Shown one piece after another: positions 1 to 64,000 of a stretch of 64,000 nucleotides of DNA. The notes below the pieces were generated by a model that was given only the letters and a program-made list of their open reading frames with translations, was not told the origin of the DNA and ran no database searches. The position numbers and the translations under genes were made by a program. Positions within the stretch are counted from its first letter, which is position 1; each line of letters opens with the position of its first letter. Source of the stretch: Erysipelothrix sp. HDW6C (lineage in GTDB: Bacteria > Bacillota_I > Bacilli_A > Erysipelotrichales > Erysipelotrichaceae); NCBI RefSeq assembly GCF_011299615.1, contig NZ_CP049861.1:558001-622000 (forward strand). Reading direction: 5' to 3'.

Positions 1-1
1 A

Positions 2-2830
2 GAAAATCTTGCTCAGAAAATCTTAACCGCATCCCAAGCAGTCGCGTATGATACCAGCGATGCAACACAGAAAGTGGCCTACCCACTGACGCTTGAAGCA
101 GGGTATACAGTGGACACCAGTGGCGTTACCATTGCGAATGGTGAGTACACAGCCGTGATTACAGCTCCCAATGGAGAAACAGTCAGTGTCAGTGTGAAGA
201 TTACGGAAGATGCCACCATCAGTGTGGATTCCCCACTGTACTCACGTACCGGAACGGTTCGTGATATGGACTGGATTAAGCATGAATCAAACATGAGTTG
301 GACCCCTTCAAACCGTGTACCAACGATTAATGGAACGGTTGATTATACAACCGCAGGCACCTACAACCTCTCTGCAGCTATTACCAATGGTACAGATACA
401 GACAGTGCAGCGTTCTCAGTGATTATCATGGATAACATGAAACCAACACTCGAAAACTTAGTCATCAATGCGACTGAAGTATCAACACTCAACTTGGTTG
501 AGCGTGTCGGTATTAAAGCGTACGATCTAAGCAATCCACTTCAAGCGGTTGAAACACCGGTGAGTGTGGGTGGTGAAACCATTCAACCTGTTGAAGGAAC
601 CTACAATGTAATCTTCACAGCTGCTGACAATACACCGGTCAATTATACCGTTACGGTAGTTGAAACGGTTACTATCAAAGCCGACCATAGCGACCTTTAT
701 GTTCGTATGGGAAATGTGAAAGACACTGCATGGATCGCAAGTGAAGCAGGACTTACAATCACACCGTCAACCTTAACCCCAACCTTCACAGGAACTGTGG
801 ACTATGGTGTTGCCGGAGATTATGAAGTAGTGTTACGTGTTGCGAAGTCGGATACTGACTTTGCGGAAACAACCATTACCGTTCATGTCGTTGCACCAAT
901 CAGTGGTCATGATATTGTGGTGAATGCCACAGATGTAGCGGGACTTGATCTCTCTGCACTGGTACAACGTACTGAAACCACATCATGGATTGTGGATGAT
1001 GCCCATACAGCCCATGTCGCCTTGGCGAATGAGTATACCTTGGGAGGCGAAACCATTCTGAATACAGAAGGGGATTATGCTATTACCTTAAGTACATCAC
1101 AAGAAACAAAGAACATCAATGTAACTGTAATTGAAGATTTAGAACTGAATGTGACTCATGAGAAACTGTATGTGAAACAAGGTGATGCGAAAGATGCATC
1201 ATGGATTGAAACAACAGCGGGAATTACGTCTGGTCCATTAAGTACCGTCTTGTCGATTGATGAGAGTGCTGTGGATTATGCAACTGCAGGAATCTATGAT
1301 GTCGTAATTACGGCAGCACGTCCTGACAACAGTGCACAACTCACAGAAACGATCAAACTTGAAGTTGTCCCAGCAATGAGTGGAACACAAACCCTCAGTG
1401 TGGATATTGAAGACTTGAAGACGATGGATAAGGATGCAATCCTCGCAATGGTGAGTCCATCGGCATGGAATGTAGCGGATGGTATCTCAAAGACAGTCGT
1501 GACATCCTTTACAATTACCGAAACGATTAACGAAGTGGTTGGAACCCAAACACTCACCGTTGTCGCTGATAATGGGGAAACACTCAGTGTGACCCTCACG
1601 GTTACAGAGATTGTCCCAGACCTTGAACTCAGCGTGGCCAATACAACCCTTTATGTAAAAGAAGGCGATGTGATTGATAACACATGGATTCAAGACAAGG
1701 CTGTGGTAAGCTTCAGTCCAAGCAACGCTGTGATCAGTGTCGTTGGCTCTGTTGATACCTCAACTCCTGGAAACACGAGTGTTGTGATTAAAGCAACATT
1801 CCGTGATCAAACACAAACAAGACCCGTTCAAGTGAGTGTTATGCCGAAAATGAGTGTTGTAAATAATACAATTACCCTACCATTAAGTGAACTATCTGAA
1901 ACAAAAATCCTTGCAATGGTAAATGCGAGTGCATGGAATACAAACAATCCATTGAGTGCGGAAATTGTATCAGTATTCACCGTTGAGAACATGCCATCGA
2001 CATCGGGAACATTCAATAACGTTGTGATTAAGGCAGCCAATGGCGAGTCCGTCACAGTGAGTGTTACCGTAGTTAATGACATTGTGGCAACAACGGAGTA
2101 TTCAATTATTGCCGATAGTGTGCGTATCAATATTCATGACTTAAAGAATGCGGACTTCATTGCATTATCCAATGCAACCGGACTAAAGACAGTCAAGAAT
2201 ACCGATGGCGATGTTCTTTATACCGAAGCAGCACCAGTCTCTGTGAAGAGTGCATTACCTGAAACAGTCGGTACATACACGATGACACTTCAAGCAGGAA
2301 CTACAACAAAAGATATTCAAGTGGTTGTCTACGATACAGGATTCTTAGAAATCCAAGCGAAAGATGTCAGCATGAAGTGGTCTGAATTTAGTTCCATGAG
2401 TGAAGCAGAACTGGAAGCAGAACTCTTGAAACGCAGTGGAGCGAAAGTTGTGAATACGACCACAGGTGAAGAGTACGGAAGCGATGCGATTGAAGTGAAA
2501 CATAACTTGAAGAGCGTGGTAACAGGACCTGGAACCTATGAAGTATCCTTGAACTATTCGTTGAACCAAAACAATTTGGGCGTGCGCTCGAAATATGCAC
2601 GAAGCAATGAGAGTGTTGTGGAGTTTTCATCAAAAATCACCTTAACGGTTGATAATGATACAGAGAACCCAGCAGTCCCTGTGAATCCCGGAAAGAATGA
2701 TGGCACAAACAATCCATTACTTCCAGGAACAGGGATGACACCTGTTGCACCAATTTATGCATCAACGATTGCGTTACTCGGAGTCTTGATTCTTGCAGTC
2801 AAGAAACTACGCGAGGAACTACGTAAGTAA
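2..2830 (+). CDS. Repeat-rich LPGTG cell-wall-anchored surface protein, 5' end missing
   Basis: The frame is open to the left edge of the window (from base 2), so the GTG at 74 is an internal codon and the true start lies upstream. At least four tandem repeat units are visible. Each begins with a motif like LYVKxGDxxDxxWI, with unit starts near bases 236, 695, 1167 and 1649, giving units of about 153-161 residues rich in Thr, Val and Ser, as in bacterial Ig-like beta domains. The C-terminus has a sorting signal: LPGTG, a hydrophobic stretch and a basic tail ending KKLREELRK. The product should be sortase-linked to peptidoglycan and exposed on the surface. Binding or biofilm function is inferred from architecture only. 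Confidence 0.85.
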   Translation, partial: ENLAQKILTASQAVAYDTSDATQKVAYPLTLEAGYTVDTSGVTIANGEYTAVITAPNGETVSVSVKITEDATISVDSPLYSRTGTVRDMDWIKHESNMSWTPSNRVPTINGTVDYTTAGTYNLSAAITNGTDTDSAAFSVIIMDNMKPTLENLVINATEVSTLNLVERVGIKAYDLSNPLQAVETPVSVGGETIQPVEGTYNVIFTAADNTPVNYTVTVVETVTIKADHSDLYVRMGNVKDTAWIASEAGLTITPSTLTPTFTGTVDYGVAGDYEVVLRVAKSDTDFAETTITVHVVAPISGHDIVVNATDVAGLDLSALVQRTETTSWIVDDAHTAHVALANEYTLGGETILNTEGDYAITLSTSQETKNINVTVIEDLELNVTHEKLYVKQGDAKDASWIETTAGITSGPLSTVLSIDESAVDYATAGIYDVVITAARPDNSAQLTETIKLEVVPAMSGTQTLSVDIEDLKTMDKDAILAMVSPSAWNVADGISKTVVTSFTITETINEVVGTQTLTVVADNGETLSVTLTVTEIVPDLELSVANTTLYVKEGDVIDNTWIQDKAVVSFSPSNAVISVVGSVDTSTPGNTSVVIKATFRDQTQTRPVQVSVMPKMSVVNNTITLPLSELSETKILAMVNASAWNTNNPLSAEIVSVFTVENMPSTSGTFNNVVIKAANGESVTVSVTVVNDIVATTEYSIIADSVRINIHDLKNADFIALSNATGLKTVKNTDGDVLYTEAAPVSVKSALPETVGTYTMTLQAGTTTKDIQVVVYDTGFLEIQAKDVSMKWSEFSSMSEAELEAELLKRSGAKVVNTTTGEEYGSDAIEVKHNLKSVVTGPGTYEVSLNYSLNQNNLGVRSKYARSNESVVEFSSKITLTVDNDTENPAVPVNPGKNDGTNNPLLPGTGMTPVAPIYASTIALLGVLILAVKKLREELRK

Positions 2831-2837
2831 TTATCTC

Positions 2838-2891
2838 GCAAAGCGACTTCGTAAGAGCACTCTATGTGTTCACCATGCGAAGTCGCTTTGC
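2838..2891 (+). terminator. Long hairpin after the surface protein gene
   Basis: A perfect 14-bp inverted repeat (2838-2851 with 2878-2891) begins 8 bases after the stop codon. A second short stem (GAGCAC with GTGTTC) lies inside its loop. No T-run follows, so it may be a weak terminator or a 3' stabilising structure. Confidence 0.6.
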
Positions 2892-2942
2892 ATATAGCGA
2901 CATCTAAAACACATACAAGTAGTCTTGAAAGGTTGAAAAATA

Positions 2943-3620
2943 ATGAATGAAATATTAATTGTTGAAGATAACATTGAATACTTACATCTCCTTGAACGTA
3001 TTCTCAAAAGAAATGGTTATGAGGTAGATACTGCCGACAATCCGATTACGGGTCTGGAGTTATTGGCAAAACATAAATATGATTTGTTAATCTCGGACTT
3101 ATACCTCGAAACCATTGATGGTATTCAATTAATCACCGCTGCAAAGAACATTGATAGTGATATCAAAGCGATTATTTTGACAGGTAAACCTGGTGATGGA
3201 ACCGAGCTTGCCGCGGTAGAAAATAATGTGGATCTCTACTTGGAGAAAAGCAAAAGCATGGATCTAGTACTAAAATACATTGAGCAAGTTCTAAAGAACA
3301 AAGTTGGATCGACTGCACAGGAAATGATTCTTCAATCGAAGCAACAGAAACTAATTGTAAATCTTAAGACACATGAAGTGCGTCGTGATGGTGTTCTGAT
3401 AGACTTAACACCGATTGAGTTCCACATACTGCAAATGTTTCTCGAGCGTAAGAATGAAAAGTTAACACGTGAGGAAATCATTGAAACGGTTTGGGGAACT
3501 GAGGAAACCGGACTTCGAATTATTGATGTCCATATTAAAAACCTACGTGATAAACTGAATGTATTCTCAATAGTGACAGTACGAGGTTGTGGATACAAGT
3601 GGAATGAAAGTATTGTTTAG
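2943..3620 (+). CDS. OmpR/PhoB-family response regulator
   Basis: Two-component DNA-binding response regulator of 225 residues. The N-terminal receiver has the acidic pair E8/D9, phospho-acceptor D52 (in LLISDLYL), T80 (ILTGKP) and K102 (LEKSK). The C-terminal third is a winged-helix trans_reg_C domain containing LTPIEFHIL and ending VRGCGYKW. No histidine kinase gene lies next to it, which is unusual for this family, so its partner must be elsewhere. It follows the surface protein gene by 112 bases, with a hairpin between, so it is probably transcribed separately. A link to surface protein expression is only suggested by position. Confidence 0.92.
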   Translation: MNEILIVEDNIEYLHLLERILKRNGYEVDTADNPITGLELLAKHKYDLLISDLYLETIDGIQLITAAKNIDSDIKAIILTGKPGDGTELAAVENNVDLYLEKSKSMDLVLKYIEQVLKNKVGSTAQEMILQSKQQKLIVNLKTHEVRRDGVLIDLTPIEFHILQMFLERKNEKLTREEIIETVWGTEETGLRIIDVHIKNLRDKLNVFSIVTVRGCGYKWNESIV

Positions 3621-3715
3621 TAGGCCAGTTTCCTATTAGTGTATAAACATATTTCAAAGGTACTGTACTCATAAACTGTACCGACATATTTATAGTTGAA
3701 TTGATTTAATATTGC

Positions 3716-3751
3716 AAAAAAGCGAACATATTCAAAAATGTTTGCTTTTTT
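3716..3751. terminator. Bidirectional intrinsic terminator
   Basis: A 14-base inverted repeat with one G-T pair (3716-3729 with 3738-3751) is flanked by an A-run on the left and a T-run on the right. It can end the response regulator transcript and the convergent small gene on the minus strand. Confidence 0.8.
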
Positions 3752-3757
3752 TCTGAT

Positions 3758-3958
3758 CTAAATAGTTGGTGTATTCTTTGTAGCGATACGTTGCTCCAAT
3801 TTCATACGGGATCTAAATGTTAAAATAACATATGCTTCTCTGATGAAAAGGAGACCACCTACAATCCTTAGATCATCTCCAAATAATTTTTGTAGTATGA
3901 ACGAAAAGAAAACAACGTCTAGTACGATAGCAATTGAATCTGAATATGAACTTTTCAT
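3758..3958 (-). CDS. Small hypothetical membrane protein
   Basis: A 66-residue product I do not recognise. It has two hydrophobic segments (around IAIVLDVVFFSFIL and IVGGLLFIREAYVILTF) and a basic C-terminal part. A GGTAGG sequence sits just upstream of the ATG, and the gene ends at the terminator at 3716-3751. It lies in the AT-rich accessory patch beyond the tmRNA 3' end. It could be spurious, but start, RBS and terminator fit together. Confidence 0.5.
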   Translation of the reverse strand: MKSSYSDSIAIVLDVVFFSFILQKLFGDDLRIVGGLLFIREAYVILTFRSRMKLEQRIATKNTPTI

Positions 3959-4290
3959 ATGTCCTACCTTCGTTTCCTAGAATAACAATGATTCTACGCT
4001 GATAATATCGTCCAAAAAAATGTTCGGGTAATGACCGAGTATGAGTGGGGCAATCATCAGAAATGTTTTCTGTGTTTTAGTTTAACCCTATCGTAACATT
4101 ATATTTTTGATTTGTTAAAGAAATGTTAAGGCGCTGGACTTAAAAAATAAACTGAGGTCCTCAAACTCAAATGCCAACTATTTCGGTCATTCAATGAAAT
4201 CTGAAGAAAAAATGTTGAATTTATTTCACGGCCTAGATTCTCGCTGATATTTTCTCTTGAATAAATTCAATGCCCAAAAAAGGAAGATGC
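3959..4290. other. AT-rich stretch without a recognised gene
   Basis: About 330 bases between two small minus-strand genes. I see no convincing reading frame, RNA gene or repeat here. The right end holds the terminator of the next gene. Confidence 0.5.
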
Positions 4291-4307
4291 TCATTTGAGT
4301 ATCTTCC
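4276..4307 (-). terminator. Intrinsic terminator overlapping a gene end
   Basis: An 11-base inverted repeat (4282-4292 with 4297-4307, one G-T pair) is followed on the minus strand by a run of six Ts. It overlaps the last codons of the 78-residue gene. Confidence 0.75.
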
Positions 4308-4527
4308 TTCTTGCTCGTCCTATCAACAGTACAATAGATAAAATTATAATTAATCCAAAACAAACAATAATAGTGTAATCATAAGGTAAGGTATTCATAT
4401 GGTAATCAGGATCAAAATCACGGCCATTTGCTCGGATGTAATTATAGATTTGATTGATTTGCCAAAATGCATTGATTCCCAACAAAGATAATGCGATTTG
4501 AATAGTACAAATTATCTTCTCTTTCAT
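4291..4527 (-). CDS. Small hypothetical membrane protein, two TM segments
   Basis: A 78-residue product with an N-terminal hydrophobic helix (IICTIQIALSLLGI), a polar loop containing NGRDFDPDYHMN, and a second helix (YTIIVCFGLIIILSIVLLI) followed by a basic tail GRARRKILK. An AAAAGGC sequence precedes the ATG, in a short duplicated stretch (two copies of AAAGGCATG). A terminator overlaps its 3' end. Function unknown. Confidence 0.6.
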   Translation of the reverse strand: MKEKIICTIQIALSLLGINAFWQINQIYNYIRANGRDFDPDYHMNTLPYDYTIIVCFGLIIILSIVLLIGRARRKILK

Positions 4528-4708
4528 GCCTTTTCATGCCTTTCTAGATTATATTCTACGTTAATAGTGCTCCAATCAATAACCTCGGTTTCGACGATAT
4601 AGTCAACGTCATCATATATTTTCTAAGTACGTGTGAGTATGAACACCATTATGTATAGTAAAAGCGTTAGAGCTAAAAACATTTAGATTATCTTAAAACC
4701 CAGAAACA

Positions 4709-5083
4709 CTATTTATTTGAATTTGATTTAGTAGTAATCAACCGATTCATAAAGAGTATCGAAATGAAATATAAAGCAAAAGCGGGAGTAGTTTTTATTG
4801 GAGGAAATTTAATTGAATTTTCGTAAAATAAATAAGCGACAAACAAAATTATAATTAGACAGCCTACCAGATTATTTTTTATGGAATCTGAAGTGATACA
4901 AAACGCAAGAGCAAAATGGAGGAAGATTAGGAGTAATAATAGTGGAGTAACAAACAAATCATTGCTAGTCTTAAATCCGAAAGAGGCAGTGAAGATTATA
5001 TAGAACAAGGTAACTAGAACTACTGGAGAAAAAGCGAGAACAACGAGTATCCATTTCAAAAATATGTAAACGTTTTTCTTCAT
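4709..5083 (-). CDS. Hypothetical multi-pass membrane protein
   Basis: A 124-residue product with three to four hydrophobic segments and a basic C-terminus. I chose the start MKKNVYIF at 5083 rather than the upstream MESI at 5095. The chosen ATG overlaps the stop of the preceding gene (ATGA) and has GGAG at good spacing. This overlap means translational coupling with the DUF2513-like gene, so the two probably act together or share regulation. Function not recognised. Confidence 0.65.
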   Translation of the reverse strand: MKKNVYIFLKWILVVLAFSPVVLVTLFYIIFTASFGFKTSNDLFVTPLLLLLIFLHFALAFCITSDSIKNNLVGCLIIILFVAYLFYENSIKFPPIKTTPAFALYFISILFMNRLITTKSNSNK

Positions 5084-5481
5084 AATTGACTCCACAAATT
5101 TTTCGAACTATCGCCATATTTGGTTGACAGGTAAGAGTGAAATGCATAGGAAAAAATTTCTAAGTCGTACATTGGATACTTATCGGCGATGATGCCCTTA
5201 AAATCTTGAAAATGTTCGAGTTCAGTCAAAGAATTAGAAAGTTCCGTTCCAAAATTCGTAAGACCGACAATAAATGTCTCTTTGGGATTGTACGGAACTG
5301 TTTTCGAAAAGAGAACAGTTGCGCAATGTGCATTATGGATTTGATGTAAATGATAGGTTACAGTATCTTGTGGGTAAGAGTCAAGACTGAGATCCAATTG
5401 CGTCACAGTCTTGGAAGCAGTATTTTTTTGAAGTGCGAAAGTAAGCAATATATCCCGAACGCAATCAATATTAATTTTCAT
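5080..5481 (-). CDS. DUF2513-like protein
   Basis: A 133-residue soluble protein. The N-terminus MKINIDCVRDILLTF and the overall size resemble the DUF2513 family, whose members are common on phages and conjugative elements. This family call is from memory of its opening motif. A strong AGGAGG lies 8 bases before the ATG. Its stop overlaps the start of the downstream membrane protein. Its presence supports the idea that this patch is acquired DNA. Biochemical function unknown. Confidence 0.65.
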   Translation of the reverse strand: MKINIDCVRDILLTFALQKNTASKTVTQLDLSLDSYPQDTVTYHLHQIHNAHCATVLFSKTVPYNPKETFIVGLTNFGTELSNSLTELEHFQDFKGIIADKYPMYDLEIFSYAFHSYLSTKYGDSSKNLWSQL

Positions 5482-5777
5482 AACAAATACCTCCTATAAA
5501 AATTATACTAGACTATCAATGTATTATCAAAATTAATATATATTAATAGTATATTGGTGCCATCGGCGTTGCGTATGCGAACACCGCACCTACGCAATTT
5601 TGATACGCACAAAGACATTGTGAAAATAAAATTACCGTAAACTGCGCGTTCCTAAAGCGGGATTCTTTATTTGAAGAATAGAATAACTAGGTAGATAATA
5701 TCTGTATCCTAGTTAATGAGTGTTTAAATCAAAGATTGTATTAGTTAAATTCGACTACTAGAACTGGGTCAAACTCA

Positions 5778-6389
5778 CTAACAAGAGAGTGTAATGTGAT
5801 CTCTGGAAGTAAGTCTAAAGTGCTTGATACTTTGTCTATTTTTTTGATCTGAAAGCGGAATTACTTCACTAAGAAACAAATCAGTAGCTTGCGTGTCTGA
5901 TTTTGAAACTAGTGTCTCGTGTTCAAGTTGAATGTTTTCCAAATTAAATATATATAAGGTTTCTTCTTCAAGAATTGCTAACCCGTATTTTATAGATATT
6001 TTAGTTCCGATTATTTGATCTCCATATTGTTTTGGAAGTGATGGATAACTACCCATCAAAATAAGTGTATTGTCGTTATATTGGTAGAACCGATCATAGT
6101 ATGTATGCAATCGCTCGGTTGTAACATTAATATCTTTTATTTCATGCTGACTTCTTGAGAAGGGGGCAAACTGCGTGTCGGTTAGATTGTTAAAAAAGAT
6201 TAATTCTTTCCCAAAAACTAGTTCTTGATTAGATGGGTCAGGATTTTTTAATACGAATCGCTTTGACGGAAGCGAAAGAACATCAATGCTCTTTTTCGGG
6301 CTGAGAGCTTGCATTGCAAATATTGATATAACAACCGTAAATACTGCGGCAATAAGTGATATTGTTAAAATCTTTGATTTTTTTGTCAT
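5778..6389 (-). CDS. Hypothetical membrane-anchored extracytoplasmic protein
   Basis: A 203-residue product with a short basic N-terminus (MTKKSK), one hydrophobic segment (ILTISLIAAVFTVVISIFAM) and a roughly 170-residue polar C-terminal region expected outside the membrane. I chose the start MTKKS at 6389 because GGAGG lies 5-6 bases upstream; the longer MNAEAS start has no such site. No lipobox cysteine is present. I do not recognise the family. It sits alone on the minus strand inside the accessory patch. Confidence 0.65.
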   Translation of the reverse strand: MTKKSKILTISLIAAVFTVVISIFAMQALSPKKSIDVLSLPSKRFVLKNPDPSNQELVFGKELIFFNNLTDTQFAPFSRSQHEIKDINVTTERLHTYYDRFYQYNDNTLILMGSYPSLPKQYGDQIIGTKISIKYGLAILEEETLYIFNLENIQLEHETLVSKSDTQATDLFLSEVIPLSDQKNRQSIKHFRLTSRDHITLSC

Positions 6390-6490
6390 ACTAGCCTCCG
6401 CGTTCATTCTAGCATTGAGGTAGTTTTATTACAATAATCACCAGAGTAAGGTAATAAGCTAATGGGTTAATCAGTTTAAAATGGGGTACT

Positions 6491-6765
6491 GTGTTTGCAA
6501 TGGATGAATTGGTTAAGACAATAAATGTTGGTAAAGAAGATAGTCAAAGGTTTTCAATCGAATTGCCACAAATGTCATGTGAGCAAATCGATACAGTACT
6601 TCAAGAAGCGTTCCTGAAGTCTAAGACTATATCTATACAGTTAAAGTTCAAAATAACGTGGATCGCTTGTATAAAGACCGTGCAGGTAAATTTAAGTGGT
6701 TTGCGGATGGAGAGCACTTTTATCTCGGTGGTGAAGCGATTGATGGGCAGATATTAGGCATGTAG
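6491..6765 (+). pseudogene. Frameshifted gene fragment
   Basis: The frame from about 6500 reads MDELVKTINVGKEDSQ and continues sensibly to about 6626. From there the sense passes to another frame that reads NNVDRLYKDRAGKFKW, then GEHFYLGGEAIDGQ, and stops at 6765. One missing base near 6626 (after the codons for KSK) would join the two. No strong RBS or clear start exists, and the original frame simply drifts into unlike sequence. I take this as a decayed remnant of a roughly 90-residue protein. The family is not recognised. Confidence 0.5.
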
Positions 6766-6838
6766 AAATAGTGAAATAGGAGAACAGTATGACGCTATTC
6801 TTTTGTTTTCGCTCTCAAATGTATGTGTGTCAAACGAA

Positions 6839-6858
6839 AACCCACTAATTAGTGGGTT
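6839..6858 (-). terminator. tmRNA terminator
   Basis: A perfect 20-base palindrome (arms of 10) lies 10 bases beyond the tmRNA CCA end. On the minus strand it is followed by TTTTCGTTTG. Confidence 0.8.
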
Positions 6859-6868
6859 GAAATGTATA

Positions 6869-7221
6869 TGGTGGAGTTGGCGAGAGTCGAACTCGCGTCC
6901 AAGAAATGTTCCACATTTAGACTTCTACAGTTTAGTCACATGTAGTTAATCAAGGTTGGGACATGTGACCAACCGACCCCTTGATGTGCTCAGAGATTTT
7001 CGAGACCAAGCTAGAGCAGACTTGGACCTTATCCTTTGTTGGTTAGGTGATACTCATTGCCCAAAGGCTAAAACGTTGAGTATCAGGCTGCAAAGCTAAA
7101 AGCTAATTAAGCAGCGAATTGTAAACTGTTATTGTTTCCAGTTAAGTTTTGTTTGGCCTTAAGGGAGCCACGCCACTGCAATCTAAATCAAACGAAATCC
7201 TGTCGAAACCATGACAACCCC
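6869..7221 (-). ncRNA. ssrA: Transfer-messenger RNA (tmRNA)
   Basis: The 3' end reads GGCGAGAGTTCGA-type T-arm sequence (in reverse complement) and ends CCACCA with an encoded CCA. The 5' end begins GGGG at 7221 and can pair with it as the acceptor stem of the tRNA-like domain. Inside, the tag frame runs from a GCC resume codon at 7155-7157 to TAA at 7107-7109 and encodes AKQNLTGNNNSLQFAA. The FAA ending fits proteolysis tags. tmRNA with SmpB rescues stalled ribosomes. The length of about 353 nt is normal for a one-piece tmRNA. Its 3' end borders the accessory patch at 3.7-6.8 kb. Confidence 0.95.
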
Positions 7222-7229
7222 GTATAAAT

Positions 7230-7258
7230 ATTATAACACGGAGTCGCGATTGCTACAA
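7230..7258 (-). promoter_or_regulatory. tmRNA promoter
   Basis: On the minus strand, TATAAT (7230-7235) and TTGTAG (7253-7258) are separated by 17 bp, and the tmRNA 5' GGGG begins 8 bases downstream of the -10 box. Confidence 0.75.
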
Positions 7259-7566
7259 TGTGAATACACAATCAGGATTGTGTAAAAAAATGTGTAATCC
7301 AAAGCAACCTAGAAATATATGTAAATCATAGAATGATTATTTTAATAGCTATAATCTTAAACCGTTGTATATTAAAGGACTTACTGTTGATAACAACAGC
7401 ATTAAAACACTCATGCCCTCTAAAGTCGGTTGGTCAATGTTTGACAAGGTAGTCATCAAACTAAGTTTGATACAAATCGATAGTTGAGTGTGCTTATATT
7501 TTGGCATGAATATTGATTGCTTTTCGATAGTTTACATTTGGAAAGCATCATTTTATTAAATGATTG
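7259..7566. other. Intergenic stretch between ssrA and the tetR-like promoter
   Basis: About 310 bases with no convincing gene. The only structure I noticed is a short inverted repeat (7455-7461 with 7465-7471, 7-bp perfect arms). A TTGACA at 7441 has no good partner -10 box. Confidence 0.4.
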
Positions 7567-7617
7567 TTGACAATCTACCGCAATTGATATATTATTAAAT
7601 AACAGTTGTTATTTAAT
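7567..7617 (+). promoter_or_regulatory. Promoter with palindromic TetR-type operator
   Basis: TTGACA (7567-7572) and TATTAT (7590-7595) are spaced 17 bp. A perfect palindrome with 11-bp arms around a 2-bp centre (7594-7617) overlaps the -10 box and the expected transcription start, 15 bases before the regulator's ATG. This is the classic arrangement for autorepression by a TetR-family protein. Confidence 0.8.
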
Positions 7618-7632
7618 TGAAAAGGAGATAGT

Positions 7633-8211
7633 ATGGCAGGTCCAAAAATTAAATTTAGTAAAGATCTAATTAAAAGTAGAACAATGGATTATATTGAACT
7701 TTATGGAATTGAAAATCTAAATGCGAGGAAGCTAGCCAATTATATTGGTTCTTCGACCCAACCTATTTTTCGAGTCTTTGATTCTATGGAAGAACTTATT
7801 GAGGAAACATACGGATTAATTGAAGATAAGTATAATCAGATTGTAGATGAGGAATTCAATAAAGCCGAAATTCCTTTCTTAGGAATCGGAATCGGATATA
7901 TTCGATTTAGCCAAGATCATCCAAATTTATTTAAAGCCTTATTCCTTTCAAATCATTATAAAAACGAATCCCTTGCTTCCCTCTTTGAAGGAGATGAGAG
8001 TTCAGAGTCAATTAAAATGATGTCTCAAATGATTGGAATTAATCTAAAAGACGCCCAGATATTGATGCGAAATATTTGGTTACTTACACACGGAATTGCA
8101 ACTGTTATGGCATACAATGATATCCAATACTCAAAGAATGAGATTACATCAATTCTTGGTGCTGGATTTCGAGGATTCATTTCACAATTAAAGGAGAAAG
8201 AAAATGAATAA
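7633..8211 (+). CDS. TetR/AcrR-family transcriptional regulator
   Basis: A 192-residue one-component repressor. The N-terminal helix-turn-helix covers about residues 12-55 and includes ENLNARKLANYIG and the recognition segment STQPIFRVF. The C-terminal ligand-binding half resembles TetR domains with a WHG-type core (WLLTHGIATV). AAAGGAG precedes the ATG. It overlaps the CPBP protease gene by 8 bases, and the palindrome at 7594-7617 is the likely operator, so it should repress itself and the protease. The inducing ligand cannot be told from sequence. Confidence 0.88.
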   Translation: MAGPKIKFSKDLIKSRTMDYIELYGIENLNARKLANYIGSSTQPIFRVFDSMEELIEETYGLIEDKYNQIVDEEFNKAEIPFLGIGIGYIRFSQDHPNLFKALFLSNHYKNESLASLFEGDESSESIKMMSQMIGINLKDAQILMRNIWLLTHGIATVMAYNDIQYSKNEITSILGAGFRGFISQLKEKENE

Positions 8212-8911
8212 AAACTTTATGAAAGCGTTAGGATTTTCACTATTAATGTTAGTGTTTCCAATAATATCATCAATAATAATACAGGTAATGCAAGTCACTG
8301 ATGATGCAACTGCATTTGTTATACAAGCTGTGGCCTTTGGTATCGCAGCAATAATTGGACTTGGAATAATGAGACGAATGAAACTGTCTCTTCACGTACC
8401 GTTTAAGAATTCGCTCAAAGATGTTCTTTGGTTTTTACCACTAATTGTTATTGAGGTTCTTGGATTAGTGCTTGGTTTTCAAACAAATTTAAGTGTATCA
8501 TATGTACTTTCACTTTTGATATTTACAATTTGTGTTGGTATTAGTGAGGAAGTTTTTTTCAGAGGCATTGTACTAAGAATTCTTGAAAGAAAGAACAAAA
8601 AATATGCAGTCATAGTTTCATCAATATTTTTTGGAATTCTACATTTAGCAAATTTAGCTGGAGGCGTAAGCATAGAATATGCCCTACTTCAAGTTGTCTT
8701 TGCATTCCTATTCGGGTTCATTTCAGCTAATCTAGTAGTAATTACAAAATCACTTTTACCGGTAATTATCTGGCATTTTACCCATGATTTTATATCATTT
8801 ATGAGTGGAGATACACTCAATAGTCTTTCACTCATGATTTTAGGTATTCAGTGTATAATAATGATTGTGTACTCAATTTACTTATGGAAAAAGTTACCCA
8901 TTCAAAAATAA
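8204..8911 (+). CDS. CPBP-family intramembrane glutamic protease
   Basis: A 235-residue polytopic membrane protein of the CPBP (Abi/CAAX protease) family. The signature elements are present: SEEVFFRG with the glutamate pair E115/E116 and R120, FFGILHLAN with H147, and a later HFTHDF motif. These form the glutamate/histidine active site of Rce1-like proteases. Such proteins process prenylated or other membrane substrates and in Gram-positives are linked to bacteriocin maturation or immunity. The substrate here is unknown. It is co-transcribed with the TetR-like gene and ends at a strong terminator. Confidence 0.88.
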   Translation: MNKNFMKALGFSLLMLVFPIISSIIIQVMQVTDDATAFVIQAVAFGIAAIIGLGIMRRMKLSLHVPFKNSLKDVLWFLPLIVIEVLGLVLGFQTNLSVSYVLSLLIFTICVGISEEVFFRGIVLRILERKNKKYAVIVSSIFFGILHLANLAGGVSIEYALLQVVFAFLFGFISANLVVITKSLLPVIIWHFTHDFISFMSGDTLNSLSLMILGIQCIIMIVYSIYLWKKLPIQK

Positions 8912-8912
8912 T

Positions 8913-8959
8913 AAAAAAACTAGAACGTAGAGGGTAACCGCCAATGTTCTAGTTTTTTT
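8913..8959. terminator. Intrinsic terminator
   Basis: A perfect 14-bp inverted repeat (8913-8926 with 8946-8959) with A-rich and T-rich outer ends follows the protease gene. It could act in both directions. Confidence 0.85.
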
Positions 8960-8997
8960 ATTTCAAATTTTCCGCAGTACTTAACACGATCATACAA

Positions 8998-9510
8998 TCA
9001 CTGAAATCGGGTGTATCTCATTTCTGCGAATTGCCCAAATTGATGCACGGATTTGAGTGTGAAGCGTTTTATAGCATCCTCTTGTGTGAAAAGGGGGATT
9101 CCGGATCCCAATAAGACAGGGGCAATTTGTAAGATAATTTCATCAACACGATTTGCGTTCAAGAGATGGGAAAGGATGGTGTTACCACCAACAATCCAAA
9201 TGTTCTCTGATTTGAAAGTGTCAATAAAGCGAATGACATCACCGCTGATTGGTGTGAATCTATCAATAAGTGCTTCGCTTTGGTGGGTAAATACGTAGTT
9301 TTCGGTGGTGCTGTAAAAGTCTGATATGTTTGGGATATCTTTAATGGCATCGTAGGTACGTCTGCCCATGATTGTGACATTCATTTCTTTGTAAAAAGAA
9401 TCATAACTCGTTTCTTCGACACTGCCAGAATCGTGCAGCCAATCGAGTTGGTGGTTCTTGTCGGCAAGATAGCCGTCCATTGTGATGCACCCATAAAAGT
9501 ATAGTTTCAT
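8998..9510 (-). CDS. Dihydrofolate reductase-fold protein (RibD C-terminal type)
   Basis: A 170-residue cytosolic protein with the RibD_C/DHFR-like fold. Visible features are the N-terminal MDGYLA element, the TIMGRRTYDA motif, IWIVGGNTIL (nucleotide-binding GG) and LLGSGIPLF near the end. Proteins of this type (YyaP/YwjB-like) are NADPH-dependent reductases of uncertain substrate and are not the essential DHFR. It begins 8 bases after the proC stop and is probably co-transcribed with proC. Confidence 0.85.
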   Translation of the reverse strand: MKLYFYGCITMDGYLADKNHQLDWLHDSGSVEETSYDSFYKEMNVTIMGRRTYDAIKDIPNISDFYSTTENYVFTHQSEALIDRFTPISGDVIRFIDTFKSENIWIVGGNTILSHLLNANRVDEIILQIAPVLLGSGIPLFTQEDAIKRFTLKSVHQFGQFAEMRYTRFQ

Positions 9511-9518
9511 CCAGTAAC

Positions 9519-10307
9519 CTACTTTATGATAGAAGTCCCGAATTTGTCTTTATCGATTGTGGCGCGTACAGCCTCTCTCACGACGGATTCGAACTTGTTG
9601 TTATCGAGTGATGTAACACCTTCTATTGTTGTCCCACCAGGCGAGCAAACGCGTTTGGTGAGAATCTGTGCATCGACGCCGCTTATTCGTAAGTAGTCAG
9701 CACTACCTGCAACTGCTAGGGCAGCGATATCGAGTGTCTCCTCATAAGAAAGGCCTTCTTCCATTCCTTCTTTTGCCATTGCATCAATAAACTTAAATAC
9801 AAAGGCTGGTGAGCTTCCGCCGATTGCGCTGAAACCGCTGAACTGTGCTTCGTCAATTTCGATAATTTCACCAAGGTGATTAAAAATATCGCGCACTGTG
9901 TTCAAGTGTTCGGGCGACGTGAGGCTATTGTGGCAAATTGCGGAAATTCCTTTTTGAATTGCGACATTGAGATTAGGCATGACGCGGACGATTGCAATAT
10001 CTCCTGTCATTGCGGTGATGTCGTCCAGTGATAATTTTGCTGCAATGGAAACAATGGTTTTGCCTTTCAAGAATGGCTTAATTTCAGCAATTATTTCAGG
10101 AAATTTCTCTGGTTTAACACTTAAGACGATGATGTCGGATTCGATAACGCACATCTCATGATTCGATGCTGCATGAACTCCCAGTTTGCTAGCCTTAAAG
10201 AGTGTATCCTCTGGGGTGCGTGCGCTGATAACAATACTGTTTTTATCTGGCATGCCTTGAATGATTGCTTGGGCCATATTGCCAATTCCTATAAATCCAA
10301 TTTTCAT
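9519..10307 (-). CDS. proC: Pyrroline-5-carboxylate reductase
   Basis: Catalyses the last step of proline synthesis, NAD(P)H-dependent reduction of pyrroline-5-carboxylate. The 262-residue length is typical. The N-terminal Rossmann motif GFIGIGNMA is present. The C-terminal dimerisation part contains the conserved stretch reading KRVCSPGGTTIEGV. GGAGGG precedes the ATG. The gene follows a structured leader with a terminator (about 10346-10453), so its expression may be controlled by attenuation. The other proline genes (proA, proB) are not nearby. Confidence 0.95.
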   Translation of the reverse strand: MKIGFIGIGNMAQAIIQGMPDKNSIVISARTPEDTLFKASKLGVHAASNHEMCVIESDIIVLSVKPEKFPEIIAEIKPFLKGKTIVSIAAKLSLDDITAMTGDIAIVRVMPNLNVAIQKGISAICHNSLTSPEHLNTVRDIFNHLGEIIEIDEAQFSGFSAIGGSSPAFVFKFIDAMAKEGMEEGLSYEETLDIAALAVAGSADYLRISGVDAQILTKRVCSPGGTTIEGVTSLDNNKFESVVREAVRATIDKDKFGTSIIK

Positions 10308-10345
10308 GATAATCCCTCCATAACTCTATTTTCTACCCAAAACGC

Positions 10346-10453
10346 AGAAAAAGCAAGTTGCCTTGCTTCTTCTTGAATAATCCGCTTCATTGAAAGGTCC
10401 TTGGTTTACCAAGATCAAGGAATGTTATTCAAATCTGAGCCTAACCTCATTCC
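10346..10453 (-). ncRNA. Structured leader RNA with intrinsic terminator upstream of proC
   Basis: A promoter (TTCACA 10484-10489, TAAGAT 10461-10466, 17 bp apart, minus strand) predicts a start at about 10453. The leader begins GGAATG, which can pair with CATTCC at 10419-10424. The next eight bases, TTGAATAA (10425-10432), are perfectly complementary to TTATTCAA (10373-10380). A CTTGG/CCAAG hairpin lies between. A terminator hairpin (10351-10368) with a T-run follows, about 40 bases before proC. The T-box signature TGGNACCGCG is absent and I do not recognise a known riboswitch class. Confidence 0.55.
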
Positions 10454-10460
10454 TAATTCT

Positions 10461-10489
10461 ATCTTAACGGAATTGGAAAGATATGTGAA
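10461..10489 (-). promoter_or_regulatory. proC leader promoter
   Basis: TTCACA at 10484-10489 and TAAGAT at 10461-10466 (minus strand) are spaced 17 bp, directly before the structured leader. Confidence 0.55.
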
Positions 10490-10551
10490 TTAATATAATC
10501 ATAATAACTTAATAATATACAAATTGCTTCGTTTAAGACAAGGTGACATGG

Positions 10552-10583
10552 AAAAACGGTATCAGAAGTGTGATACCGTTTTT
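10552..10583. terminator. Bidirectional terminator after the giant adhesin gene
   Basis: A perfect 13-bp inverted repeat with A-run and T-run ends lies just beyond the adhesin stop codon on the minus strand. Confidence 0.85.
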
Positions 10584-10590
10584 CTTATGA

Positions 10591-13500
10591 TTAGAATTTC
10601 TTTTTGCGATTCACAAATACAATAAGTGAACCCATTAACAAGGAACCCATTCCCATAAAGAGTGGCATGTTTGATACCCCTGCTCCTGGAAGGTTGGTTT
10701 CTTGAGTTGGTTTTGGTTTCTTAACGACACCGAGAACAATTGGTTCGAGTGTGTTAGCGAAACGAATTTCGACAGGTGAGAATTCACCTTCAAATTCCTC
10801 GGGAATCTCAAACGCTGCGAGTTTCTTTGACAGTAAGTAACCTTTTGGAGCTTTTACTTCTTGAATGAAGTATGATCCAGGTTCAAGACCGCCAATTGCA
10901 AGTTTTCCATTGACAGTTATAACGTCTTTGTGGAGAACTTCTTTGTTTTCGTCAAGGATATTGAAGACTGCCTCTCCAATGGTTTTTCCTTTGTCATCGA
11001 TTTTTGTGACATTGACACTACCTTGGTAGTTGACCACATCACCAAGATCTATATTGACTTTATTGCTTCCTTCACCAGGCACAAGGAATGTTATAACTTG
11101 AGTATTGACGATGTAACCTTTAACACCGTTTGACTCTTGGATTGTATAACTTCCAGGGCTCAAGTTTTGGAATGAAACAGCACCATCGCTTTTTGAAACA
11201 TCTGTAGCAACAAGTGTTCCGTCTGCGTCATAGAGTGTAAACTCTGCGCCTTCGAGGTTGGTGCCTGCTTCGGTAACTTTGGTTAAGAATACATCTGCTT
11301 TAAAGTTTGTTTGTGTGACATTTACAGTTTCAGGCACATCTTCTGCTTCGGCTGAAATTGTAAACGTTACGTGTTCTGTATTAAGAATAAATCCTTCAGG
11401 TGCTGCTGTTTCTTGGAAATAGTAATCACCTGGAGATAAGTCTGTGACGCTAATCAAACCATCACTATTTGTTGTGAGGTTAGGACGGATTAAGTCACCG
11501 TTTGTTGCGAAGAGGCTGTATTCAGCATCTTCTAGAGGTGTTCCTGTTTCATCGACCTTTTTCAATGAAGCGGAGCCTTTGTAGTTAACGACATCACTGA
11601 TGTCTTTGATTGCTTTTGTTGCCTTAAGTGTATCGAGCTCAAATGAGAATTTCTCAGTTCTCAATACATAACCTGGAGCAGCGACTGTCTCATAATAGAC
11701 ATAGCTTCCGGGACCAAGATTTGTGAATGTTACGTATCCGTCATCATCTGACACGAATCGATCGGGCAGTAGCACACCATCTTTCTCAAGTGCAAACTCT
11801 GCACCACCCAGACCGTTTATACCATCTGTTTTGTTGAATGTTGCGCTCATCTTATAGTTCGCAAACTCTTCTGCATCAACAATAACAGGGTTGTTATGAT
11901 CAACGGATTCTTTAATTTCGAAAGGAATTGGCGTTGCGTCTAGGAAGTATCCTGGAGCAGCAACTTTCTCAACAAAGTAATACTTACCTGGCGCAAGTCC
12001 TTCGACAGTGATGACACCATCAACGCGTGACATCAGTCCGGATTGGAATTCGATTCTCAAGCTTTCATCACTTTGTGGTTCGCCAGTATAAAGTGCAAAC
12101 TCAGTTCCAGATATTCCGCGGGTGATTGAATCGCTAACGCCTCCATCAACTTTACGAAGGATTACGGAACCTTGATAGTTCGCAAATCCATCTTCATTAA
12201 TATTGATTGTAATCGGTGCGTTGATTGCATTGTCCGCGATTGTAAATGGAATCAATGTTTTGCTTAAGACATAGCCTGGTGCTGCTTGTGTTTCTTTAAT
12301 AACATACGATCCAGGACCAAGTGGTGTGAATGATACTTTTCCATCAGTTTGCGATGTTGTTGTTAACAATGCGGTTGTCAGGTTGTCGTATGTCGGTGTA
12401 GTGCCTGGTGTGACACGATAGACAGCGAATGTTGCGCCACTGAGTGTTTTATCATTTTCAGGATTTCCGTCATACTTTGTAAAGTTGACAGTAGCACTGT
12501 AATTTTTAGCTGTTACATTTACTGTAGCAGGCTTTGTAGATGCCGCTGCGGGGATGGTGAATTTAATCTCATCCTCATTGCGCAGGTACGAGTGTGAAGG
12601 TGTTTCTTCCACAAAAGTATAGTCGCTAGGGGCGAGTGCATCTTTGATTTCGATAATACCATTTTTTGTGGGATAGACTCCGATTAGCTCGGTAGTGTTA
12701 CGGTAAAGCTTGAATGAGATTGGACTCGTAATAGCCTTCTCAGTGATACCGTCAAGCTTCGTTAGTTTTACAGAGCCTTTATGGTTCACGACGTTGATTG
12801 TTTCAGAACCATCCTCATTGAAGAGTATGTTTTCTTTGACGCTGATTTTGAATTCGGTTGGGTTCAAGATATGTCCTGCAATTGCAGTTTTCTCTTTCAC
12901 GATATATGTGCCCGGTAACAATCCAAGGTTATTGTTGTTGAACGATCCTTGACCGTTTGAATTCGTTGTAAATTCACCCATAAGTTTTCCACGTGTGCCA
13001 TCAGTTGCCTGTTCGTAAACTTCGAACACGGCAATAAGTTTGTCTTTCTGGTTTGTGGAAGAAGTCTTGGTAAGTTTGATTTCATTCAATACATTGGTAA
13101 CTCGGTGTGTAACGCCAGCGGCACTTGAGTCTTTGCTGACGCGGACGGCAACACCGTTTCGATAGTTTGCGGGGATACCATAACCATCAACCGTTTTAAC
13201 TTCTTTAAGAATATAGTCTCCAGTTAGTAAAGGTTTCAGTGTTACTAAACCCTTGCTATCGGTTGTACCGCGAGCGGCAAACTTACCTGATTTTGCAAAG
13301 TAGAGTTCGAATTGAACGCCACTTAAGGGTTTTCCATCTGCGCCTACTTTTTCAATTGTGAACGTTTGGCTTGAACCATCAACAGATCCACCACCGAAGT
13401 TTAAACTGCTTGTTGAAGTTTCCTTATCGGATACAGTGCTTTGAGCGGTTGTTGATCCATTGAACGCAACGTTATTCTTGAATGTATGTTTTCCTTCTTC

Positions 13501-16371
13501 GAAGAGTGGTACTGTCTTATATTTCACGATGAATGATTTGTAACCAAGGTCGCTTATTTTTAAGACTTCAAGATCAAAGGATTCAATTGGGAATTCTCCC
13601 TCTTTTTGAACCTCATTGAATGTAACTTTGTAGTTTGTATCGCGGATTAATTTTGTGCCTTGAATTACCGTACCATCACTCTTGACTGTCGCTCCATAAA
13701 CTTCAAGTGACTTTTGATCGTAAGTGTGGTTGTTGCTAAGCGTATCGGTAATTTTAGCTTCTGTTAAATCACTGTTGCTCTTGTTAAGGACAATGGTCCA
13801 ATTGAATGCGGCAGGTTTGCCGTTCACCTGTTCAACAGTATAGGATTTTTCGCTAAAGTTTCCGCCATTAGGGATATCGACTGTTGCATCGACAGTTGTT
13901 GTTTGCTTGTTGGTTGTTACAACTGCGACATTCTTAATCTTCTCAGGAATAATTTTGTCATCCATTGAAGTTTTGAACTCAACAGCAATCCGTTGTGGCT
14001 TTGCTCCCATCGAATTAATGAATGACTCGTTAAAGTTAAATGAAACGGAATCATCATCTTTCGAAGAGTTATTTTCTGTTAGTGTGAAATGTTCGCCACT
14101 CTTTAGTTGGACGGATGATCCGTCAACAAGCGTTGTACTTCCATCGGGATTAACCGTGTAGTTCATTGCTTTTGCAGTTTCGAGTAAGAACTTTTGATTT
14201 TCCAAGAGTACATCCGCAATGTTATAACGCGTAATGTCCTCGTGTCCGTTAAAGTTCAAGTAGATGACCCATGTTAGCTCTTTTGAGTCAAAGTCATAAC
14301 TTCCTGTTTTCTTACCGTTGTTAATAAATGATGAAGCAGTTGGAACTGTTGCGGTTGCTTCTTGATTAATTATCTTCTTGTTGGTTGTAGTGAGTGTAAC
14401 ATCAACGTGGTTCGAGAACGTATCACGTTGTTTGGTCACGCTGTTGTCAGTGAGTGTGGTGTAGGTTGTATCGTAAGTTAAACTGTAGTTTGCTGTAGCG
14501 GGTGCTTCAATAACGGAGTAATCAAGTGTGTATGATTTCTTGTCCGATGAGAACACAGGTGTTACTGGTGTTTTAGTATTTGTTACATGATTGTACAATA
14601 CAAAGCTTGTTGGTACATAAGTTAAATCTGCAGCACCGTCAACAAGTTTATCGTTGAGGTGAATGTTGGTAATGCTGTGATTTCCATCATTAATGCCGAC
14701 TGTCCATGTGATTTTCTTTGCACTGTAATCAATGGTTGCGTTTTTACTTGCGATACCGATTCCGTATCCTGTTCCGCTGCCATCTTTACCGACCGATTCA
14801 ACGTCGCCGTTGTTGTCGATTGATAGTGTAGCTCTGTTTGATACGGGATCCTTAAGTTTATGAATCATCTCTTCGCGAACTTGAGTTTTATAGTTTATTT
14901 TTAGAGTATCGGTTGTTGGTTTAAGATATTTAACATCAAATCCATTTCCTGAGCTGTCAAATGAAATAGCGTAGGTATCGGCAAACTGTGCTTCAAATGC
15001 AGCCAGTGAGTAGTCGGTGCCGTTTACATTGATTTTAAAGGAATCTTTTTGATAATCAAATGTATCAATAGGTGAGATGCGGTCTGTGAATAATGCATCT
15101 TTAGGAAGATTGATGCCACTTGGATTGAGTGTGACATTCCATTCAAATGTACGATCTGCTTTGTTATATGTTGAACCGCTTTTTACGACAACGGACTCAC
15201 GTGTAAATGTTTGTTTGACTTCATTTGAATCTTTAGGTTGAAATTCAGTAGATTCCAAAGTTGCTTTGTTGGTGAAATCCTTGCTGTCAGTTAAGATTGA
15301 TAATTGTGACTCATCAACAGTTGTTGTGATAACAATTTTACGGGGGGTACTCAACTTCTCGAAGGTTAGTAAATTTCCGGTAACATTCCATTCAGAGGTC
15401 ATATCCACAGGTGTGCCTTCGCTAATTACTGAGCCTTTAGCGTTGATTGCGTACTCATTGACCATAACGCTGTCAACGGTGAGACCGGCTGGAATCATGT
15501 CAGTGACTTTGACGTTCGTGAGGTCTTGATAGTCCTCGTTTATATTGATAACCCAGGTAATTGTTTTTGCTGTGGTATCACGTGTCAATGCAGATTTTTT
15601 AATAGGGCTTCCAGGTGTTGTTGGAGTTACGGTAAATTCAACAAGTTTTTCATGTGTTACAGGATGAATGATATCAATGATTTTGTTGACTTCATTCTCT
15701 TCAACGTTGAATTTTGTACCAACCATGATATTTCCTTTGAAATCTTCGACCATCTCGGATGTTAGGATACCTTGTCCGAATGTGAATACAATCTTTTGAG
15801 TTGCTTCATCATAGCGGTAGGTACCGAGATCGTCTTTTGGTTGTGAAAGGGGTACATCCTTATTAAATACAAATCCAGGAGGAAGGTCGATAGAGATTGT
15901 ATCACCAGGAATTGGTTTGAAATCTTCATCATCGGTTTTAATAATCTCCCAGTTTACTGAGAATTGCAATTCGTCACCATCTTTAATAGGCATTGTGAGG
16001 GCTTCGTTTGGATCGGGTACAAGGTTTATATCATTTAATTTATAATTAACGGCAGTGACCTTGTAGTTCCCTGAGATTGTTAAATCTTTCGGTTGTCTCT
16101 CTTCAAGATTTTGTGTTGCGACTTCTTGTGGCTTCGCAACCTCGCCAGTAGGCTCTTTATCAGGAGGTGTTGTAGGTTCTTCTTCTGTTTGTGGTGGTAT
16201 TTCGACTGCTTCTGCAGTGGGTTCAGTAGGTGTCTCAGTCGCTGAAACAGGCGCTACTTCGGTAGGTGTTGTGCTGCTTGGTGTCGGTTGATTGTCGGCA
16301 AATACTGTGAGTTGCACCATGATCAAAGACGCAATTAAAGACAGCACTAAAAAAGACTTTTTCTTCTTCAT
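10591..16371 (-). CDS. Giant CnaB-repeat cell-wall adhesin (LPGAG anchor)
   Basis: A 1926-residue surface protein. Signal peptide about 1-25, then a Pro/Thr/Glu-rich stalk to about 95. Next come about five collagen-adhesin-like beta domains (about 95-990), each with a motif such as KTITWVI or ELTWVIY. About nine CnaB/SpaA-type repeats follow (about 995-1880), each starting like VxLTKxD and ending with PGSYxxxE and APxGY elements. The Lys and Glu positions fit self-forming isopeptide bonds. The end has LPGAGVSN (LPGAG at 1894-1898), a hydrophobic helix and NRKKKF. It is a sortase substrate and a probable host-matrix adhesin, resembling Rsp-type adhesins of Erysipelothrix; that resemblance is from memory. 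GGAG lies 8 bases before the ATG. Confidence 0.9.
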   Translation of the reverse strand: MKKKKSFLVLSLIASLIMVQLTVFADNQPTPSSTTPTEVAPVSATETPTEPTAEAVEIPPQTEEEPTTPPDKEPTGEVAKPQEVATQNLEERQPKDLTISGNYKVTAVNYKLNDINLVPDPNEALTMPIKDGDELQFSVNWEIIKTDDEDFKPIPGDTISIDLPPGFVFNKDVPLSQPKDDLGTYRYDEATQKIVFTFGQGILTSEMVEDFKGNIMVGTKFNVEENEVNKIIDIIHPVTHEKLVEFTVTPTTPGSPIKKSALTRDTTAKTITWVININEDYQDLTNVKVTDMIPAGLTVDSVMVNEYAINAKGSVISEGTPVDMTSEWNVTGNLLTFEKLSTPRKIVITTTVDESQLSILTDSKDFTNKATLESTEFQPKDSNEVKQTFTRESVVVKSGSTYNKADRTFEWNVTLNPSGINLPKDALFTDRISPIDTFDYQKDSFKINVNGTDYSLAAFEAQFADTYAISFDSSGNGFDVKYLKPTTDTLKINYKTQVREEMIHKLKDPVSNRATLSIDNNGDVESVGKDGSGTGYGIGIASKNATIDYSAKKITWTVGINDGNHSITNIHLNDKLVDGAADLTYVPTSFVLYNHVTNTKTPVTPVFSSDKKSYTLDYSVIEAPATANYSLTYDTTYTTLTDNSVTKQRDTFSNHVDVTLTTTNKKIINQEATATVPTASSFINNGKKTGSYDFDSKELTWVIYLNFNGHEDITRYNIADVLLENQKFLLETAKAMNYTVNPDGSTTLVDGSSVQLKSGEHFTLTENNSSKDDDSVSFNFNESFINSMGAKPQRIAVEFKTSMDDKIIPEKIKNVAVVTTNKQTTTVDATVDIPNGGNFSEKSYTVEQVNGKPAAFNWTIVLNKSNSDLTEAKITDTLSNNHTYDQKSLEVYGATVKSDGTVIQGTKLIRDTNYKVTFNEVQKEGEFPIESFDLEVLKISDLGYKSFIVKYKTVPLFEEGKHTFKNNVAFNGSTTAQSTVSDKETSTSSLNFGGGSVDGSSQTFTIEKVGADGKPLSGVQFELYFAKSGKFAARGTTDSKGLVTLKPLLTGDYILKEVKTVDGYGIPANYRNGVAVRVSKDSSAAGVTHRVTNVLNEIKLTKTSSTNQKDKLIAVFEVYEQATDGTRGKLMGEFTTNSNGQGSFNNNNLGLLPGTYIVKEKTAIAGHILNPTEFKISVKENILFNEDGSETINVVNHKGSVKLTKLDGITEKAITSPISFKLYRNTTELIGVYPTKNGIIEIKDALAPSDYTFVEETPSHSYLRNEDEIKFTIPAAASTKPATVNVTAKNYSATVNFTKYDGNPENDKTLSGATFAVYRVTPGTTPTYDNLTTALLTTTSQTDGKVSFTPLGPGSYVIKETQAAPGYVLSKTLIPFTIADNAINAPITININEDGFANYQGSVILRKVDGGVSDSITRGISGTEFALYTGEPQSDESLRIEFQSGLMSRVDGVITVEGLAPGKYYFVEKVAAPGYFLDATPIPFEIKESVDHNNPVIVDAEEFANYKMSATFNKTDGINGLGGAEFALEKDGVLLPDRFVSDDDGYVTFTNLGPGSYVYYETVAAPGYVLRTEKFSFELDTLKATKAIKDISDVVNYKGSASLKKVDETGTPLEDAEYSLFATNGDLIRPNLTTNSDGLISVTDLSPGDYYFQETAAPEGFILNTEHVTFTISAEAEDVPETVNVTQTNFKADVFLTKVTEAGTNLEGAEFTLYDADGTLVATDVSKSDGAVSFQNLSPGSYTIQESNGVKGYIVNTQVITFLVPGEGSNKVNIDLGDVVNYQGSVNVTKIDDKGKTIGEAVFNILDENKEVLHKDVITVNGKLAIGGLEPGSYFIQEVKAPKGYLLSKKLAAFEIPEEFEGEFSPVEIRFANTLEPIVLGVVKKPKPTQETNLPGAGVSNMPLFMGMGSLLMGSLIVFVNRKKKF

Positions 16372-16699
16372 TCAGTTTCTCCATTCTCTAACACGCAAAT
16401 ATATTATAGAGAAAATGATAGAAACATAGTTAAAATTGGCTACGTAAGAGCTCTAAACAAGAGTGTTTCCGTACAAAATGTACGAATTGAACAAAGATGC
16501 GGACGAGATAACGCAATAAAAGGGCTGATTATGGTAGCCCTGATGGTGAATACTTAATAGTTTGTGTCAGAAGATGAAGATATGTTATTAAGTATCTGTA
16601 AAGGTTATAGCAACGTCCTGTTGCTGAGAACATAATACTATTTTCATCTTATTCTGAGTAAGAAATGTCATAAAACTATCGAAAATTGTAACAAACGGA
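16372..16699. other. Upstream region of the adhesin gene
   Basis: About 330 bases between the ATPase gene end and the adhesin start. On the minus strand there is a TATAAT-like -10 box near 16403 with a weak -35. A small minus-strand frame at 16588-16860 overlaps the ATPase gene and looks spurious. I saw no RNA gene. Confidence 0.4.
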
Positions 16700-18001
16700 T
16701 TAGTAATTCGCGCGTTTGTAAATTTCCATAACGGTATTACGATATTTATCAATGTATGCATAGATTGTTGTGGCACGTGCACGGACCGGTTTTCCATAGG
16801 TTCCTTGTTCGTAGCGGTTACGAATATTGTGATTTGGTTGGGTGGGTGCAATCTCTTCAATTGCCTTTACACTGAAATTTAAATCATCGATATTTGTAAC
16901 ATAAATACTTGCAGGCTCAAGTCGATTCATCGTATCTAACGAATCCAGTGCAAAGATACTTTGTCCGCTTAAACGTGGCATAATATTTTCAATGATGTTC
17001 AAGACCGGTGATTGGTGCAATTTCAAGTCAAATTGATCATAAATGAGTGTGTTACCTACTAATAAGTCCAAAAGAGATACAGAAATGCGAAGTACCTGTG
17101 TTAGTCCCGAGGGGAGCTCATCGACAGGAACATCAACGACGCCCAGTGAGGTCCGTTTTAAGGTCTTCAATTGGTATTTCCACACATCGGGTTTAATTGG
17201 ATGAAATTCGTAGTGCACTTCTTCAACTAAGGGAAAGATGCTGCGAATAAAGTCATTCAATACCGGTTGGGTGTGCTCCAAGAACACTCGGAGATGTGCG
17301 TTGGTGATACCACCGAATACATCCACATCGCAGTCATACCAAAAATTAAAGAATTCTTCTTGAGTATACTGACCTTCAACAGAAACGCGAATATGTGCAA
17401 TGTAATGAACAAAATCATTGAGCGTCGATTTAAAGGCAACCTCTTTATTTTCAAATTGAATATAAGCGAGAATGGAAAGCAGCGTATGTTTTCCAAAGTG
17501 TTCGCGGTGCATTTGCATAATATAGGGGAGATCTTTGACCAAGACCATACTTCTCCCAAACTCAAGGTCACATCGATTGGCAACATAGATAATGTTATCT
17601 TTGTTGTTAAGGCGCTTAAACAGTGATTCCTCAATCAATTCCATTGTGGAACTAAACGTAAGTGAGTAAACAAAGTTTTGGCCATTAACAAGCACATCGT
17701 ACTTCAATTCCATGGTATCTGTAGCGTGTTTTCGGTAGTGTTTTGCTACCTCTGTCTTCATGTCAAATGGTAGGACAGTGGTATCGTATTTAAAATTGGA
17801 CCGTGTTGCATAAACATGGTTAACCCGATACGAATCTGTCAATCGCTTAAGAAATGCGAATGATTGCAGAAACGAGGTTTTACCGCTGGAGTTCTCTCCA
17901 AACAGAAATACATGAGGTTTATAGGATCCCCTTCGATTTTTAAGCGAGACGAACGACTCGTCGAAACACCTAAAATTTTTCATATAAACTGACCCAAACA
18001 C
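16700..18001 (-). CDS. AAA-family (ABC-like) ATPase, stand-alone
   Basis: A 433-residue cytosolic ATPase of the OLD/AAA_15 kind. The N-terminal MKNFRCF and Walker A GENSSGKTS (residues 35-43) are clear. Near the C-terminus LPSGLTQVLRIS stands where the ABC signature should be. The Walker B region reads TLIYDQFDLKLHQSP, where relatives have DE before the LH, so the catalytic glutamate appears to be Gln. The GTG start has GGGTGAT just upstream. No nuclease or DUF4435-type partner follows. Relatives act in phage defence or DNA repair, but no role can be assigned here. Confidence 0.8.
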   Translation of the reverse strand: MFGSVYMKNFRCFDESFVSLKNRRGSYKPHVFLFGENSSGKTSFLQSFAFLKRLTDSYRVNHVYATRSNFKYDTTVLPFDMKTEVAKHYRKHATDTMELKYDVLVNGQNFVYSLTFSSTMELIEESLFKRLNNKDNIIYVANRCDLEFGRSMVLVKDLPYIMQMHREHFGKHTLLSILAYIQFENKEVAFKSTLNDFVHYIAHIRVSVEGQYTQEEFFNFWYDCDVDVFGGITNAHLRVFLEHTQPVLNDFIRSIFPLVEEVHYEFHPIKPDVWKYQLKTLKRTSLGVVDVPVDELPSGLTQVLRISVSLLDLLVGNTLIYDQFDLKLHQSPVLNIIENIMPRLSGQSIFALDSLDTMNRLEPASIYVTNIDDLNFSVKAIEEIAPTQPNHNIRNRYEQGTYGKPVRARATTIYAYIDKYRNTVMEIYKRANY

Positions 18002-18063
18002 GAGATCACCCTTTCTTATTCTATATACATGATACTAAAAAAAGGCTCAAAAGGCACGGAAAA

Positions 18064-18081
18064 AAAGAGCCTTCGCTCTTT
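18064..18081 (-). terminator. Intrinsic terminator
   Basis: A stem of AAAGAGC and GCTCTTT with a 4-base loop, followed on the minus strand by a T-run. It overlaps the stop of the DUF1576 gene. Confidence 0.7.
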
Positions 18082-19327
18082 AGATTTCAATTGAGATTTC
18101 TTTATTCTTGATTTTTTTTAAAATTGGTACAAGTACTGAAGCAACGATTCCAACCGAAAATCCAGTATTGTAAAGGTTCATACCCGAATGAAGTTGCCCA
18201 GAATTAAGTACAACTGAAGAATTAATAAAACTTGCGACAATACCCCAAGCAAAGCCAAAGTATCCAGCAATTGGGGCCAGTGCAGTTCCAAATAATGCGG
18301 CAAAGAGAATGGTGGGTTGATCAAGTGTCCAACTCTTTGTTAAGCCACCCAAAACCACACCAATAAATATCGGTAGAATATTACGAGCATGTTTACCCAA
18401 GCCTGAGAAGCCAACTACGGTCAGAATGCCACCCATAATGGGTCCGTTCAATTCACCCTTGGCAATAAAAAGCACATATACCAAGCAAAGAATGCCATTG
18501 ATGCCCATGTTCATAAGTACTGTACTGAGTCCAAAGTTTTCGAGGAAGTCGTTATGTTGATACCCGGTTTCTTTGAGAAGTTTCCAATAGGACTTAAGAC
18601 TGCGATTGTTGCCAAGAAATCCAGCGACAAACATTACAATGAATAGTGTTGCTAAGATATAAGCAAACGCCTCCGTATGCCCAACATCAAGGATGAGTCG
18701 TTGTCGTGGTTCATAACCATAAGATTTCATGATAGACACATAAAGTGTGGCAATAATTCCAATGGAGAATCCCGTATTGTAAAGGTTGAATCCCTCGTGG
18801 ACTTTGAATAAGTTATCAGCAACGGGTTTAATTACAAATCCAACCGACATGCCGACGACAATTCCAGCAATCGTCCGTAGCGGATCGCTGAGTGGCACAA
18901 ATAAGATAATCTCAGTGACAATTGGAGCGAAACTTGTCGCCAACAGTGACATATGGACGATATCTCTATAGTCTTTTTTTGTAAGTTTTGAGTAGAGGAA
19001 TGTTCCCAGTAAAATAGGAACAACATTGAAAACATTCTTTCCAAAAAATGCGAAACTCCCCATTAAGTAAACGGATGCAATGGCAGTGCCATTGATTGCG
19101 GCGCCGGAGATGTAAATAATGATAATTGCCATGAGCGTTAAGATGCCCACATTGAAAAGTGCAGCACCCAAGCCGCCGATCGCAATGTAATCGGTGATGA
19201 GTACGCTTGATTCAGTAATGATTCGTGTCATGCCGTTGAATATTTCAAATGGTGATGCAATAAAGAAAGAAACCACCAAAGGAAGGAGACTGGAAATCAC
19301 GAGGAACTTAATTGTCTTCTGTTTCAT
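18080..19327 (-). CDS. DUF1576-family polytopic membrane protein
   Basis: A 415-residue protein with about 12 hydrophobic segments. The sequence is internally duplicated: both halves carry a near-identical NLYNTGFSxGI(I/V)A element (around residues 183 and 389), so it is an inverted-repeat or tandem-duplicated transporter-like fold. It matches my memory of DUF1576, a family without known substrate. AAGGACG precedes the ATG. It stands as a single gene between two terminators. Confidence 0.8.
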   Translation of the reverse strand: MKQKTIKFLVISSLLPLVVSFFIASPFEIFNGMTRIITESSVLITDYIAIGGLGAALFNVGILTLMAIIIIYISGAAINGTAIASVYLMGSFAFFGKNVFNVVPILLGTFLYSKLTKKDYRDIVHMSLLATSFAPIVTEIILFVPLSDPLRTIAGIVVGMSVGFVIKPVADNLFKVHEGFNLYNTGFSIGIIATLYVSIMKSYGYEPRQRLILDVGHTEAFAYILATLFIVMFVAGFLGNNRSLKSYWKLLKETGYQHNDFLENFGLSTVLMNMGINGILCLVYVLFIAKGELNGPIMGGILTVVGFSGLGKHARNILPIFIGVVLGGLTKSWTLDQPTILFAALFGTALAPIAGYFGFAWGIVASFINSSVVLNSGQLHSGMNLYNTGFSVGIVASVLVPILKKIKNKEISIEI

Positions 19328-19400
19328 AAATCACGTCCTTAATTTCTTTTATTTTAACTGACCGACGGTCAATAAACAAGAAGTTCGCAAATAAAAAACA

Positions 19401-19426
19401 AGAAAAAAACGCTGAAGGTCAGCGTT
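19401..19426 (-). terminator. relQ terminator
   Basis: Perfect 8-bp arms (19408-19415 with 19419-19426) followed on the minus strand by a run of seven Ts. It overlaps the last bases of the gene. Confidence 0.75.
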
Positions 19427-20102
19427 AGTCAGTATCGTTCTCGTCATCAATCAATGTTCGGATATCCAACATTTTTTGATCGGTTAGGGCAATTGTTTCA
19501 GCGCATTCTTGCAGTGCATCAGAAACACTGGCAATATGTTTGTGGTTTTTCTTGTAGCGAATTTCGTGCTCAAGACTAGCCCAAAAGTCCATTGCAATCG
19601 TACGGATTTGTATTTCAACACGTACATAGTATTTTCCAGCAGAAAGGAATACAGGAATTTCTACAATCATGTGTAGACTGCGGTATCCATTCTCTTTGGG
19701 GTTTTGAATATAATCTTTAACTTCAATGACGCGAATATCATCTTGTCCAGAAATCATATTGGACAGTGTATAAATATCATCGATGTATGAACAGATGACA
19801 CGCACACCGGCGACATCATTCAGATTCTCGCGAACAGATTCGACCGATATAGGGCAATCATCGCGAATAAGTTTATCGACGATACTTTGTGGTTTCTTGA
19901 CGCGCGATTTAATCATGGCGATGGGATTGCGTGGTGTAAGATGTGCAAGTTCACGATCAAGAATCTTCAACTTGGTAGAGATTTCTTCGACTGCACATTC
20001 GTATAGCAACATCATTTCTTTGAATTTCTTCGCTTGTTGTAAGAATAGAGCGGGGATTTTAAAGACCTGGTCCCGATTGATTGTAATTTCATGTTGTGAC
20101 AA
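19425..20102 (-). CDS. relQ: Small alarmone synthetase (RelQ/YjbM type GTP pyrophosphokinase)
   Basis: Makes (p)ppGpp from GTP/GDP and ATP. It has only the synthetase domain: GVRVICSYIDDIY, the NPKENGYRSLHMIV motif and VEIQIRTIAMDFWASLEH. The hydrolase domain of Rel is absent and the size (about 225 residues) fits SAS1 enzymes. The start is probably the TTG at 20102 (LSQHEITI), because AAGGAG sits 8 bases upstream; a GTG at 20111 would overlap that site. It is a single gene with its own terminator. SAS1 enzymes usually form tetramers and respond to cell-wall stress through transcription. Confidence 0.9.
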   Translation of the reverse strand: MSQHEITINRDQVFKIPALFLQQAKKFKEMMLLYECAVEEISTKLKILDRELAHLTPRNPIAMIKSRVKKPQSIVDKLIRDDCPISVESVRENLNDVAGVRVICSYIDDIYTLSNMISGQDDIRVIEVKDYIQNPKENGYRSLHMIVEIPVFLSAGKYYVRVEIQIRTIAMDFWASLEHEIRYKKNHKHIASVSDALQECAETIALTDQKMLDIRTLIDDENDTD

Positions 20103-20151
20103 AAATATCACTCCTTAATACATGTATTGTACCAAATGTACGCAAATAAAA

Positions 20152-20167
20152 AAGAGCCGTGGCTCTT
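20152..20167 (-). terminator. Terminator of the YneR-like gene
   Basis: A short stem AAGAGCC/GGCTCTT with a 2-base gap is followed on the minus strand by six Ts. It overlaps the stop codon. Confidence 0.65.
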
Positions 20168-20450
20168 ATTTTACAATAACTTCATAATTGGGTTCCGAAC
20201 CATCTTCACGCAATGTAATATGAAGATCTTTATCAGCGAAGAACCATTCATCGAATTGTTCAACGTAGAAATTAATACCTTCAACGGTTACAAGCTCAAA
20301 GGGATTGGTTGGTTCTTGTTTTGCGATGGCAAAAGAAAATCCACCATGAGGACCGTAAACCTTTCCAAAGAATTTAATACTGTCACCAGCAACAAGGTCC
20401 ATCTCACGGATATACCATTGTGCGGCGTCTTTTGATACTGTTAGTTCCAT
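20166..20450 (-). CDS. HesB/YneR-like protein
   Basis: A 94-residue protein of the HesB/IscA-related YneR group. The N-terminus MELTVSKDAAQWY and the segment GDSIKFFGKVYGPHGGFSFAI match that group. It has no cysteine, so it lacks the CxnCGC residues by which A-type carriers bind Fe-S clusters, and iron-sulfur carriage should not be assumed. Physiological role unknown. It lies alone between relQ and the barrel protein gene. Confidence 0.8.
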   Translation of the reverse strand: MELTVSKDAAQWYIREMDLVAGDSIKFFGKVYGPHGGFSFAIAKQEPTNPFELVTVEGINFYVEQFDEWFFADKDLHITLREDGSEPNYEVIVK

Positions 20451-20512
20451 AATGTCACCTCTATCGATACATTCATTCTACCACAGTTTTAGTGTAGTGT
20501 AAGGAGCGATGC

Positions 20513-21166
20513 TTACTTACGGTAGCTTTCCATCATTCCTTTAAAGAGATCTGCAGTACTTGGTGGTGTATATGTAATTGCATTTGCACCTGCTTCGATT
20601 GTTTCGGCAATGGACGCCTCAGTAGGTCCCCCAGTTGCGATAATCGGAACTTCAGGATGTTGAGCACGAATCTTGCGAACAACTTCTGCCGTACGCGGCC
20701 CAGCAGATACATTGAGAACCGCTGAACCACTTCGTAAACGGGCATGAATGTCAGTATCCTCACTGACGACCGTTACGATAATGGGGATTTCTAAACTTGC
20801 TTTAATCCCTGTAATCACCACATTGCTTGTCGGTGCATTTACAACTACGCCCATAGCACCTTGACGCTCAGCATCAATCGCTAACCCAATAACACGGGGC
20901 CCACGTGTTGTACCTCCACCCACACCAGCAAATACAGGTTTGTCCGTTGATTGGACTATGGCATCAGTAATAATTGGTTGTGGTGTAAAGGGGTAAACTG
21001 CGATGACTGCATCGGCATTGCAATTACGAATAATAGCAACATCAGTGGTAAAGATAAATGACTTCAGCAAGCGTCCAAAAACACGGATTCCAGTTGCTGC
21101 TTCAATGCTCTCGGGCATTCTAATAATATTCTTGCGTAAATTACCGCTATATTCTGGTGTTTTCAT
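20513..21166 (-). CDS. TIM-barrel protein, putative hydrolase
   Basis: About 217 residues with a beta/alpha-barrel pattern: repeated beta strands ending in small residues such as AVIAVYPF, VFAGVGGGT, GVVVNAP, AVLNVSAG, IIATGGPT and AITYTPPS. Gly-rich loops near the C-terminus (ATGGPTEAS, AGANAI) look like a phosphate-binding site, as in ThiG or HisA-like barrels. Related genes are usually annotated just as 'hydrolase'. I chose the second ATG (MKTPEYS, 21166) because AGGAG is 9 bases before it. It begins about 12 bases after the YitT-like gene and is likely co-transcribed with it. Confidence 0.65.
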   Translation of the reverse strand: MKTPEYSGNLRKNIIRMPESIEAATGIRVFGRLLKSFIFTTDVAIIRNCNADAVIAVYPFTPQPIITDAIVQSTDKPVFAGVGGGTTRGPRVIGLAIDAERQGAMGVVVNAPTSNVVITGIKASLEIPIIVTVVSEDTDIHARLRSGSAVLNVSAGPRTAEVVRKIRAQHPEVPIIATGGPTEASIAETIEAGANAITYTPPSTADLFKGMMESYRK

Positions 21167-21178
21167 TTCACACATCTC

Positions 21179-22033
21179 CTAAATCAAACGTTTTTCAAAT
21201 CCGCCATCGACTTTAAGATTCTTGGTCACAATAATAAATGCTTTAGGATCATGCTTCTTAATCAGTCGCTTAATATCAGCAATTTCAGACTGCGCCACAA
21301 TCGTGACAAACACATCAAGACTTGTACCTGTGTAGGCACCAAATCCTTCCCAATGTGTTACACCACGGACAATTTCAGAAATAACCAATGATTTGATTTC
21401 TTTATTCTTTGTAAATACCATGACACTTGCTTCAAGATTGTGTTCATGGAACTTATCAAGACCAAATGAGAAAATGTATGAGTAGACTAAAGAGTATAAG
21501 GCAGTTTGCAAATCGTAGACTACCATACATATGATATAAATAACACTGTTAATGACCAAATAAATCGAGCCAATGCTTCCTTTATTATTTTGCGAACGAT
21601 AGAATCCAATAACATCGAGCCCTCCGCTTGAACCTTTTGCTCTAAATGTTAAGGATGATCCAAAAGAACCAAGAACACCAGCGAGTACGATGGCAATAAA
21701 AACATCGGCTACAATGGGTTTTTCGGGGATTGGAATTAATGTAAGTGCAATAGTTTGTGTTATAATACTGAGTAAACTTAATTGCACAAATTTTTTGGAT
21801 AAACGACTCCATGCAAAGATAAAGATGGGGATGTTTAAAGCCATACTCAGCATTCCGGCAATATCGAAGTTTAATTTCAGGTTGAATGTTGAGACAAAAG
21901 CATCGCGCAGTAATTGGGCGATACCAGTCATTCCACCGTTATAAATCGAAGCAGGAATAAGGAATACGTTAACGGATAATGCGAATAGGAACGACCCTAC
22001 AATTACGTATGTATATCTCTTAATATTGTTCAT
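21179..22033 (-). CDS. YitT-family membrane protein (DUF161 and DUF2179)
   Basis: A 284-residue protein with five to six N-terminal membrane segments including the family motif NVFLIPASIYNGGMTGI and GSSGGLDVIGFY. A cytoplasmic C-terminal DUF2179 domain of about 80 residues follows, containing GVTHWEGFGAYTG. I chose the start MNNIKRYTY at 22033. A longer upstream frame would run into the divergent acetyltransferase gene. No strong RBS precedes this ATG. YitT proteins are widespread in Bacillota and their function is unknown. Confidence 0.88.
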   Translation of the reverse strand: MNNIKRYTYVIVGSFLFALSVNVFLIPASIYNGGMTGIAQLLRDAFVSTFNLKLNFDIAGMLSMALNIPIFIFAWSRLSKKFVQLSLLSIITQTIALTLIPIPEKPIVADVFIAIVLAGVLGSFGSSLTFRAKGSSGGLDVIGFYRSQNNKGSIGSIYLVINSVIYIICMVVYDLQTALYSLVYSYIFSFGLDKFHEHNLEASVMVFTKNKEIKSLVISEIVRGVTHWEGFGAYTGTSLDVFVTIVAQSEIADIKRLIKKHDPKAFIIVTKNLKVDGGFEKRLI

Positions 22034-22094
22034 GGCTTTATTATAACAAAACATTTGCGACAAACGAGGATTATTATCACAAAGGGGAAAAAAT

Positions 22095-22610
22095 ATGCAG
22101 ACTATTTTTCGTAAAACAGAATTAAGAGATATTCCAAGTGTTGTTTCAATGTATGTTGGGGCTGCGCAACAAATGAAAGCAGACGGCATTGATCAGTGGC
22201 AAGATGGGTATCCCAATGAAGTATCATTGCGCGAGGATATTAATAATGGTGTTTCCTTTGTACTGTGTGAAGGAGATCGTGTCATTGCGAGTGCTATGGT
22301 ACTCGTTGGTCATGAATCGACCTATGACACTATCGATGGCATGTGGGGAAACAATCATCCCTATGCGGTCGTTCATCGTTATGTTGTGGATACATCAGTG
22401 GTGGGAAAAGGCGTTGCACATGCAATGCAAGTCGCAATTGAAGCAAGTTTATCTGTGGATACAATTCGCATTGATACACACGAAGCAAATATTCGCATGC
22501 AACGATTCCTTGAAAAAGAAGGGTTTATGAAACGCGGTATCATCAAACTTAACGATGGAAAACCACGCGTTGCCTTTGATAAGATACTGAGAAATGGTGA
22601 ATCTCATTAA
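22095..22610 (+). CDS. GNAT-family N-acetyltransferase
   Basis: A 171-residue GNAT enzyme. The acetyl-CoA binding region is VVDTSVVGKGVAHAMQ, a variant of the usual R/QxxGxG/A loop. The C-terminal part IDTHEANIRMQRFLEKEGF is typical. AAAGGGG lies upstream of the ATG. The substrate is unknown. It is divergent from the YitT-like gene and sits before a small membrane protein and alr. Confidence 0.85.
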   Translation: MQTIFRKTELRDIPSVVSMYVGAAQQMKADGIDQWQDGYPNEVSLREDINNGVSFVLCEGDRVIASAMVLVGHESTYDTIDGMWGNNHPYAVVHRYVVDTSVVGKGVAHAMQVAIEASLSVDTIRIDTHEANIRMQRFLEKEGFMKRGIIKLNDGKPRVAFDKILRNGESH

Positions 22611-22661
22611 GAAATAGTGTAAAATAGACACAGATAGTTTAAATAAGAAAGAAGGACCGTC

Positions 22662-23072
22662 ATGGATTTATTAAATGGACGTACGTTGTCACAAAAACAA
22701 CGTTTCAATCTTATCCTCGTTGCGGGTGCTGTTGCATCCATTGTCTTGGGGATACTAAGTGGATACTTTCGTCAATACGTATTCAATCATGCAATTATTT
22801 TGGTCCTCGTTGGATTAGCAATTGCACTCATTATTCAAAAGGTAGGACATGGTGTTCAAACGCGCTTTGCCGTTGCATCGCTCCTATTCACAGTTTTGGC
22901 AATCTTATTGTCAGATGTTGTTACTGATTTTGGTATTGCAGGTCTTGTTGACTTCAGCGCATACCAATCAGTACTTACCTTTATGATTCATGAAGATATT
23001 TATTCAGTTTTATGGTTAGTATACCGTGCCTTAGCACTGTATATTTCCTACATTTACTCGAGGGTGATTTAA
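22662..23072 (+). CDS. Hypothetical membrane protein upstream of alr
   Basis: A 136-residue protein with four predicted membrane segments and a short cytoplasmic N-terminus (MDLLNGRTLSQKQRF). AAGAAAGGA lies before the ATG. Its TAA stop shares a base with the ATG of alr (TAATG), so the two are translationally coupled. I do not recognise the family. Confidence 0.7.
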   Translation: MDLLNGRTLSQKQRFNLILVAGAVASIVLGILSGYFRQYVFNHAIILVLVGLAIALIIQKVGHGVQTRFAVASLLFTVLAILLSDVVTDFGIAGLVDFSAYQSVLTFMIHEDIYSVLWLVYRALALYISYIYSRVI

Positions 23073-24130
23073 TGGGATTTCGCGAAACATGGGCAACAAT
23101 CAATCTTGACCATCTTAAACACAATTACACGACAATCAAAGAACAGACTCAAACGTCTGTTTTTGGCGTTGTAAAGGCGAATGCATACGGTCATGGTGAT
23201 ATCGTTATAGCAAAAGAATTGATCGCTCTTGGTTCGGAAATAATCTGTGTCTCGTCAATCGATGAAGCCATCCGATTGAGTAATGCTGGCATTGAACATG
23301 ACATTCTCATCTTTAGTTATGTCAATCGTGATGCCATTATAGCCTCGACACGATCAAACTATATTTATACTGTCCCTTCAATGGCATGGTATGAGCAGGT
23401 TTCTGACCTTAATCTTCGATTGCATGTTGAAATCAATACTGGCATGAACCGCTATGGCGTGCGCCATGTGGAAGATGTAGAGCGTATTCTAAAACAGGGA
23501 AACGTTGAAGGGATTTACACCCACTTTCAAAGCCCAGAGAATCTTGAGGCAGGCAATGTGCAACTCCAAAAGTTTAAAGCAATCGTCGATGCACTCAACT
23601 ATGATTTCAAATGGATTCATGTTGGGAATGCGCCGACACCATTGATTGTTGACCAAGCATGGATTAATGGATCGCGACTTGGTTTGGGATTGTATGGTTA
23701 CCGAGTGGATATGCCGGAGCTAAAACCGATACTCGAACTTTACTCACATATCTGTTATCTTGAACCGATTGAAAAAGGTGAAACGATTGGGTATGACCAC
23801 ACCTATACTGTTGAAGAAGATGGCCTCTATGGTACGATGCCAATCGGATATGCTGATAATTTTGATATCCGCAATAAACTTGTACCGGTGGCGATTCATG
23901 GCAAATTCTATCCAATTGTCGGTAAGGTTTGTATGGATCAAACCATGATTCACGTTGATAGTGCAGTGAAACTTGGGGATCCCGTAGAACTCATTGGACC
24001 GCATCGAACCAGTAAAATGATTCATGATGCGACCGGTGTGATGACATACATTCAGTTGTCGACACTCAGTGATCGCATTACCCGTAAGTACTATCGCAAT
24101 CACGAATGTGTTCTGGAAGTTAATCGTTAA
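23072..24130 (+). CDS. alr: Alanine racemase
   Basis: PLP-dependent interconversion of L- and D-alanine for peptidoglycan. The PLP lysine is K35 in VVKANAYGHG. The second catalytic base, a Tyr, is in GYDHTYTVEE near residue 255. The motif reading PIVGKVCMDQTM is also typical. The length of 352 residues is normal. The start MGFRETW at 23072 overlaps the preceding stop by one base. A frame extending further upstream is not real because it covers the coupled gene. A terminator follows at 24139-24164. Confidence 0.95.
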   Translation: MGFRETWATINLDHLKHNYTTIKEQTQTSVFGVVKANAYGHGDIVIAKELIALGSEIICVSSIDEAIRLSNAGIEHDILIFSYVNRDAIIASTRSNYIYTVPSMAWYEQVSDLNLRLHVEINTGMNRYGVRHVEDVERILKQGNVEGIYTHFQSPENLEAGNVQLQKFKAIVDALNYDFKWIHVGNAPTPLIVDQAWINGSRLGLGLYGYRVDMPELKPILELYSHICYLEPIEKGETIGYDHTYTVEEDGLYGTMPIGYADNFDIRNKLVPVAIHGKFYPIVGKVCMDQTMIHVDSAVKLGDPVELIGPHRTSKMIHDATGVMTYIQLSTLSDRITRKYYRNHECVLEVNR

Positions 24131-24138
24131 AAATTTTG

Positions 24139-24164
24139 GATTGGGGAAACCCAATCTTTTTTTT
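24139..24164 (+). terminator. alr terminator
   Basis: GATTGGG/CCCAATC stem with a GAAA loop and a run of eight Ts. Confidence 0.9.
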
Positions 24165-24176
24165 GCATGCAATAAA

Positions 24177-24201
24177 AAACTCGACAAATGACGTCGAGTT
24201 T
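24177..24201 (-). terminator. HAD hydrolase gene terminator
   Basis: A 9-bp stem (24177-24185 with 24193-24201) at the stop codon, followed on the minus strand by TTTTATTG. Confidence 0.75.
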
Positions 24202-24887
24202 TATTGAGTTAGTTGGAGTATTGCCTCAGCAAGGTCTTTGTGAGATGCAAACGTTAAGGAAACCACATCATGGGTATTTTCACGATGATTGAGCCAAATT
24301 GCATTCCATCCTGCATTCAGTGCACCGAGGATGTCGTTATGGTAAGAATCACCAATCATGAGGCAATCTTCCGGTTTTGTTCCCGTCACTGTGTTAACGT
24401 GTTGGAAAATATGGATATCGGGTTTGTAGTAGCCAATGTCGCCTGAGATGAAAATACAATTGGGATCAAAATAACGTTCAAGGTTGAGTGCCGCAATCTT
24501 CTTGCTTTGATGATCGGATGGACCATTTGTAATTAAAGCTATTGGGTAGTTTTCCGCATTAAGATGGATTAATAACTGTTCCATATCTTCATCCAAACAC
24601 AAATGCGCTTGCTCATACGCGTAAGCAGCTTGAAAAGCATCTGCTTGTGCATCGCTGTAAGATATATTGAAGTGCGTTAATGCCTTTTGAATCCGATAGC
24701 GTTGCGTGCTTTCGAGGGTCATATGGCCATCTTGTGAAAGGTGGAAGACTTCGTCACTGTATTGTCGCGTGAGCCGGTACAAAGCATCCACATCATCCAC
24801 CTCAAGTGCGACAGTTTGCATCGCATTTTGAAAAGGGACGATTTGATTGTAAAGTGTATCATCCAAGTCAAAGAATAGTATTTTCAT
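24201..24887 (-). CDS. HAD-superfamily hydrolase (subfamily IA)
   Basis: A 228-residue phosphatase-like enzyme. Motif I is FFDLDDTLYN with D7 and D9. Motif II is LITNGPSDHQSKK, motif III has the Lys in GYYKPDIHIF, and motif IV is MIGDSYHNDILGA. The motif I and NGPSDHQSKK pattern resembles YjjG-type nucleotidases. GGAG precedes the ATG. The substrate is not proven. Convergent with alr. Confidence 0.88.
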   Translation of the reverse strand: MKILFFDLDDTLYNQIVPFQNAMQTVALEVDDVDALYRLTRQYSDEVFHLSQDGHMTLESTQRYRIQKALTHFNISYSDAQADAFQAAYAYEQAHLCLDEDMEQLLIHLNAENYPIALITNGPSDHQSKKIAALNLERYFDPNCIFISGDIGYYKPDIHIFQHVNTVTGTKPEDCLMIGDSYHNDILGALNAGWNAIWLNHRENTHDVVSLTFASHKDLAEAILQLTQ

Positions 24888-24902
24888 GCGGTATCTCCAA
24901 AA

Positions 24903-25367
24903 TTAACGTTTGTTGGTAGTGCAGGTAAGCCCCAGTTCTTCATAGTTAGAGACAGTTTCACTCAAACTCAAGAAGTTAAGGTATGCATCAGGATCACCTT
25001 GAATAAGTCCTTCCGCAATTAATGAATCCATATCCGCTTCTTTATAGTCGATGGTTGTGGAATCAGTTAGCACATTGTTTTCGATAGAGGAAGTATAAGT
25101 AACACCAGGAATCGCATTCAATGCAGTGGATAATGCTTCAACCTCAAGGGCAAGATTTGTTGCGGTGATGGAACCATCTTCAATGGCTTTGGAAAAGTTG
25201 GTGACGCTGGTTGTTACTGATGAGGTTACCCGATCATTATCGGCTAACAAGACGTCAGAGTATGAATCGGTTGCATCAGAAATTGTACAGCTCGTCTCAG
25301 TGGCAGTTTTCTTTGTGCATCCCGTTAAGAATACGAGACACAGACTTGCAAGAATTAGTTTTTTCAT
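24903..25367 (-). CDS. Hypothetical lipoprotein
   Basis: A 154-residue product with a lipoprotein signal peptide: MKKLILASLCLVFLTGC, with Cys17 as the lipidation site. The mature part is Thr/Ser-rich and acidic with no recognised domain. GGAGG lies before the ATG. It sits between rmuC and the HAD hydrolase gene, all on the minus strand. Confidence 0.75.
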   Translation of the reverse strand: MKKLILASLCLVFLTGCTKKTATETSCTISDATDSYSDVLLADNDRVTSSVTTSVTNFSKAIEDGSITATNLALEVEALSTALNAIPGVTYTSSIENNVLTDSTTIDYKEADMDSLIAEGLIQGDPDAYLNFLSLSETVSNYEELGLTCTTNKR

Positions 25368-25401
25368 AATGACCTCCGCTTTGTATTAATTATACACCAA
25401 A

Positions 25402-26595
25402 TTAAGATGCGTCGTTTGTCTGTTCTTCAATATGTTCAACATTAGCAATGGCATCAAAACGCTTGGTGATTTTTTCTGTGGTGATATTAATCTTACGAAA
25501 CTCTTCGTTAACACCCTCCATACGTCGTGATAAACCTTCCCATCGTTCACGATAGCGATCAAATTCACTGGAAAGCAATCGTAATTCTTGATGAATTACC
25601 GAAGCGTATTTTTCACGTTCGAGATTTACAAGAATTGTTTGAATGGTTGTGAGGGTACTCATGAGTGTTGTTGGTGAGGCAAGCCATACTCGGCGTTTTT
25701 GTGAGTAATCGATGATATCTTGGTGGTAGGCATTAATCGTAGCGAAGATTGCTTCAGCAGGGATAAACATAATTGCTTGGTCGGATGTAACTCCGGGAAT
25801 GATGTATTTATCGGCTATCGCGTCAATATGCTTCTTACAGTCAGAAACAAATGTACGTTCTGCTTGCGCACGTTCAATATCGGATATATCTTTATCCATC
25901 ATACGACGGTAGTTTTCGAGTGGAAACTTGGAGTCGATGGCGATGGTTCCTAAAGGTTCAGGGGCAAAGAGTACAGCATCAGAGCGCACACCGGTCTGAA
26001 AGGTATACTGCATTTGGTAGATTTTGTCATTGCGATCCCCAAAGATGGCAGCCATGATTTGCGAGAGTTGGACTTCGCCAAATGTTCCCCGTGTTTTCTT
26101 GTCCGTCAAGACATCTTGCAATGAGACAATTTCAACCGATAATGCATCAATTTTCTTTTGGGCTTCATCAATCTTACTAAGACGCTCAACAATGTTAGTG
26201 AAGGTTGCGTTGGTTTTCTTGAATCCTTCTTCAAGATTTTCTGTTACTTTTTGATCCATCATTGCAAGACGGCGTTCAACAGTCGCTTGCAGACGGTCAA
26301 ATTGGAGTTCCATACTCGAACCCAGCTTGTCTTGAAACTGAATTAAACTAGTGGCAGTTGCTTTTTCAAAGTTTGTATTGCGATCGTGCAAATCTTTAAT
26401 GCGCAAATCCATACGGTCGGTGAAGGTATTGAACTGGGTATTTAAGTGTTCACGATTATCAATGGATTGTCTGTTTAAACTTTGATTGAATTCGTGGACA
26501 GCCTCAGGGGTACGGTTGCTAAAAAGTTTGATGAGAATGATGACCAAAACGATCATAATAACTGCGAGAAGTACTAAAACTAAATCTATTTCCAT
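25402..26595 (-). CDS. rmuC: DNA recombination protein RmuC
   Basis: A 397-residue RmuC-family protein. An N-terminal membrane helix (LVLVLLAVIMIVLVIILI) is followed by a long coiled-coil region to about residue 160. The nuclease-like core follows, containing RGTFGEVQLSQIM, IDSKFPLENYRR and the AIMFIPAEAIFA stretch. RmuC limits inversions between repeats in E. coli. The start MEIDLVL at 26595 has AAAGGACG upstream. An upstream extension of the frame only shadows the divergent patatin gene. Confidence 0.92.
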   Translation of the reverse strand: MEIDLVLVLLAVIMIVLVIILIKLFSNRTPEAVHEFNQSLNRQSIDNREHLNTQFNTFTDRMDLRIKDLHDRNTNFEKATATSLIQFQDKLGSSMELQFDRLQATVERRLAMMDQKVTENLEEGFKKTNATFTNIVERLSKIDEAQKKIDALSVEIVSLQDVLTDKKTRGTFGEVQLSQIMAAIFGDRNDKIYQMQYTFQTGVRSDAVLFAPEPLGTIAIDSKFPLENYRRMMDKDISDIERAQAERTFVSDCKKHIDAIADKYIIPGVTSDQAIMFIPAEAIFATINAYHQDIIDYSQKRRVWLASPTTLMSTLTTIQTILVNLEREKYASVIHQELRLLSSEFDRYRERWEGLSRRMEGVNEEFRKINITTEKITKRFDAIANVEHIEEQTNDAS

Positions 26596-26659
26596 GATTT
26601 CACGTCCTTTTTTCATATTGTAACACATGGGTAGGGTATAATTGTATGAGAGGTGAATC

Positions 26660-27562
26660 ATGATAAAGATTGGATTAGCGTTATCAGGTGGCGGTATTAA
26701 GGCGTTTTCGCAATTACCTGTCTTAGCAACGTTGGCTAAAGAAAAAATTAATATCGATGCAATTTCCGGGACTTCAATGGGTTCGGTGATTGCTGCATTG
26801 TTTGCAAGCGGTGTAACTGCTGAGGACGTGATGCAAGCGGCATTGGATTTAGAAAAAGAAATCGAAGATAAGAAAATAATGAAACGACCATCCATGAAAC
26901 TTTTGCCATTTTCAAAAGAAAAACTCACGGGTGGGTTTGTTGATGGTCAAGATTTGGAAGATGTACTGGAAGCAAAACTTATCGAGCTGGGAGTTGAACA
27001 CATCCGTGATGTAAAGATTCCGCTGGCAATTACGGCTGTGGATGTTATTACTGGAAAGAAAATAATGTTTGTTTCGCATCCGGAAGACTATGTAAATAAA
27101 GACACTGATACAATCGTTATCACCGATATCAGTCTTGCCAAAGCAGTACGGGCTTCGTGTTCATTTCCATTTGTAATTGCTGCAATGGAATATGAGGACT
27201 ATCTGCTTGTCGATGGTGGATTACGACAGAACCTACCTTTGGAACCGTTATATAATTATGGTGTGGATAAAACAATCGCAGTTACCATGCACTCGACCAG
27301 TGAATTTCATGATACAAATTCGCTTGTGGCATTGGGGATTCGTGTGATGGATATCATGCGAATTGAAGCAGACCAAGAGATTGTGCATCAAGCCGATGTT
27401 CACATCAATGTCCCCCTGGATAAGGTGTGGGTCTTTGAAATTGGTAAAGGAAAATATACGATTGATCAGGGTGCACACGCAATCAGTGAACATATTGATC
27501 AGTTAAAAGGATTAACGAAACCAGAATCGTTTATGGACAAACTAAGGAGAAAATTCAAATGA
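26660..27562 (+). CDS. Patatin-like phospholipase
   Basis: A 300-residue cytosolic patatin-family hydrolase. The oxyanion element is ALSGGGIKAF, the nucleophile Ser lies in GTSMGS, and the catalytic Asp in LVDGGLRQNLP. It belongs to the short RssA/YchK-like bacterial group. GAGAGGTG lies before the ATG. Its stop overlaps the ATG of the aldo/keto reductase gene (ATGA), so the two are co-translated. The natural lipid substrate is unknown. Confidence 0.9.
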   Translation: MIKIGLALSGGGIKAFSQLPVLATLAKEKINIDAISGTSMGSVIAALFASGVTAEDVMQAALDLEKEIEDKKIMKRPSMKLLPFSKEKLTGGFVDGQDLEDVLEAKLIELGVEHIRDVKIPLAITAVDVITGKKIMFVSHPEDYVNKDTDTIVITDISLAKAVRASCSFPFVIAAMEYEDYLLVDGGLRQNLPLEPLYNYGVDKTIAVTMHSTSEFHDTNSLVALGIRVMDIMRIEADQEIVHQADVHINVPLDKVWVFEIGKGKYTIDQGAHAISEHIDQLKGLTKPESFMDKLRRKFK

Positions 27563-28374
27563 TATATCAAGCATTATGGAATGGTGTAAAGATTCCTGTC
27601 CTTGGATTGGGAACATTTAAATTAGAACCAAACGAAACATATAAAATCGTAGTGGAAGCGTTGCGTATGGGATATCGCCATATTGATACCGCCGCATACT
27701 ATGGAAACGAAACAGAAGTTGGACAAGCAATCCGAGACAGCGGTATTCCGCGCGAAGAAATTTTTGTGACAACCAAACTGTGGAAAGACCAAGTCGGTTA
27801 CGATGCTGCGCTGGTAGCTTTTAATCAATCACTGGAACGCCTAGGCCTGGATTATATCGATCTCTATCTCTTGCATTGGCCAATTCCAGAATCGCGCCAA
27901 TCATGGCGAGCATTGGAAGACATTTATGAAAGTGGTCGTGTCAAAGCGATTGGTGTCTCGAACTTTGATAATACACAAATGGCTGCCCTCATCAAAGGTA
28001 TGAAAGTACTACCGATGGTCAATCAAATCGAACGCCACCCGCTTCGAGTTCGTGAAGATGTGCGTAAGTTCGACATGGATTTGGAAATGGTTATGGAAGG
28101 ATGGCGTCCCATTGTACGTGGGGATCTTGAAAATGACCCACAACTTATGGCACTCGCATTCAAATATAACAAAACAGTCGCCCAAGTAATTCTGCGCTGG
28201 CATATCCAAACCGACTTTGTTGTTTTTCCAAAAACTTCAAATGTTGAACGATTGTTGGAGAACATTAGTATTTTTGATTTTGAATTGACTGAAGATGAAA
28301 TTCATCTTATTTCGGCCATGGATCAAGAGAAAGCATCCCTGGAACCACAAGTCAGTGTTAATCCAAAATTATAG
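27559..28374 (+). CDS. Aldo/keto reductase
   Basis: A 271-residue NADPH-dependent oxidoreductase. The barrel motifs are present: GYRHIDTAAYYGNE with catalytic Asp and Tyr, VTTKLWKD with the Lys, and LLHWP with the His. The C-terminal FPKTSNVERLLEN part binds the cofactor phosphate. It resembles the 2,5-diketo-gluconate reductase/glyoxal reductase group. It overlaps the patatin gene by 4 bases. Between about residues 155 and 185 the order of motifs is slightly shorter than usual for the family. Confidence 0.9.
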   Translation: MIYQALWNGVKIPVLGLGTFKLEPNETYKIVVEALRMGYRHIDTAAYYGNETEVGQAIRDSGIPREEIFVTTKLWKDQVGYDAALVAFNQSLERLGLDYIDLYLLHWPIPESRQSWRALEDIYESGRVKAIGVSNFDNTQMAALIKGMKVLPMVNQIERHPLRVREDVRKFDMDLEMVMEGWRPIVRGDLENDPQLMALAFKYNKTVAQVILRWHIQTDFVVFPKTSNVERLLENISIFDFELTEDEIHLISAMDQEKASLEPQVSVNPKL

Positions 28375-28400
28375 AATCGGCAAACGTCGATTCTTTTTTG
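28368..28400 (+). terminator. Intrinsic terminator
   Basis: AGAATCG/CGATTCT stem with an 8-base loop at the stop codon, followed by a run of six Ts. Confidence 0.8.
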
Positions 28401-28466
28401 TGAATTTCCACCTTCAGAAACATGAATAAATTTCACAGTTTGCGTGAAATCTTAAAATGTCTGTGG

Positions 28467-28497
28467 TATAATATTGATAATCATTATCGTTATCAAT
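28467..28497 (+). promoter_or_regulatory. Fur/PerR-like operator over the metal ATPase promoter
   Basis: A TATAAT -10 box (28467-28472) runs directly into a palindrome (28473-28497) with perfect 8-bp arms ATTGATAA/TTATCAAT. Within it TGATAATCATTATCG differs at one end base from the 7-1-7 Fur consensus TGATAATNATTATCA. Its place over the transcription start predicts metal- or peroxide-dependent repression. A second inverted repeat (28430-28450, 7-bp arms) sits upstream. Confidence 0.75.
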
Positions 28498-28510
28498 AGG
28501 AGGCGACGTT

Positions 28511-30355
28511 ATGAAACTGAAAGATTTGCGTGAATTTAAGGAAGTCATTGCATGTGGGGTGTTACTTGCAATTGGGGCATACTTAAATAATCCAATTTTA
28601 CTAATCCTAGCAATCATTGTTGGGGGATATAAACAAACCAAAGATGGCATTATGGATACCATCGAAAATAAACACTTGAATGTCGAATTACTGATGATTC
28701 TCTCAGCGATTGGAGCATGTTTAATTGGTTACTATATGGAAGGGGCCGTTTTAATCTTTATTTTCTCCCTATCAGGAGCACTCGAAGCACTCACCCTTGA
28801 TCGCAGCCAACGTGAGATTCGCTCGTTAATGGAACTGCAACCCACAGAGGCAACACGCATTTTAGAAAATGGAACAACAGAGGTCGTAGATATCAATGAT
28901 TTGCATCTTGATGATCATATTATTGTTGCAGTAGGCGAAATTATCCCTATTGATGCCACAATTCTTGTAGGGAAAAGCAGTATTGAAGAGGCAGCCATCA
29001 CTGGAGAATCCATGCCAACGACAAAAACTGTCGGTGATGTTGTGTTTGGTGGAACACTTAATATCTCCCAACCCCTCACACTCACAGTGACCAGTGCAGT
29101 AGGCGATACCCTAATCCAAAAAATCGTTCGTATGGTCGAAGAAGCGCAAAACTATCCTTCGAAAACTGCACGATTTATTGATCGACTTGAAGATTATTAT
29201 GCACGTGTCGTACTCATACTTGTTGCAGTTGTGATTGTGGTTCCCATTGTATTCTTTAAAGAACCTTTTGAATCTGCGTTTTATCGCGGCATGATTTTAT
29301 TGGTTGTCGCTTCGCCCTGCGCGCTCATTGCATCGGTTACACCTGCAACACTCTCAGCTATTTCAAATGGGGCCAAAAAAGGAATCCTTGTTAAAGGTGG
29401 GATTCATTTTGAGAACTTAATGGATACCAAAGCAATCGCTTTTGATAAGACGGGGACACTGACACAAGGCATGCCATCAATTTCTGATGCTTATTATTGT
29501 GATGATGAAGCGGAAATTATTAAAGCAGTTATTGCGATTGAACAGTTTTCAACACATCCACTGGCAAGTGCGATTGTGAATGACCTTAATCGTGCAACGG
29601 CAGGAATCGATGCTCCGCGTGCAATCGATATTGAAGAAAAGCCAGGTTATGGAGTTGAAGGTGTCTACAATGACACGCACTACCGTATTGGTAAATACGA
29701 TTACATGACATCCGAGCATCAAGAAATCTATGCATTGTCACAACAATGGGCAAAAGAAGGAAAGAGTGTTGTATTTATTGAAAGAAATCATGCGCTTGTG
29801 GGTGTCTTAGGACTGATTGATAAAGTAAGACCCGAATCAAAACCACTGATTGCGTGGTTTAACGAACATCAGATCGAAACCATCATGATTACGGGGGATG
29901 TCCATGAAACGGCACAACATATCGCCGATGAAATTGGTATTGCCCGGGTAATATCGCAAGCACTCCCGGATCAAAAAGCGAATATCGTTCGTGACTTAGA
30001 AAAAGAATACGGTACAGTAGTCATGGTCGGCGATGGCATCAATGATGCGCCAGCGCTGGCAAATGCAACAATTGGTATTGCCATGGGTGGCGGTACAGAC
30101 ATTGCGATGGAAGCAGCAGATGTTATCTTGGTGAAGGATAATATTGAAAACATTCGTTATGCGGTAGAGTTATCAAAACGCCTTCGAAAAATTGTCGTTG
30201 AGAATATTATCTTCTCATTTAGTGTCATTGCCATCTTGGTTATCAGTAACTTCTTTAATGGTATTACACTTCCATTTGGTGTTGTAGGACATGAAGGAAG
30301 TACGATATTAGTCATTTTAAACAGTCTACGCTTGTTGAAACCCCTAAATAAATAA
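28511..30355 (+). CDS. P1B-4-type heavy-metal-exporting ATPase (probable iron or cobalt efflux)
   Basis: A 614-residue P-type ATPase. The membrane metal motif is SPC (S268-P269-C270) rather than CPC. The phosphorylated Asp is D312 in DKTGT, GDGINDAP is present, and HEGST begins at H594 in the last membrane helix. SPC plus HEGST defines the P1B-4 group (ZosA/PfeT, FrvA, CtpD, CoaT), which export Fe(II), Co(II) or related metals. There is no N-terminal heavy-metal-associated domain, as usual for this group. GGAGG precedes the ATG. The Fur/PerR-like box at 28473-28497 favours iron or peroxide-linked export. Confidence 0.92.
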   Translation: MKLKDLREFKEVIACGVLLAIGAYLNNPILLILAIIVGGYKQTKDGIMDTIENKHLNVELLMILSAIGACLIGYYMEGAVLIFIFSLSGALEALTLDRSQREIRSLMELQPTEATRILENGTTEVVDINDLHLDDHIIVAVGEIIPIDATILVGKSSIEEAAITGESMPTTKTVGDVVFGGTLNISQPLTLTVTSAVGDTLIQKIVRMVEEAQNYPSKTARFIDRLEDYYARVVLILVAVVIVVPIVFFKEPFESAFYRGMILLVVASPCALIASVTPATLSAISNGAKKGILVKGGIHFENLMDTKAIAFDKTGTLTQGMPSISDAYYCDDEAEIIKAVIAIEQFSTHPLASAIVNDLNRATAGIDAPRAIDIEEKPGYGVEGVYNDTHYRIGKYDYMTSEHQEIYALSQQWAKEGKSVVFIERNHALVGVLGLIDKVRPESKPLIAWFNEHQIETIMITGDVHETAQHIADEIGIARVISQALPDQKANIVRDLEKEYGTVVMVGDGINDAPALANATIGIAMGGGTDIAMEAADVILVKDNIENIRYAVELSKRLRKIVVENIIFSFSVIAILVISNFFNGITLPFGVVGHEGSTILVILNSLRLLKPLNK

Positions 30356-30401
30356 AATATAGTTTTCCAAACATTCAAATACTTTGTGAATAATAATACA
30401 T

Positions 30402-30454
30402 AAAACGCACATTAATTACATAAATAGTGTATTTCATAACATGTGCGTTTTTTT
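30402..30454 (+). terminator. Terminator after the metal ATPase gene
   Basis: An 11-bp perfect stem (30402-30412 with 30441-30451) followed by a run of Ts. Confidence 0.8.
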
Positions 30455-30499
30455 AGTGTTCTTCCATACTATACTTTCTAAGAAAGTTGAGGAAGTACA

Positions 30500-32284
30500 A
30501 TGAAACGACTAAAAACACTACTACTTGCACTACTCCTAACCATAACCGCATTTACAACCCTTAAGGCAGCGGAATCGTACGATTCACTGGACATTATCAA
30601 AGACGTACAACTTGAAGTGAAGCGTGATTCAACAACTGAGATCATCGGTTCAGAAACAATTATTTCTGCCGTTGACACACTAATTATTGAGTTCAAATTT
30701 GAACTTGATGATGCCATTAACTACCAAAATAAAATAACGACATTTGTGTTGCCAAGTATTTTTGATCCTGCGAAGACTGTGGAATCATTAGATATCTACA
30801 GTGGCAGTGAGTTGATTGCAAGAATCACACGTGAGCCGGGAACCTTGAATATGACAATGACCTTCACGGACAGTGACTTCCTTGTAAACAATTCAAACAT
30901 CAAAGGTGCGATGCGTTTGCTTACACAAACAGACCGTACACAAATTACATCGCAAGAAAAATATCCAATCTATTTTGAAGGGTTGGGAAATTTCGAAGTT
31001 GAAATCGTACCACCCAATCCGGATGGCGAACCAGAAATTGCTTATGCTTGGAAAGGTGGTCAATTGACTGCAGATAAAAGTAATGTTGGCTGGAGTATCT
31101 ATATCACAGCATTCCAAGACTTAGAGAATCTTGTGATTCGTGATCAACACCTGGGTGGTCAAGAAATTGATACCGATTCCTTTGAGATATCAATTGCCTC
31201 CTATTATGTTGGGGATGTCGTAATGTATGAACCCTTGGATGTCACACCGGAATTTGATGGAAATGGTGGCTTCACCATTGATATCGGTACGGTATATTAT
31301 GATGGAAAACTCAATGGAGGACCCGCAATTTCTTCAGAAGTTCATGAACAAAAAAGAGATGGCGTGCGTGTTCGCTATAAAACAAAAATTACAGAAGAGC
31401 AAGACACTTACGACAACAAAGTCGAGTTCTCCGCAACCCAATTGGGAAGTGATGTTCGCGATATGACCTCCGTTGTTTATAGTGGTGGGGGTGCCATTGC
31501 TGGTGAAACACGTAGCATTGTCATCTTAAAAGTAGATGGAGATACGAATGCTGCCCTAATAGGCGCACGTTTCAACATTGAAAAGTACAATCCAACATCC
31601 CAAACATGGAGTCTGTACCGTTCAAATCTTGATGTTGAAAGTGTCAATGGATTACAAGTCGATTTAATGACATTTGGAACCTATCGTTTGGTTGAAACAC
31701 AAGCACCCGATGGTTATATGCTTGATGAAACGCCATTCGATCCATTTGTTATCGATGCAACCATAGTAGAAGGAACGCCCTTTGAAGTAATTGTAAAAAA
31801 CTTTAAACGGGTACCAGTTCAAAACCCTGTATCGATTCACAAGGTAGCAAGTCACAATCAAGAAGGCCTTGCCGGCGCAGAATTTGTCTTGCAAGATGCC
31901 GATGATACTGTAATCTATACATTCCCAATTACCGATGACCAAGGCCACAGTATGTTGGAAGATGTTGTTGCTGGAACGTATAAACTCGTTGAAACACAAG
32001 CGCCAACAGGGTATACATCACGTGGTTATATCAAGAATGTTACAGTGGTTGATGGCGTTGTCTTGGAGACGATTACCGTTGAAAATACAAAGATTGTCCC
32101 ACCGACAGTTGTTGTACCAGAGATTGAAGTGCCAACACCAGCGAGTCCAGAAGTACCGACCCCTGTTAGTCCAAAGCTTCCAAGCACAGGCGTTAACAAC
32201 GTTCTAATTGTAGGTGGATTAAGCGTACTAGCACTGGGACTTGGTTTGGTTCTTGTCCAACGTTACCGCAAATACGAAAAATAA
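30500..32284 (+). CDS. CnaB-domain cell-wall surface protein (LPSTG anchor)
   Basis: A 594-residue surface protein. Signal peptide about 1-23. An N-terminal beta-rich adhesin-like region of about 300 residues contains NVGWSIYITAFQDLENLVI, similar to collagen-adhesin modules. Two CnaB/SpaA domains follow (about 338-440 and 440-530) with VETQAPDGYML and VETQAPTGYT ends. Then comes a Pro/Val/Ser-rich wall-spanning segment and LPSTG at 560-564, a hydrophobic helix and a basic tail. GAGGAAG precedes the ATG. It may be a minor adhesin or pilin-like subunit, but no sortase gene is nearby. Confidence 0.9.
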   Translation: MKRLKTLLLALLLTITAFTTLKAAESYDSLDIIKDVQLEVKRDSTTEIIGSETIISAVDTLIIEFKFELDDAINYQNKITTFVLPSIFDPAKTVESLDIYSGSELIARITREPGTLNMTMTFTDSDFLVNNSNIKGAMRLLTQTDRTQITSQEKYPIYFEGLGNFEVEIVPPNPDGEPEIAYAWKGGQLTADKSNVGWSIYITAFQDLENLVIRDQHLGGQEIDTDSFEISIASYYVGDVVMYEPLDVTPEFDGNGGFTIDIGTVYYDGKLNGGPAISSEVHEQKRDGVRVRYKTKITEEQDTYDNKVEFSATQLGSDVRDMTSVVYSGGGAIAGETRSIVILKVDGDTNAALIGARFNIEKYNPTSQTWSLYRSNLDVESVNGLQVDLMTFGTYRLVETQAPDGYMLDETPFDPFVIDATIVEGTPFEVIVKNFKRVPVQNPVSIHKVASHNQEGLAGAEFVLQDADDTVIYTFPITDDQGHSMLEDVVAGTYKLVETQAPTGYTSRGYIKNVTVVDGVVLETITVENTKIVPPTVVVPEIEVPTPASPEVPTPVSPKLPSTGVNNVLIVGGLSVLALGLGLVLVQRYRKYEK

Positions 32285-32302
32285 ATGAATGAATTTACAA
32301 AG

Positions 32303-32330
32303 AACGCACCACGATTGTGGTGCGTTTTTA
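32303..32330. terminator. Bidirectional terminator
   Basis: AACGCACCAC/GTGGTGCGTT perfect stem with a GATT loop and Ts, between two convergent genes. Confidence 0.9.
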
Positions 32331-32338
32331 TGCGAATA

Positions 32339-33094
32339 TTAGTATTTACGGCTGCGCTCGTTGCTCAATGCTTTCGCAAGGACTTCAAGAATGTACAGTG
32401 CGGGGACTTGTGAAGTTGTATCGGCATATTCAGTACGTTCTTGATTGATATAATACGGAAAGTTTACGTCGGATAAGCGTGCAATGGTTGAATTTGAAGA
32501 GTTTGTGATGGATATAATGGTTGTTTTCGATGTGTGGTAGCGGCGCAAGAACTCGATGATTTGACCGGTTTCACCAGAAACTGAGCAGGCAATAATCGCA
32601 ATTTTATCGTTAATCTCCTTGGGAAAGTGGTTCACAGGGTAGTTCATGGTTTCTTCGATAACAAGTGCCATCGAGAAGAAAGACGAGAAATAATGAGAAC
32701 CGTATTGGGCGGTGACTTTGGAGGCGCCATTTCCTGCGAAAAGGATTAACTCTTTATCTTTCAATAGCTCAATAGCTTGCGTTAGTTTCTCTTGGAAGGG
32801 AGTTTGTGTGGTGTTGGCAAGAAAGTTGATGAGCGTCATTTCATCCGTGGGCGTTACAACGCCGATGGGTTTGGATGCGTTGGCGATAAAGTCCGTGAAA
32901 CGAAATTTAAACTCAGAGAAACCCGAGCACTCAAACTTCTTACAAAAACGCATAATTGCAGCACTGGATACATGGGCTGCTTCAGCGAGATCGCGGACTG
33001 ACATAAATTGAATGGATTCAGCATATTGAATTACTGTATTATAAATATCAAATTCTAATTCCGAGAGGTCGGGAACTGTTTTAAGAAATAGCAT
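32339..33094 (-). CDS. RpiR-family transcriptional regulator
   Basis: A 251-residue regulator. An N-terminal helix-turn-helix of the HTH_6 type (residues about 1-80, MSVRDLAEAAHVSSAAIMRFCKK region) is joined to a C-terminal SIS sugar-phosphate-binding domain (about 95-240, LFAGNGASKVTAQYG and IIACSVSGETGQ). AGGAG lies before the ATG. It is divergent from the PTS EIIC gene and probably controls it in response to a phosphosugar. A direct repeat GATGTTACA (about 33123 and 33163) lies in the shared intergenic region and could be its site. Confidence 0.88.
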   Translation of the reverse strand: MLFLKTVPDLSELEFDIYNTVIQYAESIQFMSVRDLAEAAHVSSAAIMRFCKKFECSGFSEFKFRFTDFIANASKPIGVVTPTDEMTLINFLANTTQTPFQEKLTQAIELLKDKELILFAGNGASKVTAQYGSHYFSSFFSMALVIEETMNYPVNHFPKEINDKIAIIACSVSGETGQIIEFLRRYHTSKTTIISITNSSNSTIARLSDVNFPYYINQERTEYADTTSQVPALYILEVLAKALSNERSRKY

Positions 33095-33213
33095 AAGATC
33101 TCCTGTTACGTTTTGTGACGTAGATGTTACATATTACAATAATCATAACATATTTCTGTTTTGATGTTACAAAACATATCTCGGTATATAATGGGCACAA
33201 GGAGATGATTCTT

Positions 33214-34497
33214 ATGATGCAATTTATGGAAAAACATGTCGCACCGTGGGCAACCCGGATTGCGAGTCACAAATTATTAAGCGCAATCAGTAATGGTTTT
33301 AATATGATTTTACCAATTATTATTGTGGGTGCTTTGTTTTCACTTTTAGTTGGACTGAATGTTGATGCATATCAAGGGTTCTTAGCTGCGACAGGTATTG
33401 GACCGGTGATTGCCATAATTCCGCAAATAACGACAAATCTAATGGCGTTGTATGCAGTGTTCGCAATAACGTATCAATACGCCATCAACAAGGGGCATCG
33501 CGATGATGCGGTAATGGTTGGTGTATTTGGATTGTTCATGTTCTTTGTGATAACACCAATTACACCTACAGAACTTGTATCTGGACTTACGGGTGCTGTG
33601 GATATTCCTGTGTTCACATTTGATTGGTTTGGGGGAACAGGGCTGTTTTCTGCAATCTTAGTCGCAGCGATTGTTGTAAACGTTTATGCGTTTGTAATTC
33701 GCAAAGGGTGGATTATCCGTATGCCAGATGGTGTTCCACCAACCGTAGCAAAATCATTCTCAGCATTGATTCCAGTATTTTTACTTACCATTCTGGGACT
33801 TGTCTTGAACTACGTTCTTGCCCTTACACCGTTTGAAAACCTTCACCAAGTCATTTACGGAATTGTATTGCTACCTTTGGGTGCATTATCAAACAATCTA
33901 TTCTCAATGATCTTACTCTTACTACTCATGCACTTGTTCTGGTTGTTTGGAATGCATGGGACGATGATTATGGGACCCGTACTTCTTAGCATTCTTATGC
34001 CAGCAACAACAGAGAATATGACTGCATTGGCACAAGGTGCTGCGATACCCAATACCTTTTCCCTGGGATTTATTTCTGTTATTGCCTTAGGAGGTATTGG
34101 ATCGACCTTGCCATTGCTTGTCGCGATGGTACGCGCAAAGAGTCAACGCTACAAAACACTGACGCGACTTTCTGTTGTTCCATCGATTTTCGGGATTAAT
34201 GAGCCTGTTATCTTTGGGTTCCCAATTGTCTTGAACCCAACCATGTTCATTCCGTTTATGGTGGTACCAATTGTAAATGCATTGATACTCTTTGTGGCTA
34301 TTAAAATTAACTTTGTATCGCCACCGGCTTTAATGCAACTTCCTACGGGAACCCCAATCTTTGTTGATGGGTTCCTACAAATGGGGGTCAATGGAATTTT
34401 AATTCAAGCGGTCATGTTTGTGGTGGATACAATTATCTACTACCCATTCGGTCGCTTTGCAGATAAACAAGAATATCTATTGGAGGAAAACGTATGA
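33214..34497 (+). CDS. PTS sugar transporter subunit EIIC (cellobiose/chitobiose-like)
   Basis: A 427-residue polytopic protein of the lactose/cellobiose EIIC family. The start region MMQFMEKHVAPWATRI, the LFGMHGTMIMGPVLL segment and the substrate-site FGINEPVIFGFP motif are typical. I chose ATG 33214 with AAGGAG 9 bases upstream. EIIA and EIIB genes are absent from the locus, so it must use partners encoded elsewhere. Its stop overlaps the start of the deacetylase gene. A disaccharide or amino-sugar substrate is inferred. Confidence 0.85.
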   Translation: MMQFMEKHVAPWATRIASHKLLSAISNGFNMILPIIIVGALFSLLVGLNVDAYQGFLAATGIGPVIAIIPQITTNLMALYAVFAITYQYAINKGHRDDAVMVGVFGLFMFFVITPITPTELVSGLTGAVDIPVFTFDWFGGTGLFSAILVAAIVVNVYAFVIRKGWIIRMPDGVPPTVAKSFSALIPVFLLTILGLVLNYVLALTPFENLHQVIYGIVLLPLGALSNNLFSMILLLLLMHLFWLFGMHGTMIMGPVLLSILMPATTENMTALAQGAAIPNTFSLGFISVIALGGIGSTLPLLVAMVRAKSQRYKTLTRLSVVPSIFGINEPVIFGFPIVLNPTMFIPFMVVPIVNALILFVAIKINFVSPPALMQLPTGTPIFVDGFLQMGVNGILIQAVMFVVDTIIYYPFGRFADKQEYLLEENV

Positions 34498-35221
34498 TGA
34501 ATACACCGAAATTTGATGACATTACATCGGCACTCTTTATCCAACCACACCCTGACGACAATGAAATCGGTGCTGGTGGGATGATGGCAAAACTTGTCGA
34601 CAAAGGAATTCCCGTATATTCGTTGACGGTAACAAAAGGGGATGGGGGAGTGATGTATACAGTCCCGAAGAACTTGCGGAAATCCGTCATCATGAAGCGC
34701 AACATGCTTCTGATATTTTGGGAGTAACCTATCTTGGCAATTTGGGTTTCAACAATCAGAATCCTGGAACTGTCGAAGAAATATGCGAAGCCATTGTTGG
34801 TGTTATGCGAAAACTGCAAGTACAGACTATTATCTCTGTTGACCCTGCGCTTCCTAATGAAATTCACCCTGCACACTTGCGTGCTGGTCGTGCTGTAATG
34901 GAGGCGTTCATGCGTGTCAATCAACCGTATTTTCCATATCATGAAAATACACGTCATGACGATGCTTACAGTGCAACAATCCTGGGTCAGTACTTCACGG
35001 ATACGGATAATGAAATTGTAGATGTCACATTACAATACGATCGCAAGATCCAAGCCATTCAAGCCCATCAGTCACAAATTGATGCGTCCTTCCTTGGCAT
35101 GCTCGAAATGTACTACGGTGTCATTGCGGATACAACGCCATTTGAAAGAGCAGAACGCGTAAAATTATTGGGTCATGTTCATACTCACTGCTTTGCCTTT
35201 CCAAAAGGAGTGACCTTCTAA
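34494..35221 (+). pseudogene. PIG-L/LmbE-family deacetylase, frameshifted
   Basis: The first frame starts at ATG 34494 (ATGA overlap with EIIC, GGAGG upstream) and carries the metal-binding motif FIQPHPDDNEIGAGG, then SLTVTKGDGG. After a G5 tract at 34644-34648 the sense continues in another frame: SPEELAEIRHHEAQHASDIL, then GVTYLGNLGF and NEIHPAHLRAGRAVM, to the stop at 35221. One extra G in the tract would restore a protein of about 240 residues. The enzyme would be a Zn-dependent N-deacetylase of N-acetylated sugars. It could be a true mutation, phase variation or a sequencing error. Confidence 0.85.
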
Positions 35222-35241
35222 CCGTCCAACGACGGTTTTTT
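35220..35241 (+). terminator. Intrinsic terminator
   Basis: AACCGTC/GACGGTT stem with a CAAC loop and Ts at the end of the deacetylase frame. Confidence 0.85.
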
Positions 35242-35331
35242 AATTGTTGATAACGTGAAACGGACTTTTGCTACAGACCATTGCTTTTGAACTCGAGATT
35301 TCTTTATACTTAAAACAATGGAGGACGTAAC

Positions 35332-36243
35332 ATGTTAGATTTAAAGAAAGTGAATGAAGCAGTTGCTACGGAGCGCAAATCAGTAGTCCGTACGCGAATG
35401 GTTACCTTGGCAATTGAAATTACAGTGATAGTGGCGATCGTTGCAATGCAGATACAAGCTCAAAATGTACAGTTTGGGAGTTGGTTTGTATGGGTGATCG
35501 TCATCGCTATCGTCCTTTTTGTTAACGAGTCTATTTATGGTGGTAGAAAACGCAACTATGTCTCTAAGGTAAAAAGAATTATCCTCGATACAGTTTTCAT
35601 GCCGACCTTCGATGATGTGACGTTTTCAGAACATGGTGGCATCAGTATAGAAACACTGCGATCACGCCGACTCGTTGATACAGCCGATAATCAATATGTA
35701 AACGACTATCTGTGTGGGAGCCATAATGGTATTCAGTTTACGCGAACGGATGTAAAGACAGAATCGGAAAGTACCGATTCAGAAGGTCACACAACGACGT
35801 CCACAGTATTTAAAGGTCAAGTTTATTCCTTTGATTTTAATAAAGTTATCAGCGAGTATGTTCGTGTCAGCGACAAGAATTTCTGGACAGCCTTAGGATT
35901 CTTCAAGAAGAATCGCGTAAAAATGGATGATGGTGAGTTTAATGAACTCTTTGATGTAACAACATCAAATGAGCACGAAACCTTCTATGTATTTACACCG
36001 CACTTTATGAATCGCTACAAGGCGCTTCACCAAAAATTTGATGGCCGCGCCTGCATGGTAATTGATGGGGCACTGCTTTACCTGGCAATCAACAACAAAC
36101 GGGATTCCTTTGAGCCCAATGCATTTTCTGAATTGGATGAATCATTCAAGCAAAGTTTGCAACAAGACATCGACATCATAAAGATTGTGATTGATGATCT
36201 TGACTTAACCAATGATCTCTTTTTACCCCGATCGCAAACTTAA
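35332..36243 (+). CDS. DUF3137-family membrane protein
   Basis: A 303-residue protein with two N-terminal membrane helices (about residues 23-43 and 50-65) and a long cytoplasmic C-terminal domain with FDDVTFSEHGG and HNGIQFTRTDV elements typical of DUF3137. GGAGG lies before the ATG. The family has no established function. It is a separate transcription unit ahead of the acetyltransferase operon. Confidence 0.8.
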   Translation: MLDLKKVNEAVATERKSVVRTRMVTLAIEITVIVAIVAMQIQAQNVQFGSWFVWVIVIAIVLFVNESIYGGRKRNYVSKVKRIILDTVFMPTFDDVTFSEHGGISIETLRSRRLVDTADNQYVNDYLCGSHNGIQFTRTDVKTESESTDSEGHTTTSTVFKGQVYSFDFNKVISEYVRVSDKNFWTALGFFKKNRVKMDDGEFNELFDVTTSNEHETFYVFTPHFMNRYKALHQKFDGRACMVIDGALLYLAINNKRDSFEPNAFSELDESFKQSLQQDIDIIKIVIDDLDLTNDLFLPRSQT

Positions 36244-36308
36244 AAAATGGGTGAAACTCAACAACTCTGTCTTAAAACATAGTATTATTATGAAAAGGAG
36301 TGGTATTC

Positions 36309-36719
36309 ATGATTCAAAAAATAGCCCAAGAAACAAACGAACTCTTACTGAAAGTGCTTCTCGATAAACACAGTGAATTGCATTCCTGTGTCGCGGTAGG
36401 AACACCGAAACCACTCTCACTTGCATATCGTAAGGATGATAAGTATGTTGGTGGTATAACAGGGAGTATCTTCTATGAACGTCTGCATATTAAGTTGCTG
36501 GGCGTGGACGAAGCCTATCGTGGTCAGGGAATTGGTTCCGAACTTGTGAGTGCGGCCATTGCATTTGCGAAGGAAAATGGTTGTACTTCAATTACCGTCT
36601 CAACCCTTGATTACCAAGGACCCAAGTTCTACGAGCATTTGGGATTTCAAGAATATGCCATTCTTGAAAATGTACCTGCAAAGGGTTTGAATACTCACTA
36701 TTTCGTAATGTATCTTTAA
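36309..36719 (+). CDS. GNAT-family N-acetyltransferase
   Basis: A 136-residue GNAT enzyme with the acetyl-CoA loop LGVDEAYRGQGIGSELV and the C-terminal GPKFYEHLGF motif. I chose ATG 36309 because AAAAGGAG lies 9 bases upstream; a GTG at 36300 would overlap that site. The substrate is unknown. A hairpin follows the stop codon. Confidence 0.85.
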   Translation: MIQKIAQETNELLLKVLLDKHSELHSCVAVGTPKPLSLAYRKDDKYVGGITGSIFYERLHIKLLGVDEAYRGQGIGSELVSAAIAFAKENGCTSITVSTLDYQGPKFYEHLGFQEYAILENVPAKGLNTHYFVMYL

Positions 36720-36720
36720 G

Positions 36721-36743
36721 TCTTCGTTCAACGAAGGCTTTTC
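36721..36743 (+). terminator. Weak terminator
   Basis: A stem of TCTTCGTT with AACGAAGG and a run of four Ts, just upstream of the nucleotidyltransferase gene. Confidence 0.55.
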
Positions 36744-36760
36744 CATAATGGAGGTAAACC

Positions 36761-37528
36761 ATGAATTCTGAAGCAATACAAAAAGCAATAAGCAACCTTG
36801 AAGCATCACGAAACATCCGTGTGCTTTTTGCTGTCGAATCAGGGAGTCGTGCGTGGGGTTTTGAAGGGGACAAGAGTGATTACGACTTGCGTTTTGTTTA
36901 TGTTCAAGCCTCTGAGAACTATCTCAAAATATTACCAGAGGAATCGGTCATCGACATTGAAGAAACAGATGGCATTGATTATCATGGGTGGGATTTACGA
37001 AAAGCGCTCTTTCTCATGCGCAAATCCAATCCGTCCCTACTAGAATGGATTTACTCACCGATAGTTTACGCAACTTCAAAGACTCACGAAACCATGAAAA
37101 AAATGGCGAATACCTACTTTAATCCCAAGAATGCACAACATCATTATCTGAGTATGGCAGCATCAAACTTAAGTCATCACTCGACACAGGAAACTGAAAT
37201 TGAAATCAAACGTTACCTTTATACAATTCGTGCGACCTTGGCAGCCTATGCCATTCATAAAACAGGAACAGTTCCTCCAGTATCGATGCATGAGCTTCTT
37301 AAACTCATTGATGACGAACCGATAACTCAGCAGGTCACGAAACTTATCGAATTAAAGAAGACAAACGTAACAACTGTAATGGCGCGTGTTCGTGCATTGG
37401 ATCAAACCCTTGAGGTCTATCGCGAGACTGTTTTACGTGATATTGATAAATATACGTGCGAAAGTCAATCGTACCAACCGTTAGATGCACTCTTTCAGGA
37501 GGTTGTTTATGAAAACGCCGATCGTTAA
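36761..37528 (+). CDS. RlaP/YcgL-type nucleotidyltransferase
   Basis: A 255-residue protein of the predicted nucleotidyltransferase family (PF10127-like). The active-site pattern is ESGSRAWGFEGDKSDYDLRF, which gives the GSxxxG...DxD arrangement for metal-bound nucleotide transfer. The IDYHGWDLRKAL and NPSLLEWIYSPI segments are typical. GGAGG precedes the ATG. Its last 20 bases overlap the cca gene, so two nucleotidyltransferases are produced from one coupled message. The substrate is unknown. Confidence 0.85.
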   Translation: MNSEAIQKAISNLEASRNIRVLFAVESGSRAWGFEGDKSDYDLRFVYVQASENYLKILPEESVIDIEETDGIDYHGWDLRKALFLMRKSNPSLLEWIYSPIVYATSKTHETMKKMANTYFNPKNAQHHYLSMAASNLSHHSTQETEIEIKRYLYTIRATLAAYAIHKTGTVPPVSMHELLKLIDDEPITQQVTKLIELKKTNVTTVMARVRALDQTLEVYRETVLRDIDKYTCESQSYQPLDALFQEVVYENADR

Positions 37529-38810
37529 TCGCATTTTAAAAGATAAGGGTTATGATGCCTATGTGGTGGGAGGTGCAGTTCGTGATTTCTATTTGAAAAA
37601 GAGTATTCACGATATTGACATCACTACCAATGCAAATCTCACTGAAATCATGCATGTATTTAAAGAATATGCGATTATTGAAACAGGGTTAAAGCACGAT
37701 ACAGTGACAGTGGTAATTGATGGTGTCCCTTACGAGATAACATCTTTCCGCAACGGTGCGCAGTCGATTTCTGAAGATGTACAATTACGCGACTTTACAA
37801 TAAATGGTCTTGCGTATGATGACGGAATTCTTGATACTGTTGGTGGAATATCAGATCTTGATAATGGGATTATCCGTTGCATCAACGATCCCGTTCAACG
37901 CTTCAAAGAAGACCCGTTACGTATTTTGCGAGCGATGCGATTTGCATCGACCTATGGATTCACGGTCGAACCCAAAACCAAGCAAGCAATGCACAATCTT
38001 AAATCATTGCTTGATGCGGTTGCCAAAGAGCGCATCCAGAGTGAGTTCACACAAATTCTCTGTGGTGAACATGTCGAAGCGGTATTACGAACATACCGTG
38101 ATATTGTTGCCGTCATTATACCTGAGATTGAACCGATGTTTGATTTTGAACAATTCAACCCGCATCACATGTATGATGTCTACGAACATACCTTACGTGT
38201 CATTGCACATACCAAACCACAACCCATTCAACGGCTTGCAGCATTCTTTCACGACGCAGGTAAACCAAAAGCCTTTACACAAGATATCAATGGCATTGGC
38301 CACTTCTACAAACACGAACTCTACAGCGCTGACATCGTTGATGCAGTCATGCGACGTCTGAAATATGACCATAAGACATGGTCAGCTGTAAAGGAGTTGG
38401 TCCTTTACCACGATAATATCATTCAACCTCAGAAAAAGTCAGTTCGTAAAGTATTGAATAAAATCGGAGTTGAGCGTTTTGATGAATTGATCGACCTCAA
38501 ACGTGCTGATAATTTGGGTCAGAGTCCCCAGTATCGTAACAATGAAACGGTGTATCAAACATACCGTGAGATTGCAGCAACAATTCTATCGGATAACGAT
38601 GCCCTTCACATTAAAGATTTAAAAATTGGAGGTCGTGATTTGATTCGCTTGGGAATCGAACCAGGTCCTCGTCATGGAGAAATCTTAAAGGTACTCCTTG
38701 ACGCCACAATCAATGAAGACGTAAAGAACACAAAAGAAGATTTAGAAGCTTATGTAACACGCCACTTCCTAACAATAAGTCAGCGTGTAGGAAGAGAGGT
38801 CAATGCATGA
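37509..38810 (+). CDS. cca: CCA tRNA nucleotidyltransferase
   Basis: Adds or repairs the 3' CCA of tRNAs. The 433-residue protein has the class II poly(A) polymerase head: YVVGGAVRDFYL and DIDITTN with the catalytic aspartates. The ERxxxE-like and RILRAMRFAST region follows, then an HD domain with FFHDAGKP. The start MKTPIVNR at 37509 has AGGAGG 6 bases upstream. A longer frame would only extend into the upstream gene. It overlaps both neighbours, so it sits in a tightly coupled operon. Confidence 0.93.
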   Translation: MKTPIVNRILKDKGYDAYVVGGAVRDFYLKKSIHDIDITTNANLTEIMHVFKEYAIIETGLKHDTVTVVIDGVPYEITSFRNGAQSISEDVQLRDFTINGLAYDDGILDTVGGISDLDNGIIRCINDPVQRFKEDPLRILRAMRFASTYGFTVEPKTKQAMHNLKSLLDAVAKERIQSEFTQILCGEHVEAVLRTYRDIVAVIIPEIEPMFDFEQFNPHHMYDVYEHTLRVIAHTKPQPIQRLAAFFHDAGKPKAFTQDINGIGHFYKHELYSADIVDAVMRRLKYDHKTWSAVKELVLYHDNIIQPQKKSVRKVLNKIGVERFDELIDLKRADNLGQSPQYRNNETVYQTYREIAATILSDNDALHIKDLKIGGRDLIRLGIEPGPRHGEILKVLLDATINEDVKNTKEDLEAYVTRHFLTISQRVGREVNA

Positions 38811-39142
38811 CATTGTATCGAAACAGTATTGCTGTCCAAGGAGAACTCCTGTTTATTTCTGGACAAACACCGCAAGAAGATGGTATTACCCCACTTTCCT
38901 TTGCGGATCAAATAGACATCGTTATCAATAAGATTGCCATGATTTTAAAGTCTCACAATCTGGATGTTCATCATCTTGTAAATATGAATATTTATCTGAC
39001 CCACCGTGACGATTTACCACTGCTTAGAGAAAGATTGTCGCACTTTTTACGCGACACACAGCCTACCATGAGTTTGGTAATTGTTGCTGGTCTTGTCGAT
39101 GCCCAGTTTAAAGTGGAGATTGATGCGGTTGCGCAATTATGA
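38807..39142 (+). CDS. RidA/YjgF-family protein
   Basis: A 111-residue trimer-forming Rid protein with LLFISGQTPQEDG and VNMNIYLTHRDDL. Its start overlaps the cca stop (ATGA). RidA proper hydrolyses reactive enamines using an Arg in an ARLP motif. The aligned position here reads AGLVDAQF, so the catalytic Arg seems to be missing. Deaminase activity should not be assumed; the alignment is by eye. Confidence 0.8.
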   Translation: MTLYRNSIAVQGELLFISGQTPQEDGITPLSFADQIDIVINKIAMILKSHNLDVHHLVNMNIYLTHRDDLPLLRERLSHFLRDTQPTMSLVIVAGLVDAQFKVEIDAVAQL

Positions 39143-39561
39143 TTACGATTCGTAAAGTAGGTATCAATGATCATGGTGAACTCGCCCAACTTTATCAAGA
39201 TGTGCGCTTGGAATCATTTCACTGGCAAGACACGGAAACAATGTCTCGCCATGATTTTGTAAAGGATACCGTGGATGAAGTGATTACAGTGGCCATCATT
39301 GACGATAGCATTGTAGGGTTTATCAGTGTCTTTGAACCGGAAGGATTTGTCCACCTCCTGTTTATTGCGACAGACCATCAGGGGCAGGGAATTGGGCGTC
39401 AACTGATTCAAACAGTTCAAAGCGACTTAGACATGGATTTGAGTCTTAAATGCGTAAGCAGTAACCACAATGCCCTCACAGCTTACGAAAAGATGGGGTG
39501 GGTTAGAAAAGAAGAACATGAGAGTCAAAACTATGTACTCATGTCACTGAGACGTGATTAG
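39139..39561 (+). CDS. GNAT-family N-acetyltransferase
   Basis: A 140-residue GNAT enzyme. The acetyl-CoA loop is HLLFIATDHQGQGIGRQLIQ and the end is NALTAYEKMGWVRKEE. It starts with an ATGA overlap with the RidA-like gene and is part of the same operon. Substrate unknown. Confidence 0.85.
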   Translation: MITIRKVGINDHGELAQLYQDVRLESFHWQDTETMSRHDFVKDTVDEVITVAIIDDSIVGFISVFEPEGFVHLLFIATDHQGQGIGRQLIQTVQSDLDMDLSLKCVSSNHNALTAYEKMGWVRKEEHESQNYVLMSLRRD

Positions 39562-39562
39562 T

Positions 39563-39826
39563 ATGAACACGAAACAATTAAGCGCTCTTATAAACATTGG
39601 ACCTGAGATTGAACAAAAACTAAATACCATCGGTGTCAGCGATGTTGAAACATTTCGCTCACGTGGTGTGCATGATGTATTCATCCAACTGAAACAACAC
39701 TTTCCCAATGTGTGTCTTGTCCATCTGCAGGTATTGCAAGGTGCAATTGAGGGTATTCCATTTAACCAATTGTCTGCCAATACAAAAGCAGAACTCAAAT
39801 CCTTTTATGATGAAATGTATCGATAA
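39563..39826 (+). CDS. TfoX C-terminal domain protein
   Basis: An 87-residue protein matching the TfoX C-terminal domain: LSALINIGPEIEQKLNTIGV followed by the helix-hairpin-like region GVSDVETFRSRG. The N-terminal TfoX domain is absent, as in many Bacillota. I prefer ATG 39563, 1 base after the preceding stop; a GTG at 39554 is also possible. Last gene of the operon, followed by a terminator. A role in competence is not implied by this domain alone. Confidence 0.8.
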   Translation: MNTKQLSALINIGPEIEQKLNTIGVSDVETFRSRGVHDVFIQLKQHFPNVCLVHLQVLQGAIEGIPFNQLSANTKAELKSFYDEMYR

Positions 39827-39835
39827 CTTCTAAGA

Positions 39836-39857
39836 GCACCCATCTCGGGTGTTTTTT
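39836..39857 (+). terminator. Operon terminator
   Basis: GCACCC/GGGTGT stem and a run of seven Ts after the TfoX-like gene. Confidence 0.8.
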
Positions 39858-39887
39858 TACAAAGGTACACTGTGTGTTCGATTCCCC

Positions 39888-39917
39888 TTGACACCGCAAC
39901 CCCATGCCCCCTATACT
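39888..39917 (+). promoter_or_regulatory. Promoter of the riboswitch transcript
   Basis: TTGACA (39888-39893) and TATACT (39912-39917) spaced 18 bp, directly upstream of the purine riboswitch. Confidence 0.75.
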
Positions 39918-39929
39918 GTAAGAGTATTA

Positions 39930-40040
39930 ACAAAGCCGAATTTAATACCCATAATAAGGTTGGGTAGTATCTACCGACACACCGTAAATGTGTCGACAAT
40001 CGTGGTGAAAACACTAGATCGTTTTCCCTCGATCTTTTTT
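39930..40040 (+). ncRNA. Purine riboswitch with terminator
   Basis: The aptamer core is clear. P2 is ACCCA/TGGGT around the loop TAATAAGG. J2/3 reads TATCTACC. P3 is CGACACA/TGTGTCG around CCGTAAA, and J3/1 reads GACAAT. The base equivalent to position 74 is C, which predicts guanine or hypoxanthine. Position 75 appears as A instead of U, and position 21 as U instead of A. P1 looks weak. An intrinsic terminator (40016-40021 with 40030-40035, then Ts) lies between it and the permease gene, so purine excess should stop transcription. Confidence 0.88.
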
Positions 40041-40084
40041 ATTTGGTTTTTTAATCAATGAAAAGCTGAAGGAGAGGAGAAAAC

Positions 40085-41443
40085 ATGGAAAAATTCTTTA
40101 AGCTAAAAGAAAATAACACGACTGTAGGTACGGAGGTGTTGGCAGGGGTAACAACCTTCTTCACAATGGCCTACATTTTGTTTGTCAATCCGCAAATCTT
40201 AGCGCAAGCAGGATTGCCAGTCAATGGTGTTTATATTGCAACGATTCTTGCTGCTGTTGTGGGGACAATGGTTATGGGGTTATTTGCGAACGTTCCTTAT
40301 GCACAAGCACCGGGAATGGGATTGAATGCGTTCTTTACATATACTGTTGTTTTAATTGGAGGTTTCACACCCTACGAGGCGTTGGGTCTTGTATTTATTT
40401 GTGGTGTTATCAACATCCTTATTACGGTTACACGTGTTCGTAAACACATTATTAAAGCCATACCAGAAACGCTACAACAAGCAATTGGGGCTGGTATTGG
40501 ACTATTTATAGCTTACATTGGTTTATTAAATATTAATTTCTTAGATTTCTCAGCAGGCGTTCCTGCATTGGCACCGTTTAGCGATAAAAATATTATCCTG
40601 GCAATGATCGGACTTGTGATCATGTTAGTATTAATGTTACGCAAAGTTAAAGGTGCTATTTTAATTGGTATTGTTGCAACTACAGTCATCGGTATCCTTA
40701 TGGGTGTTGTTGATGTATCTGGTGTAGGTCAAGCAACAAGCTATGGTGAAGTATTCAGTGATTTCAAATCAATCTTTGGCGTTATCTTTAGCGGTGAAGG
40801 TATTGTAAGTCTCTTCAAGAACCATTCACTCGCTACAATCTTCCCAATTGTCTTTGCATTCAGTCTCACGGATACATTTGATACAATTGGTACATTTATC
40901 GGAACAGGACGTCGTTCAGGAATCTTTACAGCTGAAGATGAACTTGCACTTGAAAATGGTAAAGGGTTCTCATCAAAAATGGATAAAGCAATGTTCGCAG
41001 ATGCGATTGCTACATCCGTAGGAGCAGTCTTCGGAACATCAAACACAACTACATTTGTAGAGAGTTCAGCGGGTATCGAAGCGGGTGGACGTACCGGACT
41101 TACATCGGTTGTCACCGCAATCTTGTTCCTCTTAAGTATTCTTATTGCTCCAATTGTTGGATTGATACCAAGTGCTGCCACAGCACCAGCATTAATTATT
41201 GTTGGGATTCTCATGAGTGCATCATTTGCTGATGTTAACTGGGTTGACTTCGAAGAAGCAATTCCAGCATTCTTCACGGTTGTGATGACAGTCTTAACAT
41301 ACAGTGTATCCAACGGACTTGCATTTGGATTTATCTCATATGTACTCGTAAAAGTTGCAACAGGGAAATTCAAAGACATTCATCCAATCGTTATCGTTTC
41401 AAGTTTATTGTTTATTATAAACTTCGTCATTGAAGCGCTGTAG
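40085..41443 (+). CDS. pbuG: Guanine/hypoxanthine permease (AzgA/PbuG family)
   Basis: A 452-residue NCS2-superfamily purine permease of the AzgA branch. TTFFTMAYILFVNPQIL, APGMGLNAFFTYTVV and the FGTSNTTTFVESSAGIEAGG motif mark it. About 12-14 membrane segments. GGAGAGGAG lies before the ATG. It is the only gene of its unit and is controlled by the purine riboswitch just upstream, which agrees with a guanine/hypoxanthine substrate. Confidence 0.93.
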   Translation: MEKFFKLKENNTTVGTEVLAGVTTFFTMAYILFVNPQILAQAGLPVNGVYIATILAAVVGTMVMGLFANVPYAQAPGMGLNAFFTYTVVLIGGFTPYEALGLVFICGVINILITVTRVRKHIIKAIPETLQQAIGAGIGLFIAYIGLLNINFLDFSAGVPALAPFSDKNIILAMIGLVIMLVLMLRKVKGAILIGIVATTVIGILMGVVDVSGVGQATSYGEVFSDFKSIFGVIFSGEGIVSLFKNHSLATIFPIVFAFSLTDTFDTIGTFIGTGRRSGIFTAEDELALENGKGFSSKMDKAMFADAIATSVGAVFGTSNTTTFVESSAGIEAGGRTGLTSVVTAILFLLSILIAPIVGLIPSAATAPALIIVGILMSASFADVNWVDFEEAIPAFFTVVMTVLTYSVSNGLAFGFISYVLVKVATGKFKDIHPIVIVSSLLFIINFVIEAL

Positions 41444-41465
41444 AATTGTAAAATTACTTTCGAAA

Positions 41466-41495
41466 GAATACCGCCACTGTGACGGTATTCTTTTC
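41466..41495 (+). terminator. pbuG terminator
   Basis: GAATACCG/CGGTATTC stem with a 9-base loop and a T-run. Confidence 0.85.
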
Positions 41496-41628
41496 ATTTT
41501 TAAAGTATTAGTGATTGGCAAGTTCGGTAGTGTTTTTCAATTGTTTGTCGAAAAGTACAACAATCGTGAACATTACCCTAAAGAGTCCCGCAATATCTTG
41601 TGATAATATGTCATTGAGAGGTGAGATT

Positions 41629-42930
41629 ATGAAAAAAAATCCATTATTTTTACTAAATAACAAGCGTCCTGTCGGTGTCTATTCGGCATGTACAGCCAAT
41701 GATCTTGTTATCGAAGCAACACTTGAATTTGCGAAAGAGCACAATTCACCCGTCGTTATTGAAGCAACAGCAAACCAAGTTAACCAATTTGGTGGTTATA
41801 CAGGGATGAAGCCAATTGACTTCAAGAACTTTGTATTTGAACTTGCTGATAAAGTAGGTTATGACAAGAAACGCATTATCTTAGGTGGAGACCACTTAGG
41901 ACCGCTAACATGGACAGACTTAAATGAAGACGAAGCCATGAAGAATGCAGTACAACTTGTTTATGATTATGTTCGTTCAGGATTCACAAAAATCCACTTG
42001 GACACATCAATGCGCGTGGCTGATGACAGCACAAACGAAGCATTATCCAATGAGACCATTGCCCGTCGTTCTGCGATGATGGCAAAGGCATGCTTGGAGG
42101 CATACGATGCACTGCTTGCTGAGGATCCAGAAGCAATCTTCCCAGCATTCATTATTGGTAGTGAAGTTCCAATCCCAGGTGGCGCACAAGAAAAAGAAGA
42201 AACACTGGCAGTTACAAGCCCAGCTGACTTCAAAGAAACATACCGCGTATTCAAAGAAGTATTCGCAGCACATGATGTTGAGAAAGTATTTGACTCCGTA
42301 ATTGGTATTGTTGTTCAACCGGGTGTTGAGTTTGGAGATGAGGACTTGTTCCAATACAACCGTGCGAATGCAAAAGAACTGACCGATACATTAAAGAATG
42401 AGTTTGATTCATTCGTATTTGAAGGACACTCAACAGACTATCAAACACCAGAACATTTAAAAGAGATGGTTGAAGATGGAATCACAATTCTTAAAGTCGG
42501 ACCTGCATTGACATTCGCCCTACGCGAAGCACTCTTTGCACTCTCACACATTGAAGATCAAATTTGTGAACGTCCATCACACTTCATTCAAGTGCTCGAA
42601 GATACGATGTTAGAACACCCAGGCAATTGGCAAAAACACTACCATGGTACTCCAGCAGAACTATGGATTAAACGTAAGTACAGCTACTCAGACCGTGCAC
42701 GTTACTACTTGCCAATTCCAGAGGTCCAAGAAAGCATTAATACATTGGTTGAAAACTTAACAGCAACACCAATTCCAATGACCATGCTCTCACAATACAT
42801 GCCATACCAATACCGTCGCATTAAAGAAGGTATCATTAAAAACAGTCCACTCGACTTAATCAAAGATTATGTCAAACTGTATCTCGATGATTACCAATAT
42901 GCAACGAATGTTCAAAATTTAGAGAAGTAA
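41629..42930 (+). CDS. kbaZ: Tagatose-bisphosphate aldolase, non-catalytic subunit (GatZ/KbaZ)
   Basis: A 433-residue protein of the GatZ/KbaZ family, which supports the class II aldolase GatY/KbaY that splits tagatose-1,6-bisphosphate. The diagnostic N-terminal part holds GVYSACTANDLVIEA, VIEATANQVNQFGGYTGM and ILGGDHLGP. I chose MKKNPLF at 41629 with GAGAGGTGAG upstream. The catalytic aldolase subunit is not in the window. It lies beside the aminosugar PTS and AgaS genes, which fits galactosamine catabolism; kbaZ versus gatZ cannot be told apart from sequence alone. Confidence 0.9.
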   Translation: MKKNPLFLLNNKRPVGVYSACTANDLVIEATLEFAKEHNSPVVIEATANQVNQFGGYTGMKPIDFKNFVFELADKVGYDKKRIILGGDHLGPLTWTDLNEDEAMKNAVQLVYDYVRSGFTKIHLDTSMRVADDSTNEALSNETIARRSAMMAKACLEAYDALLAEDPEAIFPAFIIGSEVPIPGGAQEKEETLAVTSPADFKETYRVFKEVFAAHDVEKVFDSVIGIVVQPGVEFGDEDLFQYNRANAKELTDTLKNEFDSFVFEGHSTDYQTPEHLKEMVEDGITILKVGPALTFALREALFALSHIEDQICERPSHFIQVLEDTMLEHPGNWQKHYHGTPAELWIKRKYSYSDRARYYLPIPEVQESINTLVENLTATPIPMTMLSQYMPYQYRRIKEGIIKNSPLDLIKDYVKLYLDDYQYATNVQNLEK

Positions 42931-42938
42931 ACTTTAGG

Positions 42939-42976
42939 GAGTCAAGTCTATCTTAACGATAAGCTTGACTCTTTTA
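42939..42976 (+). terminator. Aldolase-subunit gene terminator
   Basis: GAGTCAAG/CTTGACTC stem with a smaller inner stem, followed by Ts. Confidence 0.8.
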
Positions 42977-43037
42977 TCTATTTTACATTCAAATCTACAA
43001 TATATAATTGAGAAATAGAGATTGAAAATTAGACAAG

Positions 43038-43066
43038 AAAAAGGCCCGTCCCCAGACGAGCCTTTT
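43038..43066 (-). terminator. PTS operon terminator
   Basis: A GC-rich stem (AAGGCCCGT with ACGAGCCTT, one mismatch) followed on the minus strand by TTTTTCTTG, downstream of the EIID gene. Confidence 0.75.
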
Positions 43067-43100
43067 GTGTATACGTTTAGAAAGGAGAGCTTTGTCTTAC

Positions 43101-44030
43101 TTATTCAGCTTTAGGTGCTTCCGTTGCGTAGTCATACCATTTGAGCAATGGGTTATAACCACCTGGAATTGCTTCCCCTGTTTCAGGGTTTGTTGCTTTT
43201 GAATCACCAGCTAAGATACCTGTTGCAGTACCGAAGATACCGATTACTAAGAGTAATACGATACATTTTGTTGGTGACCAGTTGCGTTTCTTGAGTAAGA
43301 AGTACATCAAGAGTGTTAATGCTAATGGAACTAACTTAGGTAAGATACCATCAAGTGTTTGTTGGATGTTTGTTACCAAACTACCGTTAACAAATGAGAT
43401 ACGGATTGCTGTACCACCGAAGATTGATGTCATCGCACCAACGATAAATACCCCTAAGATACCTGCAGCACGTGTGAACTCTTTAGCATTTTTAGTAAAG
43501 ACATCAATAGCGCTTGCTCCAAGTTTGTATGACATATTCATCAGCCAGAAGCGAAGTACGAATTGTACAACGTTGAAAATTACTAAGAATAGAATAGGTC
43601 CCATGATTTGCTCGTTAATCGCCATATTAGCGGTAATACCAGCTGTGATAGGAACTAATGTCATCCAGAATAACGCATCACCAATACCGCCTAATGGACC
43701 CATGGCAGCAACACGTACCGCACGGATTGTTGGGATATCAGCTTTTTGTTGTTCTAGGTTTAATACGATACCCATAACGAATGTTACTAAGAATGGGTGA
43801 GTGTTAAAGAATTCAAGGTTATGACCCATTGAGGCAGCCAAGTCTTCTTTGTTTGTATGGATCTTTTCAAGTCCAGGTAAGATACCGTATAGCCATCCTG
43901 CTGCTTGCATACGCTCATAGTTAAATGATGCTTGCAAGAAGAGGGAACGCCATACCATTTTGTTTAATGTTTTCTTATCCAGTGGTTTGGCTGGAGTCAG
44001 GTCTTTGTAATGTGTTACGTTAGATTCCAT
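43101..44030 (-). CDS. PTS mannose-family subunit EIID
   Basis: A 309-residue membrane subunit of mannose/fructose/sorbose-family PTS. The markers are SFNYERMQAAGWLYGILPGL, AAMGPLGGIGDALFW and the C-terminal membrane segments. I chose the ATG at 44030 (MESNVTHY) because GGAGGTG is 6 bases upstream; earlier ATGs overlap that site. It overlaps the EIIC gene by 11 bases. In this neighbourhood the sugar is most likely N-acetylgalactosamine or galactosamine. Confidence 0.92.
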   Translation of the reverse strand: MESNVTHYKDLTPAKPLDKKTLNKMVWRSLFLQASFNYERMQAAGWLYGILPGLEKIHTNKEDLAASMGHNLEFFNTHPFLVTFVMGIVLNLEQQKADIPTIRAVRVAAMGPLGGIGDALFWMTLVPITAGITANMAINEQIMGPILFLVIFNVVQFVLRFWLMNMSYKLGASAIDVFTKNAKEFTRAAGILGVFIVGAMTSIFGGTAIRISFVNGSLVTNIQQTLDGILPKLVPLALTLLMYFLLKKRNWSPTKCIVLLLVIGIFGTATGILAGDSKATNPETGEAIPGGYNPLLKWYDYATEAPKAE

Positions 44031-44829
44031 CTTCATCACCTCCACCGAAGTTACCGCCCGTTAAGCCGGACATTTTTGTATTCATTTGGAAATCGTAAAT
44101 GGCAATTGCGCCACCGATCATTGAAAGAATTAAGAGTGCTGCTCCACCAAGTCCTGGAACCATATTTACAATTGTTGCAAATGCGAATCCAAGGAAGTAG
44201 AAGCCCCATAGTTCTCCCGATAACATAATTTTCATTAAGATACCGAAACCAACATATTTCATCATACCACCAGCAACATCAAGTCCAGCCATTAACCAGC
44301 TAAGGTTATAGGATGCTTTTGCAAGTTGATCACCGATAAGTTGTCCTGATAACATTCCAACTAAGATGATAACTGCGAACAATGAGCCAAGAATAGCCAT
44401 TGATAAGTAGTTGATTTGTGCAATACCTTTAGGGTTAGCATTTTTTGCATGTTTGTCAGCAACAGCCATGATTGGTGACATTAAAGTAAATGTCAATGTA
44501 ACAGCATATTGTCCAAGTAAAGCAAATGGAACTGCTAATCCAACAGCAGTATTAGGAGCCATATTTGATGAGACAGCAAATACAGTAGCCATAATACCAC
44601 CGATAATGACGTTAGGTGGTTGAGCTCCACCTACAGGCATACTACCGATTGAAATCAATTGGTAGGTTCCCCCGACGATCATCCCTGTACCAGGTGCGCC
44701 TAGAATTGCTCCAACAACAGTACAGAGTACGATTGGTTGGTACAGTGATTCTAAGAAACTAAACTGGTCAATCGCGGCAATAAATGTCACGATCATAACT
44801 AGGATAATCTGAATGATTGTAAAATCCAT
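44020..44829 (-). CDS. PTS mannose-family subunit EIIC
   Basis: A 269-residue polytopic EIIC. It has the family segments SIGSMPVGGAQPPNVIIGG and VGLAVPFALLGQYA and about seven to eight membrane helices. I chose MDFTIIQ at 44829 with AGGAGG 10 bases upstream; the earlier ATG at 44838 is almost inside that site. It follows EIIB by about 20 bases and overlaps EIID. Confidence 0.92.
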   Translation of the reverse strand: MDFTIIQIILVMIVTFIAAIDQFSFLESLYQPIVLCTVVGAILGAPGTGMIVGGTYQLISIGSMPVGGAQPPNVIIGGIMATVFAVSSNMAPNTAVGLAVPFALLGQYAVTLTFTLMSPIMAVADKHAKNANPKGIAQINYLSMAILGSLFAVIILVGMLSGQLIGDQLAKASYNLSWLMAGLDVAGGMMKYVGFGILMKIMLSGELWGFYFLGFAFATIVNMVPGLGGAALLILSMIGGAIAIYDFQMNTKMSGLTGGNFGGGDEDGI

Positions 44830-44850
44830 GTGATTCATTCCTCCTATATA

Positions 44851-45327
44851 TTATTTGAAGAGCTTTTCAATGTCCTCAGAAGCATTTTGCGGAACACGAC
44901 GAATTTCTAATTCGACTCCGAGATCTCTGAGTTTTTTGAACGCTGCGACATCTTTGTCATCAACAGCAACAGAGGTAGCGACCTGGCGTTTTCCTTCCGC
45001 CATGTGCATATTACCAATATTTACCTTTTTGATGGGTACTCCACCTTCAACAAGTTTTAGTACGTCTTCTGGTGTTTCACAAATGATAAAAATCATTTGA
45101 CGATCAGATGCCTTGTGAATTGTTTCGATTGTTTTTTGGATTGTCCAATAACGAGTTTGAGCATAACCTGGAGCGGCCATGTCCATTAATCCCTGACGCA
45201 TTTTATTGCCAGCGACCTCATCATTTGCAACTAACAGTAAGTTTGCTCCAACGACCCCTGACCATTGAGTAGCGACTTGTCCATGAATCAAACGATTATC
45301 AATTCGTGTTAATACAATATTTGGCAT
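44851..45327 (-). CDS. PTS mannose-family subunit EIIB
   Basis: A 158-residue cytosolic phosphocarrier. The phosphorylated His is H15 in RIDNRLIHGQVATQW. The GGVPIKKVNIGNMH segment is typical, and among family members it resembles the N-acetylgalactosamine type (AgaV) in my judgement. AAAGGAGAG lies upstream of the ATG. First gene of the EIIB-EIIC-EIID unit, with a CcpA-like palindrome at its promoter. Confidence 0.92.
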   Translation of the reverse strand: MPNIVLTRIDNRLIHGQVATQWSGVVGANLLLVANDEVAGNKMRQGLMDMAAPGYAQTRYWTIQKTIETIHKASDRQMIFIICETPEDVLKLVEGGVPIKKVNIGNMHMAEGKRQVATSVAVDDKDVAAFKKLRDLGVELEIRRVPQNASEDIEKLFK

Positions 45328-45358
45328 ACGAGTTCTCTCCTTTCTGAACTATAAGAGA

Positions 45359-45382
45359 TGTAAGCGCTCTTACATTATTATA
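45359..45382 (-). promoter_or_regulatory. EIIB promoter -10 with CcpA-like palindrome
   Basis: TATAAT on the minus strand (45377-45382) is followed at the expected start by TGTAAGCGCTCTTACA (45359-45374). This palindrome resembles a catabolite-responsive element but has two extra bases compared with the 14-base consensus. It suggests repression by CcpA when glucose is present. Confidence 0.55.
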
Positions 45383-45431
45383 ATATCGCAATAGAAATCA
45401 TAATGATTTGCATTATTTTACACGATATTTG

Positions 45432-45488
45432 CACTTTTGCGTAATGGAAGCAAAAGTGGTTGTGAAAAATGACAATCTTGAATATGAT
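45432..45488 (+). promoter_or_regulatory. AraC-gene promoter with upstream inverted repeat
   Basis: TTGTGA (45460-45465) and TATGAT (45483-45488) are 17 bp apart. Just upstream lies a perfect inverted repeat, CACTTTTGC (45432-45440) and GCAAAAGTG (45450-45458), with a 9-base spacer. It could be an operator shared by the divergent PTS operon and the regulator gene. Confidence 0.55.
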
Positions 45489-45513
45489 ACAATTATAAAA
45501 AGGAGGATTCGTT

Positions 45514-46704
45514 ATGTACCTAAAAACAACCAGTCCGCAGTTTCTGAAATATGGAAGTATTGCGGAAGAACCTTCCCGATATCTCTCACAACGAACTTAT
45601 TTTGAAGGGAAAAACCCAACACATTTGGATGTGTATGATGCGAAAGTAAGAATTGAAGTTCTCGAAGGAATTGCCATCCTTGTATTGCAAGAGGAGTTTG
45701 GAAGTCGCGAACAATTTGTAATTCATCGTGCACCAATTCTAAACAAAAATACACCATTTACTGTCATTCCCTTAACGCAAAGTGCAGTTATTGAGGTGTC
45801 AGTCCAGTCAAAGAAAGCTGTGAAGCAAAGCCGTATTGAATTTGAAGATGAACTTAACTATGAACCCATCCGTCCCAAGTTCTCAGTCACTGATATTTAT
45901 TCATACTACTATAATGTAAAAGGGAAAGATTACTACTTTCATGGGGAGTCTCACTATAATTGGGAACTTACGTATGTTGACACAGGGGAACTTGTGACTG
46001 AGATTGATGGTCAAGAATATACTTTAAGCAGTCAACAAATGATGTTGTACTTTCCGGGACAATTTCATAAGCAATACGTTATTGGTGAAAAAACAGCGTC
46101 CTACCTAACCATTATGTTTGATATGAACATTCGCTCTGCAGACGTGCAGCACATGAAGAATAAGGTTTTTGATTGTACGACCGAATTGTATCAATTGACC
46201 GATAAGTTTATTCGTCATTCTACTATAATGGAAGAGCAGAATGTGCCCTATGCACGTGATCTGATGGTTTCTTACTTACAGGAAATTATCATCCACCTAA
46301 TTCAGTATGATAGTCCTAAGAATGATCAACACAGTCTTTCCAATCCCATTCAAGCAAACTTTGAGAATGAGTTGATGAATGAGATTAATAATTATATTCA
46401 ACGTAATATCTTTGAACCCATATCAGTTGAGGACATTTGTGATCAGTTCTCAATCAGTCGCTCAACACTTCAGGGTTTGTTTAAGAAGAACTTGAACATG
46501 CCACCAAAGCAGTACATCAATGAATTAAAGATGTCGAAAGCACAGCATATGATTCTAGAAGAAAAGTATCCAATTACTGAAATTGCATTAAAACTTGGAT
46601 TCAGTTCAATTCACTATTTCTCACGCAAATTCAAAAAAAGATACGGGCTTGCTCCCAGTGAGTTCTCACAATCCATATACAAAGATACCAATGCCGATAT
46701 ATAA
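45514..46704 (+). CDS. AraC-family transcriptional regulator
   Basis: A 396-residue regulator. The middle region (about 140-230) has a cupin-like pattern, HYNWELTYVDTGELVTEIDG and MMLYFPGQFHKQYV, for ligand sensing. The C-terminal 100 residues contain two helix-turn-helix units (ISVEDICDQFSISRSTLQGL and ITEIALKLGFSSIHYFSRKF). AAAGGAGG lies upstream of the ATG. It is divergent from the EIIB-EIIC-EIID genes and convergent with the YajC-EIIA-AgaS genes, so it is the likely local activator of both. Confidence 0.92.
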   Translation: MYLKTTSPQFLKYGSIAEEPSRYLSQRTYFEGKNPTHLDVYDAKVRIEVLEGIAILVLQEEFGSREQFVIHRAPILNKNTPFTVIPLTQSAVIEVSVQSKKAVKQSRIEFEDELNYEPIRPKFSVTDIYSYYYNVKGKDYYFHGESHYNWELTYVDTGELVTEIDGQEYTLSSQQMMLYFPGQFHKQYVIGEKTASYLTIMFDMNIRSADVQHMKNKVFDCTTELYQLTDKFIRHSTIMEEQNVPYARDLMVSYLQEIIIHLIQYDSPKNDQHSLSNPIQANFENELMNEINNYIQRNIFEPISVEDICDQFSISRSTLQGLFKKNLNMPPKQYINELKMSKAQHMILEEKYPITEIALKLGFSSIHYFSRKFKKRYGLAPSEFSQSIYKDTNADI

Positions 46705-46740
46705 AAATAAGCTCCGCAATTGAACCCGCGGAGCTTTGTG

Positions 46741-47031
46741 TTACTTATCAATGATGTTTGAAATACTATAGACGGCAACTTCAACGACGGTGTTGTCATT
46801 GAGTTTCACCTTAGCAAAGATATTATCGCTATCTTTGTTTACCAGAGTCCCAATCAGTCCTCCAGCAAAGACGATACGCATACCAGGCTTCAAGTCATTG
46901 AATAGTTCTGGCATTCTTTCGCGTTGTTTCTTAATGTTACGAGCAGTTGTGACATAATAGATAATCGCAAAGATCGCTACTAAGAATCCAACGGTAAGAC
47001 ATGTATAGAGTACTACTGATAGTGGTGTCAT
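46741..47031 (-). CDS. YajC-like protein of a PTS operon
   Basis: A 96-residue protein with one N-terminal membrane helix (VVLYTCLTVGFLVAIFAIIYYV), RNIKKQRERMPEL, then a YajC-type beta domain with LKPGMRIVFAGGLIGT. It is distinct from the housekeeping secretion subunit by its place behind EIIA and AgaS. YajC paralogues in glycan-PTS operons are known in streptococci. Its role there is unclear. Confidence 0.85.
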   Translation of the reverse strand: MTPLSVVLYTCLTVGFLVAIFAIIYYVTTARNIKKQRERMPELFNDLKPGMRIVFAGGLIGTLVNKDSDNIFAKVKLNDNTVVEVAVYSISNIIDK

Positions 47032-47051
47032 ATTAAGTGTCCTTTCTGAGA

Positions 47052-47486
47052 CTAGATTCCGTCTCCATCAAAATCATCATTTGTGTCAACTTCTTCTAAG
47101 CTGAAGAAGTCTACTTGAGAAGCCCCTGTTTCGGCGAGTGAGCGTGTGAATGGTATAACTTCAACATCTCCCATACGCATCAAGCTTGCTTCCAAGAGCA
47201 TTGCTAAGTTTGTTCCTGTAAGAACTTCAATATTGTCAATTTGTGTTGTGATCATTGCTGCTTCCTTAAAGGGTGTTCCACCTTTTAAGTCTGTGAAGAT
47301 AATGACGCCGTCGCCTTTATCAACATTCGCAATCGCTGCACGCAAGTCAAGACCCAATTGTTCGGGTGTCTTTTCTTGTAAGAATGTGACAACTTCGTAT
47401 TGTTCTTGTTTTCCTGCAATCAATTCAACTGCGGATGTAAGTCCTTCTCCGAAGTTACCGTGACCTGTTACAATAATTCCAATCAT
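47052..47486 (-). CDS. PTS mannose-family subunit EIIA
   Basis: A 144-residue EIIA with the phospho-His H9 in MIGIIVTGHGNFGEGL, and the FTDLKGGTPFKEA and VLTGTNLAMLLEA motifs. The start MIGIIV at 47486 shares one base with the AgaS stop (TAATG), with GGAGG upstream. A longer frame reading into the AgaS gene is not real. The C-terminus is unusually acidic (DTNDDFDGDGI). It phosphorylates the EIIB encoded in the divergent unit. Confidence 0.92.
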   Translation of the reverse strand: MIGIIVTGHGNFGEGLTSAVELIAGKQEQYEVVTFLQEKTPEQLGLDLRAAIANVDKGDGVIIFTDLKGGTPFKEAAMITTQIDNIEVLTGTNLAMLLEASLMRMGDVEVIPFTRSLAETGASQVDFFSLEEVDTNDDFDGDGI

Positions 47487-48661
47487 TACTTTGCCTCCTT
47501 GTATGAGTATGGGTAGATAATGACACCTTGAACAACACGGTTTACAAGACCTGATGGCCATGGGTTGTCGGGAGTCTTACCTAAATCGATGGATTTATAA
47601 AGTGACATTGCTTGTGCATACATCACCATGTTTAAACCAACGAAATCAGTGTTTACACTCTTATTATAGTTAATCACGTGGTAGACATCAACAAGTGCTG
47701 CGATGGAATCGTCTTGTTTTAAGTCAACAACCATAATTTGGTTGCCATCACGTTGTCCACTCATCTCTTTGATAAGATCAATTTGGTACTTACGTACATA
47801 GTCTGATTCTTTCATATAGATAACAGTTAGTGTTTTTGAGTTAACAATTGATTTTGGCCCATGACGGAATCCAAGCGGTGAATTATGCATTGTAACAACT
47901 TCACCTGCCGTAAGTTCCAACATTTTAAGTGCACTCTCTTGTGCAAACCCATTAAGGTCAGCGTCACCCAAGTAAACGATACGTTCAAATTTAAAATCAT
48001 TAACAAGCTTTTCAATTACTTTATAGTCGCTTGTATTGAATTCGCTACCTACGCGGATAAGTTCTGCAATAGCATCTGCGTGTGTATCCAAAGTATCAAT
48101 ATTGAATGCCAAGTATGCTGCTAAGAACATGTTTGAGAAACTACTTGTCATCGCAAATGATTGGTCATTTGTTTCTTTAGGTAACTTAATTGCATAGGTG
48201 TGGTCATCTTCGCGTAAAGCAAGTTTTCCTTCGTGGTTGCATGTAATAATAAGGTGCTTTGTATTTGGGTTTACAATCGATGCAACATCAACTGCTGCGA
48301 TTGATTCTGGAGAGTTTCCAGAACGACCGAATGAAACAAGCAATGTAGGTTTCTTTGGATCGATGTACAATTCAGGTGTTACAACAATGTTTGTTGTTGC
48401 GATTGATTTAAAGTTTGAATTAATATTTTTAACAAGCACGGGTGCAAGTGAATTACCGACGAATTCAGAGGTTCCTGCTCCTGTAAAGATAACATCGTAC
48501 TCTTTATTTCCTGTAACTTGTTCGATAAACGCTTTAATTTCTGCGCGTTTTTCTTTTATAATTTCGAATGTCTTACCCCATGTCGTTGGTTGTTGCGATA
48601 TTTCATTGGCTGTATGGAAAGCGGTAAGTGATTCCCAGTGAGCTTTGTCTTGATTAAACAT
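47486..48661 (-). CDS. agaS: AgaS-type sugar isomerase/deaminase (SIS domains)
   Basis: A 391-residue protein with two SIS domains. The N-terminal FTGAGTSEFVGNSLAPVL and LVSFGRSGNSPESIAAV motifs bind the phosphosugar. AgaS converts galactosamine-6-phosphate to tagatose-6-phosphate with release of ammonia. The gene heads the AgaS-EIIA-YajC unit. On the minus strand a promoter TTGAGG - 17 bp - TATAAT lies upstream (about 48700-48730). The aga deacetylase (AgaA) is not nearby, so NagA or another enzyme may serve. Confidence 0.9.
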   Translation of the reverse strand: MFNQDKAHWESLTAFHTANEISQQPTTWGKTFEIIKEKRAEIKAFIEQVTGNKEYDVIFTGAGTSEFVGNSLAPVLVKNINSNFKSIATTNIVVTPELYIDPKKPTLLVSFGRSGNSPESIAAVDVASIVNPNTKHLIITCNHEGKLALREDDHTYAIKLPKETNDQSFAMTSSFSNMFLAAYLAFNIDTLDTHADAIAELIRVGSEFNTSDYKVIEKLVNDFKFERIVYLGDADLNGFAQESALKMLELTAGEVVTMHNSPLGFRHGPKSIVNSKTLTVIYMKESDYVRKYQIDLIKEMSGQRDGNQIMVVDLKQDDSIAALVDVYHVINYNKSVNTDFVGLNMVMYAQAMSLYKSIDLGKTPDNPWPSGLVNRVVQGVIIYPYSYKEAK

Positions 48662-48842
48662 TTATATGTTCTCCGTTTCTAGTTTCTTCCTCATTATCAT
48701 TATAGGTAGAGATTTGGGGGTCCTCAACCGAATTGGTTAAAGGTGCAAAAAGTGTACCGAAAAAGACAAATAGGGGACTGTAAGTGAAATTGAATATGCG
48801 ATACAATAGAGTTAATAAGAGAATCGTATAAGGAGAGAAATC

Positions 48843-49295
48843 ATGAAAAAGACCCAAGAGAAGACATTTGTAGATTTCATTAACAAAAAGACATACCGTG
48901 TTCCAAAATCCAAAGAAACCTTACTTGGTGTCTATCAAAATCGGTATGCCATTATACTGGCAGTTTGTGTATTGCTCGAAGGTTTTATCTTTGGTTTATG
49001 GCCAACACTCTTCTTTGCTCTCGTAACAGTCGTATTCACAGAATATGTATACCGTTCACGATTCTTAAAGTCATTGACAGTTATTCCAACAGAAACGGTT
49101 ACGAAGAAAGAGATCAACAAACAAGCAACAATCATGAATTGTTTACTTTACCTCGCTTTGGGTATTGGTCTTATCTACTATGCCCTGGGAGAACCCCATC
49201 CTGATACACAAAAGATTTTACTTTTAGCCATCGGTGCAGGAACCTTGGGTGTTGGCATCACATACGTCACCAAACTTTTTACTAAAAATGCATAG
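48843..49295 (+). CDS. Hypothetical membrane protein
   Basis: A 150-residue protein with about four hydrophobic segments: two after a 35-residue cytoplasmic N-terminus (MKKTQEKTFVDF) and two near the C-terminus. AAGGAGAG precedes the ATG. It lies divergent to agaS and is followed by a terminator. I do not recognise it, and a link with sugar use is only positional. Confidence 0.7.
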   Translation: MKKTQEKTFVDFINKKTYRVPKSKETLLGVYQNRYAIILAVCVLLEGFIFGLWPTLFFALVTVVFTEYVYRSRFLKSLTVIPTETVTKKEINKQATIMNCLLYLALGIGLIYYALGEPHPDTQKILLLAIGAGTLGVGITYVTKLFTKNA

Positions 49296-49308
49296 ATAGA
49301 TTTCCAAG

Positions 49309-49332
49309 AGATGTCACATGACATCTTTTTTT
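49309..49332 (+). terminator. Intrinsic terminator
   Basis: AGATGTCA/TGACATCT stem and a run of seven Ts. Confidence 0.8.
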
Positions 49333-49454
49333 AGGAATGTTTTTATGATGCTCATACTTAACTGTAGGAGGGCAGATTGAAAGGAAATTAAGATAGAGAG
49401 GAGTAATATCTGATTTCCCCAGATTGTGCAATCTGCACCCTAAAGGAGAAAACT

Positions 49455-49556
49455 ATGAAAAAAATTTCAATCATGGAAGGAGTAGCAATAAAGATGTCGA
49501 AGGTGGTACTATTAATGATTTCTAGAGGGCAACAGATACGCCCTGTGAGAAGATAA
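49455..49556 (+). CDS. Possible 33-residue cationic peptide gene
   Basis: ATG at 49455 follows an excellent AAAGGAG at normal spacing. The frame encodes 33 residues: MKKISIMEGVAIKMSKVVLL, then MISRGQQIRPVRR. One base separates its TAA from the next ATG. It is amphipathic with a hydrophobic middle and a strongly basic end. No match is recognised. A short inverted repeat (CAGATTG/CAATCTG, about 49420-49436) lies just upstream. Confidence 0.4.
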   Translation: MKKISIMEGVAIKMSKVVLLMISRGQQIRPVRR

Positions 49557-49557
49557 A

Positions 49558-49812
49558 ATGCGTCAGAAAAAGAGATCAATATCAAAAAATATAATAATCA
49601 AAGAAGCTATTATTATTTACATCGCTGCAGCGATACTTTATCCCTTAGAAAAAACTGATTTTCATCAAACGCTAATAAGGAGTTCACTCATGAAAGAAAT
49701 GATTGTCGGTATATTTTCATTTGCAATTTCACTCATTTTGACAAAATTGATGTTAAGAAAATTCTGCAAGATTGAACATATTCTACAATCAAACAGTGAG
49801 AATAATGAGTAA
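49558..49812 (+). CDS. Small hypothetical membrane protein
   Basis: An 84-residue product with a basic start (MRQKKRSISK), two hydrophobic helices (IIIYIAAAILYPL and MIVGIFSFAISLIL) and a polar tail. It starts 1 base after the 33-codon frame, so the two are probably co-translated. Its own RBS is weak (GAGAAG), which supports coupling. No family recognised. Confidence 0.55.
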   Translation: MRQKKRSISKNIIIKEAIIIYIAAAILYPLEKTDFHQTLIRSSLMKEMIVGIFSFAISLILTKLMLRKFCKIEHILQSNSENNE

Positions 49813-49916
49813 TTCAATGGGCACAATCCGTGCCTTTTTCTTTTGTGTGCATTATTTAAGAATTGTCAACATTCAATGAATTGTGTAAGTGCAGTATTGA
49901 TTTATGCAAATCATTC

Positions 49917-49956
49917 TTGACAGAAAACCTTTAGACTGAAAATGTAAGCGTGTACA
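49917..49956 (+). promoter_or_regulatory. Promoter and CcpA site of the GH31 gene
   Basis: TTGACA at 49917-49922 is followed by a weak -10 region. TGTAAGCGTGTACA (49943-49956) matches the catabolite-responsive-element consensus TGWNANCGNTNWCA at all but one position and overlaps the -10/start region. This predicts glucose repression of the surface glycosidase gene. Confidence 0.75.
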
Positions 49957-49974
49957 TACGCAAAAGGAGAAAGA

Positions 49975-52900
49975 ATGAAAAAATTTAGTGTTTTAGTTCT
50001 AAGTTTACTCATGGCTTTGACTCTGATGAGTCCGGCGATGCATACTCCCGTTTACGCAGACGAGGAGCCAGCAACTGAAAAGCCTCGCGTCGATGCGACT
50101 GGATATGAAATACTGGGTTCTGTCGAAAATGTTGAAGTTCAAGGAACAGATGTTATCTTGACTTTAAGCGATGGAAATAGAACAAAGCTTTCATTTCTAA
50201 CTGATAATTTATTCCGCTATTATGTTGATATTGAGGATACAGAGTTCCTAAAGTATCCCAAGCCAAATAGCAACGATCATAAAGCAACCATTCTTGCTAA
50301 AGAAGAATCTGACTTTATTAGCGAAAGTGGTGTTGTCATTACGGTTGATGAAGGGGAAGTCATTAAAATCTCAACAGCCAAGATTGTTGTAACAATCGAA
50401 AAAGCGACATCGCTCTTAACAGTGCGACGCATTGATGGATCGATTGTAATGCAAGAAGCAGCGCCATTAATGTACAAGGGCAATGAAACGGTTCAGTCTT
50501 TGGTGGAACATGATGATGAGTACTTTTATGGTGGTGGAACGCAAAATGGACGTTTTTCACATAAGGGAGAAATCGTTAAAGCTGTAAACACAAATAACTG
50601 GGTTGATGGTGGGGTCGCAAGTCCAAACCCATTCTACTGGACAACGAAGGGGTATGGGATTGTTCGCAATACCTTTAAGCCGGGTGAGTATGACTTTGGT
50701 AAGACGAGTCCTGGTGTTGTCTCTGCAACCCATAATGAAGCACGTTATGATGCGTATATTTTTGTAGGAGATAATCCAGAAGCATTGTTGAATGCTTATA
50801 CAGACCTTACGGGGAAACCAGCACAACAACCTGATTATGCGTTTTATTTGGGCCATTTAAACTGCTACAACCGCGATGTTTGGAAAGAGACGGGTTCGGC
50901 TAGTGGGAAACTCATTGATGGAAAGTACTATTCCGAGCGTAACCCAAGTTCTGGAGAAATCCAACCGGGTGAAGTACAAGAATCCTTAATGGAAAAGAAT
51001 GGAAACTTACCATTCACCGCACAACGTCAAATTGAAATTCATGAAGAGAAAGATATTCCACTGGGGTCCTTTTATCCCAACGATGGTTATGGTTGTGGAT
51101 ACGGTCAAACTGATTCCTTTGATGGTGATATTGAAGAATTAAAGGCATTTACTGATTTTGCGAACAGCAAAGGAATTGAAACGGGTCTTTGGACACAAGC
51201 AAACCTATGGCCACGCGATATCAACAATCCTCAAAAGGGAGAACGTGATATCCAACGTGAAGTTCAAGATGCTGGCGTTCGTGCGATTAAAACGGACGTT
51301 GCATGGGTAGGTGCGGGTTATTCAATGGCATTGAATGGTGTCATGCGTGGATACGAAGCAATCACTGAACTGGCAGGAACAAAAGCAATGATTGTTTCCT
51401 TGGATGGTTGGGCAGGAACCCAACGCTATGCAGGGATTTGGTCGGGTGACCAAACAGGAGGAAACTGGGAATACATTCGTTTCCATATCCCAACATACAT
51501 TGGTACCGGTCTTTCAGGAATGCCCAATGTTGGAAGTGACATGGATGGAATTTTCGGAGGGAAAAATCCTGTAATTCAAACCCGTGACTTCCAATGGAAA
51601 GCCTTCACACCGTACATGCTTGATATGGATGGTTGGGGTTCATCACAAAAGAATCCATGGGAGTTTGGGGAAGATACGACATCAATCAACCGTGCATACC
51701 TTAAGTTGAAAGCAGAAATGATGCCTTATGTTGCAACGATTTCTGCACAATCAGCAAAAACTGGGATGCCGATGGTTCGCGCGATGTTCTTGGAGTATCC
51801 GGATTCCTACACACATTCGAAAGCAACCCAATATCAATACATGTGGGGAAGTTCTTTCTTGGTTGCTCCAATCTACCAAAATACCAATGCAAATGCTCAA
51901 GGGGATGATATCCGTAACGATATTTACCTTCCCGATGCTGAACAAATTTGGATTGACTATTTCACTGGCGATCAATACCGTGGTGGATCTGTTTTAAATA
52001 ATTTTGAAGCCCCAATTTGGAAAACACCGGTCTTCGTCAAGAATGGTGCAATTATTCCAATGTATGCTGAAAACAACAACCCACGTGCTAAAGATGCAAA
52101 CAATCCAAAGGGTCTGGATAAATCAGAACGGATTGTTGAGTTCTATCCACAGGGTGAAACATCATTTGATCTCTACGAAGATGATGGCATCACAGATGGC
52201 GGTGCATCGACAACGACACGTATAACCTCTGTTGTTGACGGAGAAAAGGCCACACTTTCAATTGATAAAACGCTTGGAAGTTATCCAGGCATGATCTCAC
52301 AACGTAGCACTGAAATGATTGTTAATGTCTCTGCTGCACCAAAAGGTGTCAAAGGGAATGTTGGCGGAAGTGATGTTGTCTTTACGGAAGCAACGTCGCG
52401 TGAAGACTACGATAAAACAAGTGGCAATGTATACTTCTACGATGAAACACCTGTTTCAATCATCAGTAAATATGCATCAGAAGGTTCGACCTATGACACC
52501 GCCCCACTTACAACACGTCCAAAACTTTATATCAAATCTGCGGATACATTCGACATCACAGCGACAAATTATTCTGTAGTTGTTGATGGCTTCAAAAATG
52601 AGCAAGAAGTTTCACCCAACGAACTCGTTGAGACACTTGCTGTTCCTCAAAACTTAGCATCACCAGAACAAACACCGTCTTCAATTACATTGGAATGGGA
52701 CCGTGTTGCCGAAGCACAAACCTATGATGTTGAAGTTGATGGAACGGTATTCTCAAACATCTTAAGCAATGACTATCTCAGTTTGGGATTGCACTATGAT
52801 ACAGATTATACATATCGTGTTCGCACGGTAACATCTGAAGGACACTCAAATTGGAGTGATGCACTGGTTGTTCGTACAGCACTTGATCCGTATCGCAATG

Positions 52901-55900
52901 TTCCTGTCGGAATGACAGCCGAGTGGAGTGGTGATGGATCGTATGGCGGTACAAAACCTGAATATGTTGTAGATGGTGATGATGCAACACACTTCCACTC
53001 AAAAGATGGTGGCGATGCATACACAAATACATTCACCATTGACATGCAAAAGAGTTACGAACTGGAAAAACTCGAATATATGCCACGTCCTGATTTTGGA
53101 AATGGAACAATTCGTGAGTTCACACTCGACTACAGCCTTGATGGTCAACACTGGAAAAAAGCAGTGACTGTAGGTACTGATGTTCCTGCTTGGTCATACA
53201 AAGTAGGCGATACAATCAAGACGCTAAATTTTGATACGCATATCAAAGCGCGCTATATTCGCTTCTCTGTTACAAATTCTGTAGGTGGGTTCTTCACGGC
53301 TCATGAAATTAGACCGTATGCAGTGGATGCAAGTCGTGGTCAAATTGTCGGAGACTGGAACAACAGTGGTGACATTGATCAAGGCGATCTCACATTCTTT
53401 GAAAACTATGCGGGTCTGCGTCGTGAAGATGCCGATTTCGGTGGTTATGTTGAAGCTTCCGACCTCAACTTTGATGGGGTCATTGATGGATATGACATTG
53501 CTTATGTTGCGCGTCTAATGAATGGTGGCATCAAAGCCGGTAATAAGGATGTCCAAGGAAAGATGTTCATCGTACCTTCGAAAGAACATGCCGAAATAGG
53601 TGAAGAAGTAACGTACACAGTTTACGGTTTGGGTATGGAAAATGTCTATGCGCTCAATCTTGAAGTGCCATATGACATAGATGAGCGAGATTTTGTATCC
53701 AATTCAAGTGCAGTGCTGACGCAATTCATGACAAGCTTCAGTAAGAGTCGTACACATTCGGATAACTCGCGTGCAAATTATCTTATCTTTACAAATGTTG
53801 GCCAACAACCCCTGATTGATGGAACAGGTGTAATCGGTTCTTTCAAGATGGTACAAAAAGTAAGTGGACCAACAGAAATTGGTGTCATGAAGGCAAACTT
53901 TGTGGGTGATAACCTCAGTGTTGTCGATGCACTGGAATCGAGTGTTGAACCACCACTGCCAAGTACTGAAAGTAAACTTGCTTTAAGTGACATTAAAAAT
54001 ATGACATTCACAAATGATATTCTAACCACGGATGATGGAACCAACGGTACGAAACTGTGGCAACAATCCAATTATGCAGAAATATTATTTGATGGGAAAA
54101 TGGGCGATCTTGCGGAATTCAAATGGAAGATGCCAGATTCGGATATTGCCGATTATGTAAAACTTCCAACGACCATGACATTTGAACTCACCAAGGATCA
54201 ACCAGTGTCGAAGGTGCGTGTTCACAACCGTGCTAAGAATGCAAACGGTAGTGTAACGGCAATGAGTGCGAAAGCGTATCATGGTGATACTGTTTATGAC
54301 TTGGGTGTTATTCAAGATTTCAAAGCAATTTACGAATGGGAGTTACCTGCAGGAGTTCTTGTTGACCGTGTCGAGGTAGTGGCATTGAGTGCATCAGGAA
54401 TGGCTACAGGAACCACATCGGGTACTGTTGAAAATCGTATGTTGTCATTGACAGAAATTGATATCATTACCAATGTTGGTGCTGCAGTGGAAAGCGTCGC
54501 CTTTGTGGAACTTTTCCCAGAAACAATTGGATTGGAATCATTGAAGGAAATTAAAGCAGTTGTGAATCCATCCAATGCAATTAATCCATTTTATGATCTG
54601 GTCTCTAGCGATCCGGAAATTGCCCAAATTACTCGGGTAACAACGGAAGCGGGCTATACATACTTTGTAACTGGAAAACGCGAAGGTACCGTAACCATTA
54701 CGGCAACAGCTCGTGGTGATAATAGCATCACGACATCACGTGAATTATCGGTAACAAATAAATTGGATACATCATTGCTTGAAAAAGCACTTCAGGATAC
54801 AGAAGGGCTCTATGAGACACTCTATACACCTGAGACATACACTGCAGTGATAGAGGCCCGAACTGAAGCGTTGTTGGTTATGGAGAATCCACTATCAAGT
54901 GCGCAAATTGATGAAGCAACAATCAAGTTAAACATTGCCTTGAGCAAGTTAAAACTCAAAGGGTCAAATATAGACCAACCTGAAAGTACGAATCTCATTG
55001 ATTCAAATACACTGAGCGTTGTATCGTTTACATCTCAAGCGGATACAGACTATGCATTGAATACAATTGATGGGGATGAGGAAACAATCTGGCATACAAG
55101 CTATCAATCCAGTGCAAGCCTTCCTGTTGAGATAGTTTATGATCTTCATGCTACCTATGCGGTAGAGCAACTCAATTTCTTACCCAATACACGCAACCGT
55201 AATGGTGATGTTGTGCGTTATCGTATTGAAGTAAGTATGGATGGGGAAACATTTACCCCTGTAGTTGAAGACACGCTTGCTTATGATAATAGTGGTTTGG
55301 TCAATCGTTCAAGCTACAAAGTTTCGAAATTTGATAAGGTCAATGCTCGATATGTTAAATTCATTGCCTTAGAATCCCTTGGCAGTAGTTCAACAATCGC
55401 GCAAATGAACCGTTATGCATCGATTGCGGAAGTGAAACTCTTCGGAGTCCTTCAAGAAGACGTTACGCCAATTGAGTCCATCACATTTGCAGAAGAAGCA
55501 ATCACACTCTATATTGGTGATGAAAATCATCCAGTATACGAAGTGACTCCACTCGGAGCTAATGAAAAACTTGTGTGGTCAACGGATGATGCATCGATTG
55601 CACAAGTTGTGGATGGCAAAGTAACTGCAGTTGCTGCTGGGTCAACAACAATTCATGTCAAAGCCAAAGGAAGCGACGTGAGTGCAAGTTTAAATGTAAC
55701 AGTTAAAGCCATTGATATTGACGGGCTTCGCAGTCTGAGTGTACAAGTCACAAGTACGCTAAACAATGATGCGTTCATGGAGACAGTACACGCTGTTCTC
55801 AAAGATGCACTCGTGGCAAGCAACGACGTAGCAGTCGCGTTGCTTGCTCGATTTGATGAGACACCAGAACTTGTCACGAGTGAGGAAATCGTCGCTGCAT

Positions 55901-57147
55901 TTACAGCACTCCAAAGCGCGAATGCAAATCTTGAATACCGTCTTGTGATAAATGAACTTGTTGAGTTGGTAAACCTAGACCTTGGAAACTATGACCAAGG
56001 AACAATTGCAGATTATCAAGTACTGCAAACTCAAGGACAAACACTCCTTGACGATTTAGCCAATAATCTTGAAAATGTTGCGGAAATGGTGACTCAACTC
56101 AAAGAGGCGAAGGATACACTTGTCGACTTAGACAAACAACCTCTACGTGCCCTCGTTGCAACCGTGAAAGCCATGGATTTGGATATCTATACTGAGGCAA
56201 CGAGAAATGAAGCAGTCATTGCATTAACAGCAGCAGAAACAGTCCTTGATTCGGCAACAACCAATCAAGAACTTGTCGATGCGCTGGATCAACTTCAAAC
56301 GAAGGTTTCAGCACTTGTACGACGTATGAGCGCAACACAACTCGAAACTATTGAAGCATACAAAGCAATGATTGATGGTGTTGATCTCAGCAAGTATCAA
56401 TCAGCTACAGCTGATAGCATTGTTGCAATGGCTCAACGTGTGACATCGTTCTTAGATGGAACTGAACGTACAGAAGCTGAAGCAACTGCATTTATTGTTG
56501 AGATTCAAGACTTTAAGAGTGTGATTGATAATCCAGACTTGGAAGTTGACGTCGTCGACCGTACTGCTCTTGAGCAAAAAGTTGCAGAAGTTAAGGCGTT
56601 GGATGGTACAAAATATACTGAGGTAAGTTGGAATGCATTGCAAGAAGCGCTTCAAACTGCACAACGTGTGTTGTTGAATGCGGATGCAACGCAAGCAGAC
56701 ATTAATGCTCAGGTAACAAGTCTTGAAAGAGCGATTCAGGCTCTTGTCATAAAAACTGATGAATCTGGTGTTGTAGAAGGATTCAAAGGATTACCAGGAG
56801 AAATTCGTGTTGGAGATAAATTCACACTTTATCCTGAAAAAGATGATCATCAAGGTCGCAATGGATGGACCTTTGACGAAACATTCTTTGCAGCAACCTT
56901 CAATTCGCCAGCAACCTTTGTTGCCCTGAAAGAAGGTACTACAGAGATTAAGTACACGTCACAAGATGGTTCAGTCCAACGTGTCGTTGTAAACATTCAA
57001 AAAGCGTTACCCAAAGATACAAATGGTGGAACACTTGTACAAACAGGTGTAGCCAATAATGTAATGCCAATCGTGATCGCTTTAAGCGCCATCACAGGTG
57101 GTATTTACTTAGTCATCGCATCAAAAAGAAAGAAGCGATATAACTAA
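49975..57147 (+). CDS. Giant cell-wall GH31 glycosidase, probable alpha-N-acetylgalactosaminidase
   Basis: 2390 residues. Signal peptide 1-28. The GH31 catalytic part (about 170-770) has likely nucleophile D441 (AIKTDVAWVG) and acid/base D492 (GIWSGDQTGG). Then, approximately: FN3 880-965, CBM32-like 975-1110, a dockerin-like unit 1125-1185 (GDWNNSGDIDQGDL, DLNFDGVIDGYD), a cohesin-like domain 1190-1320, a carbohydrate-binding-like domain 1330-1500, BIG2 1505-1600, FIVAR, CBM32 about 1672-1820, BIG2 about 1832-1915, FIVAR-type helical repeats to about 2260 and a beta domain. The end is LVQTG (2354-2358), a helix and a basic tail. The catalytic sequence resembles GH31 alpha-GalNAc enzymes from memory, and the neighbouring PTS/AgaS genes agree. 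AAAGGAG precedes the ATG. Confidence 0.88.
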   Translation: MKKFSVLVLSLLMALTLMSPAMHTPVYADEEPATEKPRVDATGYEILGSVENVEVQGTDVILTLSDGNRTKLSFLTDNLFRYYVDIEDTEFLKYPKPNSNDHKATILAKEESDFISESGVVITVDEGEVIKISTAKIVVTIEKATSLLTVRRIDGSIVMQEAAPLMYKGNETVQSLVEHDDEYFYGGGTQNGRFSHKGEIVKAVNTNNWVDGGVASPNPFYWTTKGYGIVRNTFKPGEYDFGKTSPGVVSATHNEARYDAYIFVGDNPEALLNAYTDLTGKPAQQPDYAFYLGHLNCYNRDVWKETGSASGKLIDGKYYSERNPSSGEIQPGEVQESLMEKNGNLPFTAQRQIEIHEEKDIPLGSFYPNDGYGCGYGQTDSFDGDIEELKAFTDFANSKGIETGLWTQANLWPRDINNPQKGERDIQREVQDAGVRAIKTDVAWVGAGYSMALNGVMRGYEAITELAGTKAMIVSLDGWAGTQRYAGIWSGDQTGGNWEYIRFHIPTYIGTGLSGMPNVGSDMDGIFGGKNPVIQTRDFQWKAFTPYMLDMDGWGSSQKNPWEFGEDTTSINRAYLKLKAEMMPYVATISAQSAKTGMPMVRAMFLEYPDSYTHSKATQYQYMWGSSFLVAPIYQNTNANAQGDDIRNDIYLPDAEQIWIDYFTGDQYRGGSVLNNFEAPIWKTPVFVKNGAIIPMYAENNNPRAKDANNPKGLDKSERIVEFYPQGETSFDLYEDDGITDGGASTTTRITSVVDGEKATLSIDKTLGSYPGMISQRSTEMIVNVSAAPKGVKGNVGGSDVVFTEATSREDYDKTSGNVYFYDETPVSIISKYASEGSTYDTAPLTTRPKLYIKSADTFDITATNYSVVVDGFKNEQEVSPNELVETLAVPQNLASPEQTPSSITLEWDRVAEAQTYDVEVDGTVFSNILSNDYLSLGLHYDTDYTYRVRTVTSEGHSNWSDALVVRTALDPYRNVPVGMTAEWSGDGSYGGTKPEYVVDGDDATHFHSKDGGDAYTNTFTIDMQKSYELEKLEYMPRPDFGNGTIREFTLDYSLDGQHWKKAVTVGTDVPAWSYKVGDTIKTLNFDTHIKARYIRFSVTNSVGGFFTAHEIRPYAVDASRGQIVGDWNNSGDIDQGDLTFFENYAGLRREDADFGGYVEASDLNFDGVIDGYDIAYVARLMNGGIKAGNKDVQGKMFIVPSKEHAEIGEEVTYTVYGLGMENVYALNLEVPYDIDERDFVSNSSAVLTQFMTSFSKSRTHSDNSRANYLIFTNVGQQPLIDGTGVIGSFKMVQKVSGPTEIGVMKANFVGDNLSVVDALESSVEPPLPSTESKLALSDIKNMTFTNDILTTDDGTNGTKLWQQSNYAEILFDGKMGDLAEFKWKMPDSDIADYVKLPTTMTFELTKDQPVSKVRVHNRAKNANGSVTAMSAKAYHGDTVYDLGVIQDFKAIYEWELPAGVLVDRVEVVALSASGMATGTTSGTVENRMLSLTEIDIITNVGAAVESVAFVELFPETIGLESLKEIKAVVNPSNAINPFYDLVSSDPEIAQITRVTTEAGYTYFVTGKREGTVTITATARGDNSITTSRELSVTNKLDTSLLEKALQDTEGLYETLYTPETYTAVIEARTEALLVMENPLSSAQIDEATIKLNIALSKLKLKGSNIDQPESTNLIDSNTLSVVSFTSQADTDYALNTIDGDEETIWHTSYQSSASLPVEIVYDLHATYAVEQLNFLPNTRNRNGDVVRYRIEVSMDGETFTPVVEDTLAYDNSGLVNRSSYKVSKFDKVNARYVKFIALESLGSSSTIAQMNRYASIAEVKLFGVLQEDVTPIESITFAEEAITLYIGDENHPVYEVTPLGANEKLVWSTDDASIAQVVDGKVTAVAAGSTTIHVKAKGSDVSASLNVTVKAIDIDGLRSLSVQVTSTLNNDAFMETVHAVLKDALVASNDVAVALLARFDETPELVTSEEIVAAFTALQSANANLEYRLVINELVELVNLDLGNYDQGTIADYQVLQTQGQTLLDDLANNLENVAEMVTQLKEAKDTLVDLDKQPLRALVATVKAMDLDIYTEATRNEAVIALTAAETVLDSATTNQELVDALDQLQTKVSALVRRMSATQLETIEAYKAMIDGVDLSKYQSATADSIVAMAQRVTSFLDGTERTEAEATAFIVEIQDFKSVIDNPDLEVDVVDRTALEQKVAEVKALDGTKYTEVSWNALQEALQTAQRVLLNADATQADINAQVTSLERAIQALVIKTDESGVVEGFKGLPGEIRVGDKFTLYPEKDDHQGRNGWTFDETFFAATFNSPATFVALKEGTTEIKYTSQDGSVQRVVVNIQKALPKDTNGGTLVQTGVANNVMPIVIALSAITGGIYLVIASKRKKRYN

Positions 57148-57151
57148 GTTC

Positions 57152-57179
57152 AAAGAGGTGCTCAATTGAGCACCTCTTT
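57152..57179. terminator. Bidirectional terminator
   Basis: A perfect 28-base palindrome (14-bp arms) with A-run and T-run ends between the convergent GH31 and mutY genes. Confidence 0.9.
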
Positions 57180-57184
57180 TCTTT

Positions 57185-58168
57185 TTATAATATATGCAGT
57201 TTTTGAAGTATCTTACGATGTGCTGTAACCACAGGGTGGGTCGAAACAACATCTTCAAGGGGTACAAAAAACCAATTATGATGGATATCGACAGAATCGA
57301 CAATGTATGCCTTGATATTCCAATGAAGGTGTGAGAACTTATGAACTAGAGCATAATCTTCTTCTTTATCCAAGTGACCTTCGATTTGTGGAAGTCGGAA
57401 GAGACCTTCCATCAGTCCATCATCATGTTCGTTTGAGATAAGGATTTTACCATCTTGGACCAAGATAAAGACTGACTTATCATAACTGGGAACAGGCTTT
57501 GCTTTGGGAACAAACGGTACAACACCCACGACTTCACCACGCCAACATGCGCACATTTCTTCAAAAGGACATCCTTCACAGGTTGTGTTTGATGGTGTAC
57601 ATACTAAAGCCCCAAGTTCCATGAGTGCTTGATTAAACTCATTGGGGGATGCACCATCCTTAAGGAGTTCTTGTTTTAAGAATGCGTCAAAGACTGTATG
57701 GGCTTTACGAGCGTTCACGTTCTCAGTATAGTTCAAATAACGCGCCATAACACGCTTCACATTGCCATCAATTACAATTTCGGGTAAATCAAAAGCAATC
57801 GATGCGATGGCACTGGACGTATAGTCGCCAATACCGGGTATCTCCATGAGTTTCTTCTTATCAGCAGGCAATGAACTGTCGAAGTGCTCAACAACGTACT
57901 GTGCGCCTTTATGAAGGTTTCGTGCACGTCGATAATACCCAAGACCTTCCCACATTTTTAGAACTTCATCAATGTCAGCATTTGCTAAAATATCAACAGT
58001 TGGATACTTCTCAATCCACCTGTTGTAATAAGGAATCATTGTGGCTATCTGCGTTTGTTGTGCCATAATTTCGCTAACCCAAATTTTATAGGGATCACGT
58101 TGGCTACGAAACGGAAGCTCGCGTTTATTTGCGCGGTACCATGTAATTAATCTATCTGTAAAAGTCAT
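57185..58168 (-). CDS. mutY: A/G-specific adenine glycosylase
   Basis: Removes adenine mispaired with 8-oxoguanine. The N-terminal EIMAQQTQI motif, the helix-hairpin-helix with catalytic Asp (EIPGIGDYTSSAIASIAFD) and the Fe-S cluster cysteines (CTPSNTTCEGCPFEEMC) are all present. The C-terminal NUDIX-like domain recognises 8-oxoG. I chose MTFTDRLI at 58168, giving 327 residues; upstream ATGs add a poor extension, and none has a strong RBS. Convergent with the GH31 gene. Confidence 0.92.
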   Translation of the reverse strand: MTFTDRLITWYRANKRELPFRSQRDPYKIWVSEIMAQQTQIATMIPYYNRWIEKYPTVDILANADIDEVLKMWEGLGYYRRARNLHKGAQYVVEHFDSSLPADKKKLMEIPGIGDYTSSAIASIAFDLPEIVIDGNVKRVMARYLNYTENVNARKAHTVFDAFLKQELLKDGASPNEFNQALMELGALVCTPSNTTCEGCPFEEMCACWRGEVVGVVPFVPKAKPVPSYDKSVFILVQDGKILISNEHDDGLMEGLFRLPQIEGHLDKEEDYALVHKFSHLHWNIKAYIVDSVDIHHNWFFVPLEDVVSTHPVVTAHRKILQKLHIL

Positions 58169-58290
58169 GAGATTAGTATACCCCATCTGTACGATAAATA
58201 AAGGATTTCGCATGTATTTTTGAATAAGTTCTCAGGTTCTTTAGCAGAGAGTGATATAATGGAATTAAGAAATTAATGGAGGGAATACAA

Positions 58291-58602
58291 ATGGAATACG
58301 TGGATATCAAAAGTTTTGAAATTGTAAAAGGAACGGGAGCAGCGTTTGGTAAGAACTTCTATGACCATACAATTGTCAGAGGGTTTCCAGGACTTGCTGC
58401 CTTTGAGGTAGGGATGAACAGTTCCAACCCAGATTATGATTTGGTTGTTGTCACGATTACATGGGTTGATAAAGAAGCCTATCTTAACTTCAAAAAGAGT
58501 GATGTTCATGCAGCATCTCACAAACAACGCACACCCAACCCAAATATGATTCGACATCACTCAATGAACTTCGAAAAAGTTCACACACTAATCGTAGACT
58601 GA
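58291..58602 (+). CDS. Antibiotic-biosynthesis-monooxygenase-fold protein
   Basis: A 103-residue protein of the dimeric ABM ferredoxin-like fold. FEIVKGTGAAFGKNF, GFPGLAAFEVGM and VVTITWVDKEAYLNFKKS fit that family. Some members (IsdG, HmoB) degrade heme, others have no known activity. I chose MEYVDIK at 58291 because GGAGGG lies 8 bases upstream. Its residues do not settle whether it binds heme. Confidence 0.8.
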   Translation: MEYVDIKSFEIVKGTGAAFGKNFYDHTIVRGFPGLAAFEVGMNSSNPDYDLVVVTITWVDKEAYLNFKKSDVHAASHKQRTPNPNMIRHHSMNFEKVHTLIVD

Positions 58603-58607
58603 GCTTC

Positions 58608-58826
58608 ATGACTTTACAGAATCTTATATTATGGCTGATTGCAGTGGCGTTCGTTTTGTTAGTTATGTTGATAATCGTCGGTAAAAATTATGCAGTTCGC
58701 CAGCATGAAAAGCAACTAAGAAAAGACTTTCAGAATAACAAAGATCACTATCGTGATGTTAAAGCTTCGTTTATTGAAACACGTAAAAATAAAGGCAACC
58801 GCATTGAATCATCCTCAAAACACTAA
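58608..58826 (+). CDS. Small hypothetical membrane protein
   Basis: A 72-residue product with one N-terminal membrane helix (ILWLIAVAFVLLVMLIIVG) and a highly charged C-terminal half. It starts 5 bases after the ABM gene stop and so is probably coupled to it. A hairpin with T-run follows (about 58817-58845). Confidence 0.65.
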   Translation: MTLQNLILWLIAVAFVLLVMLIIVGKNYAVRQHEKQLRKDFQNNKDHYRDVKASFIETRKNKGNRIESSSKH

Positions 58827-58845
58827 GAGATTAGTGTTTTTTTGC
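58817..58845 (+). terminator. Intrinsic terminator
   Basis: AAAACACTA/TTAGTGTTTT stem at the stop codon, followed by Ts. Confidence 0.8.
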
Positions 58846-58870
58846 GTCTTTCCAAAGTGAGAAAAACAGA

Positions 58871-59065
58871 TCAAGTCCAAGCAATGTAAACCCCTGAGTA
58901 GAAGAGTGGTTTAAACACGGAACTGATGAGAAAATAATCAGCGTCAAGCCAACGTGTAATATCAAATTCTGGTGTTCCAATTGCTTGGAAGGAACTATCA
59001 ACCATGAGAAAGACTCTCAAAGCACCCAATAAGAAAGTAAATGCGAAAATGCGTAGTATATTCAT
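58871..59065 (-). CDS. Small hypothetical membrane protein
   Basis: A 64-residue product with an N-terminal hydrophobic helix (LRIFAFTFLLGALRVFL) and a second weaker one at the C-terminus (VFKPLFYSGVYIAW). AGGAGG lies 7 bases before ATG 59065. Function unknown. Confidence 0.6.
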   Translation of the reverse strand: MNILRIFAFTFLLGALRVFLMVDSSFQAIGTPEFDITRWLDADYFLISSVFKPLFYSGVYIAWT

Positions 59066-59168
59066 CAAGCAACCTCCTGTTGTTTAATTGTATTATAGTA
59101 TGGAATCAATCCCGTCACAAATTCTGATTCGTGCTGTGATATAATTCCATTAGAAAAGGTGGTACATC

Positions 59169-59261
59169 ATGGCGATAAGTTTAGTGATTTTGGGTTTCAC
59201 AGGTGTTGTAGTTATCGGTGTAGTTATTGGATTAGCGGTTGCATCAAGTCGTCGCCGATAA
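59169..59261 (+). CDS. 30-residue single-helix membrane peptide
   Basis: ATG at 59169 is preceded by AAAGGTGG at good spacing. The frame encodes 30 residues starting MAISLVILGF. They form a single hydrophobic helix of about 24 residues followed by SSRRR, so one transmembrane segment with a basic tail is predicted. It is too short for routine gene callers. The upstream region holds a TATAAT-like box at about 59139. No family recognised. Confidence 0.5.
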   Translation: MAISLVILGFTGVVVIGVVIGLAVASSRRR

Positions 59262-59264
59262 GTA

Positions 59265-59291
59265 AAAAAAGAATACCCAATTTGGGTATTC
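59265..59291 (-). terminator. Intrinsic terminator
   Basis: GAATACCCAA/TTGGGTATTC stem, followed on the minus strand by a run of seven Ts. It ends the 116-residue membrane protein gene. Confidence 0.85.
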
Positions 59292-59318
59292 CAGTCATCA
59301 TGTAGGAAGTCGTTGCTG

Positions 59319-59669
59319 TTATGCTGCAAAGGCTTCTTTTTTCATCTTTGAAATACCAACAAACGATAGAATCATTTGTATAATAACAAAGAAGAAGTAT
59401 GGCGGAAAGACCACCATTGCGACAGCATATAAGATCGCTCCTGTGAGTGCAAATCCACGCTTGTTTAAATGCCATCCTAAAATATTGAATATGACCGCTA
59501 AAAGTACAACAACCATGTGTGGCATAATAATTGCCGTTGCCAAGGCTGCACCAACTTGCTCACCACCTGTACTTCCCCCAACAGCACCTGTAAAGTATGC
59601 AAAAAGGTAGACAAAATAAAGTCCCCCTAGTATCCAAGATGCGAGTAATAATTTGTTCTTGCTCTTCAT
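59319..59669 (-). CDS. Hypothetical multi-pass membrane protein
   Basis: A 116-residue product with four hydrophobic segments, a GSTGGEQVGAAL loop and a short basic C-terminus (SKMKKEAFAA). I chose MKSKNKLL at 59669 because AGGAGG is 8 bases upstream. It has its own terminator. Family not recognised. Confidence 0.7.
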   Translation of the reverse strand: MKSKNKLLLASWILGGLYFVYLFAYFTGAVGGSTGGEQVGAALATAIIMPHMVVVLLAVIFNILGWHLNKRGFALTGAILYAVAMVVFPPYFFFVIIQMILSFVGISKMKKEAFAA

Positions 59670-59776
59670 ATTTCTTTCCTCCTGATATCGTATTGATAGT
59701 ACTACCAATACCCATATTTTTGATTATAGCGTATCAAGAAAAAAAATCATTAGCTCGGAGCGTAATAGTAATATGG

Positions 59777-60172
59777 TTATGATAATCGCCAACTGGATGC
59801 ACACGTTTGGCATACACCATGTTTTGTTGAACGTGTTGTAATTCTGTATCGCTTTCCTCTAAATAGCATCATTAAGAAGCGAAGCGGAAATGCAAAAATC
59901 CAAAGTGCGAGTTCAATCCACCACCAAAAAAGAATCCACATAATAATGTTCCGGTACTTACGACGTATCCTCTGAGTTGTAACGATTTGTACATTTGTAT
60001 TAGGGCTACCTTTGGGCAGCGTAAAGTTTGTGTTGTCACGGCTATCTCCTGTATAAAACAATGAATGTATGTCAATTATAAGTAGCGTCAGGGGTATTGG
60101 CAAATAAGATTCAATGAACGTACAAAAAAAAGAAAAAAGTGGATGCTTTTTTCTTTTAGAGAGATAGTGCAT
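59777..60172 (-). CDS. Uncertain Trp-rich membrane protein frame
   Basis: This open frame contains RIRRKYRNIIMWILFWWWIE and a following hydrophobic stretch, which looks like a genuine membrane protein with a basic tail. The first ATG (60172) lies inside an inverted repeat with a T-run and cannot be used by a promoter I see at 60075-60103 (TTGCCA - 17 bp - TATAAT, minus strand). No start codon in this frame follows the AGGAG at 60046-60050. The GTG at 60039 is in another frame (59872-60039, 55 residues). Only one of the two frames is likely real. Confidence 0.3.
   Translation of the reverse strand: MHYLSKRKKHPLFSFFCTFIESYLPIPLTLLIIDIHSLFYTGDSRDNTNFTLPKGSPNTNVQIVTTQRIRRKYRNIIMWILFWWWIELALWIFAFPLRFLMMLFRGKRYRITTRSTKHGVCQTCASSWRLS
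60075..60103 (-). promoter_or_regulatory. Minus-strand promoter
   Basis: TTGCCA (60098-60103) and TATAAT (60075-60080) with a 17-bp spacer, upstream of the small frames at 59.8-60.05 kb. Confidence 0.65.
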
Positions 60173-60575
60173 TTAATCATCGATTTTCTACTTCATAAGT
60201 GGTTAAGAAGGAAATTATGAAGTGAACAAAGAGTGATGATATTTGCGGTAACAACTTATCTATTATATGAAGTTGTTACCTATATGATAATGCTTTCATA
60301 CAAAAAAATCAAGACAGAATTGCGAAGTTTCACAATTCTGTCTGTAAGTGTAAAAAGCAGTAATTTTTTTGAAGATAGAATATGAAAGTGTCTAAGGAAT
60401 TGTATACAATTTCCTTAGTGTCATTTTAGCCGTTTAAATCATTAGATGTTGTTGAAAGTAGCGAAAGTACAGTGCAGAAAAAGTGAAAGTCTTAAGTAAA
60501 TAAGTCTCAATTCATAACGTGTATAAAGCAGTTCACCATGATATAATAGAGATAATTTGGAAGCGTGGTGATTGG
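60173..60575. repeat. Non-coding region with three successive inverted repeats
   Basis: No convincing gene. Three different inverted repeats follow each other: GGTAACAACTT/AAGTTGTTACC (60247-60280, perfect 11-bp arms), AGACAGAATTG/CAATTCTGTCT (60312-60343, perfect 11-bp arms) and a nearly perfect one around CTAAGGAATTGTATACAA (60392-60418). The second has a T-run on its minus-strand exit (60302-60308) and can be a terminator in that direction. Confidence 0.6.
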
Positions 60576-61838
60576 ATGGACCTAAATAAGAAAGAGAAGA
60601 TTACGTTGTATCTACAACTGCTACTGAGTGTAGCCTTGGTTACATTGGGAATTCTCTTTATATATCGTGATAATTTAATGTGGTCACTTATCTTTTGGGC
60701 AATCATCGCCGCATTAATTGGTACTGCGTTACTTTCAATATACCGCAGTATCGTCAATCGTGATATTTTCCAAGCGCTCATTGGTTTGGGTTCAGTGATG
60801 CTCGCTGTTATTTTCTATCGATTTGATCGATTGTATATTGAAATATTTGCAATTGCATTTGGAACGTGGGCTCTTTTTAATGCCGCGGTTCATGGTTTGG
60901 AATTCTTTGTTCACGTTAAAGATAATACTCGTGGTAAATTTACGAGTTTATTTGCAACATTAATATCGCTAGGAATGGGTCTCTTACTCATTTTTAGTGG
61001 TGTTGAGTCCCGATTTATTATCAATTTACAAATCGGTGCTTACATAATCCTTTTTGGAATTGTACAAGGATTTTCATCCATACGTGTCCTTTTTAAGAAA
61101 GAAGTCCGAGTTAGCCTTTCGGCACCCGTTGTTGTGGCGGCTTTGATTCCTAATTTTCTAATCAAAAATATTAGTGCCATAGAACTTCAAAACCCTGAGG
61201 TTTTCTCAGAAGATGTACGTGAAACGAAAGGGAATAATCTCTCTGTTTATTTATACGCCAAAGATGAAGGTCATGAGCGTATTGGTCACCTTGACATTGG
61301 CTACAAGGGTGGAATTTACTCATATGGCGCTCACGACAACTTTAATCGCGCAAAATCAATGGCGTATGGAGATGGTGTGATGATTGTGGGGAGTGAAAAA
61401 GACTTTGTTCAGTATGCCGTCAATACAGGAACTACAGTGTTTCGCTTTGTGGTTCAACTTACGGAGTTGCAAGCAGAAATGATTGAAGAGCGTATTGCTG
61501 TTATTCTGAATGATGCCTACTTCTACGATTATCCCTATCAAGATGACCCTGAAGGTGAAAACTACCTTTCACGTTTACGTCATGCCGGTTTGCATGTCGA
61601 TTTTTATAAGTTTCACAAAGGGAAATTTAAAACATACAATGTGTTTACAACAAACTGTGTCCTCGTTGCCGATCAAATTGTTGAATCAACGGGTATGAAA
61701 TTATTTCAAATTAGTGGTGTTGCAACACCGGGTGCTTATTATGAGTACCTAGACTCGCAAATAAATAAACCCGGTTCAATTGTAGTGGGAAAAGAAGTCT
61801 ATCGAAAAGCCCATCCAATAGCTGTAATCAAGGAGTAA
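60576..61838 (+). CDS. HdeD-like membrane domain fused to an NlpC/P60-like cysteine hydrolase domain
   Basis: A 420-residue protein. Residues about 10-185 form six hydrophobic segments resembling the HdeD/DUF308 fold. The C-terminal half (about 220-420) has ERIGHLDIGYKGGIYSYG with a candidate catalytic His and FTTNCVLVADQIVESTG with a candidate catalytic Cys, followed by ATPGAYYEYL. The His-before-Cys order is that of permuted NlpC/P60 (LRAT-like) enzymes. The assignment is by motif inspection. I chose MDLNKKEK at 60576 with GTGGTG upstream. Substrate unknown. Confidence 0.6.
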   Translation: MDLNKKEKITLYLQLLLSVALVTLGILFIYRDNLMWSLIFWAIIAALIGTALLSIYRSIVNRDIFQALIGLGSVMLAVIFYRFDRLYIEIFAIAFGTWALFNAAVHGLEFFVHVKDNTRGKFTSLFATLISLGMGLLLIFSGVESRFIINLQIGAYIILFGIVQGFSSIRVLFKKEVRVSLSAPVVVAALIPNFLIKNISAIELQNPEVFSEDVRETKGNNLSVYLYAKDEGHERIGHLDIGYKGGIYSYGAHDNFNRAKSMAYGDGVMIVGSEKDFVQYAVNTGTTVFRFVVQLTELQAEMIEERIAVILNDAYFYDYPYQDDPEGENYLSRLRHAGLHVDFYKFHKGKFKTYNVFTTNCVLVADQIVESTGMKLFQISGVATPGAYYEYLDSQINKPGSIVVGKEVYRKAHPIAVIKE

Positions 61839-61855
61839 TCAATGGATTACTCCTT

Positions 61856-62572
61856 TTATTGTGGTAAAAGGAGCAGAAGGATGCTATCTTTGCAGAAAAT
61901 GCTCAGTATCATGCCGATACAGAGTAGCGGAGCAAAGGGAATGGGTTCGCGTGTGTTTTGATGGCATAGTATCATTTTCAATGCATACAGCCCACCAAGA
62001 AGACTGCTTAAGATAAAACTGATTGCAATCGTTGTAGGTCCAAGATACAACCCACAGACTGCCATGAGTTTTACATCGCCCCAGCCAACACCGTGGGTAA
62101 GTTTCGCAATGAGTGCTAAAGGGAAAGCAATCAAGATGCTGCCGATAAGAGCGGAATACAAATGAATATATCCAAGTACGATTCGCACGATTGCTAGACT
62201 TGCAATTAAAACAATGAAACGATTGTTGATGATGAGTGTAAACCAATCAATACCACTGACAATAATGAGTGTTGAAAGAAATACAAGTAAAATGAGGGTA
62301 TCGATTGTAAATGGTTGGGTGTATCTTACAAAGAGAAACAGCCCTGCAGTCAAACCTTCAACATAAAATGTAAAACGGGGAATGGGATGATTACACCTGC
62401 GACACCTGCCGTGCAGTACGATAAAAGAGAGTAGTGGAATCATATCAAACAAAGCAAGAAACTCATTACAGGAAGTGCAATGCGATCGTCCATGAATGAT
62501 TGACACATTTTGGGGAATGCGATCAATAATGACGCCAAGAAATGAACCGACACACAAACCGATTAAAAACAT
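61856..62572 (-). CDS. Prepilin peptidase (type IV leader peptidase, A24)
   Basis: A 238-residue membrane aspartyl protease. The zinc-binding cysteines are CTSC and CRRC near the N-terminus. The catalytic aspartates lie in SGIDWFTLII and GVGWGDVKLMA. It trims and methylates prepilins for type IV pili or competence pseudopili. No pilin or com genes lie nearby, so it serves substrates encoded elsewhere. Convergent with the HdeD/NlpC-like gene. Confidence 0.9.
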   Translation of the reverse strand: MFLIGLCVGSFLGVIIDRIPQNVSIIHGRSHCTSCNEFLALFDMIPLLSFIVLHGRCRRCNHPIPRFTFYVEGLTAGLFLFVRYTQPFTIDTLILLVFLSTLIIVSGIDWFTLIINNRFIVLIASLAIVRIVLGYIHLYSALIGSILIAFPLALIAKLTHGVGWGDVKLMAVCGLYLGPTTIAISFILSSLLGGLYALKMILCHQNTREPIPFAPLLCIGMILSIFCKDSILLLLLPQ

Positions 62573-62631
62573 AAAATCCCTCCTGTTCTAAAGTGTACAG
62601 AAGGGAAGATTATCCTAGTATGGTATCCGTT

Positions 62632-63873
62632 TTAAATCTTAGTATACTCTGAGACTATGGACTGTGCGGTTTCAAGATTCATAGGTTTTCGTTGTGTCAA
62701 CTCCGCAACAATCAAATCCAGTTTATCCAAAGGAGCACCTGCGTTGAGGGCGAGTGAGCGTGCTTGGAGCTGCATATGCCCTTTTTGAATGCCGACGGTA
62801 GTGAGTGCATAAAGGGCGGCAAAGTTTTGCGATAAGCCAACGCTGGCGATGACTTCCATAAGTTCAATTGCGGATTCATACCGCATAACTTCTTTGCTTA
62901 GTTTCGCTTTTGGATGAATACCAATTGATCCACCTACAGTTCCAATGGGCATGGGTAATTCGATACTACCAACAATGAATCCAGACTCATTGACGTCCCA
63001 TGTCGCAAGAGGTTGGTAGCTCCCAGAACGTGAAGCATAAGCATGCGCAGCAGCTTCGATCGCACGCCAATCATTACCTGTGGCAATAACAACAGCGTCA
63101 ATACCGTTCATCGTTCCCTTATTGTGTGTTGCCGCCCGGTAGGGATCCAATTGTGCAAGGTCTGATGCTTGTTTGAGACGAAGACCGATATCTTCTGAGT
63201 GCTTTAGAGTCTTGGGGTCTATTGTAACCGTTGCACTGACGATACACTCCGTTGCAAGGTTCGATAAGATACTCATTAAGGGTGTTTCATCAAACTTCGA
63301 TTGCAAGTAGGATGACAATGTTTCAAGCATTGTATTCATCATGTTTGCACCCATTGCTTCTTGGGTATCAATTGAAAGATAGACAATAAAAAATGATGTT
63401 TTATCACCGCCGTCGACAAAGCGATGTGATATGGAACGAACACCACCACCGCGTTTTACGATGGAAGGGTATGCGTTGTGGCAAATATTTGCAAGCGCGT
63501 CGGTATGCTCATCAATATAAGATTGCATTTCTGTACTGTGCTTTGGATTAGGAAATGCAATCTGTCCTGTCATGATACGGCTTTTAACGTGGGCCTGAAT
63601 GCCGCCGTTGGTTCGCATAATTTTGGCAGCATTGCTGGCAGCGGCTATAACTGAAGGTTCTTCAGTTGCCATTGCCACAACATAGTCTTTTTGATTGATT
63701 AAGAAGTTTGTGGCAACACCAAGGGGTAATTCATAGGTTGACACTGCGTTCTCGACCATTTGTTCCGCGATTTCTTGGCCGAGTGGTGTATCAAGCTCAA
63801 GGTTATAGCGACCATCGGCATCTAAGATGTCACGACGTTCTTGTGAAGTTTTCTTATAAAATTTATCGTACAT
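62632..63873 (-). CDS. mvaA: Hydroxymethylglutaryl-CoA reductase (class II)
   Basis: A 413-residue class II HMG-CoA reductase, the NAD(P)H-dependent enzyme that makes mevalonate. Markers are the N-terminal MVENAVSTYELPLGVATNFL, MGANMMNTMLETL, GTMNGIDAVVIATGNDWRAI and GTVGGSIGIHPKAK. The mevalonate route is used for isoprenoids by many Bacillota cocci and Erysipelothrix. It is divergent from a gene whose first codons are at the window edge, probably mvaS. Confidence 0.94.
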   Translation of the reverse strand: MYDKFYKKTSQERRDILDADGRYNLELDTPLGQEIAEQMVENAVSTYELPLGVATNFLINQKDYVVAMATEEPSVIAAASNAAKIMRTNGGIQAHVKSRIMTGQIAFPNPKHSTEMQSYIDEHTDALANICHNAYPSIVKRGGGVRSISHRFVDGGDKTSFFIVYLSIDTQEAMGANMMNTMLETLSSYLQSKFDETPLMSILSNLATECIVSATVTIDPKTLKHSEDIGLRLKQASDLAQLDPYRAATHNKGTMNGIDAVVIATGNDWRAIEAAAHAYASRSGSYQPLATWDVNESGFIVGSIELPMPIGTVGGSIGIHPKAKLSKEVMRYESAIELMEVIASVGLSQNFAALYALTTVGIQKGHMQLQARSLALNAGAPLDKLDLIVAELTQRKPMNLETAQSIVSEYTKI

Positions 63874-63981
63874 GGGGAATCACCTCTACTTAAAGCATAG
63901 AGGAAAAACACTAAAAATCAAGTGTAATGTTAGTGATGGGAACGCATTTTTGATATGATAGGTACATAAAGGAGACATACT

Positions 63982-64000
63982 ATGAAAACAAATAAAATTT
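63982..64000 (+). CDS. Start of a divergent gene, possibly HMG-CoA synthase
   Basis: Only the first six codons (MKTNKI) are visible, after a clear AAAGGAG at good spacing. A TATGAT -10 box lies at about 63953. The place, divergent from mvaA, is where mvaS often lies. The product cannot be confirmed from this window. Confidence 0.4.

Follow-up and report, generated by a model that had tools for sequence, protein, structure and literature searches.

A conserved leader with a terminator upstream of proC in Erysipelothrix as a candidate, narrowly distributed cis-acting attenuator

The proC locus and its neighbourhood

The window analyzed here is a 64,000-nt stretch of the genome of Erysipelothrix sp. 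HDW6C (NZ_CP049861.1, positions 558,001-622,000), and all the features are given in window numbering. The initial annotation of this DNA reported that proC is preceded by a structured leader and a terminator, and this description is supported, with the promoter being predicted. The parts of the locus, in the direction of transcription, are the following:

10461..10489, minus strand: likely promoter, TTCACA-17 nt-TAAGAT, a consensus match only
about 10453-10346, minus strand: leader, located between the likely promoter and proC
10419..10453, minus strand: P1 hairpin, formed by GGAATG (10453-10448) and CATTCC (10424-10419), with a variable loop of 23 nt
10400..10413, minus strand: P2 hairpin, CTTGG-TAAA-CCAAG, invariant in three species
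10383..10399, minus strand: conserved tail GACCTTTCAATGAAGCG, with 16 of its 17 bases shared with E. anatis
10373..10380, minus strand: TTATTCAA, the complement of TTGAATAA (10432-10425), in the window species only
10346..10373, minus strand: intrinsic-terminator-like hairpin AGAAGAAGCAAG-GCAA-CTTGCTTTTTCT, 12 bp, loop GCAA, with a U-run in the 3' arm
10304..10390, minus strand: reading frame of 28 codons, MKRIIQEEARQLAFSAFWVENRVMEGLS, which overlaps the start of proC
9519..10307, minus strand: proC, pyrroline-5-carboxylate reductase (262 aa, named by protein resemblance), the presumed regulated gene

The GGAATG/CATTCC stem that had been placed at the start of the predicted transcript pairs exactly, and the P2 hairpin and the conserved tail, which turned out to be the best-conserved part, are features absent from the initial annotation. 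On the same strand, a ribosome-binding site is found between the U-run hairpin and proC. Between the terminator and the proC start, the only candidate promoter is a 9/12 match that extends into the start codon, and transcription of proC therefore probably passes through the terminator.

The gene upstream of the leader (10591-16371, minus strand) encodes, by inspection, a repetitive surface protein of 1926 aa with a signal-like N-terminus and, at the C-terminus, an LPXTG-type sorting-like motif (LPGAG), and it ends in a strong terminator-like hairpin of its own. On the other side, 8 bases downstream of proC, inspection showed a dihydrofolate-reductase-like (RibD C-terminal) frame (8998-9510, minus strand) which is probably co-transcribed; this frame is missing after proC in E. 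anatis, where a terminator is found instead. A tmRNA gene is located at 6869-7221 (minus strand), and several relatives also have the tmRNA near proC or proBA. Moreover, the window carries a purine riboswitch aptamer at 39919-40019 (plus strand), which at 64.8 bits exceeds the gathering score of Rfam.

Regarding the other proline genes, proA and proB are encoded elsewhere in the genome of the window species and lack a leader of the proC type; the 5' region of proBA is short and holds no copy of it. In E. anatis and E. aquatica neither proA nor proB was found over the family cut-off, and the ornithine aminotransferase family gave no match in any genome of the genus. These two species nevertheless retain proC and, as described below, its leader.

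Conservation and distribution of the leader

The proC genes of two distantly related species of the genus, E. anatis and E. aquatica, are preceded by an equivalent element consisting of promoter, both stems, the tail ACCTTTCAATGAAGCG and a terminator. The gene order is common to both species: an upstream gene with its own terminator, the promoter, the leader, the terminator, and proC. The -10 box TAAGAT of the window aligns with CATAAT at equal distance in both relatives, and the -35 box is weak in both. The leader comparison thus comprises three species, which provide only two independent sequences.

Between the window and E. anatis, P2 and the tail are identical at 30 of 31 bases, and a 34-base stretch starting from P2 conserves 31 bases (binomial tail about 1e-10). 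In proC, on the other hand, the third positions of the same two species are only 37.5% identical and the fourfold-degenerate sites match at 19 of 60, which is near saturation. The comparison of E. anatis with E. aquatica points in the same direction: all 137 bases from the leader start to the proC start are identical, whereas proC shows 69 differences in 771 bases (91% identity), and the probability of such leader identity by chance given this divergence is about 3e-6. In total, leader conservation spans about 55 positions. Since the leader has been kept while the neutral sites of proC are near saturation in one comparison and proC has diverged in the other, these alignments indicate that it is under strong purifying selection. 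We regard the leader as a probable genuine gene switch, though one of very narrow distribution.

The proC gene was detected in 35 of 40 relatives, and among the upstream regions read, only those of E. anatis and E. aquatica contained the leader. Most of the remaining genus members have another gene closely ahead of proC. A covariance model of the core, run against 316 genomes of the order, found three strong copies, all in Erysipelothrix, and against 395 genomes of the class it gave no convincing copy outside this genus. Among the weak matches of the model, the best ones were inspected and part of them were aligned to the core. The best inspected (L047, L048, L049 and L095) lie inside reading frames or straddle them, and the ones that were aligned match the core poorly. 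Furthermore, an exact pattern search over 84,980 species, a set that perhaps does not include the window genome, matched only E. anatis and E. aquatica. Each of the three species has one leader copy, always before proC, and no convincing second copy was found within the same genomes.

Terminator, pairing and folding of the leader

A conserved terminator hairpin lies between the predicted promoter and the gene. In the initial annotation it was called a textbook terminator, which overstated it: in the window the hairpin is weak, since only 3 of the 7 pairs of its core are G-C and its U-run is UUUUU followed by CUGCG, and a consensus scan did not call it. In E. anatis (L003, 1459-1489), AAATAAA beside the Shine-Dalgarno sequence of proC offers a possible second partner for TTTATTT in the 3' arm of the terminator.

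A covariation check across proC leaders, as the initial annotation had suggested, covered the three species. Between the window and E. anatis, one of the 12 pairs of the terminator stem is changed on both sides (G-C to U-A, compensatory) and another is altered compatibly (G-U to A-U), and such pair changes were matched by the shuffle control in 171 of 500 cases with the three sequences. The predicted stems P1 and P2 fit all three sequences but do not vary among them, and thus show no covariation.

The two octamers TTGAATAA and TTATTCAA are, as proposed, exact reverse complements in the window, but neither E. anatis nor E. aquatica has this pairing. The proposal that they form mutually linked structures acting as a switch is not supported: apart from its absence in the relatives, the pairing is near chance, because 5% of the dinucleotide shuffles made from the 82-nt aptamer part contain an inverted repeat of 8 nt, and it overlaps the terminator stem by only 1 base. 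The search for other switching elements was also negative. The P1 loop could pair with the tail bases ACCTTTC in both lineages; however, this loop-tail pairing or pseudoknot was no better than with shuffled loops (p 0.35 and 0.44). Nor did any upstream sequence stand out against shuffles as a pairing partner of the terminator arm (p about 0.22), and no conserved or better-than-shuffle antiterminator structure was found in the leader comparison. The folding energy is modestly below that of shuffled sequences (z -1.95 for 161 nt and z -2.86 for 112 nt). It is conservation, and not the inverted repeats, that raises the leader above chance.

Possible function and relation to known regulators

The conserved RNA core is flanked by a predicted promoter and a terminator, proC follows, and no convincing promoter lies between terminator and gene; transcription attenuation is thus the most economical explanation. 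We consider it likely that the leader is a genus-restricted orphan cis-acting attenuator of about 70 nt plus terminator, which sets the read-through into proC. The gene order, the conservation and the terminator pairing of this model are observed. Transcription would start near 10453, and the leader RNA would fold into P1, P2 and the conserved tail; RNA polymerase could then stop at the weak terminator or proceed into proC. The conserved core would most likely bind a signal that shifts the balance between stop and read-through, namely a metabolite, a tRNA or an RNA-binding protein, although no switching step was found among the antiterminator and loop-tail pairings compared with shuffles. It is possible that the read-through decision is taken by a protein, a tRNA or a ribosome instead of a direct metabolite sensor.

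A more specific form of attenuation would be a new class of metabolite-binding riboswitch whose ligand is proline or a compound close to it, for example pyrroline-5-carboxylate. The size of the leader, its position between promoter and terminator, the invariant core with one variable loop, the biosynthetic gene downstream and the lack of an Rfam class are consistent with it. Nevertheless, there is no covariation and no conserved switch, the element has a single gene context in just three species, and E. anatis and E. aquatica keep the leader although neither proA nor proB reaches the family cut-off in these species; this reading is possible but doubtful. We know of no validated proline riboswitch, and the stricter claim, that a new and genus-restricted riboswitch class binds proline or one of its precursors directly and regulates proC through transcription termination, seems unlikely.

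The terminator could also be constitutive, the leader product being a small trans-acting RNA and proC being expressed by terminator leakage. Promoter, product of about 108 nt and terminator make up a complete small RNA unit, and the tail bases ACCTTTC resemble, by inspection, an anti-Shine-Dalgarno sequence; but the element is found directly upstream of proC in the three species and nowhere else in their genomes, which makes this explanation improbable. Lower still is the probability that the conserved bases are the DNA operator of a transcription factor. It is true that CTTGGT-AA-ACCAAG forms a 6+2+6 DNA palindrome that closely follows the predicted transcription start, yet the conserved region of about 55 positions is too extensive for one operator, and no palindrome regulon was found in five genomes, which weakens this reading: pooled over these genomes, the palindrome counts are in line with those of the reversed-pattern control (47 versus 46), and all four further exact copies lie within coding genes. 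The least probable alternative, and a very unlikely one, is that a leader peptide is translated from ATGAAGCG and that the ribosome melts the terminator. ATGAAGCG is invariant, and in the window it has AAGGA 7 nt upstream and a frame that extends into the proC start. In E. anatis, however, the frame is MKRK-stop behind a poor Shine-Dalgarno-like sequence, so the 28-codon frame of the window is probably not a gene. The short frame is thus not conserved, it contains no proline codon, and the peptide would leave the conservation of P1 and P2 unexplained.

In low-GC Gram-positive bacteria, proline genes are controlled by T-box leaders, and in Bacillus subtilis such leaders control proBA and proI via tRNA-Pro. 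Like the proC leader, T-box leaders (RF00230) are structured and carry a terminator before a proline gene. The initial annotation reported that the T-box core is absent and recognized no known class, and both statements are supported. A scan of the leader against Rfam 15, with the gathering score and with a high E-value, gave only chance matches far below the gathering score and no match to the T-box model; by inspection, the leader, with about 80 nt before the terminator, is too short for stem I and lacks the T-box sequence. A tRNA-like reading was also discarded, as ARAGORN found none in the leader. Small pseudoknotted riboswitches such as preQ1-II are similar in their size, two hairpins and a tail able to pair with the first loop, but the proC leader has no Rfam match to them, its loop-tail pairing is no better than in shuffles, and the gene downstream is unrelated.

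The open literature searched contained no report of a comparable proC leader. A partly similar description concerns Candidatus Pelagibacter, where a motif found near rhtB, and in some cases ahead of proC, comprises 919 unique sequences with a well-conserved stem with loop and bulge, and the hairpin is often followed by a U-run (PMC2704228); that motif belongs to unrelated bacteria and is set apart from the proC leader by its description. Orphan riboswitch candidates that came out of comparative screens (for example PMC8632094 and PMC11109978) are likewise intergenic, conserved and structured leaders with unknown ligand, but they have far more representatives, and the main texts of both papers contain no proC motif and name no Erysipelothrix.

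We classify this element as a new, narrowly distributed orphan cis-regulatory leader, and not as a riboswitch. At present, as an orphan leader known from two independent sequences, it is of moderate interest. RNA regulators with such a very narrow distribution escape screens that need many homologues, and if a different RNA does the job of the T-box at proline genes in these bacteria, it would represent an independent solution.

What the first reader, a model, noticed from the sequence alone, without database searches (positions are those of the whole stretch)
41629..57147. Surface-to-cytoplasm galactosamine module built around a giant wall-anchored GH31 enzyme
A 2390-residue sortase-anchored GH31 protein lies beside an AgaS-type deaminase/isomerase, mannose-family PTS EIIA/B/C/D, a YajC-like protein, an AraC regulator and a GatZ/KbaZ subunit. 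Catabolite-type sites lie at two of the promoters. Seen directly: gene order and motifs. From family knowledge: AgaS and KbaZ act in galactosamine/tagatose-6-phosphate breakdown. Inference: the GH31 enzyme cleaves alpha-linked GalNAc from mucin or blood-group-type glycans and the PTS imports it.
Basis: partly seen in the sequence, partly recalled or inferred. Interest (0 to 1): 0.7.

Follow-up and report, generated by a model that had tools for sequence, protein, structure and literature searches.

The report
Mucin-sugar harvesting enzyme and uptake genes
This stretch carries a giant surface enzyme that very probably strips N-acetylgalactosamine from mucin-type proteins, beside the genes that import and break down that sugar; each part is of a known kind, but a shared promoter motif ties them to distant genes and suggests one control system that can be tested.

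Summary
In detail: gene order, families and the 2390-aa GH31 protein are as described. The enzyme belongs to subfamily GH31_18: 920 bits to the solved Enterococcus faecalis alpha-GalNAcase against 137 to any other GH31, nucleophile kept, one compact clade. Adjacency is a weaker argument than it looks: the AgaS-PTS-AraC locus is conserved in the genus without GH31, and two sister species carry GH31 elsewhere. But GH31_18 joined the same kind of PTS independently in Clostridium and Enterococcus caccae. A 21-bp-period direct repeat at the PTS promoter has 7 matches (up to 1 mismatch) in the 2.36-Mb genome; the four outside genes lie before the PTS, the GH31, the only nagA, and a distant galactosamine-PTS operon. 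In both sister species the unlinked GH31 carries the repeat too. Best reading: an amino-galactose regulon, probably driven by the local AraC protein, harvesting GalNAc from mucin-type glycoproteins. Gaps: no clear KbaY or tagatose-6-P kinase, anchor motif LVQTG, no experiment.

The parts
49975..57147 (+). Secreted, wall-anchored GH31_18 alpha-N-acetylgalactosaminidase, 2390 aa, Sec signal peptide at the N end
50185..52326 (+). GH31 catalytic module (residues 71-784); nucleophile Asp441 at 51295-51297
   Evidence: Pfam; aligned to the residue changed in 7f7q (A) and 7f7r (N)
52645..53301 (+). Fibronectin III domain and first CBM32 (residues 891-1109)
   Evidence: 4LPL match E 1.5e-35
53350..53928 (+). 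Dockerin (residues 1126-1182) followed directly by a cohesin fold (about 1194-1318)
   Evidence: Pfam Dockerin_1; AlphaFold model pLDDT 88, Foldseek best hits are cohesins; conserved across the subfamily
54112..54390 (+). Weak match to CpGH31 CBM32-2 (4UAP)
   Evidence: E 0.02
54994..55446 (+). CBM32 like CpGH31 CBM32-3 (4LKS), residues 1674-1824
   Evidence: E 3.5e-30
55474..56745 (+). Big_2 (residues 1834-1899) and helical/FIVAR stalk
57034..57144 (+). Cell-wall sorting signal, non-canonical LVQTG
49883..49911 (+). 21-bp-period direct repeat GTGTAAGT-N13-ATGCAAAT in the GH31 promoter (putative AraC operator)
49942..49957 (.). cre-like palindrome ATGTAAGCGTGTACAT close to the GH31 start
48843..49295 (+). 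150-aa membrane ORF, conserved beside agaS in the genus, no family
47486..48661 (-). AgaS-type sugar-phosphate deaminase/isomerase
   Evidence: TIGR02815 406 bits (cut-off 529), 38% identity to E. coli AgaS
48743..48771 (+). Weaker copy of the direct repeat before agaS
47052..47486 (-). PTS EIIA (AgaF-type)
   Evidence: NF040761 137.3 bits, cut-off 130
46741..47031 (-). YajC-like membrane protein of the PTS cluster
   Evidence: TIGR00739 44.9 bits, cut-off 44.2
45514..46704 (+). AraC-family regulator (cupin plus HTH), candidate regulon activator
45406..45434 (-). Direct repeat GTGCAAAT-N13-ATGCAAAT, exact match, in the EIIB/AraC intergenic region
45359..45374 (.). cre-like palindrome TGTAAGCGCTCTTACA before EIIB, conserved in most of the genus
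44851..45327 (-). PTS EIIB (AgaV-type)
   Evidence: NF008508 214 bits, cut-off 180; 54% identity to E. coli AgaV
44020..44838 (-). PTS EIIC
   Evidence: best model AgaW 195 bits (cut-off 300)
43101..44045 (-). PTS EIID
   Evidence: best model AgaE 304 bits (cut-off 500)
41629..42930 (+). KbaZ/GatZ-like tagatose-bisphosphate aldolase non-catalytic subunit
   Evidence: PF08013 E 1.6e-169, 44% identity to E. coli KbaZ

Best explanation
The locus is the core of an amino-galactose harvesting regulon. A Sec-exported, wall-held GH31_18 enzyme, guided by GalNAc/galactose-binding CBM32 modules, hydrolyses the alpha bond between the core GalNAc and the peptide of mucin-type glycoproteins. Free GalNAc is taken up and phosphorylated at C6 by the EIIABCD mannose-family PTS, deacetylated by the unlinked NagA, deaminated and isomerised by AgaS to tagatose-6-phosphate, and passed to a kinase and a class II aldolase helped by KbaZ. 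The local AraC-family protein probably binds a 21-bp-period direct repeat before the PTS, the GH31 gene, nagA and a second, galactosamine-type PTS, and cre-like sites make expression glucose-sensitive. Shown by sequence: enzyme subfamily, gene content, the repeat and its genome-wide distribution. Inferred: substrates, AraC as the binder, direction of control, the last two catabolic steps.
For: Catalytic module 919.9 bits to 6m76/7f7r/7f7q (GH31 alpha-GalNAcase), next best GH31 136.6. Nucleophile kept. Tree puts it in a compact clade with Akkermansia, Bacteroides and Enterococcus members, far from YicI and YihQ. EIIB and EIIA pass GalNAc-PTS equivalog cut-offs; EIIC and EIID score AgaW/AgaE best. 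Independent linkage: Clostridium cluster EIIDCB-AraC-YajC-EIIA-NagA-GH31-GntR-AgaS-KbaY-KbaZ, and E. caccae amidohydrolase-GH31-EIIABCD-GntR-AgaS. Direct repeat: 7 genome hits at up to 1 mismatch, 4 intergenic, before EIIBCD, GH31, nagA and an operon that passes the AgaB/AgaC/AgaD galactosamine-PTS cut-offs. Window count 2 against 0.21 expected. Sister species with GH31 at an unlinked site keep the repeat and a cre-like site there. The genome also has a GH101 module of endo-alpha-GalNAcase type.
Against: The GH31-PTS adjacency is absent in the sister species and in all other family genomes examined. The nagA repeat is not conserved in sister species. AgaS, EIIC, EIID and KbaZ fall below NCBIfam equivalog cut-offs. 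None of the four class II aldolases reaches the KbaY cut-off, and none of the six PfkB-family kinases scanned reaches the LacC cut-off. One characterised GH31_18 enzyme cut pNP-alpha-GalNAc but no native substrate tried (PMC13096917). Binding of the repeat by this AraC protein is unproven.
Confidence: 0.8

Rival explanations
1. The PTS imports unsaturated glycosaminoglycan disaccharides, as AgaVWEF-like PTSs with a YajC-like protein do in streptococci (own knowledge), and the GH31 neighbour is unrelated.
For: Mannose-family EII subunits for hexosamine and GAG sugars look alike; a YajC-like gene is present.
Against: The genome has a separate PTS directly beside its only GH88 gene at C1:645-648 kb that scores below the GalNAc equivalog cut-offs. 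The window PTS sits with AgaS in all eight other species examined, and with KbaZ in seven of them (the eighth contig ends there), not with GH88 or lyases.
Confidence: 0.08
2. The adjacency is accidental: GH31 landed beside a core galactosamine PTS locus, and the two are not functionally coupled.
For: The PTS locus is genus-wide without GH31; GH31 is variable and sits after pnp in sister species; most GH31_18 loci examined lack PTS neighbours.
Against: The shared direct repeat persists in the GH31 promoter of sister species where the genes are unlinked. Linkage is seen on three separate branches of the tree.
Confidence: 0.1
3. The GH31 enzyme acts mainly on terminal alpha-GalNAc of blood-group-A type glycans.
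For: Same anomeric bond; CBM32 modules of the C. perfringens relative bind galactose and GalNAc (PMC5291390).
Against: Characterised GH31_18 enzymes are inactive on blood group A and act on peptide-linked core GalNAc (PMC11790493, PMC11992087, PMC13096917).
Confidence: 0.05

Closest known systems
EfNag31A of Enterococcus faecalis (PDB 6m76, 6m77, 7f7q, 7f7r), GH31_18 alpha-GalNAcase
   Same: Homologous over the whole GH31-FN3 part (938 residues, 920 bits), same nucleophile, surface anchored
   Different: Window protein is compared here only over the solved construct; it goes on with CBM32s, a dockerin-cohesin pair and a FIVAR stalk
CpGH31 (CPF_1301) of Clostridium perfringens (PMC5291390)
   Same: GH31, FN3, CBM32-1, cohesin, CBM32-2, CBM32-3, Big_2 in the same order; both clear CBM32 stretches match its solved CBM32s
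   Different: Window protein has a recognisable dockerin directly before the cohesin and a C-terminal sorting signal; neither is in the published module map
E. coli AgaVWEF/AgaBCD, AgaS, KbaYZ pathway and the streptococcal/enterococcal aga pathway (PMC4694137)
   Same: Same steps: PTS uptake, deacetylation, AgaS, tagatose route
   Different: Known regulators there are AgaR proteins; here an AraC-family gene is divergent from EIIBCD, nagA is unlinked, and no clear KbaY is seen
Hoskinsella mucinilytica GH31_18 and Akkermansia Amuc_1008 (PMC13096917, PMC11790493)
   Same: Same subfamily, mucin-related alpha-GalNAcase
   Different: No PTS link described in the passages read; Hoskinsella enzyme reported as constitutively expressed

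Membership tests
GH31 subfamily 18 | Sequence clusters with characterised GH31_18, apart from other GH31 | tested here: met
   920 versus 137 bits; tree
GH31 subfamily 18 | Catalytic nucleophile Asp in TDVAWVG | tested here: met
   Asp441; invariant in 15 relatives
GH31 subfamily 18 | alpha-GalNAcase activity | not testable with these tools
   needs enzyme assay
GalNAc-specific PTS (AgaVWEF) | EIIB and EIIA reach NCBIfam equivalog cut-offs | tested here: met
   214/180 and 137/130 bits; EIIB also passes the galactosamine model (197/180)
GalNAc-specific PTS (AgaVWEF) | EIIC and EIID reach equivalog cut-offs | tested here: not met
   195/300 and 304/500 bits; AgaW and AgaE are still the best models
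AgaS family TIGR02815 | Curated cut-off 529 bits | tested here: not met
   406 bits over the full length; 38% identity to E. coli AgaS; homologue, specificity inferred
KbaYZ aldolase | KbaZ/GatZ subunit present | tested here: met
   PF08013 E 1.6e-169; below the TIGR02810 equivalog cut-off, 502/569
KbaYZ aldolase | KbaY catalytic partner in genome | tested here: not met
   four class II aldolases, best 262 bits against cut-off 443
Sortase substrate | LPXTG, hydrophobic stretch, basic tail | tested here: inconclusive
   LVQTG instead of LPXTG, the rest present; one sortase in genome
AraC-type operator | Two direct half-sites one 21-bp period apart before target promoters | tested here: met
   binding itself not testable
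cre site/CcpA control | cre palindrome at promoter | tested here: inconclusive
   present and conserved at two promoters, counts close to chance; CcpA gene not searched

The most novel reading that the evidence does not exclude
An AraC-family activator, in place of the known AgaR repressors, runs a dispersed amino-galactose regulon: surface O-glycanase, GalNAc PTS, galactosamine PTS and the shared nagA. The surface enzyme gene changes place within the genus but keeps the operator.
Probability: 0.55. Interest if true: 0.5.

Novelty: new member of a known kind. Interest (0 to 1): 0.42.

Why it matters
It gives a nearly complete, testable gene-to-sugar hypothesis for how a Gram-positive bacterium of this family strips core GalNAc from mucin-type glycoproteins and uses it. 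It names one regulator, one operator sequence and four target promoters. It also shows how to tell functional coupling from chance adjacency: the operator goes with the enzyme gene even where the genes are far apart.

Tried and rejected
Alpha-glucosidase or xylosidase identity: rejected by scores and tree. Adjacency as proof of coupling: rejected, not conserved. GAG-disaccharide PTS: unlikely, a separate GH88-linked PTS exists. KbaZ promoter as a regulon member: no repeat found in this genome. Repeat in the Clostridium promoters: not found. The position-weight matrix built from six sites was too loose to rank single hits (coding hits of 13-20 bits), so the strict consensus count is used instead. 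The organism's name was not established beyond the family Erysipelotrichaceae, inferred from named family members.
Full report
What is there. From left to right: KbaZ/GatZ-like (41629-42930 +), EIID, EIIC, EIIB (-), AraC family (+), a YajC-like protein, EIIA, an AgaS-family SIS protein (-), a small membrane ORF (+) and the 2390-aa GH31 protein (49975-57147 +). The next gene is a mutY-type glycosylase. The window lies at 558001-622000 of a 2.36-Mb single-contig genome. Named relatives in the same family are Erysipelotrichaceae; the species name was not established.

The enzyme. The catalytic part matches the Enterococcus faecalis GH31 alpha-N-acetylgalactosaminidase at 920 bits over 938 residues. 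The next GH31 structure, maltase-glucoamylase, scores 137 bits. The aspartate changed in 7f7q and 7f7r is Asp441 here and is invariant in an alignment of 15 relatives. A maximum-likelihood tree with E. coli YicI and YihQ as distant rows places it in one compact group with Akkermansia, Bacteroides, Streptococcus, Enterococcus and Clostridium members. It is the only GH31 of the genome. Published work states that GH31_18 contains only alpha-GalNAc-active enzymes (PMC13096917), that they remove GalNAc linked to peptide (PMC11790493), and that the Bacteroides and Enterococcus enzymes do not cut blood group A (PMC11992087).

Modules. FN3, CBM32, dockerin, cohesin fold, a weak CBM32-2-like stretch, CBM32-3, Big_2 and FIVAR follow. 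The order is that of C. perfringens CpGH31, whose three CBM32s bind GalNAc (PMC5291390). The dockerin is followed directly by a cohesin fold in the same chain (AlphaFold pLDDT 88, best Foldseek hits cohesins). This block is found in nearly all of the 80 GH31_18 loci fetched, Bacteroidota included. The sorting signal reads LVQTG; the sister orthologs have LPATG and LPETG.

The uptake genes. EIIB and EIIA pass GalNAc-PTS equivalog cut-offs; EIIC and EIID do not, but AgaW and AgaE are their best models. A second PTS at C1:23.8-26.0 kb passes the galactosamine cut-offs for all three subunits, with 66, 57 and 67% identity to E. coli AgaB, AgaC and AgaD. Within the genus it is found only in this genome. 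A third PTS lies beside the genome's only GH88, which makes a glycosaminoglycan role for the window PTS unlikely.

Is the neighbourhood meaningful? Alone, not much. In eight other species of the genus the AgaS-EIIA-(YajC)-AraC-EIIBCD locus is present without GH31 beside it. In two sister species a 73-74% identical GH31 sits after pnp, and another short gene fills the place between the small membrane ORF and mutY. None of the other 22 family genomes with GH31_18 has these genes in the 17-20 kb or more fetched around it. Yet GH31_18 stands with this PTS elsewhere: two Clostridium genomes with EIIDCB-AraC-YajC-EIIA-NagA-GH31-GntR-AgaS-KbaY-KbaZ (the NagA, GntR and KbaY names were tested in one or both), and Enterococcus caccae. 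These lie on separate branches of the tree.

The regulon. Aligning the EIIB/AraC intergenic region across the genus showed a conserved cre-like palindrome and a direct repeat RTGYAAAT-N13-RTGYAAAT. The consensus was written after seeing the EIIB and GH31 promoters, so those two hits are not blind; the others are. At up to one mismatch the whole genome has 7 hits (control pattern: 2). Three lie inside genes. The four intergenic hits lie before EIIBCD, GH31, nagA and the galactosamine-PTS operon. In the window the count is 2 against 0.21 expected. Sister species G179 and G186 have 5 and 4 hits; in each, two of them are EIIB and the unlinked GH31. agaS has a weaker copy at a constant place. The nagA copy is not conserved in sister species, so it is the weakest member. 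The AraC gene divergent from EIIB is the natural candidate binder; this is inference.

Pathway gaps. nagA is single and unlinked. Four class II aldolases exist, none reaching the KbaY cut-off, and none of the six PfkB-family kinases scanned (of eight) reaches the LacC cut-off. In Clostridium a true KbaY sits next to KbaZ. The genome also encodes a GH101 module, which fits mucin-type O-glycans as food.

Verdict. A well-supported member of known families, with a new and testable regulatory hypothesis. Interest 0.42.

Noticed in passing
53350-53928: A dockerin directly followed by a cohesin fold in the same chain, conserved in nearly all GH31_18 loci examined, including Bacteroidota and Akkermansia. 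Whether the two bind each other or bridge molecules is unknown.
   Followed up: partly
L236:840-2958 (G000 C1:23840-25958): agaBCD-like galactosamine PTS operon with the same direct repeat, found only in this genome of the genus.
   Followed up: yes
L248 (G000 C1:520831-521703): GH101 module in a 1899-aa open frame, an endo-alpha-GalNAcase family.
   Followed up: no
46741-47031: YajC-like gene in the PTS cluster, also in the Clostridium clusters; the role of a YajC-like protein in a PTS operon is unclear.
   Followed up: no
48843-49295: 150-aa membrane protein without family, conserved divergently beside agaS in seven other species of the genus.
   Followed up: partly
10591-16371: 1926-aa collagen-binding/SpaA-repeat wall protein with LPGAG anchor; another SpaA protein at 30500-32284 with LPSTG.
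   Followed up: no
74-2830: 918-aa wall-anchored ORF (LPGTG) without Pfam match, possibly cut by the window start.
   Followed up: no
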